A stretch of DNA of 64,000 bases from NCBI GenBank assembly GCA_033439295.1, contig JAVTLE010000013.1, positions 1 through 64,000 on the forward strand. The letters run 5' to 3'. The position numbers and the translations under genes were made by a program. The stretch comes from Deuterostichococcus epilithicus (taxonomy: Eukaryota > Chlorophyta > Trebouxiophyceae > Prasiolales > Stichococcaceae). The notes beneath the pieces were generated by a model that did not search any database, was not told the origin of the DNA, and was given only the letters and a program-made list of their open reading frames with translations. Shown piece by piece: positions 1 to 64,000 of this stretch. Within the stretch, counting starts at the first letter, position 1; each line of letters begins with the position of its first letter.

Positions 1-653
1 GGGCGCCGCACCCACGCCAACACCCCAACTTGCATGCACACGTCTCCACCCCATCGGGGGCCGCGCCACGCGCCGGGGGGCGGTCTGACCACCATCAAAC
101 ACTGTTTCTATGCGTTGGAATGGCCACGCGACAGGTCTCGTCGCCCACGCGCCAGCTTGCGCGACTTACCCCCCCAAATGCACGCACCACACCAGCCGTG
201 CGTTGCGTGTCCCCTAAATGCACCCACCACACCCGCCGTGCTCTGCTCCATTAAAACTCGCTTTTCAAGAGCCACGGCCGCATTGTGTGGCATTGAGGTG
301 GGCTTTCGGTTCACGTGGCACACAAGGGGAAGATCTGACGTGCACCTACGCCGTGCGGGCGGCGGCGTGCCGGACGACCTCAAGGTGGGCCTCTCATGCA
401 CACAGGAGACGTTTGACAAAGCTCCCGCGCCATGCGTGCCGGTTTGAGGTACTTGGCTCCCGGGATGTGTTACGATCGTGGGGGGTAAGTCGCGCAAGCT
501 GGCGCGTGGGCGACGAGACCTGTCGCGTGGCCTTTCCAACGCATAGAAACTGTGTTTGATGGTGGTCAGACCGCCCCACGGCGCGTGGCGCGGCCCACGA
601 TGGGGTGGAGACGTGTGCATGCATGTTGGGGAGTTGGCTTGAGTGCGCCGCAC
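1..653. repeat. Imperfect inverted repeat in the leftmost unit
   Basis: Bases 1-175 are the reverse complement of about 480-653, with scattered mismatches (roughly a dozen by eye), enclosing a loop of about 300 bases. The arms abut C-rich and G-rich runs (169-175 and 480-485). All other units have only the right arm; where the left arm would be they carry an unrelated sequence ending just before the C-run (for example near 2519). The leftmost unit also has an extra degenerate copy of a ~25-bp segment at about 216-240. It may be the TIR pair of an ancestral element or a foldback at the array edge; a foldback assembly error is possible. Confidence 0.75.
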
Positions 654-1176
654 GAGGTGGGGGGCCCAACCATGTGCTTGCCACACCTTTGGGTGCATGC
701 ATGGCCCCCCACCCCTCCCGTGCGCGCGCCGTGTGTTGCACGCCGTGTGCCATCACACCCCCCGGCACCTCAATACTTAAGCCCTTTTATGTACCCAGAA
801 ACACTCGATTTCCTGGAAAATCCGGCGGGGGAGTGCCCCCCCTTTGGTGCCCTTGCATGCGCCCACGGCGGTGGCAAGGCCGGCCCTCTTACACACGGCA
901 TGCCCACGACCTACTGAGGTGCCACGAGGGTGGCGGCGCCCTAGGTGGGGCCACAACGCCTCCCACCTCACTACTTCGATGAGGGGGCCACTAGCACAAC
1001 CACCACACCCTCTTGCAAGTGCCACCATGGCAAGGGGTGGGGCGCGACACCACGAGCGCCACTCCAGACGTGTACCCTGAGTGTGCACCTTCGTTTTGCC
1101 ACCCCACCCCCCGCCATCCACGCTCTACAAGCCGAGCTATGAGGCGCACAATGGGCAAGTGCTCTTCATGCACCCA

Positions 1177-1213
1177 CCCTAAACCCTAAACCCTGAACCT
1201 TAAACCCTAAACC
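1177..1213 (+). repeat. Interstitial telomere tract, C-rich strand
   Basis: Five degenerate heptamers of plant-type CCCTAAA, including one CCCTGAA and one CCTTAAA variant. The tract recurs at 3508, 5839, 8049, 10379, 12711, 15043, 17253 and 19583, each time with the same degenerate heptamers. The orientation is that expected for a left chromosome end. Confidence 0.9.
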
Positions 1214-1289
1214 CATGTGTTTGGGTGCAAGCCATGCACATGCAAAGCCCCCAAGCAAGGCCTCAAGTGTGTGGGTGCTTCATTGCATA

Positions 1290-1855
1290 GGGAGACAAGG
1301 AGGCACTACCCCTTTTCTTTGACCCAATCACAAGCGTGGGCTTCACGAGCAAGCAATGGAGGGTGATGTTTGGGGATCTATGTGAGAAGATATGTGGCAA
1401 GAGGATGGCTCCCAACCTTGCAAGGTGGGCTCTCAATGTAGGGGTGCAAATCCCCATGCAATGCAATGCAATGCAATGCAATGCAATGCAATGTGTGTTG
1501 ATGACACCCCACGCATGCCCACCAAGCTCTTCATAGGTAGAGGCTCACCTTCTTTTCGTTTGTGTGGTGAAGGCACATCACCATTGGTGTGGTGCATGGG
1601 GCAATTCGCCCAATTGAGGGAGCACCCACCAAGGATCAGCTTGCCACGGCCATGGGGCATGCCCCCTCCACGGCCACGAAGCATTATGATCGGACCAAGC
1701 CCCAACGGGATGCCCAAAGGGCCGTGGATGGCATGAAAGCATTGAGGGGTGCCATGAGAGGCAATGTGGCGGGAGTTGGTGTGGGTGGAGAGGAGGTGGA
1801 GGGGGGTGGTGAGGATGTGGAGCATGACATCGAGATCGACCTTGATAGTGACTGA
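1290..1855 (+). pseudogene. Decayed tyrosine-recombinase-like reading frame (one per unit)
   Basis: Two blocks resemble the C-terminal half of phage-integrase/Crypton-type tyrosine recombinases. Block 1 (about 1293-1455) reads FTSKQWRVMFGDLCEKI then APNLAR, like the S-x-x-W...LR stretch before the catalytic Arg. Block 2 (1589-1855, 88 codons) reads LATAMGHAPSTATKHYDR, with Gly-His and a Tyr nine residues after the His, the spacing of the final His and nucleophilic Tyr in XerD-like enzymes. The blocks are in different frames, separated by the ATGCA microsatellite and stops, so no working enzyme is encoded. Copies of block 2 end at 4186, 6517, 8727, 11057, 13389 and 15721; the copies near 17930 and 20260 are frameshifted. 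The family call rests on motif spacing only. Confidence 0.45.
1456..1493 (+). repeat. (ATGCA)7 microsatellite
   Basis: Seven perfect ATGCA pentamers plus a partial one. The same seven copies occur in every unit (for example near 3787, 6118, 8328 and 10658). A constant copy number in such an unstable sequence suggests recent homogenisation of the array. Confidence 0.9.
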
Positions 1856-2120
1856 TGGTGGGACACCAGGTGTGCCTCAGCCCATTGGCAAGCCACCACA
1901 TGTGGGGTTCTAGGGTGGTGAGCCACCCTCCACCAAGAATTTGTGTGTCACGGACCCCCTTGCCTTCGGCGGCCGACAGCTCAAAATGCAGAGCACTTGT
2001 GGTTCAAGCTCAGGCCGTGGCTGCCTGCGCCATGTCACGACGAGCATCTGGAGCTAATCAGATCTGGATTCCGCCCATCGAGAGCTATGATTTTCTGACT
2101 CGAAGTAGCCATGTGTGCCT

Positions 2121-2155
2121 ATATATTACCAATATAAAAATGAAATCATGCACTG
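2121..2155 (+). promoter_or_regulatory. AT-rich island with TATATAT, one per unit
   Basis: An A/T-rich stretch with TATATAT and AATATAAAAATG inside an otherwise GC-rich unit, about 100 bp upstream of the TTTAGGG tract. It could be a TATA-type promoter or an unwinding element; nothing in the sequence proves either. Confidence 0.3.
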
Positions 2156-2254
2156 TAGCGACCAGGAACACCATGTAACGGCCTCCCGCGTGGCTGACGG
2201 CCATGTCACGTGGCCCCCACATGGTGGCGAACCTCCCGTGCGTGGCTGGGTCAA

Positions 2255-2273
2255 GGGTTTAGGGTTTAGGGGG
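2255..2273 (+). repeat. Interstitial telomere tract, G-rich strand
   Basis: A short tract of TTTAGGG heptamers followed by extra Gs, opposite in orientation to the CCCTAAA tract of the same unit. It recurs at 4586, 6917, 9127, 11457, 13789, 16121, 18331 and 20661. Confidence 0.85.
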
Positions 2274-3507
2274 TGGTCGATTGAGGTTGGCACCCCTTGG
2301 GCCCCTTGGACTTTGAGATGAGGTTGCTGTGCGCAAACGGGGTGTATTCGGAAGGAAACTTGGCCAGGCGCCTAGCTGAGGCCTCTGCGGTGCCGCTGCC
2401 GGTCGCCACGTCCAGATCCGAGGTCAGACGCTCGAGCTATGGCCATTCCCGTGCCATGGGGAAGCCCAACATGTGTCCGCTCATTGAGCCGCCGGCCCGA
2501 CTCCCGACCATGCCTCCGACCCCCCCAAATGCACGCACCACACCAGCCGTGCGTTGCGTGTCCCCTCCCACGCTCTGCTCCATTAAAACTCGCTTTTCAA
2601 GAGCCACGGCCGCATTGTGTGGCATTGAGGTGGGCTTTCGGTTCACGTGGCACACAAGGGGAAGATCTGACGTGCACCTACGCCGTGCGGGCGGCGGCGT
2701 GCCGGACGACCTCAAGGTGGGCCTCTCATGCACACAGGAGACGTTTGACAAAGCTCCCGCGCCATGCGTGCCGGTTTGAGGTACTTGGCTCCCGGGATGT
2801 GTTACGATCGTGGGGGGTAAGTCGCGCAAGCTGGCGCGTGGGCGACGAGACCTGTCGCGTGGCCTTTCCAACGCATAGAAACTGTGTTTGATGGTGGTCA
2901 GACCGCCCCACGGCGCGTGGCGCGGCCCACGATGGGGTGGAGACGTGTGCATGCATGTTGGGGAGTTGGCTTGAGTGCGCCGCACGAGGTGGGGGGCCCA
3001 ACCATGTGCTTGCCACACCTTTGGGTGCATGCATGGCCCCCCACCCCTCCCGTGCGCGCGCCGTGTGTTGCACGCCGTGTGCCATCACACCCCCGGCACC
3101 TCAATACTTAAGCCCTTTTATGTACCCAGAAACACTCGATTTCCTGGAAAATCCGGCGGGGGAGTGCCCCCCCTTTGGTGCCCTTGCATGCGCCCACGGC
3201 GGTGGCAAGGCCGGCCCTCTTACACACGGCATGCCCACGACCTACTGAGGTGCCACGAGGGTGGCGGCGCCCTAGGTGGGGCCACAACGCCTCCCACCTC
3301 ACTACTTCGATGAGGGGGCCACTAGCACAACCACCACACCCTCTTGCAAGTGCCACCATGGCAAGGGGTGGGGCGCGACACCACGAGCGCCACTCCAGAC
3401 GTGTACCCTGAGTGTGCACCTTCGTTTTGCCACCCCACCCCCCGCCATCCACGCTCTACAAGCCGAGCTATGAGGCGCACAATGGGCAAGTGCTCTTCAT
3501 GCACCCA

Positions 3508-5838
3508 CCCTAAACCCTAAACCCTGAACCTTAAACCCTAAACCCATGTGTTTGGGTGCAAGCCATGCACATGCAAAGCCCCCAAGCAAGGCCTCAAGTG
3601 TGTGGGTGCTTCATTGCATAGGGAGACAAGGAGGCACTACCCCTTTTCTTTGACCCAATCACAAGCGTGGGCTTCACGAGCAAGCAATGGAGGGTGATGT
3701 TTGGGGATCTATGTGAGAAGATATGTGGCAAGAGGATGGCTCCCAACCTTGCAAGGTGGGCTCTCAATGTAGGGGTGCAAATCCCCATGCAATGCAATGC
3801 AATGCAATGCAATGCAATGCAATGTGTGTTGATGACACCCCACGCATGCCCACCAAGCTCTTCATAGGTAGAGGCTCACCTTCTTTTCGTTTGTGTGGTG
3901 AAGGCACATCACCATTGGTGTGGTGCATGGGGCAATTCGCCCAATTGAGGGAGCACCCACCAAGGATCAGCTTGCCACGGCCATGGGGCATGCCCCCTCC
4001 ACGGCCACGAAGCATTATGATCGGACCAAGCCCCAACGGGATGCCCAAAGGGCCGTGGATGGCATGAAAGCATTGAGGGGTGCCATGAGAGGCAATGTGG
4101 CGGGAGTTGGTGTGGGTGGAGAGGAGGTGGAGGGGGGTGGTGAGGATGTGGAGCATGACATCGAGATCGACCTTGATAGTGACTGATGGTGGGACACCAG
4201 GTGTGCCTCAGCCCATTGGCAAGCCACCACATGTGGGGTTCTAGGGTGGTGAGCCACCCTCCACCAAGAATTTGTGTGTCACGGACCCCCTTGCCTTCGG
4301 CGGCCGACAGCTCAAAATGCAGAGCACTTGTGGTTCAAGCTCAGGCCGTGGCTGCCTGCGCCATGTCACGACGAGCATCTGGAGCTAATCAGATCTGGAT
4401 TCCGCCCATCGAGAGCTATGATTTTCTGACTCGAAGTAGCCATGTGTGCCTATATATTACCAATATAAAAATGAAATCATGCACTGTAGCGACCAGGAAC
4501 ACCATGTAACGGCCTCCCGCGTGGCTGACGGCCATGTCACGTGGCCCCCACATGGTGGCGAACCTCCCGTGCGTGGCTGGGTCAAGGGTTTAGGGTTTAG
4601 GGGGTGGTCGATTGAGGTTGGCACCCCTTGGGCCCCTTGGACTTTGAGATGAGGTTGCTGTGCGCAAACGGGGTGTATTCGGAAGGAAACTTGGCCAGGC
4701 GCCTAGCTGAGGCCTCTGCGGTGCCGCTGCCGGTCGCCACGTCCAGATCCGAGGTCAGACGCTCGAGCTATGGCCATTCCCGTGCCATGGGGAAGCCCAA
4801 CATGTGTCCGCTCATTGAGCCGCCGGCCCGACTCCCGACCATGCCTCCGACCCCCCAAATGCACGCACCACACCAGCCGTGCGTTGCGTGTCCCCTCCCA
4901 CGCTCTGCTCCATTAAAACTCGCTTTTCAAGAGCCACGGCCGCATTGTGTGGCATTGAGGTGGGCTTTCGGTTCACGTGGCACACAAGGGGAAGATCTGA
5001 CGTGCACCTACGCCGTGCGGGCGGCGGCGTGCCGGACGACCTCAAGGTGGGCCTCTCATGCACACAGGAGACGTTTGACAAAGCTCCCGCGCCATGCGTG
5101 CCGGTTTGAGGTACTTGGCTCCCGGGATGTGTTACGATCGTGGGGGGGTAAGTCGCGCAAGCTGGCGCGTGGGCGACGAGACCTGTCGCGTGGCCTTTCC
5201 AACGCATAGAAACTGTGTTTGATGGTGGTCAGACCGCCCCACGGCGCGTGGCGCGGCCCACGATGGGGTGGAGACGTGTGCATGCATGTTGGGGAGTTGG
5301 CTTGAGTGCGCCGCACGAGGTGGGGGGCCCAACCATGTGCTTGCCACACCTTTGGGTGCATGCATGGCCCCCCACCCCTCCCGTGCGCGCGCCGTGTGTT
5401 GCACGCCGTGTGCCATCACACCCCCGGCACCTCAATACTTAAGCCCTTTTATGTACCCAGAAACACTCGATTTCCTGGAAAATCCGGCGGGGGAGTGCCC
5501 CCCCTTTGGTGCCCTTGCATGCGCCCACGGCGGTGGCAAGGCCGGCCCTCTTACACACGGCATGCCCACGACCTACTGAGGTGCCACGAGGGTGGCGGCG
5601 CCCTAGGTGGGGCCACAACGCCTCCCACCTCACTACTTCGATGAGGGGGCCACTAGCACAACCACCACACCCTCTTGCAAGTGCCACCATGGCAAGGGGT
5701 GGGGCGCGACACCACGAGCGCCACTCCAGACGTGTACCCTGAGTGTGCACCTTCGTTTTGCCACCCCACCCCCCGCCATCCACGCTCTACAAGCCGAGCT
5801 ATGAGGCGCACAATGGGCAAGTGCTCTTCATGCACCCA
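3508..5838. repeat. Array unit B (2331 bp)
   Basis: Differs from unit A by a six-C run near 4853 and a seven-G run near 5143, so the length is unchanged. It shares the seven-G marker with unit F, its higher-order partner. Confidence 0.9.
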
Positions 5839-8048
5839 CCCTAAACCCTAAACCCTGAACCTTAAACCCTAAACCCATGTGTTTGGGTGCAAGCCATGCA
5901 CATGCAAAGCCCCCAAGCAAGGCCTCAAGTGTGTGGGTGCTTCATTGCATAGGGAGACAAGGAGGCACTACCCCTTTTCTTTGACCCAATCACAAGCGTG
6001 GGCTTCACGAGCAAGCAATGGAGGGTGATGTTTGGGGATCTATGTGAGAAGATATGTGGCAAGAGGATGGCTCCCAACCTTGCAAGGTGGGCTCTCAATG
6101 TAGGGGTGCAAATCCCCATGCAATGCAATGCAATGCAATGCAATGCAATGCAATGTGTGTTGATGACACCCCACGCATGCCCACCAAGCTCTTCATAGGT
6201 AGAGGCTCACCTTCTTTTCGTTTGTGTGGTGAAGGCACATCACCATTGGTGTGGTGCATGGGGCAATTCGCCCAATTGAGGGAGCACCCACCAAGGATCA
6301 GCTTGCCACGGCCATGGGGCATGCCCCCTCCACGGCCACGAAGCATTATGATCGGACCAAGCCCCAACGGGATGCCCAAAGGGCCGTGGATGGCATGAAA
6401 GCATTGAGGGGTGCCATGAGAGGCAATGTGGCGGGAGTTGGTGTGGGTGGAGAGGAGGTGGAGGGGGGTGGTGAGGATGTGGAGCATGACATCGAGATCG
6501 ACCTTGATAGTGACTGATGGTGGGACACCAGGTGTGCCTCAGCCCATTGGCAAGCCACCACATGTGGGGTTCTAGGGTGGTGAGCCACCCTCCACCAAGA
6601 ATTTGTGTGTCACGGACCCCCTTGCCTTCGGCGGCCGACAGCTCAAAATGCAGAGCACTTGTGGTTCAAGCTCAGGCCGTGGCTGCCTGCGCCATGTCAC
6701 GACGAGCATCTGGAGCTAATCAGATCTGGATTCCGCCCATCGAGAGCTATGATTTTCTGACTCGAAGTAGCCATGTGTGCCTATATATTACCAATATAAA
6801 AATGAAATCATGCACTGTAGCGACCAGGAACACCATGTAACGGCCTCCCGCGTGGCTGACGGCCATGTCACGTGGCCCCCACATGGTGGCGAACCTCCCG
6901 TGCGTGGCTGGGTCAAGGGTTTAGGGTTTAGGGGGTGGTCGATTGAGGTTGGCACCCCTTGGGCCCCTTGGACTTTGAGATGAGGTTGCTGTGCGCAAAC
7001 GGGGTGTATTCGGAAGGAAACTTGGCCAGGCGCCTAGCTGAGGCCTCTGCGGTGCCGCTGCCGGTCGCCACGTCCAGATCCGAGGTCAGACGCTCGAGCT
7101 ATGGCCATTCCCGTGCCATGGGGAAGCCCAACATGTGTCCGCTCATTGAGCCGCCGGCCCGACTCCCGACCATGCCTCCGACCCCCCAAATGCACGCACC
7201 ACACCAGCCGTGCGTTGCGTGTCCCCTCCCACGCTCTGCTCCATTAAAACTCGCTTTTCAAGAGCCACGGCCGCATTGTGTGGCATTGAGGTGGGCTTTC
7301 GGTTCACGTGGCACACAAGGGGAAGATCTGACGTGCACCTACGCCGTGCGGGCGGCGGCGTGCCGGACGACCTCAAGGTGGGCCTCTCATGCACACAGGA
7401 GACGTTTGACAAAGCTCCCGCGCCATGCGTGCCGGTTTGAGGTACTTGGCTCCCGGGATGTGTTACGATCGTGGGGGGGTAAGTCGCGCAAGCTGGCGCG
7501 TGGGCGACGAGACCTGTCGCGTGGCGGAGGTGGGGGGCCCAACCATGTGCTTGCCACACCTTTGGGTGCATGCATGGCCCCCCACCCCTCCCGTGCGCGC
7601 GCCGTGTGTTGCACGCCGTGTGCCATCACACCCCCGGCACCTCAATACTTAAGCCCTTTTATGTACCCAGAAACACTCGATTTCCTGGAAAATCCGGCGG
7701 GGGAGTGCCCCCCCTTTGGTGCCCTTGCATGCGCCCACGGCGGTGGCAAGGCCGGCCCTCTTACACACGGCATGCCCACGACCTACTGAGGTGCCACGAG
7801 GGTGGCGGCGCCCTAGGTGGGGCCACAACGCCTCCCACCTCACTACTTCGATGAGGGGGCCACTAGCACAACCACCACACCCTCTTGCAAGTGCCACCAT
7901 GGCAAGGGGTGGGGCGCGACACCACGAGCGCCACTCCAGACGTGTACCCTGAGTGTGCACCTTCGTTTTGCCACCCCACCCCCCGCCATCCACGCTCTAC
8001 AAGCCGAGCTATGAGGCGCACAATGGGCAAGTGCTCTTCATGCACCCA
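5839..8048. repeat. Array unit C, short form (2210 bp)
   Basis: Has a net 121-bp deletion at about 7525/7526 that removes most of the right arm of the inverted repeat; the bases around the junction differ by one from a simple excision. Six-C and seven-G runs match unit B. It is repeated as unit G exactly 9204 bp to the right. Confidence 0.92.
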
Positions 8049-10378
8049 CCCTAAACCCTAAACCCTGAACCTTAAACCCTAAACCCATGTGTTTGGGTGC
8101 AAGCCATGCACATGCAAAGCCCCCAAGCAAGGCCTCAAGTGTGTGGGTGCTTCATTGCATAGGGAGACAAGGAGGCACTACCCCTTTTCTTTGACCCAAT
8201 CACAAGCGTGGGCTTCACGAGCAAGCAATGGAGGGTGATGTTTGGGGATCTATGTGAGAAGATATGTGGCAAGAGGATGGCTCCCAACCTTGCAAGGTGG
8301 GCTCTCAATGTAGGGGTGCAAATCCCCATGCAATGCAATGCAATGCAATGCAATGCAATGCAATGTGTGTTGATGACACCCCACGCATGCCCACCAAGCT
8401 CTTCATAGGTAGAGGCTCACCTTCTTTTCGTTTGTGTGGTGAAGGCACATCACCATTGGTGTGGTGCATGGGGCAATTCGCCCAATTGAGGGAGCACCCA
8501 CCAAGGATCAGCTTGCCACGGCCATGGGGCATGCCCCCTCCACGGCCACGAAGCATTATGATCGGACCAAGCCCCAACGGGATGCCCAAAGGGCCGTGGA
8601 TGGCATGAAAGCATTGAGGGGTGCCATGAGAGGCAATGTGGCGGGAGTTGGTGTGGGTGGAGAGGAGGTGGAGGGGGGTGGTGAGGATGTGGAGCATGAC
8701 ATCGAGATCGACCTTGATAGTGACTGATGGTGGGACACCAGGTGTGCCTCAGCCCATTGGCAAGCCACCACATGTGGGGTTCTAGGGTGGTGAGCCACCC
8801 TCCACCAAGAATTTGTGTGTCACGGACCCCCTTGCCTTCGGCGGCCGACAGCTCAAAATGCAGAGCACTTGTGGTTCAAGCTCAGGCCGTGGCTGCCTGC
8901 GCCATGTCACGACGAGCATCTGGAGCTAATCAGATCTGGATTCCGCCCATCGAGAGCTATGATTTTCTGACTCGAAGTAGCCATGTGTGCCTATATATTA
9001 CCAATATAAAAATGAAATCATGCACTGTAGCGACCAGGAACACCATGTAACGGCCTCCCGCGTGGCTGACGGCCATGTCACGTGGCCCCCACATGGTGGC
9101 GAACCTCCCGTGCGTGGCTGGGTCAAGGGTTTAGGGTTTAGGGGGTGGTCGATTGAGGTTGGCACCCCTTGGGCCCCTTGGACTTTGAGATGAGGTTGCT
9201 GTGCGCAAACGGGGTGTATTCGGAAGGAAACTTGGCCAGGCGCCTAGCTGAGGCCTCTGCGGTGCCGCTGCCGGTCGCCACGTCCAGATCCGAGGTCAGA
9301 CGCTCGAGCTATGGCCATTCCCGTGCCATGGGGAAGCCCAACATGTGTCCGCTCATTGAGCCGCCGGCCCGACTCCCGACCATGCCTCCGACCCCCCAAA
9401 TGCACGCACCACACCAGCCGTGCGTTGCGTGTCCCCTCCCACGCTCTGCTCCATTAAAACTCGCTTTTCAAGAGCCACGGCCGCATTGTGTGGCATTGAG
9501 GTGGGCTTTCGGTTCACGTGGCACACAAGGGGAAGATCTGACGTGCACCTACGCCGTGCGGGCGGCGGCGTGCCGGACGACCTCAAGGTGGGCCTCTCAT
9601 GCACACAGGAGACGTTTGACAAAGCTCCCGCGCCATGCGTGCCGGTTTGAGGTACTTGGCTCCCGGGATGTGTTACGATCGTGGGGGGTAAGTCGCGCAA
9701 GCTGGCGCGTGGGCGACGAGACCTGTCGCGTGGCCTTTCCAACGCATAGAAACTGTGTTTGATGGTGGTCAGACCGCCCCACGGCGCGTGGCGCGGCCCA
9801 CGATGGGGTGGAGACGTGTGCATGCATGTTGGGGAGTTGGCTTGAGTGCGCCGCACGAGGTGGGGGGCCCAACCATGTGCTTGCCACACCTTTGGGTGCA
9901 TGCATGGCCCCCCACCCCTCCCGTGCGCGCGCCGTGTGTTGCACGCCGTGTGCCATCACACCCCCGGCACCTCAATACTTAAGCCCTTTTATGTACCCAG
10001 AAACACTCGATTTCCTGGAAAATCCGGCGGGGGAGTGCCCCCCCTTTGGTGCCCTTGCATGCGCCCACGGCGGTGGCAAGGCCGGCCCTCTTACACACGG
10101 CATGCCCACGACCTACTGAGGTGCCACGAGGGTGGCGGCGCCCTAGGTGGGGCCACAACGCCTCCCACCTCACTACTTCGATGAGGGGGCCACTAGCACA
10201 ACCACCACACCCTCTTGCAAGTGCCACCATGGCAAGGGGTGGGGCGCGACACCACGAGCGCCACTCCAGACGTGTACCCTGAGTGTGCACCTTCGTTTTG
10301 CCACCCCACCCCCCGCCATCCACGCTCTACAAGCCGAGCTATGAGGCGCACAATGGGCAAGTGCTCTTCATGCACCCA
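8049..10378. repeat. Array unit D (2330 bp)
   Basis: Full-length form with six-C and six-G runs, one base shorter than unit A. Its higher-order partner is unit H, which reaches the same length by a different pair of single-base changes. Confidence 0.9.
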
Positions 10379-12710
10379 CCCTAAACCCTAAACCCTGAAC
10401 CTTAAACCCTAAACCCATGTGTTTGGGTGCAAGCCATGCACATGCAAAGCCCCCAAGCAAGGCCTCAAGTGTGTGGGTGCTTCATTGCATAGGGAGACAA
10501 GGAGGCACTACCCCTTTTCTTTGACCCAATCACAAGCGTGGGCTTCACGAGCAAGCAATGGAGGGTGATGTTTGGGGATCTATGTGAGAAGATATGTGGC
10601 AAGAGGATGGCTCCCAACCTTGCAAGGTGGGCTCTCAATGTAGGGGTGCAAATCCCCATGCAATGCAATGCAATGCAATGCAATGCAATGCAATGTGTGT
10701 TGATGACACCCCACGCATGCCCACCAAGCTCTTCATAGGTAGAGGCTCACCTTCTTTTCGTTTGTGTGGTGAAGGCACATCACCATTGGTGTGGTGCATG
10801 GGGCAATTCGCCCAATTGAGGGAGCACCCACCAAGGATCAGCTTGCCACGGCCATGGGGCATGCCCCCTCCACGGCCACGAAGCATTATGATCGGACCAA
10901 GCCCCAACGGGATGCCCAAAGGGCCGTGGATGGCATGAAAGCATTGAGGGGTGCCATGAGAGGCAATGTGGCGGGAGTTGGTGTGGGTGGAGAGGAGGTG
11001 GAGGGGGGTGGTGAGGATGTGGAGCATGACATCGAGATCGACCTTGATAGTGACTGATGGTGGGACACCAGGTGTGCCTCAGCCCATTGGCAAGCCACCA
11101 CATGTGGGGTTCTAGGGTGGTGAGCCACCCTCCACCAAGAATTTGTGTGTCACGGACCCCCTTGCCTTCGGCGGCCGACAGCTCAAAATGCAGAGCACTT
11201 GTGGTTCAAGCTCAGGCCGTGGCTGCCTGCGCCATGTCACGACGAGCATCTGGAGCTAATCAGATCTGGATTCCGCCCATCGAGAGCTATGATTTTCTGA
11301 CTCGAAGTAGCCATGTGTGCCTATATATTACCAATATAAAAATGAAATCATGCACTGTAGCGACCAGGAACACCATGTAACGGCCTCCCGCGTGGCTGAC
11401 GGCCATGTCACGTGGCCCCCACATGGTGGCGAACCTCCCGTGCGTGGCTGGGTCAAGGGTTTAGGGTTTAGGGGGGTGGTCGATTGAGGTTGGCACCCCT
11501 TGGGCCCCTTGGACTTTGAGATGAGGTTGCTGTGCGCAAACGGGGTGTATTCGGAAGGAAACTTGGCCAGGCGCCTAGCTGAGGCCTCTGCGGTGCCGCT
11601 GCCGGTCGCCACGTCCAGATCCGAGGTCAGACGCTCGAGCTATGGCCATTCCCGTGCCATGGGGAAGCCCAACATGTGTCCGCTCATTGAGCCGCCGGCC
11701 CGACTCCCGACCATGCCTCCGACCCCCCCAAATGCACGCACCACACCAGCCGTGCGTTGCGTGTCCCCTCCCACGCTCTGCTCCATTAAAACTCGCTTTT
11801 CAAGAGCCACGGCCGCATTGTGTGGCATTGAGGTGGGCTTTCGGTTCACGTGGCACACAAGGGGAAGATCTGACGTGCACCTACGCCGTGCGGGCGGCGG
11901 CGTGCCGGACGACCTCAAGGTGGGCCTCTCATGCACACAGGAGACGTTTGACAAAGCTCCCGCGCCATGCGTGCCGGTTTGAGGTACTTGGCTCCCGGGA
12001 TGTGTTACGATCGTGGGGGGTAAGTCGCGCAAGCTGGCGCGTGGGCGACGAGACCTGTCGCGTGGCCTTTCCAACGCATAGAAACTGTGTTTGATGGTGG
12101 TCAGACCGCCCCACGGCGCGTGGCGCGGCCCACGATGGGGTGGAGACGTGTGCATGCATGTTGGGGAGTTGGCTTGAGTGCGCCGCACGAGGTGGGGGGC
12201 CCAACCATGTGCTTGCCACACCTTTGGGTGCATGCATGGCCCCCCACCCCTCCCGTGCGCGCGCCGTGTGTTGCACGCCGTGTGCCATCACACCCCCGGC
12301 ACCTCAATACTTAAGCCCTTTTATGTACCCAGAAACACTCGATTTCCTGGAAAATCCGGCGGGGGAGTGCCCCCCCTTTGGTGCCCTTGCATGCGCCCAC
12401 GGCGGTGGCAAGGCCGGCCCTCTTACACACGGCATGCCCACGACCTACTGAGGTGCCACGAGGGTGGCGGCGCCCTAGGTGGGGCCACAACGCCTCCCAC
12501 CTCACTACTTCGATGAGGGGGCCACTAGCACAACCACCACACCCTCTTGCAAGTGCCACCATGGCAAGGGGTGGGGCGCGACACCACGAGCGCCACTCCA
12601 GACGTGTACCCTGAGTGTGCACCTTCGTTTTGCCACCCCACCCCCCGCCATCCACGCTCTACAAGCCGAGCTATGAGGCGCACAATGGGCAAGTGCTCTT
12701 CATGCACCCA
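10379..12710. repeat. Array unit E (2332 bp)
   Basis: Carries an extra G directly after the TTTAGGG tract (tract begins 11457), a marker shared only with unit I. Seven-C and six-G runs agree with units A and I. Confidence 0.9.
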
Positions 12711-15042
12711 CCCTAAACCCTAAACCCTGAACCTTAAACCCTAAACCCATGTGTTTGGGTGCAAGCCATGCACATGCAAAGCCCCCAAGCAAGGCCTCAA
12801 GTGTGTGGGTGCTTCATTGCATAGGGAGACAAGGAGGCACTACCCCTTTTCTTTGACCCAATCACAAGCGTGGGCTTCACGAGCAAGCAATGGAGGGTGA
12901 TGTTTGGGGATCTATGTGAGAAGATATGTGGCAAGAGGATGGCTCCCAACCTTGCAAGGTGGGCTCTCAATGTAGGGGTGCAAATCCCCATGCAATGCAA
13001 TGCAATGCAATGCAATGCAATGCAATGTGTGTTGATGACACCCCACGCATGCCCACCAAGCTCTTCATAGGTAGAGGCTCACCTTCTTTTCGTTTGTGTG
13101 GTGAAGGCACATCACCATTGGTGTGGTGCATGGGGCAATTCGCCCAATTGAGGGAGCACCCACCAAGGATCAGCTTGCCACGGCCATGGGGCATGCCCCC
13201 TCCACGGCCACGAAGCATTATGATCGGACCAAGCCCCAACGGGATGCCCAAAGGGCCGTGGATGGCATGAAAGCATTGAGGGGTGCCATGAGAGGCAATG
13301 TGGCGGGAGTTGGTGTGGGTGGAGAGGAGGTGGAGGGGGGTGGTGAGGATGTGGAGCATGACATCGAGATCGACCTTGATAGTGACTGATGGTGGGACAC
13401 CAGGTGTGCCTCAGCCCATTGGCAAGCCACCACATGTGGGGTTCTAGGGTGGTGAGCCACCCTCCACCAAGAATTTGTGTGTCACGGACCCCCTTGCCTT
13501 CGGCGGCCGACAGCTCAAAATGCAGAGCACTTGTGGTTCAAGCTCAGGCCGTGGCTGCCTGCGCCATGTCACGACGAGCATCTGGAGCTAATCAGATCTG
13601 GATTCCGCCCATCGAGAGCTATGATTTTCTGACTCGAAGTAGCCATGTGTGCCTATATATTACCAATATAAAAATGAAATCATGCACTGTAGCGACCAGG
13701 AACACCATGTAACGGCCTCCCGCGTGGCTGACGGCCATGTCACGTGGCCCCCACATGGTGGCGAACCTCCCGTGCGTGGCTGGGTCAAGGGTTTAGGGTT
13801 TAGGGGGTGGTCGATTGAGGTTGGCACCCCTTGGGCCCCTTGGACTTTGAGATGAGGTTGCTGTGCGCAAACGGGGTGTATTCGGAAGGAAACTTGGCCA
13901 GGCGCCTAGCTGAGGCCTCTGCGGTGCCGCTGCCGGTCGCCACGTCCAGATCCGAGGTCAGACGCTCGAGCTATGGCCATTCCCGTGCCATGGGGAAGCC
14001 CAACATGTGTCCGCTCATTGAGCCGCCGGCCCGACTCCCGACCATGCCTCCGACCCCCCAAATGCACGCACCACACCAGCCGTGCGTTGCGTGTCCCCTC
14101 CCACGCTCTGCTCCATTAAAACTCGCTTTTCAAGAGCCACGGCCGCATTGTGTGGCATTGAGGTGGGCTTTCGGTTCACGTGGCACACAAGGGGAAGATC
14201 TGACGTGCACCTACGCCGTGCGGGCGGCGGCGTGCCGGACGACCTCAAGGTGGGCCTCTCATGCACACAGGAGACGTTTGACAAAGCTCCCGCGCCATGC
14301 GTGCCGGTTTGAGGTACTTGGCTCCCGGGATGTGTTACGATCGTGGGGGGGTAAGTCGCGCAAGCTGGCGCGTGGGCGACGAGACCTGTCGCGTGGCCTT
14401 TCCAACGCATAGAAACTGTGTTTGATGGTGGTCAGACCGCCCCACGGCGCGTGGCGCGGCCCACGATGGGGTGGAGACGTGTGCATGCATGTTGGGGAGT
14501 TGGCTTGAGTGCGCCGCACGAGGTGGGGGGCCCAACCATGTGCTTGCCACACCTTTGGGTGCATGCATGGCCCCCCACCCCTCCCGTGCGCGCGCCGTGT
14601 GTTGCACGCCGTGTGCCATCACACCCCCCGGCACCTCAATACTTAAGCCCTTTTATGTACCCAGAAACACTCGATTTCCTGGAAAATCCGGCGGGGGAGT
14701 GCCCCCCCTTTGGTGCCCTTGCATGCGCCCACGGCGGTGGCAAGGCCGGCCCTCTTACACACGGCATGCCCACGACCTACTGAGGTGCCACGAGGGTGGC
14801 GGCGCCCTAGGTGGGGCCACAACGCCTCCCACCTCACTACTTCGATGAGGGGGCCACTAGCACAACCACCACACCCTCTTGCAAGTGCCACCATGGCAAG
14901 GGGTGGGGCGCGACACCACGAGCGCCACTCCAGACGTGTACCCTGAGTGTGCACCTTCGTTTTGCCACCCCACCCCCCGCCATCCACGCTCTACAAGCCG
15001 AGCTATGAGGCGCACAATGGGCAAGTGCTCTTCATGCACCCA
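12711..15042. repeat. Array unit F (2332 bp)
   Basis: Matches unit B (six-C, seven-G) but has one extra C in the C-run near 14625, also seen at the left edge (near 760) and in unit I (near 21495). Confidence 0.9.
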
Positions 15043-17252
15043 CCCTAAACCCTAAACCCTGAACCTTAAACCCTAAACCCATGTGTTTGGGTGCAAGCCA
15101 TGCACATGCAAAGCCCCCAAGCAAGGCCTCAAGTGTGTGGGTGCTTCATTGCATAGGGAGACAAGGAGGCACTACCCCTTTTCTTTGACCCAATCACAAG
15201 CGTGGGCTTCACGAGCAAGCAATGGAGGGTGATGTTTGGGGATCTATGTGAGAAGATATGTGGCAAGAGGATGGCTCCCAACCTTGCAAGGTGGGCTCTC
15301 AATGTAGGGGTGCAAATCCCCATGCAATGCAATGCAATGCAATGCAATGCAATGCAATGTGTGTTGATGACACCCCACGCATGCCCACCAAGCTCTTCAT
15401 AGGTAGAGGCTCACCTTCTTTTCGTTTGTGTGGTGAAGGCACATCACCATTGGTGTGGTGCATGGGGCAATTCGCCCAATTGAGGGAGCACCCACCAAGG
15501 ATCAGCTTGCCACGGCCATGGGGCATGCCCCCTCCACGGCCACGAAGCATTATGATCGGACCAAGCCCCAACGGGATGCCCAAAGGGCCGTGGATGGCAT
15601 GAAAGCATTGAGGGGTGCCATGAGAGGCAATGTGGCGGGAGTTGGTGTGGGTGGAGAGGAGGTGGAGGGGGGTGGTGAGGATGTGGAGCATGACATCGAG
15701 ATCGACCTTGATAGTGACTGATGGTGGGACACCAGGTGTGCCTCAGCCCATTGGCAAGCCACCACATGTGGGGTTCTAGGGTGGTGAGCCACCCTCCACC
15801 AAGAATTTGTGTGTCACGGACCCCCTTGCCTTCGGCGGCCGACAGCTCAAAATGCAGAGCACTTGTGGTTCAAGCTCAGGCCGTGGCTGCCTGCGCCATG
15901 TCACGACGAGCATCTGGAGCTAATCAGATCTGGATTCCGCCCATCGAGAGCTATGATTTTCTGACTCGAAGTAGCCATGTGTGCCTATATATTACCAATA
16001 TAAAAATGAAATCATGCACTGTAGCGACCAGGAACACCATGTAACGGCCTCCCGCGTGGCTGACGGCCATGTCACGTGGCCCCCACATGGTGGCGAACCT
16101 CCCGTGCGTGGCTGGGTCAAGGGTTTAGGGTTTAGGGGGTGGTCGATTGAGGTTGGCACCCCTTGGGCCCCTTGGACTTTGAGATGAGGTTGCTGTGCGC
16201 AAACGGGGTGTATTCGGAAGGAAACTTGGCCAGGCGCCTAGCTGAGGCCTCTGCGGTGCCGCTGCCGGTCGCCACGTCCAGATCCGAGGTCAGACGCTCG
16301 AGCTATGGCCATTCCCGTGCCATGGGGAAGCCCAACATGTGTCCGCTCATTGAGCCGCCGGCCCGACTCCCGACCATGCCTCCGACCCCCCAAATGCACG
16401 CACCACACCAGCCGTGCGTTGCGTGTCCCCTCCCACGCTCTGCTCCATTAAAACTCGCTTTTCAAGAGCCACGGCCGCATTGTGTGGCATTGAGGTGGGC
16501 TTTCGGTTCACGTGGCACACAAGGGGAAGATCTGACGTGCACCTACGCCGTGCGGGCGGCGGCGTGCCGGACGACCTCAAGGTGGGCCTCTCATGCACAC
16601 AGGAGACGTTTGACAAAGCTCCCGCGCCATGCGTGCCGGTTTGAGGTACTTGGCTCCCGGGATGTGTTACGATCGTGGGGGGGTAAGTCGCGCAAGCTGG
16701 CGCGTGGGCGACGAGACCTGTCGCGTGGCGGAGGTGGGGGGCCCAACCATGTGCTTGCCACACCTTTGGGTGCATGCATGGCCCCCCACCCCTCCCGTGC
16801 GCGCGCCGTGTGTTGCACGCCGTGTGCCATCACACCCCCGGCACCTCAATACTTAAGCCCTTTTATGTACCCAGAAACACTCGATTTCCTGGAAAATCCG
16901 GCGGGGGAGTGCCCCCCCTTTGGTGCCCTTGCATGCGCCCACGGCGGTGGCAAGGCCGGCCCTCTTACACACGGCATGCCCACGACCTACTGAGGTGCCA
17001 CGAGGGTGGCGGCGCCCTAGGTGGGGCCACAACGCCTCCCACCTCACTACTTCGATGAGGGGGCCACTAGCACAACCACCACACCCTCTTGCAAGTGCCA
17101 CCATGGCAAGGGGTGGGGCGCGACACCACGAGCGCCACTCCAGACGTGTACCCTGAGTGTGCACCTTCGTTTTGCCACCCCACCCCCCGCCATCCACGCT
17201 CTACAAGCCGAGCTATGAGGCGCACAATGGGCAAGTGCTCTTCATGCACCCA
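15043..17252. repeat. Array unit G, short form (2210 bp)
   Basis: Has the same net 121-bp deletion as unit C, with the junction at about 16729/16730. The identical breakpoint shows that the two short units are copies of one event, not two independent deletions. Confidence 0.92.
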
Positions 17253-19582
17253 CCCTAAACCCTAAACCCTGAACCTTAAACCCTAAACCCATGTGTTTGG
17301 GTGCAAGCCATGCACATGCAAAGCCCCCAAGCAAGGCCTCAAGTGTGTGGGTGCTTCATTGCATAGGGAGACAAGGAGGCACTACCCCTTTTCTTTGACC
17401 CAATCACAAGCGTGGGCTTCACGAGCAAGCAATGGAGGGTGATGTTTGGGGATCTATGTGAGAAGATATGTGGCAAGAGGATGGCTCCCAACCTTGCAAG
17501 GTGGGCTCTCAATGTAGGGGTGCAAATCCCCATGCAATGCAATGCAATGCAATGCAATGCAATGCAATGTGTGTTGATGACACCCCACGCATGCCCACCA
17601 AGCTCTTCATAGGTAGAGGCTCACCTTCTTTTCGTTTGTGTGGTGAAGGCACATCACCATTGGTGTGGTGCATGGGGCAATTCGCCCAATTGAGGGAGCA
17701 CCCACCAAGGATCAGCTTGCCACGGCCATGGGGCATGCCCCCTCCACGGCCACGAAGCATTATGATCGGACCAAGCCCCAACGGGATGCCCAAAGGGCCG
17801 TGGATGGCATGAAAGCATTGAGGGGTGCCATGAGAGGCAATGTGGCGGGAGTTGGTGTGGGTGGAGAGGAGGTGGAGGGGGTGGTGAGGATGTGGAGCAT
17901 GACATCGAGATCGACCTTGATAGTGACTGATGGTGGGACACCAGGTGTGCCTCAGCCCATTGGCAAGCCACCACATGTGGGGTTCTAGGGTGGTGAGCCA
18001 CCCTCCACCAAGAATTTGTGTGTCACGGACCCCCTTGCCTTCGGCGGCCGACAGCTCAAAATGCAGAGCACTTGTGGTTCAAGCTCAGGCCGTGGCTGCC
18101 TGCGCCATGTCACGACGAGCATCTGGAGCTAATCAGATCTGGATTCCGCCCATCGAGAGCTATGATTTTCTGACTCGAAGTAGCCATGTGTGCCTATATA
18201 TTACCAATATAAAAATGAAATCATGCACTGTAGCGACCAGGAACACCATGTAACGGCCTCCCGCGTGGCTGACGGCCATGTCACGTGGCCCCCACATGGT
18301 GGCGAACCTCCCGTGCGTGGCTGGGTCAAGGGTTTAGGGTTTAGGGGGTGGTCGATTGAGGTTGGCACCCCTTGGGCCCCTTGGACTTTGAGATGAGGTT
18401 GCTGTGCGCAAACGGGGTGTATTCGGAAGGAAACTTGGCCAGGCGCCTAGCTGAGGCCTCTGCGGTGCCGCTGCCGGTCGCCACGTCCAGATCCGAGGTC
18501 AGACGCTCGAGCTATGGCCATTCCCGTGCCATGGGGAAGCCCAACATGTGTCCGCTCATTGAGCCGCCGGCCCGACTCCCGACCATGCCTCCGACCCCCC
18601 CAAATGCACGCACCACACCAGCCGTGCGTTGCGTGTCCCCTCCCACGCTCTGCTCCATTAAAACTCGCTTTTCAAGAGCCACGGCCGCATTGTGTGGCAT
18701 TGAGGTGGGCTTTCGGTTCACGTGGCACACAAGGGGAAGATCTGACGTGCACCTACGCCGTGCGGGCGGCGGCGTGCCGGACGACCTCAAGGTGGGCCTC
18801 TCATGCACACAGGAGACGTTTGACAAAGCTCCCGCGCCATGCGTGCCGGTTTGAGGTACTTGGCTCCCGGGATGTGTTACGATCGTGGGGGGTAAGTCGC
18901 GCAAGCTGGCGCGTGGGCGACGAGACCTGTCGCGTGGCCTTTCCAACGCATAGAAACTGTGTTTGATGGTGGTCAGACCGCCCCACGGCGCGTGGCGCGG
19001 CCCACGATGGGGTGGAGACGTGTGCATGCATGTTGGGGAGTTGGCTTGAGTGCGCCGCACGAGGTGGGGGGCCCAACCATGTGCTTGCCACACCTTTGGG
19101 TGCATGCATGGCCCCCCACCCCTCCCGTGCGCGCGCCGTGTGTTGCACGCCGTGTGCCATCACACCCCCGGCACCTCAATACTTAAGCCCTTTTATGTAC
19201 CCAGAAACACTCGATTTCCTGGAAAATCCGGCGGGGGAGTGCCCCCCCTTTGGTGCCCTTGCATGCGCCCACGGCGGTGGCAAGGCCGGCCCTCTTACAC
19301 ACGGCATGCCCACGACCTACTGAGGTGCCACGAGGGTGGCGGCGCCCTAGGTGGGGCCACAACGCCTCCCACCTCACTACTTCGATGAGGGGGCCACTAG
19401 CACAACCACCACACCCTCTTGCAAGTGCCACCATGGCAAGGGGTGGGGCGCGACACCACGAGCGCCACTCCAGACGTGTACCCTGAGTGTGCACCTTCGT
19501 TTTGCCACCCCACCCCCCGCCATCCACGCTCTACAAGCCGAGCTATGAGGCGCACAATGGGCAAGTGCTCTTCATGCACCCA
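17253..19582. repeat. Array unit H (2330 bp)
   Basis: Lacks one G in the G-run near 17875, which shifts the frame at the end of the recombinase-like block. Seven-C and six-G runs are present. Confidence 0.9.
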
Positions 19583-21914
19583 CCCTAAACCCTAAACCCT
19601 GAACCTTAAACCCTAAACCCATGTGTTTGGGTGCAAGCCATGCACATGCAAAGCCCCCAAGCAAGGCCTCAAGTGTGTGGGTGCTTCATTGCATAGGGAG
19701 ACAAGGAGGCACTACCCCTTTTCTTTGACCCAATCACAAGCGTGGGCTTCACGAGCAAGCAATGGAGGGTGATGTTTGGGGATCTATGTGAGAAGATATG
19801 TGGCAAGAGGATGGCTCCCAACCTTGCAAGGTGGGCTCTCAATGTAGGGGTGCAAATCCCCATGCAATGCAATGCAATGCAATGCAATGCAATGCAATGT
19901 GTGTTGATGACACCCCACGCATGCCCACCAAGCTCTTCATAGGTAGAGGCTCACCTTCTTTTCGTTTGTGTGGTGAAGGCACATCACCATTGGTGTGGTG
20001 CATGGGGCAATTCGCCCAATTGAGGGAGCACCCACCAAGGATCAGCTTGCCACGGCCATGGGGCATGCCCCTCCACGGCCACGAAGCATTATGATCGGAC
20101 CAAGCCCCAACGGGATGCCCAAAGGGCCGTGGATGGCATGAAAGCATTGAGGGGTGCCATGAGAGGCAATGTGGCGGGAGTTGGTGTGGGTGGAGAGGAG
20201 GTGGAGGGGGGTGGTGAGGATGTGGAGCATGACATCGAGATCGACCTTGATAGTGACTGATGGTGGGACACCAGGTGTGCCTCAGCCCATTGGCAAGCCA
20301 CCACATGTGGGGTTCTAGGGTGGTGAGCCACCCTCCACCAAGAATTTGTGTGTCACGGACCCCCTTGCCTTCGGCGGCCGACAGCTCAAAATGCAGAGCA
20401 CTTGTGGTTCAAGCTCAGGCCGTGGCTGCCTGCGCCATGTCACGACGAGCATCTGGAGCTAATCAGATCTGGATTCCGCCCATCGAGAGCTATGATTTTC
20501 TGACTCGAAGTAGCCATGTGTGCCTATATATTACCAATATAAAAATGAAATCATGCACTGTAGCGACCAGGAACACCATGTAACGGCCTCCCGCGTGGCT
20601 GACGGCCATGTCACGTGGCCCCCACATGGTGGCGAACCTCCCGTGCGTGGCTGGGTCAAGGGTTTAGGGTTTAGGGGGGTGGTCGATTGAGGTTGGCACC
20701 CCTTGGGCCCCTTGGACTTTGAGATGAGGTTGCTGTGCGCAAACGGGGTGTATTCGGAAGGAAACTTGGCCAGGCGCCTAGCTGAGGCCTCTGCGGTGCC
20801 GCTGCCGGTCGCCACGTCCAGATCCGAGGTCAGACGCTCGAGCTATGGCCATTCCCGTGCCATGGGGAAGCCCAACATGTGTCCGCTCATTGAGCCGCCG
20901 GCCCGACTCCCGACCATGCCTCCGACCCCCCCAAATGCACGCACCACACCAGCCGTGCGTTGCGTGTCCCCTCCCACGCTCTGCTCCATTAAAACTCGCT
21001 TTTCAAGAGCCACGGCCGCATTGTGTGGCATTGAGGTGGGCTTTCGGTTCACGTGGCACACAAGGGGAAGATCTGACGTGCACCTACGCCGTGCGGGCGG
21101 CGGCGTGCCGGACGACCTCAAGGTGGGCCTCTCATGCACACAGGAGACGTTTGACAAAGCTCCCGCGCCATGCGTGCCGGTTTGAGGTACTTGGCTCCCG
21201 GGATGTGTTACGATCGTGGGGGGTAAGTCGCGCAAGCTGGCGCGTGGGCGACGAGACCTGTCGCGTGGCCTTTCCAACGCATAGAAACTGTGTTTGATGG
21301 TGGTCAGACCGCCCCACGGCGCGTGGCGCGGCCCACGATGGGGTGGAGACGTGTGCATGCATGTTGGGGAGTTGGCTTGAGTGCGCCGCACGAGGTGGGG
21401 GGCCCAACCATGTGCTTGCCACACCTTTGGGTGCATGCATGGCCCCCCACCCCTCCCGTGCGCGCGCCGTGTGTTGCACGCCGTGTGCCATCACACCCCC
21501 CGGCACCTCAATACTTAAGCCCTTTTATGTACCCAGAAACACTCGATTTCCTGGAAAATCCGGCGGGGGAGTGCCCCCCCTTTGGTGCCCTTGCATGCGC
21601 CCACGGCGGTGGCAAGGCCGGCCCTCTTACACACGGCATGCCCACGACCTACTGAGGTGCCACGAGGGTGGCGGCGCCCTAGGTGGGGCCACAACGCCTC
21701 CCACCTCACTACTTCGATGAGGGGGCCACTAGCACAACCACCACACCCTCTTGCAAGTGCCACCATGGCAAGGGGTGGGGCGCGACACCACGAGCGCCAC
21801 TCCAGACGTGTACCCTGAGTGTGCACCTTCCTTTTGCTACCCCACCCCCCGCCATCCACGCTCTAAAAGCCGAGCTATGAGGCGCACAATGGGCAAGTGC
21901 TCTTCATGCACCCA
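19583..21914. repeat. Array unit I (2332 bp), last complete unit
   Basis: Shares the extra G after TTTAGGG (tract begins 20661) with unit E. It lacks one C near 20070, which breaks the frame inside the recombinase-like motif. Its right end holds three substitutions (21831, 21838 and 21866) not seen in the other copies. Confidence 0.9.
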
Positions 21915-21927
21915 CCCTAAACCCTAA
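21915..21927 (+). repeat. Truncated telomere tract at the array boundary
   Basis: The last CCCTAAA tract stops after 13 bases, and unrelated sequence starts at 21928. The array therefore ends inside the telomere-type tract and not at a random point in the unit. Confidence 0.85.
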
Positions 21928-22850
21928 GGCCATTGCCCTATGCCGCCGCGAAAGAAACAGTGTGGTCCGAACTCGCATTTTGCAGCGGCAGCCGCCGCCG
22001 GTGGCGCCGCTCTGCCGGCAAACGGCCTTGCTGCGGCGCCGCCAGTGCGTCAGTTCCTGGACACGTATCAAACAGCAGCACCCTAAAGCAGACGGAAATG
22101 CCATTGGGCTACGCCGCCGCGGCAGCAATCGACTGAAGTCATGTCGCATTTTGTGGCAGCGGCCGCCCGCATCCGCGTCGCCGGAGCAGCGCCGGCGCCT
22201 CAGCAACGGCATCCTCAGGTCCCAGATCTAGGACAGCATGATGCAGGCGGCCGCCCACAGTAGGGAGCCGTGTCAACCCGCTGCACTGCTGCTGCAGAAA
22301 GCACACGGCTCCAGCTCGAATTTTACAGCGGCGGCTGTCGCAGATGTGTTGCCAAGCAGCCACGCTGACGGCCCTGCAGAGGCAGCGCCAGAGCCTCATC
22401 TCCAGACTTTATCGATACAACCTGCTGCCCCACACCAGGCAGCCATGCAACTCGCCTACTCCGCTGCGGCGTCAAACGCCTGACCCTGCTCGGATTTCAC
22501 AGCAAGCGGCCGCTGCAGGATGCTGCTGCCGGACGAGCGCCAAGCGCGGCGTCGCGAAGGCGGCGGCTGCAAGAATTCAGCAGGCAGCCAGGCGATTAGC
22601 TTGCACTGCCGCAGCGCGAGTCGCCTGGACCCGCCTCGCCTTGAGCAGCAGCAGCAGCGGCCGCTGCCCACCGCGCTGCATGACGAGCGCTGCCATGGTC
22701 CCAGACCCGGAACCCAATCCTGCAAGCCGCCTCCCACATCCCGCAGCCATGCCAATCACCTATGCCGCTGCGGCGGCGACACCTGCACCCAGCTCGCATT
22801 ATTACGCAGCAGCGGCCGCCGGCGCCTATGGCGCCGTCGGGGCCACGTAG
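21928..22850 (+). repeat. Degenerate ~170-bp repeats next to the array
   Basis: A motif like CTCGCATTTT-CAGCGGC-GCCG recurs at about 21973, 22143, 22316, 22490 and 22793 (spacings 170, 173, 174, 303). A second motif encoding M-P-x-x-Y-A-A-A recurs at about 21930, 22098, 22445 and 22748. The last copy has the longest open stretch (about 22690-22850), Ala/Tyr-rich and ending in GAYGAVGAT before a TAG stop. This may be a decayed satellite of nucleosome-like period or repeated duplication of a gene's last exon. I do not recognise the peptide. Confidence 0.55.
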
Positions 22851-23072
22851 ACGGGCCTGCGGCGGCATCGTCAGAGTGCCAGCTCTTGGCCAGCTCGCCA
22901 TTATAGTTTCATTGAAAGCCCACCCGTTGCTTGTGCTCCGCCGTGCCTGGGAGAATGCAATGCCGTGAAAGGAAAACCCTACGGATTCCGTTCTTGCGCC
23001 CAGCAGCAGAACCCGGTCGACTTTTGGGGTGGCAAAAATACATCGTCCTAGCCGGATTGAGAGGACAGAAAT
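22851..23072. other. Short spacer downstream of VPS15
   Basis: A weak further match to the 170-bp motif is seen near 22890 (CAGCTCGCCATTAT). I see no gene here. Confidence 0.4.
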
Positions 23073-23077
23073 TTACA
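23073..23077 (-). terminator. Putative TGTAA polyadenylation signal of VPS15
   Basis: TGTAA on the minus strand about 57 bases after the VPS15 stop. TGTAA is the usual 3' processing signal in chlorophyte green algae. Confidence 0.5.
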
Positions 23078-23133
23078 TCTCGGCAGGGTGACGAAAACAT
23101 GCAGCGCGACGGTATGTGTACAAAATACAACGG

Positions 23134-26100
23134 CTACTTCCAGACCTTCACAATGCCATCACGGCAGCAGGAAACTAGCATCCTCTCCCGCTCCGCCACC
23201 TGCGGTCAAGGGTGCCAGAGTCAAGATTCGTCGGGTATCGTGGTGGTGCCAGGCGCCGCCATGAAGCACAGCGTGAGCTGGGAAGAGAGCAGGCAGGAGA
23301 CGACACAGTTTGATGTTCGCTTGAAAACGTGTCATTGCACCTCGATTGCGGCGAGGCCCAGCACGGCGTCCCGGTGCGCGAGGCTCGCCTGCTGTCGCCG
23401 CGTGGCGCACGCGCCCCTGCGCCGATACCCGTCGGTGCTGCCGCCGCCCGTGTCGTCGTTGTGCGCCACTGCGGCCTCCTCTATGACAGGCACGCCGGCC
23501 ACGGCGCGCTGGCTGTACTGGTAAGCGACAGACGACGCGGGCTCGCCGCCCTGCGCAAGGGTCCAGGCTGTCATGTGCACCTGCTGCGAAGGCCAGGGGT
23601 CGACAGCCTCGCACCGCGAACGGGCACAGTGAGACCCTTGTCTCATCAGGAACGCCCAAACTCCCGAAAGGCGAGGTCGCTGTGCTCAGGTCCGCGAGCG
23701 CAGTCAGCCTGTCCGACAGCCCAACGGTCACAGAGGCACCGCACCTCGTCAGTGAGCGGCGCGGCCGACAGCGGCGGCGGCGGCGCGGCCACCATGTAGG
23801 ACGCGGCCGGCGTGGCGGGCGCCCAGGCACGGATGGCGGCGTTGGTGCTGCCCGCCAGCAGCCCGCCGGCGCCCGTCGCCAGGAGCGCGTGCACCCTGCG
23901 CACAGACACAGGCGAGACTGGATGGTGTGGGCAGCTTGCGCGCCCGCGCTCGGCGTCAGATGCATTTTGGGATCATCAGAGGCGTCCCGAGCATGGCTGA
24001 TTGTGAAGCATGAGCACATCAAGCTGAGCCCCATACCTTGCTCTCGCAGTGCAGAGCGCTGCAGGCCCGCTGACCCCGCAGCCATACAGGCGGCGGCCCA
24101 CAGCCCCCGCTGCGACCCCAAGTGCACGTGCGGCGTCCAGGCACAACCACTCACCCGGGCCGACGAGGCGGCGGTGCAGCCAGCTCCTGCACCGCCAGGT
24201 GCGTCGACAGCCCGTCAGCGTCCAGCGGGTGCGCGGGCGCAGCATCTCGCGACGGGTCCCGCAGCGCCGCGGGGACCGGCGCAGCGCGCGCCGCAAGCTC
24301 CTCCCTCGCCATGACGCGCAGCACCTGCAGCGGGAGGCAGTCCGCCGTCTGTGTGCCTCTGGGGGACGTGCGCTGCCTGAAACGCTGCAAAGGCTTCAGG
24401 CGCTCCGCACAGGGTGTGAGCGCCTCGACCCGGGCGCGCCACCGCCTGCCAGATCGCTGGCTCTTGGTTTCTGAACTGATGCATCATGGCTCACATCATC
24501 GGCGCCGGGGGGCTCGTTGCCCAGGCGCCTCAAGTCGAGCCGGCCAGCCCAGTAGCGGCACCTGGCATCTCGAGCAGCAGCCGCGTGCCCTCACAGAACA
24601 GCGCTGTAATGATTCGACATCCACCTGCTCCAGTCTGGCTGGGTGCAGCTGCGAAAGGAACGGCCTCAGGCACGCACGGTTCCCACCTGGCGGCAGCGCC
24701 CCGCGGCCACGTCCCAGAGGCCGACCTCATCGCCGCCCGCAGCCACATACACCAGCGGTGGGCCAGCGCTGCCCGCCTCCGCAGGGCCCCGCGGTGACAG
24801 GCCCAGCTGCGCATACGGCGCCAGCGCCGGCTCCAGCGCCTCGATGGCTGTGTCCAGGAAGTGTCAGCGCATGACATGGGCGCAAATTGTGCAGCGGATC
24901 AGCTGCCGAGATGTTCGCCGACACATGTCGAGTCTGTTCCTGCTGATAGCGCACCTGGACGGTGCATCGTTCCTCACGAAAGAACGTGTGGCGAGCTGTG
25001 CCAGCCCAACTGAATGCGCTGAATGTGCCAGCTGCGCTGCAACTGACACCTGCAGAAACACCATCTGGTGATGTTGCAGCACCGCAGTGGTTCCAGATGT
25101 GCCTTGGCTCACCGCCAGCGGGGTGGCGCCAGGCGTGCACCGGCAGCCGGAAGCGCATGTCCCACAGCGTCAGGTGGCCGCGCCCGCTGCCCGTCAGCAG
25201 CCATGCCGCGCCGCCCGGCCCCAGCGCCAGCTTGTCCACCACGCCCTGCCAGCAGGTGGGCCTCCCGTTCAGCGACTGCATGTGCTGCATTTCGAGGATT
25301 GGGATTGACATGCATGGTTGACAGCAGGCCCACGCCCGTGTCTCCGCCTACACCTGATCGCCCCGTCGCTGTGTCGCGACTGCGGTGGTCACACAGAGAA
25401 GCGCGCAGAAGCTGCAGGAGCACACCTGGCAGGGCTGCGACGGCAGCGTCCAGACATCGCCAGCCGTGCGCAGGTCCTGAAGCACCACAACCGGATGCGG
25501 CGTCAGTCACGGATTCTGCGCTACAGCGCGCTGGCTCCCAGTGCTTCATGCCGAGCTGCGTCATCTGCTGCAGCACCATCTGGAGTTGCGGGTCGCAGCG
25601 GCTGATGAATGCAGTGCTGCATTGCTTGGCGGTGCAGAAACTTGCCGACCAATGCGCACCCAGGCGTGCAGGCCGCCACGCTGGGTGGCATACAGCAGGG
25701 TGTGCGGTTCCCACTGCTGCACCGCCAGCACCGCGCCCCGCCCCGGGCTGACTGCTTGCGCCGGCGTGATGCCGGTGTACCGGTCCGGCGCGCCGCCTGC
25801 AACACAGGGGTTTTGAATAATTTTGAGAGAGAGGCGGGCATCCGGTGAAACCCTGCGCTGGAACATGCCACGGGTGGCTGATGAGCCGGTCGAGCTGGCC
25901 GGAGCACCGCAGCAGCAAGGCTGCGAGGCTGTCGACACGGCTGCAGGCATGGCCAGCGCGGCTGCTGCGCATGCGGCTGACCCGGCGTGCCGCTGCGGGT
26001 GGTGTACTCGATGCGCCAGACGTGCAGCGAGCCGTTGGACGAGGCCGAGGCGACAGACTGCGCCTCCTGGCAGCCGCTGGCCGCCAGCATGCGACCGCCT

Positions 26101-29100
26101 GCAAAGACGACGGTCCACCCGGGGTGAGCCTCCTTGCAGACCAGTCTGTTGCGGCATCGCACCCAGCAAACCTGGATGCTGCGTGCGCAGGGGAGTCAGG
26201 ATCCGGAAACACGCACCCTGGGCTGCATAGGTGAGCCGGCTGCGGAATGAGACGTCTTTCTCGAGGCGGCGGCAGTCCCACACCTGCGAGGATGGGAGGG
26301 GAGGCTGAGGCTCAGCTGCAACGGTTCTCCGCTCAGCTGCGTCACAGCGTGTGCACGGCTTTTGCAGCCTGTCTGCTCAGTCCTGTGACCAGGCACCAAA
26401 AGGAATTGCTTGTCGTTCGGATCATTCCAGGCTGCCGCACCATGTGGGTCGTGCAGCCGTGGCTGACCCCAGACCCTGAACCCCCTCTGCACGACCGCAG
26501 GCGCAATGCCAGGCCAGAACGCGTGAATGCTGCAGGCATCTGCCTCACAACTGCACGCCTTGGTGCAATGGTTCAGACTGCATCATGAAATACTGGCAGG
26601 CACCTTGACAGTCTCGTCGGAGGAGGCGCTGACGAAGAAGGCACCATTGCCGGCGACTGCCACCTGGTTCACCGCCTTGCGGTGCTCCGCCAGGTGCGCC
26701 ACCTGCACAGGCAGGTTGTTTGTGCACGCCCTTCACTGGACAAGACCCTGACAGCAGTTTATGACGACATGTGAGGAGACAGTTCCCAGAGCCTCCCGAG
26801 CATGTCCATCGAGGCAGCTGCGCTTTGCAGCCGAACATCCAAAGACGATGCGCAGATGCACAGATGTACAAAGACAGAAGCAAAGCCTCACCAGGACGCC
26901 GCGCGGGTGCCAGGGCTCGGGCGAGGCTGCGCCGGACGGGATGGCGATGCCGGCGGCGTCGGAAGTCAGGCCGCCACCGCCCTCAGCCTCGGCGGTGCCC
27001 GCTTCCGAGGCCGCCGATGGGGCAAGCGGCCGCGGCAAGCTCAGCGGCTCCTCGAAGCTCAGCGACAGCCGGCCTGCAGCAGGGTCGACACGATCGCTGT
27101 TACATCTGGAGGTCAACAACCATCAAGGCTGTTCCCTGAAAGGCTAGAAGTCTGGCTGCTGCGCTTGCCACATGCGGCACAAGATTGACGACAACAGCGC
27201 CATGCTGCCATGCCAGCTCCGCACAGCACATCTGCCACTGCAGCCAGATCGGTCTGCACCTGCGAGGGACTCGGTAGCGGGCTTGGGCCCCATCCGTGTC
27301 GCGCACGCGACCAGCCGCCCGGTGGCCGTCGCGGCCAGCCGCCGGAGACTCTCGCCGCCGTCGCTGCCGGAGGTGCCACCAAAGCTGTCCTCGATCTGCG
27401 CGTCCGACTTCCGCTGCTGCCGCTGCTGCTGCTGCTCCTCGGGAGAGGTTGTACGCCGGCCGGGACCGCCGCTGGCAGCAGGTGGTGCGGCAATCACATG
27501 GCCATCCTGTGAGGAGGCGGCCTTGGCGGCCGCCAGGGCCGCCGAGAGAATGGATGCGCCCCCCTGTGGAAATCCTGGCACGCCTCAGCGACAGGTGCTC
27601 GGTGGTAGGCAGCTGAACATCGGCACAGGCCAGGTGTACAACGGAGCTGCTGTTTCAATGAGCGCGTTCTCCCTGCTTGCTTTGAGTGGAATCTGTACTA
27701 CCGCGTCTGCATCTGAAAGGTGAACCGCGCCTGGGTGAAGCTGGCAGGCACCCGCACTGAATACAGCGGCGTGCCGCTGGCTGTCGGCCGAGCGTCGGGG
27801 TCGGCAGCAGCGCTGCCGCCCGCGGGCGGCCCCTTCGACTGCTGTGCACGCTGCTGCAGTGCCTGTACGGCAACAGCAGAGGTTGCTCTTGCATCTCACA
27901 GTGTGTTTGGCTACGGCCATAACCCTCAAAGCGCGGGCTGGGCTCGGAGGTACCTGTGCAACAGCAGACGCCGCGAGAACAATCAGCATGCTCCGGCAGC
28001 ATTCCAGCAGAAATGGCAGCATTCCAGCAGGATCGCCGCAGGGTGTTTTCTCATCTGCTCTGCACCTGCTGCGAGGTGGCGCTGGATCGGGGTGTGCCAA
28101 AGCGGCTGCGCGGCGTCGCCGTGCGCGAGGTGGCTCTGCTGCGCGGCGCACGGCTGGGCGAGGGGAAGAGCGCCACTCGCCTCGCCTGCGGCGGCGGTGG
28201 CAGCGGCGGAGCCGGCTGCTGCTCCGGCTCGGCCAGGCACTGAGCGAGCTCCTGCGATTGGAGATGCAAGACGGCCCTGGGCTGCGGATCGGCCACCAGC
28301 TGTTACAATGTGCGTGCGTGCAGCACCGCCGGATGCACATCCAGCTGGTATGAATCGCGCCAGCTCGTTCACTGCGCATTTGAGGCCGAAGGTACGTGCT
28401 CGCCTCAGCAATTCAGCGAGTGAGCCACACCTGCTGCGAGGCGAGGGATGCTGGCTCGCGTGCCAGCACCGCCGTCAAGGCCGGCAGCAGCAGCGCATAC
28501 ACGTCCGCCGGTGCTAGTGCGGCCGCGGCGGTCGCCACAAACTCCACCGCCGCCGAGCGCACGCTGCAAGGGTCACATGGGTTGTGCTTCTTGTGGCTCC
28601 TATTGCGCACCAGGTGGCTGCGCTGTCGTGCTCGTGCACACTCGCAGTATGCAGCTCTGCCAGCTGGTCTGCTCCTGGCACATTCTGGCAAGACAGTTGA
28701 GCACAAAGCGCACCTGACTGCTGGGTGCCGCAGCAGCGCCTGTTGGGAGACCTGGCCGACGGCCGCCAGCAGCCAGCGCTTGGCGAGCAGGCCACGGCGT
28801 GCGACGGTGGTCAGGAAGCCCACCGCCGCCGCCACCACCGCCTCCTCTGAATCCGACAGCGCCTGCGCAGGGCGGGTCGTAGCATGGGATATAATGCCTT
28901 GACCACCAACATCCCCAGCCATTGAGCAGCCAGTGCCAGTCACACCGAAGGCGTACATGACCTTGTCTTCCTGCGTGAGAAAGGGCTGCTGCTGCTGGCC
29001 GTGTGGGCACACGACAGTGCTCTGAGCGATGCCTCGAGCCTGGCGCTCTGCTGCTGCAGGCTCCGGTGCTGACAGTCTAGGCACAGCCGCATGACAGAGT

Positions 29101-32100
29101 TGTGAAGGCTGCTGTAGGCTCTACAAGGCACCTGCTCAACGCAGGGCAGCAGAAAGGCATCCAGGCCGGCGGTGCCGGCGTTCACCGCCAGGCAGGCGAT
29201 GTGCTCAAAGAAGCCCGCGCGCAGCTGCCACTCGCGGTCGTTCAGGAAGGTGATGGTGGCCGGCAGCAAGAAGTCGTTGCTCTCCCTGCGAGTAGAGGGC
29301 ACACCATCATCGCACGTGCTGCTTCGTGCATGAGGCGCGCCTCGTAATGGTATTGCATGTCCATCTCAATTCCCTGCGCCCCTGAGCATGCAGCGATTCA
29401 GTGTGTGCCCGAAGCATGCACGGCCTCGCCTCTGCTTCGGCTGCATGCCCTGCTGCCTCTCAGGATGCGATTGACATGAAGCCCTGCGGCTGCTGCGGTC
29501 CGACCCTGGCTCGGCAGGCTTGGACACTGCCGGACTGCATGCTCGTCAACCGTGCAGAGGAGTCGCACTTGCGGCCCAGGAACGCTGCGAGGTGGGGCAG
29601 GTGCGGCAGCAGCGCTCGCCGGGCGGGCGCCCCCGAGCGCGCGCCCACCACCAGCTCGTGCACCAGCCGCTCGACCGCGCCGGACAGGGCCCCCATCTCC
29701 GCGTCGTACTTCACCTGCATGCACGGCCAGCCGCACGCGACATGACCACCGACTTCTTTCGCACAGTACTGCAGGCGCTGTGCTGGGGAACGGAGGGTGC
29801 TCGAGTCCATCGTGGCAGTGCCGCAACCCTGAGAGCGGTCCCAAAAACCCTTGAACCTCCTCATCTGCTGGCTTGGAAAGGGTTCAGGCTCACGCGCGGC
29901 GACTCCCACACAACACAGACCGGCACGTCGGAGCAGGGTTACGTCGGAGCGGGACACGTCAGGCAGGGCACATCGGCCGCGCGCACCGCGGGGACCGCGG
30001 AGTCGCCCGATGCGGACCGCTGGCCCGCGAGCTGCTGCGCAATCAGGAGGCGGTGCGCCGTGGCCGCCAGCGCCGCCACAACGGCGGCAAACTCCACGCG
30101 CACCGACTCCTCCCCGTCGTTGGGCACCAGCGACAGGCTCGGCAGCACGTACCTGCATGCAACGAGGTGCCGCATGACCTGGTGGTGCCAACCTGGACAT
30201 GCCGGTCACGGTGCACATCAACAGAATGACACGCTTGCACAACACAGAGACCGGAGCAAGACCCCGAGATTCACGCGGCGCCGTTTCCTGATGAGGGATC
30301 ACGACTCGATCCCTCGAGGATTGGCACAGGGCTTCACAAGCAGTCGACAGCGCTGTGCGGGCGCACTCGGAGATGAGCTTGGCCTCGCTGGGCGGCAGCG
30401 CCCTCACGTCGGCCAGCACCTTTGCCAAGCAGGCAAGCGCCTCCCGCCGCACCGCCGCATGCGGCTCGCTGATCGCAGCCTGTCGCAGCGAGATATGCCA
30501 TCACGTTCTTATCTGAAGCAGCGAAGAATGCGGGCACGATGGTGCGACAGACACCAGAGTTGCACGGACCTGCTTGGCAGTGGAATTCGGAAGGCTTGAC
30601 ATGCACCGAGACGTCTGCCTCATTGCAAACTAGAGTCCGTTCCGCTTGGGGGCTGGAAGCCTTGAACCTCAACCCACCACGAGGTAGGGCACCACACGGC
30701 GCAGGCGGCAGTCGTCGTCGCAGTGCGCCGCCGCGCGCGCCAGCAGCATCACCGCCCGCACCTGCGCGTGCAACAGGTCGGCACTCGGTCAAGCGGCCCC
30801 CCTCGTGGCAGGTGCGCTCCGTCCCCTGTGGGCAGCGCCGAAACGCGAGACAAAATCGCCCGCCGCAAGCGGGTCGCACCCACCTGTCCAGCCGATTCCC
30901 CAGGTCGCGTGAGTCGAGGGTTTGGGCGGCAATAAAATTGGTGCTGAAGTGTCACCTTGGACTCCTGCAGCCGCGCGCCGCGCACCAGGGGGCACAACGC
31001 CGCCGCCACCAGCTCCATGCCACCTGCCGCCGCAGCCGGCGGTGATGCAGGCCGGCTCCTGGCGCCTTTGCCAGGCGACTTTGCTGCCGCAGCTGGAGGC
31101 GTCCTGTGCACGTGTAGAAGCTAGGTTCCGCCATCAGCTCTTGCAGGATGTCTCAATGCTTGATGCCGAAAACACTCTGGACGTTCTGTCCCAGCGCCGT
31201 GAGACGACGGAGTGATCCGCTCTGCCCTGGTGCCTTCGGCCGGCTCAGCACCCCACCAGCAGACCTGGTGTCCGAAGCATTGCAACAGACTCTGCAGCCA
31301 GGCTGCGCCCTGCCCCTGCCGCTCAACATTGGCAAGGCTCTCTGCACCTGGGGCCGGCCGTCGCGCCGCGGCGCCGGTCTGGACCGTCGCCGGGCGACCC
31401 CGCTGCAATGTACATTTCGTCCAGCGCAAAGCCGGCGCTGCTGCCACCAGGCCCGCCGCCGCCGCCGCCGCTGCCGCCTCCAAAGAAGGCGCCCTCGTCG
31501 TCGCCACCGCCTGGCCCGCTGCCAGAGCCGCCCAGGCGGCCCAGCAGGTCCTGCGTGTCGGCCAGCAGCGCGCCGACGTCTGCCAGCAAGTCGTGTGCTG
31601 GGGCGCCTGTGGGGGAAAGGTGGGAAACCTTCTTGAGGCGGGCGGCGCACAGCCTCCTCTGCGGACTTCCACTGTGCGTCATCTGAAACAGGTTTCGACC
31701 CACGCCTGACAAATGCGCTCCAAGTTCATGGTGGATGCTTGATTGACATCTGAGGCGAAGGCAATCCTGCACAAATGCGACTTGCTGAGCCCAGAAAGGA
31801 CTTGCCTGCAGGTGGGTCTGCCGCCGCAGGGCGGGCGGCTGCTGCCTGCTGAGATGCAACGCCAGCTGTTGGCTCCTTGATGGCGTGGCCCTCATCCGAC
31901 GGAGCGGATGGTGGCCCCTGCATGCCCTGCATCAGAAGAATCGCGCCGGCATCAGCATGCAGAGGCTCTGATCATGAGCGTGGGCTCCGCATACCCATGG
32001 CTGTCCCAAAAGGACTCGAAAAGCGAACCTGATGGTATGCGCCTTGCGGTCGTAGTTTCAGTCAACTGCATGGTTGTGCAGGCAGGCGTCAGCCCTCAGA

Positions 32101-34428
32101 CAGCAGTCTGCACCTCCACGAGGCGGTCAAAGCTGGCTTCAATGGCCGCAACGCGGGCGTCCGGCTCCAGGGTGGCCAGCGACCCCAGGAAGGGATGCAG
32201 CAGGCCGGAGAAGCAGGGCGGGAACAGCTGCGGCCCAAAGCGCTGCAGGTACTCCGCCACGCCCAGCCGCCGCTCTGCGGCAGCGTGACCACAGCATGGA
32301 CAAAGCACCATTGCAGGTCTGGACCAGCTGGCGTGCACACTCGAGACCAGACTACCTGCTGCTCTGTGAGGACCGTCGCCGGAGGGCCGCTCGCACCAGG
32401 GTCCAAGACGCATGCAGAACTCGCACGGCGACGGTGTGCACCAGCAAGCGGGGGTGCGAAACGCGCACCCGGGTCCAGCTGGATCATGTGCAGGATCATG
32501 CGGCGCAGCTGCGGCGGCAGGCCCGGCAGCTGCGGCGCAGGGTCGTGCTCCCCCCGCCGGTAGGCCAGCAGCTGCACCGAGCAGTGGGGGGTGCCATTGC
32601 TGATGACAGGTGTTGCAGACCATCAACAGAGCTGATCCGGGCTGCGTGCCCATTCACCATTCCGTGCTGCTGCCGGCTGCCTGACTGACACGTTCCTCTT
32701 GCGGCAGGCATTTCTGAACCCAAAAGCGGAATGCGCGCGGGCACTGCACCTGGCTGAGGTCGAAGAGCGCGGCGCCGTCGGCGAACAGCTCTGCCAGCAC
32801 GCAGCCCAGGGAGAAGACGTCCATTGCGGGCGCCAGGCCGCTGCCTTCGCCTGCGGCTGCGGAGCCAGCCTCGTAGAACCGCTCCGGGGCCAGGTAGCAG
32901 CGCCGCCGGCCGCCGGTGTCGAAGAAGAAAGAGAAATCGGCCTGCATCAGTGCCGTCACCATGGTCCTTCTGTGGAAGGAAGCTGGACTTGCATGAACAA
33001 CCATATCCTTTAGTGTTCGACTCGTGAGACGCAATGCGCGGACATGCGATACGCGCACTGCAGACTTGCCGTTGCCACGCACTTCCCAAAAGCGAGCCTC
33101 ACCGGGTTGTCAGCGGGCAGGCGCACAGGCTTGTACGAGGCAAAGTCGGCCAGGTACAGCCAGTGCCAGGAGGTGACCAGCACGTTCTCCGTCTTGAGGT
33201 CGCCGTGGCACACGCCCGCGGCGTGCGCCGCCGCCAGCCCCTCCAGCAGCTGGTACGCTATCCACATCTGCATGCGAGGACCTTCAAAACCCTGATCCCA
33301 CGTCGAGGCCATACAATGCCCCGCCCAAGTGGGTGACGGCCTGCAGGTCTGGCGACATCTGCGGCGGCCATGCGCTGCTCTACAACTGAGCTGCTTGAGA
33401 AAGTATGTGAAATGCTCTGAAGCGGACCTTCTCCAGGTGGGACAGGAAGGGGCGGGTCCCCAGCCGATGGCTGAGGCTGGCATACACGTGCTGCCGGATG
33501 AGGTAGCAGGCACGCTCCGTCTCCAGCCACTCCTGCGCCGCGAGTGCACAGGCACCACTGTCGCACAACTCGTCCGAAGTGGAGGACTGAGGCATGGTGC
33601 GGCATCCCTGTGCGCAGCATTCCTGTGCGCTGCAGGAACTGAAGACCTGCAGTGCTGACAAAGCTCGGCTTTGAAGGGTGCGCGTGCAGCATGTTGGGCG
33701 GGCTGGCAAACCAGACCTGGAATGGCCACACGTGGCCTGCAGGGAAGCCGCGCAGTCGCCACCTGCGCAGGACCGAGCGCCAGCATCGCTATCGGGTTGC
33801 TGGTCGGCAGCATGATGTGACCCTTCCGAGACTGAGAGGACAGCACAGGGCATGGAGTGCAGGAGAGGGGGATGGCGCACTTGATGTCCGAGAGCTGGTG
33901 CGCAAAAGGTCGTAAGTCTGGCACCTCTCCTCTTTTGTAATACACCTGCACATGCACCCATTGTGCAAACCTGAAGCCAGTTCCCGCATATGCGAGAGCC
34001 CAGCAGGTTTGTGGTGCAGGTGCAGGGCATAGCCGCAGCGCCATCTACCATCCGAGCCGCACATGCGGGAACGGCCCTTCGCATTGTTCTCTTACTGCTG
34101 AAGGAGCGACTGACCTTCACAACCACCAGGCCGCCGTCCTCGTGCACACACAGGGCCGTCTTCAGAAAGCGCCCACCGCCTGCGCACACACATCCGGCAT
34201 CATGCTGCATAGGTTGGATGCAGCTAGCGTTTCCCGGTACGTTGGATCCCAGACGACGCCATTGCCATGCTTGTGCTGCAGCTGAGTGTTGAGTGAGACA
34301 TGCGGCATGTTGTGACGCTCCCAACACCCGTGCAGTCGCGCACCCAGCATGTCCTGCAGCGTAACATCGTTGAGCTCCGCCAGGTGCTCCGGCTGCAGCT
34401 TCTGCGGCTGCGCCAACTGGTTCCCCAT
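23134..34428 (-). CDS. VPS15: VPS15 / PI3-kinase regulatory subunit 4 (many exons)
   Basis: Scaffold and pseudokinase-like subunit that holds and activates the class III PI3-kinase VPS34 on endosomal and autophagic membranes. The start at 34428 gives MGNQ, the N-myristoylation signal of the family. Exons in order encode the glycine-loop region ([16 protein letters not shown], then LVVVKVYYKRGE); a kinase core with [17 protein letters not shown] and DFASYKP in place of HRD and DFG, as usual in VPS15; [34 protein letters not shown]; a Gly/Ser-rich linker; HEAT repeats (about 31.2-28.4 kb, e.g. [16 protein letters not shown] and [20 protein letters not shown]); a Pro/Ser-rich linker; and WD40 repeats from [20 protein letters not shown] to the final RDGIVKVWK before the stop. 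The gene spans 11.3 kb in more than 20 exons with GTG-type donors. Its 3' end lies 1.2 kb from the satellite array. Exon borders are approximate. Confidence 0.93.
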
Positions 34429-35215
34429 GACCGCTCACGTGGAAGCGCCGTTGGTACCAATACCTGGCGGCGCTGGGTTGCTGCGCAGCTGGTCGCGCAG
34501 CTAGCGAATCGTATTTGTGTGGCTGCTCCGCGCCGAGTAGTATTCAGATGCACATCAGGAAACCGCTGGACCTATCCTCCAGGGTGCTGTGCCTCGAACT
34601 CCCAGGGTCGACATCCAGGGATCGTGGCACACTACCTCCGAAAAAATTGTGGCAGCAATGCTTGGCAACGACTCAGGGAAGCTGACTTTCGACGATATCA
34701 TTTTACATCCGTGCAGTGTGCACGAGAATGCGCTGAACTTCCGACACCGGGGAGGTGCACCTTGGCAAAGCACCGCGCTGCGTGCGTCTTTCGGCAAGCA
34801 GGCTCGTCGCAGATCACACCGACACCGAAACTTCTGAGTTGAGCTAGAACAGGAGTTCTGGCTGGTTTGGTGACAGATTGTGCAGGTGTCGGAACAAACC
34901 ACGTGACCTGGGAACCAAAATTGATTCACTGGCCAGCGACGCAGCGCAACAGTTGCAAACCCTCGTAAGTATGTGGATCTAGCATTGAGTTCCGAGCCCA
35001 ATCACCATTCTGCTCGCGGGCTGGGAGCACGAACTCAGACAGACTCTGCGTTTGATATCTGGACGCCAACTGCATTGTGGGTTTCGAATTAATATTATAC
35101 AGGAGCTGAATTTATAGCGCGTTTATTTGAAAGACCGCGACAGTGTGCCTGCCTTGTAAAGCTGGGGCATCGGTGGCGCGCACCTTCTGCCAGTCTCGTG
35201 CAAGCGGTCGGTGCG
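34429..35215. promoter_or_regulatory. Divergent intergenic region, VPS15 / PAP2 phosphatase
   Basis: 787 bp between two oppositely transcribed genes, so it must contain both promoters. I see no clear TATA box or other recognisable site. The part near 35040-35110 is more AT-rich than its surroundings. Confidence 0.4.
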
Positions 35216-36247
35216 ATGTCGGCAGCGCAGCAGGAAGCAGAACAGCAGAAAGTTGCAAAGGCCTCAGGTCTGGTGGCGCTGGACCGGTCGCTATCGCTGG
35301 CAGCCTTCCGCAGCATCGGGATGCACATTCCGCGGCCGCTGCTCATGCTCTTCGAGCACGGCGGCAATGGGCTGTTCTGGCTGCCAGGTGCGCCTGCTGA
35401 AGTGCAGGTCGCGCTCTCCAGAATTTCGTCTCGCAGCGCCAGCAGCGCCACGCTGCTGTCACAGCGGATGGTCACTAGCTTGCTGTGCCTGCAGGTGCGA
35501 TTGCCGCATGGCTGCTGCCGGGCCTGACGCCCTACCAGCGGACCCTGGTGGCGAATCTGCTGGCGGGCTTTGTGGTGGACCTGCTGGTGGTGGGCACAGT
35601 CAAGGGCATCGTCAAGCGCGGGTGTGCGATCTGAGCTGCCGCACACATCACCCAGATGCGTCACCTTGGCACCTACTGGCCTGATGGTCGTCGGTCCTGA
35701 GGTGCACCATGCTCGTGTGCAGACGGCCAGTGTACAACAACGACGCGGACTTCGTTCTGGTGGTTTCAGTGGACAAGTATTCCTTCCCCAGCGGCCATGC
35801 CTCGCGGTTCGCCCCCCTCCTGCCCCTTGCATCATACATGCAGCATGAGTGGTCAGGCTGGCACTGCGCACTTTTGTCCCGCAAGCATCGTCATGGGAAG
35901 ATCGGCCTGAGATGCTGCGCACTGGCAGTGGGAGGCCCACGAACGACGGGCGTGCATTTGCTGAAAGCAGGGCATCGTTCATCGCATTCTTCGCGGCGGT
36001 GTGCTGGGGCCACACCTCCAGGCCGCTGGCGGCTGCAGTGCTGACATGGGGCCTGGCGACCGCTGTCAGCCGCGCGCTGCTGGGCCGGCACTTCCTGGGC
36101 GACGTGGTGGCGGGGGTGCTGGTCGGAGCGGCGACGACGGCTGTCGTCACGAGGGCGAGCATGTTGTGCTGCTCGAAGCCTCGCGAACAGGCTGCTGGTC
36201 TCAGTTATGCATTGATCTTCGACGCTGACTCGAACAGCAGCCATTGA
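35216..36247 (+). CDS. PAP2-family lipid phosphatase (PLPP6-like)
   Basis: Membrane phosphatase of the PAP2 superfamily, likely acting on polyisoprenoid or other lipid (di)phosphates. Four exons, 35216-35387, 35495-35621, 35723-35806 and 35971-36247, join in frame to 219 codons. All three catalytic motifs are present: K-x6-RP (KGIVKRGRP), PSGH (SFPSGHASR) and SR-x5-H-x3-D (SRALLGRHFLGD). Hydrophobic stretches include ANLLAGFVVDLLVVG and VVAGVLVGAATTAVV, as expected for a multi-span protein. The block VVSVDKYSFPSGHASR most resembles presqualene-diphosphate phosphatase (PLPP6) and its plant relatives; the exact substrate is inference. The first ATG of the frame was chosen; an upstream in-frame GTG at 35198 would add six residues. 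No TGTAA signal was seen close downstream. Confidence 0.88.
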
Positions 36248-37160
36248 TAGGACAGCCGCATCCAACGACACGACCGTAAGCAGTGTCTGTTTTATGGCTG
36301 CACGAAAGTACTTTCGCCGCGGACACTGAACAACTCAATGTCGATGTCTGTTTGCAGGGGTCGTGGGATATCACCAGCCCGCTCCTTCCCGAGATTGTGT
36401 CACAACGCTGGTTCCATGCTGCAGCAGCCTACCTCGCAGGTTTCGAGTGGCCAGCGAGCTTGAAGGCATACTATGGTTCGTACCTGTGACGCTGCGGAAG
36501 TCGGATATGTGGGGAGTGCAGCTCTGTGAATGACAAAGGGCGTAGCTGGAGCCACTCAGACAAATGTCGGCTTGCTGTGCAAAAGCTCGTGTTGCTGACC
36601 GATCGTCAATTGGGCTTACAGCACTTGAAACATGGAAAAGTGCGATCAATGCATGAAAACACAGAGCTTACATCCGCTACAAAATGTTATCGGCAAAGCG
36701 GAATGATTCAGAAAAGCGCCTGCAGAACGACACTCGGCTCGAGGGCCGCATCAAAATACCTCCACACAAAGCTGCGTCCTTCAGATCGACCACAACTCGG
36801 AATCTGCTGGAGATGTGTACAACATGCCTAGAGAAAATGTGCACAAAACATACAACACCTGATAATGTGCTCGTCCAGCATTTCGCAACCGCACATGGTG
36901 TGCATCCTCATCGCCAATGAGCAGTCGCTCTGAGCATGAGTATGTTGTGCCGTCGCTGCCGTCTGATAATTACCCTACCGCAGCCTTCTCGCCGGCGCGT
37001 TGTTCACGCCACGGGCTTGTCTGCAACAGCTGCAGTGCATTGCCACCGCCAGCCCCGTGCTCCTTCTTCCCCGTAGATATGCACGACACATGCGGGCCTG
37101 ATCCGCAGCAGGGTCAGCGTCGAAAGGCGCCTGCCTGCTTCGTGTGACACACCGTTGCGC
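36248..37160. other. Convergent intergenic region, no gene seen
   Basis: 913 bp between the ends of the PAP2 gene and the ARM-repeat gene. Around 36500-36900 it is clearly less GC-rich than the genes, as expected for 3' UTR and spacer. Short ORFs here have no recognisable features. Confidence 0.5.
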
Positions 37161-40100
37161 CTAGCGCCGGCCCGATGCGGGCGCGGAGGGCGCCCAGATG
37201 TCGTAGAAAGCAGGCTCCAGCTTGGGCGGCAGCGGCGCGCAGCACTGCAGGGAGGACCGCCCCGCGTCCTTGGGCTTCTTGTCGAGACGTAGCAGCACAA
37301 ACCGAGCGGCGCGCTGGGTGCGGTCCGGCAGCCCCTCCAGCGTGATGCACTGCAGCAGACGCTCCTTGGTGGCCTGCAGGGGCGGTGCCCAAAGGCTCAG
37401 AACCGTTGGGCGACACGAGAACCCGCCGGGAGAGCGACGCTGCAGTCGCGACGTCGCCATGCGGCGGTGTGCAGGCGGCGACATGCCAGCGCCCTGCAGG
37501 GTCTTGCAGGGCCACAGCTGGCTGGTGGCATGGCCTGCTGACTGCAAGGGCGTGCGGTCAGTATTCCGAGTGATACGCGCATGGGCGGTACCGGCAGGCT
37601 GCGGAGCAGAATTTGTGGCCGCAGACGCAGGATCAGGTCGCACATGGAAGCTGCCCTTCTGGGCGGCCAGCTGCTCGCGTACGGTGACGCGCACATCGTC
37701 GTCCGCCACCAGGTTGTTGAGCAGCGCAATCGCTGCCGCCAACACCTATGAGCGCCAGCGGGCATGCAGGTTCAACGCATCGTGGCATTCAAGGCTGATA
37801 CGGGCGATAACTTGAGCTGCAAGGAACTGCCGGCAGGCTGAGCCGGACAAAGAGCACTGTGAGTCAGTGCCTGCAGCTGATGCACGACCATGTGGGTCCG
37901 CCAACGGAGAATTCAGGTGTGGCACGAGGTCTCGTCCTGGTCTGCGCAGCTCTCTCGACCACCTAGTCAGGAGTATGCAGATGCTGGGCGCACGGGGCGA
38001 ACCGCAGTCTCAGAGCCGCAGGAGCGAGCACACACCTCGATGCGGGGCGAAGACAGCAAGCTGGCGGCATTGTGCACGGCGCTGGGCGCCATGGCAATGG
38101 CGGCGCGCGGCGCAGACGCCGGCGGGTGGCTTGAGATCTTCGCCCGCAGCCGGGCCCGCATGCCCTGCATCAGCGTCATTAACGCTTCCGCTTCAAGAGG
38201 TGCAAGCACGTTCTTTGGGTAGATTGCAGGAACACACGACGTATGACGCAGAACCCATGCTCGCGTGGTAACGCTGGACGCCATCTTCAGGTGCTTTGCT
38301 GGCAGCAGGCTACAGGCACACGCGTCCCGCCTCTGTCATTCCAATGACATCTTGGCAGCTGCACACGGTCAGCTGCAGGTTGACTTGCCGCTCTCAGACT
38401 GCAGAGCCGCAGCGGTTTTCAATGGTAAAGTCTGCAACGACCACATGCGCACCTGGGGCCGGGCCTCGCCGAAATCCGAGCGGCACGCCGCCAGATTTCC
38501 GAGGCACGCCGCCGCCGCCGTCCGCAGCCACTCCTCTGCGGCCGGCCACGAGTCACGGGATGAGGTTTGCGGGTTGGTGCCACATGCCGCGGCGGGGTGC
38601 GCACCCCTGCGCTATGGGCCAAGGAGCTGGTCCTGAAATCCTGAACCCGACCCTGAATGCAGCTGCCGACCAGGTGCGGGATCAGAGGTGTGGTGGCTTG
38701 TGTGGGCGAATGCCAGGAGGAGCCAGGAATGGGGCCGCACCTTCATGCTTGAGCATGTCAGCCAGGTTGGCGATAGTGGCGTCAGATATGAGCATCGCGA
38801 CTCGCAGCTCCTCCACCTGCTCGTGGTACGGGCACGCTTGAGGTTCACTGCTGGGAGGCTGTAGCTGATTCGTTTCCAGCGCAACACACGATGCAGTGCG
38901 AGGTCAGGCGCCGGCGTCGCAGAGTGCTGCGGCGCTGCCCAGCCACCAAGCATGCGGCGCCTCGGACAGCTGAAGCAGCCAGATGCACGACTTTCTGCAA
39001 ATGAGCATGACACGCGCTGGAAGGCAGGCTTGCACGACAGGACCGGCAGAGCGCAGCACCTTGGGCACGCCCCCATGCGAAGCGACCGCCGACCCCATGA
39101 GCGCCGCGACCGGGGTGTCGTGCGTCACCGCGGCAGCCAGGCCCACCACCGCCAGCAGGCCGTGCGTGCCGGCGGCTGAAACGCCCAGGCGGGGGTCCTC
39201 CAGCAGCGAGGTCAGCGCTGCAGCGAGGGCCGCGCCGCGCGTCTGCAGCTGCGCGATGACAGTCGCGTCTGCCGCCGCGACGCCGCTGCGCGCCAGCCGC
39301 CACAGCGCCTGTAGCAGGATGGGGGGTCGCAGCCTGTCGGAACATGAGGCCATGCCGCACTGCCCATTTGCAGGCTGGACGCGTCCCTGTGCGCTGCGCC
39401 CAAGACCAGCGCTGCTTCTGGCACCCGCATGCCGCCACAGGGTACCAGTAGTCTCGAGGCAGCTGGCTGTCATGGCGCGCCCTGAGTGACATCAGAAGCG
39501 GTGTAGGCTGCAGGAGTGCGCAGAGAGCGCACCTCGGCGCAGCGGCAGCGTGCCATCAGGGAACCGGCTTCGAGGCCCTTGATGAGCACCTCCAGCACCT
39601 GCGGGATGTTGCCCGGCACCGACGACGCCAGGTTGGCCAGCGTGCTCATCGCCGCGTACACCTGCGCGCGACGGCGTCAGGCCGGGTCAGCAGTCACACT
39701 CACGAAGGCCCTTGGGAACTCGACAGACTGCGCAAGGAAGCGTGTATGGACGCAGGCTGGCATGGCAGCAGGGCGCTCAGGGCCTGGTCATGCCGCTAGG
39801 CTGGGCCGCCGCCGTCAGCGGCCATGCCGCCAGACACCCTCCCCGCCTCAGGGGCAGAGTCGCTGCTCCCCGCAACCTACAGAAAGGCCCATCCACCGCA
39901 GGGGGCGCGGGCCCGTGAGGGCCTGCTGTCTTTCCCAAAGAAGCCAGCAAGGCGCACCGAGGGGGGGTCGCGCTCGCCGAGCAGAGCCGCCATGGCGGGC
40001 ACAATGTCGCTGCCGCGCGCCTGCAGGCGGACGGCCAGCTCCTTGGGCAGCCGCGCCGTCAGCATGTGCGCCAGCGCCGCCGCCGCCCGCAGGTCGTCAG

Positions 40101-43100
40101 GACTGGACGTCAGCAGCATCGCAAGCCCCTGCGAGCGGGCGTGGGGGCATGTCTTGGGCCCAGCGAAACCACCTGCACAAGACCGCAAGCCTGCGCCGGC
40201 AATGCTGTGCCGGCAGTGCCAGCGTGTCGCTGTTGACGAGCCGCAGTCGTGTGATGCATGCGCCGCGGCACAGGGCGGCTGCTTGGAAAGCATGCATGCA
40301 GTGCTGCCTGGCTGAGCCCGAGCAGCTGCAGGCTGCCCCTGTTATGCTCGAGAACGTGGATGTCCCTCAAGATTCTGCTGCAGGACACAGTTGTGGGGCG
40401 CGGTGGAGCAGAGGGACGCTGCGCCACCCAGAGCTCGGGATGGTCACCCCGCCTTCCTCAGCTTCAAAAGCTGAAAATGCAGATCAGCCGGGTGCACCGG
40501 CAGCGGGCTGGGGCGGGAGGCGTAGGGCGACGGGCCGCTCGGTCGCCGCGACGTCTGCGAGGCGGCCGGCCTCGTGATGCTGGGCGATCTGCCCAGCGAG
40601 CGGCGGCTGAGCGCGCGTTCGAGGCCCTGCTGCGACGCCTCCAGCCGCTGCGCGGCGTTGGCCAGCGCCTCAAAGATGGCGGCCTTCGCGCCGGCGTCCG
40701 ACCAGCCCACAAACGCCAGCGCCAGCGCCGCCGCCTCGCTGCGCCAGCACTGGCAGGTTCGGTTCAAGTCGCCGCCTCGGCCTCAGCACCAGCACAGGCC
40801 AAGCAGAGGCGCGTCCCTTACAACACTGCAGCGCAGGTGCGGCCTGCGAGGCGCACAGCGGCAGGCAGGCGTCATGCGGATTCCGATGCCGCGTCCTGCA
40901 GCAGGCTGCTGCCCACTCGGCCGAGCGGCCAGCGCACGAGCAGGCCAGTGCAGCAGGAGCGTACCGGCAGCCGTCGTCAGGGCTGCGCAGCAGGTCTGCC
41001 AGGCTGGCGAGGGCGCCGCAGGCGCGGATCTGCTCACAGGCGTCGGGGTCCTGCGCCCCGAGCCGCATCAGCGTTGCCGCCGCGTGCGTGTGCATCTCTG
41101 GCGGCAGGCCCCTGCGCGGCAGCGCAGCAGCTCGCAGCTCTGTGCAACCACAGCTCCAGAGGACTTGGATACAAACAGCCAATGTGGCTCAGAAGATCGG
41201 ACCCCAAAACACAGCACGGTCTCACTCGTCCAGGTGGCAGGAGCAGCTCGGGAGGCCCGGGGCGTGCATCCTGATACTCGCTGGCGGTGGAAATGCTGCA
41301 GTCAACATGTGCCGCAACCTGCCCGCTGAGTGCTGCGCCAGGCCATCCCCATCGCAGCACCACTTGCTGCCACCTAGCAGTTTCAGAGACGAGGAGGCGC
41401 ACTTGTCGGCCAGCAGGCGCGCCAGCACGGGCACCGCGTCGCCATCCAGCATGGCAGCGCGGCACGAGGAGTCCGCGGCCAGCTCCCGCAGCACCCACGC
41501 CAGGTAGCTGCTGCTGCCCTGTGCGCAGCGGCACACCCCTGTCATGTCCAGCGGTCTGCACCGAGCATGGCATGGCACGGCAGAGTACTCACAGCAGCAC
41601 GTTTACCTACGGGACAGGAGTGGGCGACTCTGCGTGCTGTTGCTGAGGATCTTGAAGGGCCATTGCGCATTTCGCCGCCAGAATTCGGTTGCCAAGACAC
41701 GAGACACTGTGCCAGCCAGCTGAGCGAAGCGTACCCGCGTCTGGTCCAGCTGCATTTGGGGTCCACCCAGCACGATGAGAATGTCCTGCGCGCGCGCTAT
41801 CATGCTGGGTTCATCCGCCGGCAGGTCCGCTGGGTAGCTGCCCAGCGCCAGGGCCGGGCCGCCGTCGGTAGTGGCGCTGGTGAAGGATGCTCCCGGCGGC
41901 ACGGGCGCGCCGCGCGTCGGCTCTGCCATCGCCTCTGCCACCTGTGGACAGTGACCATCTCAGATGATCAAAGCGAATTTATGCGTGGCACAGAATGTGA
42001 TGCCCCAGAGGGTCAGCAGCTACAATGTGACCGCATTTCTACGATGCACACGTTCATGGTTCTCTCCCCTACGGCAGATTTGAGTGATACATGCAGCGTC
42101 CCCTTCCGAACAGATGCTGGGCCACCAGGCACCTGCCCTGAAACCTGAGCACAAGCAGCTATGGCACGCCAACGCCAGGGACCAGATGTAGAGAGGAGAG
42201 GACAGACGTGGGCGGCGGTGACGGCGCAGGGCACCGCGTAGTGACGCGAGCCGGAATTTGACCGCGGCGACACCGCCGTCGACACAGGCGCGGAGGCGCC
42301 CGCCGCCAGGCTGGGGTCGGTGCCGGCGGCGTCAGAGTCCTGAGTCTCCAGCGGCGCACCCTGAAGGGGGACCAGCGTCTGTTGACAACTGCAATAGTGC
42401 GCACCCCTCTGCGTCCTGACTCATAGGAAGCCCTACAAACACCCTCCGCGAAGCCAATCAGCCGTAGTAGTGACATCGCACAAGTGATGCCGCTGCTGGA
42501 ATGGAGAGCGGTAAAGGACAGTCACACTGGAAGCTGCACTGGAGTCTGCACTGCGCCATTGCCATGTGACAGTCGAGCACTAGGGGACCCGCGCCAGCAT
42601 GGTCCGGGATCCCGAGGTTGAGCAGCAAGGTCATGAACGGCAAGCAGCCTCGGCCAGAAGCAGCAGCCTGGACTTGTAGCAGGCATGAAGCTCGGGACCA
42701 CCCACCCGCAGCCTGTCAGTGGCCGACTGCGTGCCCGCCGCCGCCGCCGCCGCCGTTGCCGCCGCCGCAGCAGCTTCGGCTGCAATGCCAACAGCAATGC
42801 TCAGCAGCTGGGATCGCAAGTCATTGACTCTGGAGACTGCGGCAGCCAGCCTCCAGCCAGCCTCTGCCTGCCAGCGGGACAGCAGCAGCAGGAGGCCACG
42901 GTGGGCAGAGGCGGTGGTCCAACAGCCAGGATGGGCGGGAGGCAGCGGCTAGAGCGGCATGGTGGGCAGGAAGTGGAAGTGGGCGCACCCAGCTGGGCGT
43001 CAAAAGCCGCCTCTTCGTCCTCGTCGATGCCAGAGGAGGCGGGGGAGGCACCTTCGCCCGGCGAAGCCAGCGGGCTCAGCCGCCGCGCCAGCGGGCTGCC

Positions 43101-43304
43101 CGGCTGCGTCGGGATTGAGGCCTGCCGCGAGAACAGGCGGCGCGCGCGCTCGCGGGCCGCTTGCGCCTCGGCCGACTCGGCGCCGCCCTGCAGCCGGGGG
43201 TTCAGCCGGCGACTGTGAGTTTTGGAGCAGCAAGAGCAGAAGCAAAAGTCCGGCTAAGGAACCCATGCGTCGCGCTCGTAGTCCGCATGCAGCAGCTCGC
43301 ACAT
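37161..43304 (-). CDS. Armadillo-repeat region, probably the C-terminal half of a U-box-ARM protein
   Basis: Exon-sized blocks encode helical ARM/HEAT-type repeats: AVPVLARLLADKCASSSLK, HTHAAATLMRLGAQDP then EQIRACGALASLADLLRS, AAALAHMLTARLPKELAVRL, AMSTLANLASSVPGNIPQVL, VIAQLQTRGAALAAALTSLL, AVEELRVAMLISDATIANLA and AIALLNNLVADDDVRVTVRE. The stop is at 37161, after YDIWAPSAPASGRR. An acidic block (SGIDEDEEAAFDAQL) and an Ala-rich helix (VNDLRSQLLSIAVGIAAEA) precede the repeats and join in phase across visible introns. The most upstream Met I can support (43304, MCELLHADYERDAW) lies only 24 bases past the stop of the U-box frame on the same strand, so this is more likely the continuation of that gene. 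No specific orthologue is recognised. Confidence 0.65.
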
Positions 43305-43328
43305 GATGCGCAAACACACACCGCAATC

Positions 43329-43912
43329 CTAAGGCCCTACACCAACCAGAGTGGGGTTGGCCGATGGATCTTCTTTATAGACCCTTAAAGGGATAGGCAG
43401 ACACACTGCTTCCAACCAAGCAAGCGCACTCGCCTGAGTTGTTGCAGCAAGAGCTGGGCCTGCGCCAGCGGCGCTGGCCGCGACGGCGCCAGCAGTCGCC
43501 GCAGCGGCGACCACTGCTCCGGCCGCAGCTCCAGCTGCCGCCGCCGACAGCCTCCGCGCATGCTTGTCGTCAGCAGGCGGAGACTCGCGACTCGCCTGCA
43601 CAGGCGCTGCATTCTGGTCCTCGTACCGAGTCGAGGCATTCGACGGCGGTGGCTGCGGCGACTCCTGTGCTGCGCGACGCGTCAGCTTCGCCTGGGGTTC
43701 AGGCGCGGGCGCGGCGGCGGCCGCCGCAGCTGGCCCCCGGGGCACCACCGGCGGCTGCCAGTAGGGAGCAGCAGCGGCCTCGCGAGAGCTGCGCTCCTGG
43801 TCGGCGCGTGGGCTGCCAGGCGCAGCGGCGCGGGAGGCGCCGCCAACGACCGGCGGCCGCCAGTAGTCGAAGCTCGACGGGATGTCGCCCTCTGGCTCCG
43901 ACTCAGCGTCAG

Positions 43913-43956
<44 letters not shown>

Positions 43957-46900
43957 GGCAGCGGCGGCGGCGGCGAAAGCGGCAGCGACGGTTGCTGCGG
44001 CTGCGCCGCCGGCGCCTCGTCGGCTGAGGCCGCCTGGCTGGCCCAGCGGGATGCAAAGATGGACTCCTGCCGCCGCACCTGCGGCCGCTGCGGCTGCTCG
44101 GCGGGCGGCCCCGCCTCCGGATCCTGCTGCAACTCTGGCTGCCGCTCAGGCTCGATCGGGATTGGCTCAACCGGCAGCACCGCTGCCTGCTGTGCAGGTG
44201 CCTCTTGGGACGGTGCCTGCTCCGGAAGCGTGCCTGCAGCCGGAGCAACGCCCTGCCCCTGGCTGGCCCACCGGGCGGCAAACACTGACTGCTGCGATGC
44301 CGGCTGGAGCTCTGCCTGCTGCGGCTCTGGCGCTGGCGGCGCAGCGGCATGCTGCCCTGCATCCGGCACGCCATCTGGCTCATGGAAACCATGGTCGGGG
44401 GCGGGATCAGGCCTTGGCGGCGCAACCGATGGGGCCGGATCTGCGGCCCAGCGGGAGGCGAAAACGGATTGTGTGTGCAATGGCGATCGCTGTGGCGGGT
44501 GTTCGTATGGTGGTGCCTCAGCCGCCGCCTGCTGCTGCTGTTGCTGCTGTGCCGCCTGTTGCAGCGTCGCCGCTGGCAGCTCGTTGGGTGCCGCAGCCGC
44601 CGACTGACTGCTGGCGCTGCTTAGCAGGGACGCCGCAGCAACTGGTGCCGGCACTGGCAGTCCGGATGATGTGTAGTGGGCCACCGACATGTCTGCGGTC
44701 CGCGCTGCCTGGCCGTCAGCAGATCCGCCATTCTGGCCGCCGGCTGCGGTGCTGGACTTGTATCCGGAGGCGTCATAGTAGGGTGCCACAACGTGGGGGT
44801 GGAATACGGGGCCGGCCGCCGGCTGGTTGCGCATGGCATAGAAGGCGGCGTCAGGCGGCGCGTGCGATGCCGGCGGTATGCGGTGGCCTGCAGACAGAGA
44901 GCTGACGCCAGATGAGGGTTGACTGTTTGTGCAGGATCCATGTGTCATTGTACACGCCATGGATGACACGTGCGGGCAAGTGCTGGAAGAGGGAGAGGGA
45001 GAGGGAGGGCGCGGCACTCGAGATTCCGCTGTCCGCTGCAACTACAGCAGTAAAAAATGTCGGCTAAAAGGCATGTCTCGTCTCCCACCTGTGTAGGGGC
45101 TGTAGTCTAACTGCCGACGGCCGTACTGGTCGTAGACCGGGCCCGGGTGCTGATACGGCTGCGCGCCAGCATGCCATCCCGACGGCTGCCCGATGGCGTA
45201 GCCCCCGCCCGGGGGCACGGCGTGCAACCCCGCCGCTGCAGCCGCCGCCGCCTCCTGCTGCTTCTGCAGCGCGATGCGCTGGACCAGGGAAATTGGCTGC
45301 GGCGCTGGCTCCTGCATCTGCGGCAGCATCTCTGGCGGCGGCGGCTGCCAGTCCGGGAACCTGCACGAGGATTATGCAGCATTAGTGGCTGTAAGGTTCA
45401 GTGGAGAGTCGATGCCGCATGCAATGAATGTCAAGCACAGGCCTGGAGGGGTTGCAGAAAGGGGGCTGCTGGTGTGCACACACTCTGTGGGACAAGCATG
45501 CCAGCTTGCCTGGATTGGTTGCCCCATCGCTGCTGCGCAGCCGCCACAGTCGCCAGCGAGATCTCGTGGCTGGCCTGCCGCTGGGCGCTGGAGTAGCTGT
45601 ATGCGCTGGTTGACTGCTGCCACGACTCGGTGTGCTGCAGTGGGCCGTGGCCATACTGCCCATATGGCGGGGTCGGCAGCGCCGCGGGCGACTCGAGCGC
45701 CTGCTGGTACGGCGTCGTTGGTTGCCGCGGCGGCGCGGCTGCCGCCTGCTCGCTTCCTGCTGGTCCGCCAGCGACACCGGGTGTGGGCCCCGCTGCCGGG
45801 GTCGCACCGCCGCCGTTCTGACCCGCACTTGTGGGGGAGCCGCTGCCGTCACCGCCACCGGCATGGGGCACCTGCACGTGCAGGCCGGCGCTGGCGGCGA
45901 TGTCTTCCTGCGCCGCCTGCACATCAGCCGCAGCCGGCGTGTCCAGGCGCATGATGCGGAAGCTACCACCGCCAGGCGCCTGCGAGCCGCCAGGGTCTGG
46001 CGATACGAGCGGCGTCGCGGGCGGTGTTGGCCGGGAAGCTTGCCCGAGCATGTCCCCCCACGCGTTCGGTGCCGGCACCGCGGCGGCAGCCCCCTCGTCC
46101 CGGGCGACTGCGGCGGCAGAAGCCTGCCTGACGCTGACAGGGTCCACCGGAGGCGACGCCACTGGCGAGCTGACAGCTGTGAGACCGCCGCCGCCGCCCT
46201 GGCTGGCCCAGCGGTCTGCAAAGACCGACTTTACAGGTGGTGCAGCACGCGGCGCTGGCTGCTCGTCCGCCGCCTCGGCCTCGTCCATGACTTCTGCCGC
46301 CGCCGGCACTGCCGACTGCTTTGAGAACGACGCCACAGGCGGCAGCGGCGGCCGTGCGGCCTGGCCGGTCGCACCGCTGGTGAGGCCGCCGCCGTTGGCG
46401 TCGCCGCGGGTCGGCTGCGCCGTGCCCGTCGCGCGGCGATGGGACATGCTCAGGCGCACCACCCCCTCTGCGGCGCTGTCCGCCGCTGCTGCAGGTGCTG
46501 TGTCCGGCCGCGATGTGGCCTGCAAGCCGTCGCTGGCTTGCCGGATGAGCTCGCTGAGGCGCACCCGGGCGTCTGCTCCCTCTTGTGACGTGCGCGTGCC
46601 GGCGGCCTCTGGCTGCGGCGGCTGCTGCCCGCCCTGCGACGCTGCCTGCGTCTGGAGCGTGTCCTTTTTGGCCTTCAGCCACGCCAGCACCTGTTGCTTC
46701 ATCGGCTCATTGGACACCAGGCGGCTGCTGGTGAGGCGCTGCTTGGTCTCCGGGCATGTGTCCAGGCCCCTGCGCGGTTGCACCATTTAGCGGCCGTTCA
46801 ACATGTGCTTCGATGGTGCTCTGAAAAGCTGCATGCGCTGCGTGGGCTGTTTGAGGGCATGTACCAGCCGCAGCAGCAAGAATTGGCCACAGCTACACCG

Positions 46901-47459
46901 GGAGCCCAGCGCCAGGTGCACTGCCCGCGTCGCTTTGCTCTAGTCCGGCCGGTACCAGCAGGTGTAAGCACGCTGTCCTACACATTCTGTGGCGTGCATC
47001 ATAACGAGTCGGGGCTACCATCCCAGACGAATGTGTCGGCCTGAAGCAGCAGCAGGTGCAACAAGGCGGCGACTGCGGACGCGGAGGAGCTTGTCGGCAA
47101 AGGGACGCCAATCAAGCGCTGGTCAGCCCCTCGTGGCGCTGCGTCGACGGCTGCACACAAGGTCAGGGGTACCAGGCGACTCACCGTGAAAACCAGTCCT
47201 CGATGGCTCTGCGCTGGTAGCTCACGCCAGTTGCGACGAGAGTGACCTGCGAAGTGCACAGCTGTGCGTCACGGGCCTGCGGCCTGCAAGAGGTTCTCGT
47301 CGCAGCGATAGATAGGAGTGACCAAGTCATGTGCGGTGAGCGCAGGCGCCCTCGGGAGGAGCGGGAGCGCACCGGATCGGTCATGATGTCGTGCGACAGA
47401 GGACAGCTGAACGCGGGCGGCAGATCGCTCAGCGGGCCGCCTGGCGCCCCCCGGCCCAT
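43329..47459 (-). CDS. U-box E3 ubiquitin ligase with long disordered linker
   Basis: The start at 47459 (MGRGAPGGPLSDLPP) leads into a U-box split over three exons: FSCPLSHDIMTDP, then VTLVATGVSYQRRAIEDWFSR, then GLDTCPETKQRLTSSRL. U-box domains dock E2 enzymes and transfer ubiquitin. The rest is low-complexity: Ala/Pro/Gln-rich, with 14 consecutive Gln codons (CAG run at 43914-43955) and four copies of S-[V/I]-F-A-x-R-W-A. A block FPDWQPP...QPISLVQRIALQK (about 45240-45360) is shared with the neighbouring paralogue. The last open frame ends at 43329, but a GC-AG intron just before it (donor CAG|GCGAGT near 43433) would join it to the ARM exons downstream, giving the U-box-ARM layout of plant PUB ligases. 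Whether this is one gene or two is unresolved. Confidence 0.78.
44041..44472 (-). repeat. Repeated S-[VI]-F-A-x-R-W-A peptide motif (three of four copies)
   Basis: Three copies, at about 44446-44472 (QSVFASRWA), 44266-44291 (QSVFAARWA) and 44041-44066 (ESIFASRWA); a fourth lies upstream at 46206-46233 (KSVFADRWA). They are spaced through otherwise disordered sequence inside the U-box gene, which suggests a docking motif. Confidence 0.8.
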
Positions 47460-48212
47460 GTCGAGATCGGGGACCCCCGACCCTTTTGTCTACGCAGGCG
47501 CGGCAGCGAGCTCGGGGTGCAGAATGCGCTACAACTCGACAAGCAAAGATGGTTCTGTGCTCTGCCCGGCCGGCGGTGAAAAGCCTGACCTAGCCAGCGC
47601 TAGCTGGCCTGCGCGTCTCCAGCGGTGTAGTGCTGGCGCCGGCGTCACGAGCTATGTGCTGCTGTATCACGCGCGCATGTCCGCTGCGCGAAGCTGCCGT
47701 CCGTCCCACCGATGTGGCTGACTGGCTGTACGAGTGTTCCGACAGCTTCGCGGGTGAACATCACGGGACCTGTTGTGATTCGATTGGGCCGGCCAACGCA
47801 TAAGCAAGTACTGATGTAGTCACTAAGCCCTCACTACATTGTAGTGAGGGCTTATGTCAAGTGTGCAAGTCTTCTTGGAACGCCGTCTCGACCTGAGGGT
47901 ATCGAGTGCATCGCAACGGTCAAAGGTGGAAGCCACGCCATTGAAGTCGGAACACTGAGAGGCCTGGCCCGGTGAAGCTGCGCGGCCCAGTCTTCAGACC
48001 ATACACACCAGCGTGCCGCATTGAGTAGTCCTAGAAAGTAATGACACAGCTGCCATGATCTTCGTCCATCATGGCTGCCAGCACACATATTTGTCGCCAG
48101 CTTAACGTGCTGATGCCCCAACAAGAGACTGGCGCTTCGGCATCAGCCTGCGGCGTGCACAGTAGATTGAGACTGAATGTGTGCTTTCCGTGTCCGTTGC
48201 ATGACAAGCAGC
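47460..48212. other. Spacer between the two U-box genes
   Basis: 753 bp between the stop of the upstream paralogue and the start of the downstream one. It should hold the promoter of the latter. The only clear structure is the palindrome at 47824-47854; no gene is seen. Confidence 0.45.
47824..47854. repeat. 31-bp near-perfect palindrome
   Basis: Fifteen bases (TAAGCCCTCACTACA) are followed by one T and then their exact reverse complement. As RNA it would form a strong hairpin with a small loop. It lies about 360 bases past the stop of the upstream U-box gene. It could be a hairpin terminator-like element or the remnant of a small mobile element. Confidence 0.8.
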
Positions 48213-50449
48213 TTAGACGCACAGTAGCACAGGCTCTTGAGGCTGCCGCCCACCTGCGTAATTCTCATCAGACCCCGCGCCTGCTGCTCCCAAGCTGCAC
48301 TCACCCGAGTAGCCGCTGAAGTGCGGCGGGCCATACTTCTGCTGCTGCTGCTGCGTCGCCGCGGCGGCAGCGTACGCAGCCTCGCGCTCCTTCTGCAGCG
48401 CAATGCGCTGCTTCAGCGAGATTGGCTGCGGCGCCACCCGGTCCCAGCTCTGAGCCGGCGCCGGCGGCTGCCAGTCCGGGAACCTGTTCAGCATCAGTTG
48501 TTCGCATTGAGCACACCGTAGACATCTGGTCTGGAGTCACCTCCTGTGAAATCGCCAGCAACAAGCTAACGGCCTGCAAAAAACTCGGTTCAGATGCGGC
48601 ATGCAGATGGTGCCACATTCAAGCCTTAATCACACAGGACAGCAGGCTGCGATCGAGACTGGGTTTCACGCAACCACTGCGCACCTCGAGGCATTGCCCC
48701 ACTTCTGCTGTGCCGCCGCCACGGTCGCGAGCGACATCTCATGGCTCGACTGCCGCCAGGAGGGCACCTGTGCTTCCGGGTGCTGTTGTTGGCTCTGATA
48801 CGGCGAATCCTGTCGGTGTTGTAACTGTTGCAGCAGTGGCGGCTGCAGCGGTGCAGACCCTGCCCGCTGCAGAGGTGCATGAGGGCTGCCCTGCCAGCTC
48901 CCAGGGCTATCGGGCTGCCAGCCGCTGGACCCGCTGCGGGCAGCGGTCACGCCATTGGCGGGCCAGCCGCCGGAGGCGACATCTGCGGGCCAGCTGCCAG
49001 CGACGACGGGAGGCGGGGCCATGCCAGCAGCAGCAAGCGGCAGGGCGGCATCCGCCACCGCCCTGCGCGGCAAACCGTCACCCCCTTGCTGGTGCACCAG
49101 AGTTTCAGGGCAGCTGGGCAAGCCTGCAGGCGGCTGCTGCTTGTGCTGCTCCAGGGTGCAAGCCGCCGCGGCAGTAGGTTCCCAGGCAGGCGGCAGTGCC
49201 GTCGTCTCCAAGCCGGGCTGCTGCGGTTCCGGCACTGCCGCTGTACTCGAGGCCATTGCACAAGAGCGCAACTGCTGAGGTGGGTCTTCGCCGGCCAGCG
49301 CCGCATGCATGGAAGCGCGACCGTCCTCGGACGGGGTATCGGCAGCTGCAGGTGCATCGGTGTGCCCAGGTGCGTCAGCCGGGCGTTGTTGCTGCCGCTC
49401 CAGAGGCTGCTGGCCTGCCGCCAATTGTGCCGACGCCGCTGGCTCGTCCGCTGGCAGCTCTGTCTTGGCCGCCGGCGATGCGCCGGCCTGCCGTGCAGAC
49501 TCTGTCGCCTCGTCTGCGTCCTCAGCTGTGCTTGCCAGCTCGTCGGCCGCCGGCGGCGAGGCTGTTGCGGCAGATCCCGTGGCATCGTCAAAATGTGGGC
49601 TGTGGGGCGACCGTGGCGCCGGCTGCGGTCGAGACTGCTGGGCGCTGCTGACGTCACTGCTGCAGAAGTCGCCGCCATCATGAAGGCGCAGACGAGCCAT
49701 GCCATGCCCACCGCCATCTGATGCTGTGTCGATCGCATCAGCTGCCTCGGCATCGACGGCAGCGGCGGCCATGTCTGCCGCTGCCTGCCGTGCGGGCGAG
49801 GCTATTCCGACGCTGGCCTGCTTGATGAGATCGTTGAGACGCGCAGGTGCCGCTGCCGCTGCTGCAGCCGCTGCGGCATCAGGCTGCCGCGCCGCCGCCC
49901 GGGCCACTGAGATCAGTTCCTCCTTCCTGGCCCGCAGCCACGCCAGCACCTGCCGCTTAAGCTGCTGGTTGGACTCCAGGCGGCTGCTGGTGAGGCGGCG
50001 CTTGGTCTCAGGGCACGTGTCTAGGCCCCTGCGGAGCAGATGTCGAGAGTTGTGTCTGAGCTCTGGATGCCATTTGCTGTACCAGGCTCTATCTCGCCTG
50101 CTGCCTTTCGAGACTCATAGTGGACAGCGTGAACAGCCTTTGCGGGGCACCCACCTTGAGAACCAGTCTTCAATCGCCCGCCTCTGGTAGGTGATGCTCG
50201 TCTCAACCAGGACCACCTGTGTTAGTCGCAAGAGCATGCGTGCTTGAAGGTACGTGTAGGTTGCTTGGTGGCGTTTCTGCGATGAGCTCCGCCATGTCAG
50301 CAGACTGTCTGTGTGCATGAGACCGAGTAAGGGGTCACCCTTGGGAGGCTCACCGGGTCGGTCATAATTTCGCCTGACAAAGGGCATTGCAGCTCCGGCG
50401 GCAGGTCGGAGAGAGAGCCACTACACGCTGTTGCCAGACTGGCAGGCAT
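48213..50449 (-). CDS. Short tandem paralogue of the U-box ligase
   Basis: The start at 50449 gives MPASLATACSGSLSDLPP, followed by a U-box over three exons with the same intron positions as the neighbour: LQCPLSGEIMTDP, VVLVETSITYQRRAIEDWFS, then GLDTCPETKRRLTSSRLESN. A long Ala/Pro/Gln-rich exon (about 48690-50030) follows, ending SLATVAAAQQKWGN. The shared block FPDWQPPAPAQSWD...QPISLKQRIALQK then follows, and the frame ends at 48213. It has no F-A-x-R-W-A motif and no ARM repeats, so it looks like a tandem duplicate that kept the U-box but lost, or never received, the C-terminal half. The last intron (about 48 nt) is a multiple of three, so the stop is the same whether or not it is spliced. 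Confidence 0.78.
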
Positions 50450-51243
50450 CCTCCCCACACACCGACTGCCGCTCTGACAGCACCCAGGGAGGTCTTCTCA
50501 CGCTTCAACCAGTCCGGTCACAAAATGCACTTTCAACGGCTCGATACCGTCCCCTGCACAGCGATCAGTGGCATCTATCTGAGTGTGCAGCAGGAGTGTC
50601 GGAGCTGCTGAAGACCGAGCCGGCTGGACAGCTGCTGGGAGACAGTCTGCTGTATGTGCGATCTTGCAGCATGCAAGTCAGATGTAGGGCAGAGATGTTG
50701 CTGCGCTCTCGTGGTTACATCACGTGAAGTTGTGATGGGTGTGTACGGGGTGATGAGCACATACGGACGAGGGGAGGCATCACTGGGGGAGGATGGGGAG
50801 AGTGTGGCAAATTGCAGGCCCAATGTTGCAGCAACTGGTGCAGCAGAGTCTGGCCTAGCAACCAGTAAATGCCACCGGATAGAGAGTGAGGCAGCACGTT
50901 CATGTTGCACGTGTGGAGCATCCGTCTGACCGGTGCTACACAGTGGCAAGCTACTTGACTGCGATGAGCCAATCCAATCAGATTTCAATCCAATATGAGA
51001 TTCAAAGAATGATAACCTGAATTGAGAGTGTGCCCTGTCGGCCGAATACATCCTACATCCTACAATACTGGGACCCTTGCTGCCGAGCTCAACTGATGCG
51101 TGAGGTCGCCCGCTGTGCCACAGAGCCTGGCAAGGCTGCTGCATCGAAATCTTTCCATAGAGGAGTTTGAGTCTCCGTGGCGGCTCGGACCGCCCGTTCT
51201 GCCTCCAGGACCACCCCTTTCTGCCTCCGGCACATCGATGCAA
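50450..51243. other. Spacer between PrxQ and the short U-box gene
   Basis: 794 bp that should contain the 3' UTR of PrxQ and the promoter of the short U-box gene, both read on the minus strand. Short ORFs are present but none resembles a protein. No clear regulatory site is seen. Confidence 0.4.
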
Positions 51244-52925
51244 TCACGCGGACAGCGCCTCCAGGGCCTTGTCAACGTGGCTCTCAGAGTCAAACTGCGC
51301 ACGCACACACACACCAGGTGGAAGGTCAGGGTACTGAGCCCTTGGCAGGGGGATCAGGCCACTCGAGCCTTGGCATGTTTCTCAGGAACGCAAGTTGCTG
51401 ACGCTGGTGTGAATCTCAGATAGTTGCAGCACCTGGTTGTTGTAGACCAACTTGATCGTTCCGTCTTTTCCGATGACGTACGTCTCGCGGCCCTGTCGGA
51501 CACGTCGCATGACTGACCGTCAGGCCGAGCTCGTGGCTGTGCGGCATGTCAACTCAAGATGACAGGCGACCCGTGATGCCACGAAAGACATGCGTGCGGC
51601 GGACACCAAGCATGCGGTTTTCAGAGTCCTGCAGCTTTACAATCATGTTGGGAGAAAAAGACAAGCGCACGTCCAACAGGCCCAGAAGATCCTTCTTCAC
51701 GCCATAAGCCTTGCGCACCACATCGCCCTCGTCCGCAAGGAGTGGGAAGGGCAGGTCCTGAAGATGATAGGCATAGAAATTTCGTGTGGATGTGCTCAGA
51801 GGGGTCGACCCCCCTCCGCAAGGTGCAACAAGAGCAGACCACCATGGAATGTGGAAGGTGTTGGAAATTGTTGGCGTGTGACTGCACGTATGGACGAGTG
51901 CAAGGAGAGGCATACATGGGTTTACTGAGGACACAGGTTTGCAGTGCAAGCACACAACGATGCGGCAGTTTAACCCTACCAGCTTGCTCTTGAAGGCGAC
52001 GTGGCTCTCCACGTCCTGCCCGCTGATGCCCAGCACTGCATCATGAGCATCAAGTAGAACTCGAGCAGCTGACGACTGAAGCAGTGGATGCAGAAGACTG
52101 CACTGGAAGGTTGCGATGTACGCGCACAAACAAAGCATGGGCAATGACCACCTACTCACCCTCCGCGCCAGCCTTCTTGAAGTCGCTGATGGACTGCTTG
52201 AAGGCCTTCGCCTGCTTCGTGCAGCCTGTGGGCATGAGCAAGCAGCTGTAAGTGTCTTCCACCTCGTCTACTCTGCCCATAAGAACAAACCTCCCTGCAG
52301 GTCGACTCGTCTGCTACTCACCTGGCGAGTCGTCGGATGGGTAGAAGTACAGGACCTGCGACTTGTCGCGAGCCATTCAGAACGAGGCTGCTGACGCTCT
52401 TTTCAGCAGCAGTGCATCATAGGCAAGGCACACAAGAATAACAATACACCAGGGACCGTGCAGCAGCTGCGCACCACCGGCTTGCCGAACAGCCCCTGGT
52501 ACTTGCTGAGCTTCACATCCTTTCCGTCCTGCGGCATTCCAAGCGCGATTGAGTGGCCAAACTTCACAGCATGAGCCAGATGCGACCAAGCCGAAATGCC
52601 TCGTGGCACACGGCAACGCGAGTGCCTGCCTATGCGGCGCCGCCTGATCTGTGCCCACCTGGTTCTTGAGCGTGAAGTCTGGTGCCTTGTCGCCCACCTA
52701 TGCAAGCAAGACGGGTCTAGCAGGGCAAAAAATGCTGTTGCACATGCTTTCCACAGGGCAGCCAGCCGGCACGCCGATGGGACAATCGACGCCTACCTTC
52801 AGGCTCCGAATCATGGTGTTTGTCCGAAAGACTGAGGTCCTGCGCTGCACGCCCGATCTGAGGGCGCGAGCGACATTGGACGGCCGCAGCTGCACGCTCA
52901 CGGAGGCCTGCATCGGTGTCTGCAT
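51244..52925 (-). CDS. PRXQ: Peroxiredoxin Q, probably chloroplast-targeted
   Basis: Thiol peroxidase of the BCP/PrxQ family that reduces hydrogen and organic peroxides. The start at 52925 gives a basic, Ser/Arg-rich leader (MQTPMQASVSVQLRPSNVAR) of transit-peptide type. Later exons give VGDKAPDFTLKNQ, DGKDVKLSKYQGLFGKPVV, VLYFYPSDDSPG, CTKQAKAFKQSISDFKKAGA, VLGISGQDVESHVAFKSKL, LPFPLLADEGDVVRKAYGV, GRETYVIGKDGTIKLVYNNQ and the last exon FDSESHVDKALEALSA with its stop at 51244. The peroxidatic Cys is present (SPGC), but the resolving Cys expected five residues later is Lys (CTKQAK), so the enzyme would act by a 1-Cys or intermolecular route. Plastid location is inferred from the leader and the plant family. 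Confidence 0.9.
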
Positions 52926-53309
52926 TTTGCTGGTGGCCTTCAGCTGCGATGACGTATGATCAATGTGTGTCCCTTGGTTGCAGTAATTGTATCAAGGCAA
53001 TAGGAGAACGTCTCGTCGATGCAGCTTGAGACGGTCTTGTGGCTCGCCGAGATGCAACACTGAACTTGAAGCATGACGTGGCTTGCGGTGAGCGAAACTC
53101 ACGTGCTTGTGCTAGACACTTTTTTTGAGGGTTTACACCTTCGCCGTTTCTGATGCATTGTCGAGCAAGGGAACGCACCTAAGTGTGGGTCTGCCGCGAT
53201 CCCATCTAGCGTAGGGGCGGCGCTCATGCCGTTTGTGCCGCATCTGAGTTGCATGTAGCGTCGGACTCGCATCAGGACAAACTTGACACAGGTCCGGCAG
53301 GCATTTAGT
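52926..53309. promoter_or_regulatory. Divergent promoter region, PrxQ / mEF-G
   Basis: 384 bp separate the two start codons, so both 5' UTRs and promoters must lie here. I see no definite motif; a T-run is present near 53120. Confidence 0.45.
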
Positions 53310-56300
53310 ATGCATGCGCTGCGCGGACGGCAGTCGTGGCAGCTGCTGGGGGCGGTGTCACGGCAACTGCTATCAGGCAGCCTCGTCGCAGATGTGTCGG
53401 GCGGCGTCGCAGCAGCTCTACGCGTAGCAGCATGCGCCCTAAGCTATGACGGCTGCCCGGCGTCCAGCACAGGTGCAGCACTTACTGGCAGCGCCTCCGG
53501 CCTTCACCTGTCGCGAGGCTTTGCAGCGCAGCCTGAGCCTGCCGACAAGCCCGAGTACAGCCCCGCAGACATAGCAGCGCTGCAGAACCTCCGCAACATA
53601 GGCATCTCGGCACACATCGACAGCGGGAAGACCACGCTGACCGAGCGCATCCTGTTCTACACCGGCAGGATTCACGCCATTCATGAGGTGAGGACAGCCG
53701 CCACACAGGTGCCACACTGCGGCAAGTGCACTGTGACTTTGACATGCACGCATAGGAATGTGCACCCTAGGACTGCTGCCGGCGCCAGCACCGTCTCCCT
53801 GATACTACGCAGAGGTCCTCTTGTCAGCCCCCTCGCCTTGCTGCCCATACAAATGGCGTATTTCCCCGTCGTGCTTCGCGCATCAGCAGGGAAGCACGGC
53901 AGGTGCCGTGTCCTGCCGCAAATATCGTCCGTGCCAAGCCTTTAGAGTGGTGAGGCCTGCCACGGCAGGTGCGGGGCAAGGATGGCGTGGGTGCCAAGAT
54001 GGACAGCATGGACCTAGAGCGGGAGAAGGGCATCACCATTCAGTCAGCGGCAACCTACTGCAAGTGGAAGGACACCGATATCAACATCATCGACACGCCT
54101 GGCCACGTGGACTTCACCATCGAGGCGAGCACCGTGCCTGTGGAAGTGCACTACCTTCGCAGTAGAGACTCAACGGCCTTGACGCTGTGTCTGCACCTGC
54201 CTGGCATGGCCGCTTACTCAGCTGAAAGCAGGTGACACATGCGCAGGCGAATGCGTCGGGGTGACCTGCAGCACATCCGCACTGTGCAGGTGGAGCGCGC
54301 GCTGAGGGTGCTGGACGGCGCGGTGCTTGTGCTGTGCGCGGTGGGCGGCGTGCAGAGCCAGTCCATCACCGTGGACCGGCAGATGCGGCGGTACTCGGTA
54401 CCGCGCCTGGCCTTCATCAACAAGCTGGACCGTGCGGGTGGGCCATCCTGCGCGATGCTTGCACGAAGCCTGCTGTCTGCCAGCTTGTCGCGAAAGAGCT
54501 GCCGTACGAAGCGTGATGCGGCTGGCGCTTGGATGGGGGGTGCCATTGACGGCAAGGCGGCGCCTGCCCGCGATCTGTGGCCTGCACCGCAGCGTCGAGC
54601 GGCTCCCATGGACTGATGTGCAGCCAATGCTGAGGTCGAAGATGCAGTGCGCACCCTCTGAGCAACGATGAACAGACGTTGCTGTGCATCGCAGGCGCGG
54701 ACCCAGCAAAGGTGCTGGGCCAGATGCGCGACAAGCTGCGTCTCAATTGCGCCTTTGTGCAGGTGAACATGCCGTCACTGCAGCGCCACACTGCAGCAAA
54801 TCGAGCAGGCTTCAGGTCTTGCTGCCTGCACCTATTGCCTTGCTGCATGCACACTGTTTCTTGCTCTGCTTATGTGCTGTGGCACCGAAGCGCAGGCTAA
54901 GTTGCCAGAAGTGCATGGCACACGGCTGCCACAAGGCTTCCAACACCATCCAGTACGCACGCACTGGGCTCTCATCACCGATAACCCCTCGCACAGCTGC
55001 CCATCGGGTCTGAGGACAAGCTCCGGGGCCTGGTGGACCTGCCCAGCCGTACCGCCTTCGAATTCCATGGGCCCGCCGGCGAGGAAGTCACGCCGGTGCC
55101 GCTGCCGCCGGACATGGCGGACGCCGTGGAGGCGCGCCGCTCCGAGCTCGTGGAGCGGGTGAGATGCATGCCGTTGCACTCCGATAGGAAGCCACTCCAG
55201 CTGGAGAACATATCGGCGTCGGCAGCGCTGCCGACGGCCTCGGCGCCATGGCCTGGGAGATGGGGCGTGCAATGTCGCGGGTCTTTGGGTGTCGCATGGG
55301 TACACGGCAGCAGCATCTGCATGCGGACGCCACAACAGGTGCTGCGGCAGCAGCAGGTGCAAGGAGGGCTGGCCAATGAGAATTGTAAACAAGGGAGTTC
55401 GGGCACTGCTTGCAAACCACCAATACACGCTCCAAAGCCCCGCTCTTGCCTGATGTTCGATATCAAGAGTGCTCGCAGGACCGCAGCTGGCAGTGCTGTG
55501 CCTCGTGGAGGGGTGCGCACGCTGGACACGGCATCGGATCGTGACACCGTCAAAAGCTGCCGCTGATTTAAAATCCAATTCGAAAGCACTCCCGTTCCCT
55601 TGCAGCTGGCGGAGGTAGACGAGGAGGTGGGTGAGCTGTTCCTGATGGAGGAGGAGGTTGGCGCAGAGACGCTGCGGGCAGCCATACGGCGCGCGACGCT
55701 CAACCTGGCCTTCGTGCCGGTGTTCCTGGGCAGCGCCTACAAGAACAAGGTGAGCAGCCGTGCTGGCTGCTGGGGACATGCTCTGTTGGCGCTCTGGCCA
55801 CTGTGTGCGGCAATCTGCGCCGCTGGGGCATGATCGCCGGCTCGGCCGCCGCTCACGGCGGCGGCACGAGTGCCCGCCTGAATGATATGTGCTGCACGCT
55901 GTTGCCGCAGGGCGTGCAGCTGCTGCTGGACGGCGTGACGGCGTACCTGCCGTGCCCGCTGGACGTGGAGAGCGTCGCTTTGGACGCCGCTCGCAACGAG
56001 GAGCAGGTCCGGCTGGCCAAGAGCCGCTCCGGTGCGCCCAGTTTACACCCTAATCTGCCTGGCACCTTCTAGGCACTCATTGACATGGCCGGTAAACAGT
56101 ACGTGATATGGCCAGCCGCGGGGCATTTGCTATTTGTGCATGGCTGAGGGTATGTGCATCGTCGTCTGCATGACACATGCCGGCGTTGCACACCACTGCC
56201 GGCACATTGCCTGTCACCGCGCTGGCCTGCAGTGTGCTGTGCAGGCATGGCCTGAATCAGCTGAATCTGAATCGATCTGCCCTGTGGCAGGCCCGCTGGT

Positions 56301-59300
56301 GGCGCTGGCGTTCAAGCTGGAAGAGGGCAAGTTTGGGCAGCTGACCTACATGCGCATCTACAGCGGCAGCCTGTCGCGCGGCGACACCATCGTCAACGTG
56401 TCCACCGGCAAGCGCCTCAAGGTGGGGCACCGCACAGTTGCAGTCGCCAAGACCCTGCAAAAGATGCAAACATGTGTACATCTGGCAGCACGTACACGCA
56501 GATGGCGACAAGACGACTTGCGCTTCTGTCAGCACCGTCTGATCGTGCGTCCAAGGGTGCCCCAGGCACATGATGCAAAGATTGATCGCCTGCCGCACGC
56601 CTGCTCGCATAGGAACCTGAAGCACATTCTGACACCGACACCTGGCGAACCACCTCACTCGCCTGCGGCTTCTTTGCTCGCTTTCAACTTTGAGTGCCAG
56701 CTCCAAGGTCGTGATTTCTGCGGCAGGTGCCGCGGCTGGTGCGCATGCACAGCAACGAGCTGGAGGACATCCAGGGCGCTGGCGCCGGCGACATCGTGGC
56801 CTTTTTCGGCGTGGAGTGCGCCTCCGGCGACACCTTCACCGATGGCTCCGTCAAGTGCGCCTCGCCTGTTTCCTTGTCAGTACGTGCTGTGACTGCTTCG
56901 TGTGATCGCCTCGCCAGAGTCACTCGTCTCCAGACCTGCAATCGCCGAGCCAGCACCAATCGCCGCCTGCGCGCCGCGCTCGGCTACACGCTGCGGTACT
57001 TGCCAAGTGCAGCAGATGAATATGTGATCGCGCCCCCAGAGCGTCCTGCTGACTGGCCAGCTGGCTCCCAAATTTGCCGCAGATACACGCTGGTGAGCAT
57101 GAACGTGCCGGAGCCGGTAATGAGCCTGGCGGTGATGCCCAAGTCGCGTGACGGCAGCGGCAACTTCTCGAAGGCGCTCAACCGGTGCCCGCCTCCTTCA
57201 CTGCCCTCTTCTGCTGCAGTAACTGCACCCACCGGCTGGAGTTTTGGTCAAGGGACAGTTGTGGTCCAGGGACAGAAGTGGTGTTGCAGGACCCAGGCTG
57301 ACGACGCAGGTTCGCGGGGGTGGCAGAGAGAGGGAGTGCGCTTTGGGCACTCCGCGGCCAGCCCAGATTGCTGTCCATCTGAAAGACCTGCCACCTGGGC
57401 CTTTGGAACCATCAGGTCTCAGCAAAGCAACATATGCTTCCCGCAAAGCAAGATGTTGTGAATGTCGCCCCTCTTGTTTCATCTTTCGTGCCTGTGCCCC
57501 TGCGCATGTAGGTTCCAGCGGGAGGACCCCACCTTCAGGGTGAGCGTGGACCCGGAGTCCGGGCAGACGCTCATCGCCGGCATGGGCGAGCTGCACCTGG
57601 ACATCTACGTCGAGCGCATGCGCCGCGAGTACAACGTGAGCTTTTCTTCTGCCTCTGCGCAGCCCCGTGAGCATGAAGAAAAGCCGTGTGGCACCAGCAG
57701 GTGATCAAGGGGAGGGGGCAGGTGCAAGGCTGCGAATGTCAGCAGTCACCCCAGCTCCTTTGTTGATAGTCCGGGCTCTAGCCGCTGGCCTGCGCCGCTG
57801 AGTCTGTCCCGACGCAGGCTCGTGCTCGTGCGGCGGCCGGTCGAGTTCAGTGTTCATGGCAGAACTCTGCTTGCGCAAGTGCCCATCTGGCGGGTGGCGG
57901 TCACTGCTCGTGGCAGCCGCTGGTGCCGCTGTGCTGGCTCAGTCCTGACCTGACTTCCGTACCCCCTGGACCCGGCGCCTGTTGCCTCGTTGTCAAACCC
58001 TTTAGAACTTCCCAGCCGAAACCCTTTCGTCCGTCGCAGGTGGACGCAGAAGTGGGCCGCCCACGCGTCAACTACAGGGAGGCCATCACCAAGCGCGCCG
58101 ACTTCGACTACCTGCATCGCAAGCAGTCTGGCGGTCAGGGCCAGTTTGGCCGGGTGCGCTGTGCTCGCACCTTGCATCATGGCCACAGGCACCTGTTCGA
58201 CGAAGCTGCCTGATTGCCGTGGTCCAGACTGGACGGGTATGCGGAGTGTGTGCGCAGCTCGGCTCATGGTCTGAAACATGGCCTGCTCATTTGCATCGGT
58301 GCTCCTTGTGAACCCTGAATGCCTGCCGTGCTGCCTGCCCCTTGCTGAGCCTCACCCTCACGCCTGCAGGCCATGATGAGCCAGCAGAAACACCAGTCTC
58401 TGCAGCACAGGGCAGCCGGCTTGCAGTGTGAGCAGCTTGCAGTGTGGGCAGCGCCAACAGTGGCGTGAGCAGCAATCATACGTGCACTCAGGTGGTGGGC
58501 TACATCGAGCCGCTGCCGCCGAACGACGACGGATCCCCTGCGACGGGTGTGGAGTTTGCCAACCACATCGTGGGCTCGGCCATCCCCTCCGGCTTCATCC
58601 CCTCCATCGAGAAGGGATTCCGGGAGGCGGTCACCACCGGCGCCGTCATCGGCTACCCCATGGAGGTAGGGTTTCGTGCGGCAACGTGGCCATGATTCGC
58701 CCTGACCACTCGGCAGACTTATGCTGGCGCTCAGGAAGCTCATGGCTGCATTGCCCTATAGCTCTCTGGCTGCCGCGTCAGCTCCTGCCAGGCTGCCGAC
58801 GAACACATTCCAAGCTTTCAGTGTGCATGCTCTGCCAGCGCTGCTGCTGCTGCACGAGGCCGCCGCGGCTCTGCCGCGTGTACCCGCCTCGCCCCTGCTG
58901 CTCTCCACCACAAACCCCAAAACTCAACACACCCGCCAACAACCTGTGCTGCTGCCGCGGCAGGGCGTGCGGGTGGTGCTGACGGACGGCGCGGCGCACG
59001 CGGTGGACTCCAGCGAGCTAGCGTTCAAGATCGCGAGCGTGTACGCATTCCGGGAGGCGGCCGCCGCCGCCGATGCCGTCGTCATGGAGCCCGTCATGGG
59101 CGTTGAGGTCACAGTGCCCTCCGAGTTCCAGGTGCAGGCCTATGCAGGGGCATGTTTCGATTTCGTTGGTTTTGTTTTACTGGTAGATAGGCAGTCCAGG
59201 GCTGCATGGGTGTCACGCTGCGGGTCGTGGACAGGCAGATCAGCGAGAGGATCCCCGGCGAGCACCCTGCCTGTGCAGCAGTGTATGGAAGCCCGTGTGC

Positions 59301-59964
59301 AGGGCGCTGGGGATGGGGAATGGGCCTTGCACCTGAAGCTGCAGCAACTTGCGGTCTCCAACTCCGGTTGCGCCGTGGTGAAACTGCTCCTGGTCGCGCC
59401 ACGCCTTCCTCCCCGACTGTCCTCAACCTTGCGCAGGGCGCGGCCATGGGCGACCTGAACAAGCGGCGCGGCATCATCCAGGCCAATGAGGCGGAGGGCG
59501 ACGACGCGGTGTTGGGGGCGCATGTGCCGCTGGCGGAGATGTTTGGCTACTCCACCTCGTTGCGCTCCATGACGCAGGCGCGATAAACCCTGGACCCCCA
59601 AGCTCGACGTTGTTGACTGTGTTTTCCCGGCCCCAGTGCTGACAGCCTGCTGGCTGCTGGCGTGGTGCAAGCTTCAAAAAATCGATGCCTTGGGCTGGTC
59701 CTCGGCAAGCCAACGCAGCGGCAGAGGGTGCCAAATGCCTGCCGGCGTGGCGTGGCTGCACAGCTGCCGGGCGGGTCCCCGCCTTCCGCGTGGGGCCTGC
59801 TGGTGGCGACCAGCATGAAGGAGGCGTCTGCAGGCCGCGGCATAGAGTCCCAGCTGACATGTGCGTAGGGCAAGGGCGAGTTCACGATGGAGTACGTGCA
59901 CCACGCGCCGGTTACTGGCGAGACCAAGGCACAACTGATCGCTGAGCATAAGACGGGCAAGTGA
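53310..59964 (+). CDS. mEFG1: Mitochondrial elongation factor G (translocase GTPase)
   Basis: Catalyses GTP-dependent translocation of tRNA and mRNA on organellar ribosomes. The ATG at 53310 opens an Ala/Arg/Ser-rich leader ([19 protein letters not shown]) typical of mitochondrial import. G-domain motifs follow: G1 [20 protein letters not shown], switch region [17 protein letters not shown]3 DTPGHVDF, G4 NKLDRAG and G5 GSAYKNKGVQ. Domain II ([20 protein letters not shown]), domain III ([20 protein letters not shown], then [18 protein letters not shown]), domain IV ([12 protein letters not shown], then [20 protein letters not shown]) and domain V ([28 protein letters not shown]) come in the usual order, ending [20 protein letters not shown]. 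About 15 exons over 6.7 kb. Exon 2 (53969-54124) ends at a GC donor (GAG|GCGAGC); exon 3 starts at 54290. Sequence matches the mEFG1 type better than bacterial/plastid EF-G. Confidence 0.94.
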
Positions 59965-60104
59965 GCAGTCGTGGAGCTGGTGGGTACAAGCATTTGCGCA
60001 GCAAGTGCCGTGTGACAGGCTAGTTCTCTATGACATGCTGAATCGCTGAAATTTGGTGCACACCCTGACGAGGAAGCCGGCTTGATATCGTGACACTGGT
60101 ACAA

Positions 60105-60109
60105 TGTAA
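60105..60109 (+). terminator. Putative TGTAA polyadenylation signal of mEF-G
   Basis: TGTAA about 140 bases after the mEF-G stop, in the convergent spacer (59965-60442) between mEF-G and PP2A. Nothing else is recognised in that spacer. Confidence 0.5.
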
Positions 60110-60442
60110 CTCAGTCCAGCAGCGCACAACACGGGTCACAAGGCTCAAGTCTGACATTGTACCTAGCTCATGCTGCCCGTCAGGAACTGTTGTTGGCTGA
60201 CATCACAAGTGACAGGCAGCCCAGCTGGGCGTCAAGAATGTGGCGTCTCACTCGTCCAGCAATGCTCGTGCATATATAGCACAAGGCAAGGCTGAATCCC
60301 TGCCCGTGAACGCCCTACCTGGTTATCTAGACGCACGCAATTCATGCGGCAGGCGTCCCACCAACAGCGCGACTCATCAAGTGCCGTTATTGCCACACAA
60401 CTCATTGTTGCCCCAGCACGCCCCCTGGCTGCTAGTGGGCGC

Positions 60443-63841
<3,399 letters not shown>

Positions 63842-64000
63842 GATGGCGGGGCTCCCACCGCCCGCCCTGAAGAGCTGGGCCGGCTATGTAGAAGACAGTC
63901 GGCAGCCGGGCAGAACGATCTTGCAGCCGTTGCTGTGATTGGAGCTATCCGAGTATTCGCGCCTGTGAGCCGTGCAAGAGCTGCACGCCTCGCCTGGAAG
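63842..64000. promoter_or_regulatory. 5' flank of the PP2A gene
   Basis: The 159 bases upstream of the PP2A start, reaching the window edge. They should be 5' UTR and promoter. No motif is recognised. Confidence 0.35.

Follow-up and report, generated by a model that had tools for sequence, protein, structure and literature searches.

A probable tyrosine-recombinase gene relic in the subtelomeric satellite of the green alga Deuterostichococcus epilithicus

The window analyzed here, 64,000 nucleotides at the left end of contig 11 in the 46.8-Mb, 21-contig genome of D. epilithicus (JAVTLE010000013.1, positions 1 to 64,000, forward strand), opens with a subtelomeric satellite array (1-21927, plus strand) of about nine units of 2.33 kb, two of these being 2.21 kb. 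The explanation that we favor, and consider reasonably probable, is that the satellite carries a passenger fragment of a decayed tyrosine-recombinase (TR) gene and was spread by recombination. Each unit would hold the two final coding blocks of such an intron-bearing gene. They cover the catalytic domain over its C-terminal half, starting shortly ahead of the second catalytic Arg and running beyond the nucleophilic Tyr. Loss of function is likely; we infer both this loss and the recombination route, the latter from the borders and near identity of the copies. In the best literature matches, no title or abstract opening mentions a TR relic within a subtelomeric satellite of an alga.

Coding blocks, predicted intron and recombinase homology

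The motif GHAPSTATKHY lies in a frame at 1589-1855 that translates as VVHGAIRPIEGAPTKDQLATAMGHAPSTATKHYDR...DSD*. The sequence-only reading had placed this motif in every satellite unit; it is in frame in eight of the nine window units, but the ninth (block at 19696) is frameshifted by a 1-base deletion in a C run within the motif. The in-frame degenerate pattern MGHxxxTAxxxYDR was matched by 8/9 units and had 0 matches in 100 dinucleotide shuffles of the window. The recombinase-type spacing claimed for the motif holds, with a His-to-Tyr distance of 9 as in most PF00589 loci fetched, e.g., GHSDISTTTIY. On viral contigs, the bare pattern (slightly shortened) gave three matches, none of which was a TR by reading; the bare motif is thus no specific mark of TRs. 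Searches of viral contigs with peptide patterns found no close relatives. The same reading had described an upstream block, in another frame, as resembling the region before the catalytic Arg. The block does occupy another frame, open from 1291 through 1424 and further, with an acceptor-like CATAG ending at 1290; its alignment end, however, is the second catalytic Arg itself (R45), which the block does not merely precede. We refer to the upstream coding block as exon A (1291-1424, plus strand; GDKEALPLFF...KRMAPNLA-AG) and to the C-terminal coding block with its stop codon as exon B (1573-1855, plus strand), which carries GHAPSTATKHYDR at 1655-1693.

A predicted GT-AG intron containing (ATGCA)n separates the two blocks (1425-1572, plus strand; donor GCAAG-GTGGGC, acceptor GTGGTGAAG then GC), and exons A and B join in phase to give 138 codons with the stop at 1853-1855. 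The (ATGCA)n stretch, with 6-14 repeats among copies, lies wholly inside the predicted intron, whose length ranges from 139 to 183 nt, while exon A measures 134 nt in 18 of the 19 scored copies. Among 45 GT-AG pairs scored with the family profile lacking its seed protein, 1425-1572 reached 22.9 bits and 1444-1618 reached 23.3 bits; with the profile that includes locus L121, the intron 1444-1618 leads with 27.5 vs 25.6 bits for 1425-1572. The two introns thus score equivalently, and both the splicing and its exact boundary are predictions. Based on the donor consensus, the intron 1425-1572 was used for most searches, and 1444-1618 served for a second set of curated-library and plasmid tblastn searches. 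The TR conclusion is independent of the exact splice boundary because both blocks score unspliced.

The homology was assessed with two profiles. The seed-free family profile was composed of four loci (L124, L125, L126 and L128) that had been retrieved by the Geminocystis seed protein, itself left out, rather than by the window. Against this profile, the spliced product scored 22.9 bits and the single blocks 6.7 (block 1) and 12.9 (block 2); no shuffle exceeded 8.2 bits (5000 made, 3148 reported) and no decoy ORF exceeded 2.6 (455 in all). A general TR profile, built from 25 of 30 PF00589 loci after five were dropped by the motif filter or the frame finder, gave 10.7 bits for the spliced product, 11.9 for block 2 and -2.8 for block 1, with maxima of 5.7 for shuffles and 5.3 for decoys. 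Six aligned sequences all share F27, P41, R45, M72, G73 and Y83. At normal spacing, the product keeps the second catalytic Arg (R45), the His before the Tyr (H74) and the nucleophilic Tyr (Y83); the HxxR box has Asn in place of His, and Lys/Tyr are also absent there. For the first catalytic Arg and the beta-hairpin Lys, the full-length family profile was silent upstream in the unit and in an open frame at the left end of contig 16 (described below). The same profile gave block 1 just 4.8 bits, so the upstream TR part may have been missed.

The loci retrieved by the spliced query point in the same direction. A tblastn search of plasmids returned 48 records, and among the 20 listed the two with the lowest E-values are annotated TRs (Geminocystis, E 0.1; Pseudonocardia, E 0.4); the other listed matches are non-TRs with E 1 to 8. 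With the alternative splice, TRs made up four of nine records, namely Geminocystis (E 0.04, the best match and an annotated TR), two Nostoc proteins (0.08 and 0.2) and Pseudonocardia (9), interspersed with non-TRs from Streptomyces (E 0.1) and Methylobacterium (E 0.3). The two Nostoc proteins, encoded on plasmids and carrying a hypothetical annotation (L160, 270-2357; L161, 291-2378), belong by profile to the large TR family, with ~270 bits against the family profile and ~30 against the general TR profile. The Geminocystis protein itself stays under the curated cut-off of PF00589, with 24.2 bits and E 3e-5. The reversed query gave 33 plasmid records with no annotated TR among the 20 listed, and phage records yielded five weak matches to the query without an annotated TR.

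In 386 cyanobacterial genomes searched at E up to 1, the query matched 93 genomes and the reversed query 67. Six L121-type TR loci were recovered (L121, L124, L125, L126, L128 and the second L121-like locus of genome G049), while the second L121-like locus of genome G152 was missed; the reversed query recovered none of the L121-type loci. Twenty-six cyanobacterial matches were of one kind, covering query positions ~55-104 in frames of 389-475 aa, and all four examined were TRs; the other top matches inspected (L154-L156) were not TRs. Raw E-values were rejected as proof of homology, given that the best cyanobacterial match of the query had E 7.9e-4 and that of the reversed query 1.9e-3. Since the reversed query reached a similar E, the case for homology rests on which loci were matched and on the profile scores.

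Although the profiles with their controls, the retrieved loci and the alignment all agree with the TR reading, the curated profile libraries do not bear it out. The profile check that the sequence-only reading had called for gave no recombinase match up to E 10 in Pfam, PHROGs or NCBIfam for single blocks or spliced forms, PF00589 included. HMMER filters drop most matches above ~0.1, which makes this a weak test for fragments. DUF3504 was not matched in Pfam, and PF12012 was silent in the genome as well as in all 14 controls; the PF00589 profile had no match in the D. epilithicus genome, and a PDB sequence search returned nothing relevant. The silence of the curated families, together with the three non-TR proteins matched by the bare motif, would suit a likeness arising by chance or from general compositional similarity. 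We regard this as very improbable, as the two blocks are collinear on the same profile region and 0/5000 shuffles reach the spliced score, and we consider the blocks very probably homologous to TRs. When the genome was searched with L121 and an L128 piece, no TR was found, the single match of the L121 search (E 0.235) lying in the N-terminal half of L121. As even the satellite copies escaped both searches, an intact TR may have been overlooked as well.

Integrity and conservation of the copies

The whole spliced ORF is kept in 15 of the 19 copies scored. In the window, the first copy (1290-1855) is followed by intact spliced ORFs, all on the plus strand, in unit 2 (3621-4186), unit 3 (5952-6517), unit 4 (8162-8727), unit 5 (10492-11057), unit 6 (12824-13389) and unit 7 (15156-15721). 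Unit 8 (17366-17930, plus strand) has a frameshift in the Gly-rich tail and unit 9 (19696-20260, plus strand) the one within the GH...Y motif; the other two frameshifted copies are at the left and right ends of contig 7, and that at the right end adjoins poor contig-end sequence. The copies at the right end of contig 11 (exon B only) and the right end of contig 12, as well as the contig-4 pieces, are additional to these 19. In the contig-12 copy, which the scoring pattern did not pick up, exon A carries an indel event and codon 112 is a stop.

Eight arms show hardly any change between a point just past the telomere-like tract and ~50 bp beyond the stop; over the 600 bp that follow, most of these arms diverge by at least a few percent. 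The predicted intron and the exons are equally invariant in this comparison, which argues for block homogenisation rather than selection on a protein. Three diverged copies have synonymous/nonsynonymous changes of 3/5, 2/4 and 4/10, and the other five copies compared have 0 or 1 change. Purifying selection as proof of function was rejected, on account of the lacking synonymous excess and the equally invariant intron.

At the left end of contig 16 (L075, 1-477), a 178-codon open frame lies upstream of the block, with no telomere tract; the frame breaks off ~20 nt into exon A and is followed by other DNA. Its upstream part (104 aa) occurs once in the genome by tblastn, at the contig end, and is not recognized by the TR profile. 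This frame may represent a further piece of the original gene.

These observations bear on whether some copies still give rise to a TR-derived host protein, whose last exons the satellite would hold. Such a domestication would agree with the ORF kept in 15/19 copies, the nearly invariant TR block and the upstream open frame of contig 16, and we consider it quite unlikely: homogenisation of the block suffices where the intron is equally invariant, nonsynonymous changes outnumber synonymous ones in all three diverged copies, and the upstream part is found a single time at a contig end. Based on sequence, a relic is likelier than an enzyme, considering the Asn in the HxxR box, the lack of a recognized first-Arg/Lys part, the frameshifts in 4/19 copies and the missing synonymous excess. 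The caveat is that the retained ORFs and near-invariance of the block make constraint conceivable. As a relic, the TR fragment would be a passive passenger of the satellite, and would illustrate how the gene of a mobile element comes to serve as filler at chromosome ends.

Array anatomy, chromosome-end borders and spread

The TR blocks of the window start at 1290, 3621, 5952, 8162, 10492, 12824, 15156, 17366 and 19696, with successive unit spacings of 2331, 2331, 2210, 2330, 2332, 2332, 2210 and 2330. A telomere-like tract (CCCTAAA)n occurs once per unit (1176-1214, plus strand; unit positions 990-1028), 76 bp upstream of exon A. A second telomere-like tract, GGGTTTAGGGTTTAGGGGG (2255-2273, plus strand), is also present once per unit in the opposite orientation to the tract at 1176, so that inverted telomere-like tracts flank the TR-bearing 1.1 kb. 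At the right end of contig 12, this 1.1-kb module is present and most of the remaining unit is absent. Approximately 120 bp (unit positions 347-468) are missing from two units (7182-9389 and 16386-18592); as these shortened units are four units apart, a higher-order repeat of ~9.2 kb is suggested. Window positions 1-174 are an inverted copy of ~475-650, a fold-back at the extreme contig end, and inverted unit pieces are also found at the left ends of contigs 7, 12 and 13 and the right ends of contigs 10 and 12.

The array gives way to unique DNA at 21927 via a CCCTAAA tract. Beyond it, the window contains long minus-strand frames at 45434-46786 and 48669-50114 with weak U-box matches just below the Pfam cut-off, and a frame at 56107-56889 with an elongation-factor domain 2 match below the cut-off. 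Elsewhere in the assembly, contig 21 (211 kb) opens with an AT-rich stretch that, by eye, we take to be plastid rpoC1. CCCTAAA/TTTAGGG arrays begin or end several contigs. Both features suit a photosynthetic eukaryote, and an excerpt of PMC8226300 gives TTTAGGG as the ancestral form among green algae.

The proposal that the satellite had spread at a chromosome end is supported by the block positions and inner borders, and extends to many ends. At least 22 places hold the TR block: the window has nine, a further twelve lie within ~1.1 kb of contig ends, and the last is inside contig 4. All copies found thus lie at contig ends except this last one, a TR-block fragment of ~160 bp (L030, 1505-1666; contig 4, 151579-151740). 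It sits within a region that by eye resembles a gene of the small-GTPase or SRP-receptor-beta type, and is possibly filler DNA from break repair. Contig 4 also begins with the last codons of exon B. Unit parts without the TR block are present at the right ends of contigs 4, 13 and 15 and the left end of contig 17.

Inner borders could be read on ten arms, and on nine of them the last unit inward ends in a CCCTAAA tract (unit positions 998-1016, degenerate) beside arm-specific DNA. This count excludes the left ends of contigs 7, 9, 12, 13, 15 and 18, where the sequence covered stops short of the inner border. Inner borders without a telomere tract were seen at the right end of contig 12 and the left end of contig 16. 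At the right ends of contigs 4, 13 and 15, genuine telomeres cap units cut at differing positions. The units are therefore tandem chromosome-end repeats bounded by interstitial telomere tracts on 9/10 arms. A fixed inner border at the tract combined with variable outer ends matches outward copying from a telomere-tract seed. In such a process, an eroded end would recombine with an interstitial telomere tract and copy outward, by break-induced replication or unequal exchange; recombination of this kind probably seeded the arrays and carried them from arm to arm, as in yeast Y' elements.

The same borders are also predicted by insertion into telomere repeats. The unit would then be the remains of a telomere-inserting TR element, a circular DNA integrated in telomere repeats, with arrays formed by repeated integration or by recombination. 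Telomere-repeat-inserting TR elements are known from endogenous nimaviruses of crustaceans, according to an excerpt of PMC10871703. The telomere repeats expected to flank such an element are found on the inner side of 9/10 arms and once per array unit, so that CCCTAAA tracts of the same orientation bound units on both sides, and the TR blocks lie only ~76 bp from the tract. We nevertheless find this origin improbable. Homologous recombination at telomere tracts predicts identical borders; no full-length TR was recognized in the unit and no intact copy was found, in searches of limited power; and at the left ends of contigs 9, 15 and 16 and the right end of contig 14, the block start is preceded by other sequence in place of a telomere tract. 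Recombination is favored over insertion because only part of a TR was recognized. The sequence-only reading had the satellite either born from a TR mobile element or capturing one; either may hold, as the unit shows a recognizable TR gene in its 3' part alone.

Comparison with known systems

Cryptons are described in an excerpt of PMC3212892 as eukaryotic TR-only DNA transposons. Compared with them, the satellite has neither a DUF3504 profile match nor demonstrated Crypton-type element ends, and membership among the Cryptons is unproven. With the nimaviral TR elements (PMC10871703, excerpt), the satellite shares a TR beside telomere repeats at the element border; those elements are large, viral and equipped with a TR gene, whereas the satellite unit is 2.3 kb and holds a fragment. 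A TR relic next to an interstitial telomere tract links a site-specific recombinase to the chromosome-end repeat. The unit could be a degenerate TR mobile element that used the telomere repeat as its integration site at chromosome ends, formed tandem arrays with its telomeric attachment sites as borders, and decayed into a subtelomeric satellite, which we think unlikely. Subtelomeres would then have been built by a site-specific recombinase in a eukaryote, apparently with no virus involved. A recombinase-element origin of the subtelomere becomes testable in related algae.

The large TRs of cyanobacterial plasmids (Geminocystis pGM3709_03 WP_066122233.1, 735 aa; Nostoc BBD63543.1 and WP_251961053.1) have a C-terminus collinear with that of the satellite product, F..L....GkR..P.l.R ... 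LA.AMGH...T...Y(D/E)R..P. The cyanobacterial proteins are full length with PHxxR, whereas in the satellite only the C-terminal half is recognized, the box reads PNLAR, an intron is predicted and the setting is eukaryotic and nuclear. Among green algae, the Sultan repeats of Chlamydomonas are also a subtelomeric satellite with telomere-like spacers, built of shorter units, and we know of no recombinase in them. The Y' elements of yeast are unrelated to the satellite in telomere type and sequence. An excerpt of PMC13177704 describes Y' elements as tandem, subtelomeric and coding for a potential helicase, often split by interstitial telomere sequences, and gives an outward copying route from the telomere tract. 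The D. epilithicus satellite resembles them in combining tandem subtelomeric units with telomere tracts and coding sequence, carrying a putative TR relic where Y' carries a potential helicase; as with the helicase ORF of Y' elements, the coding sequence of a satellite can give a clue to its origin.
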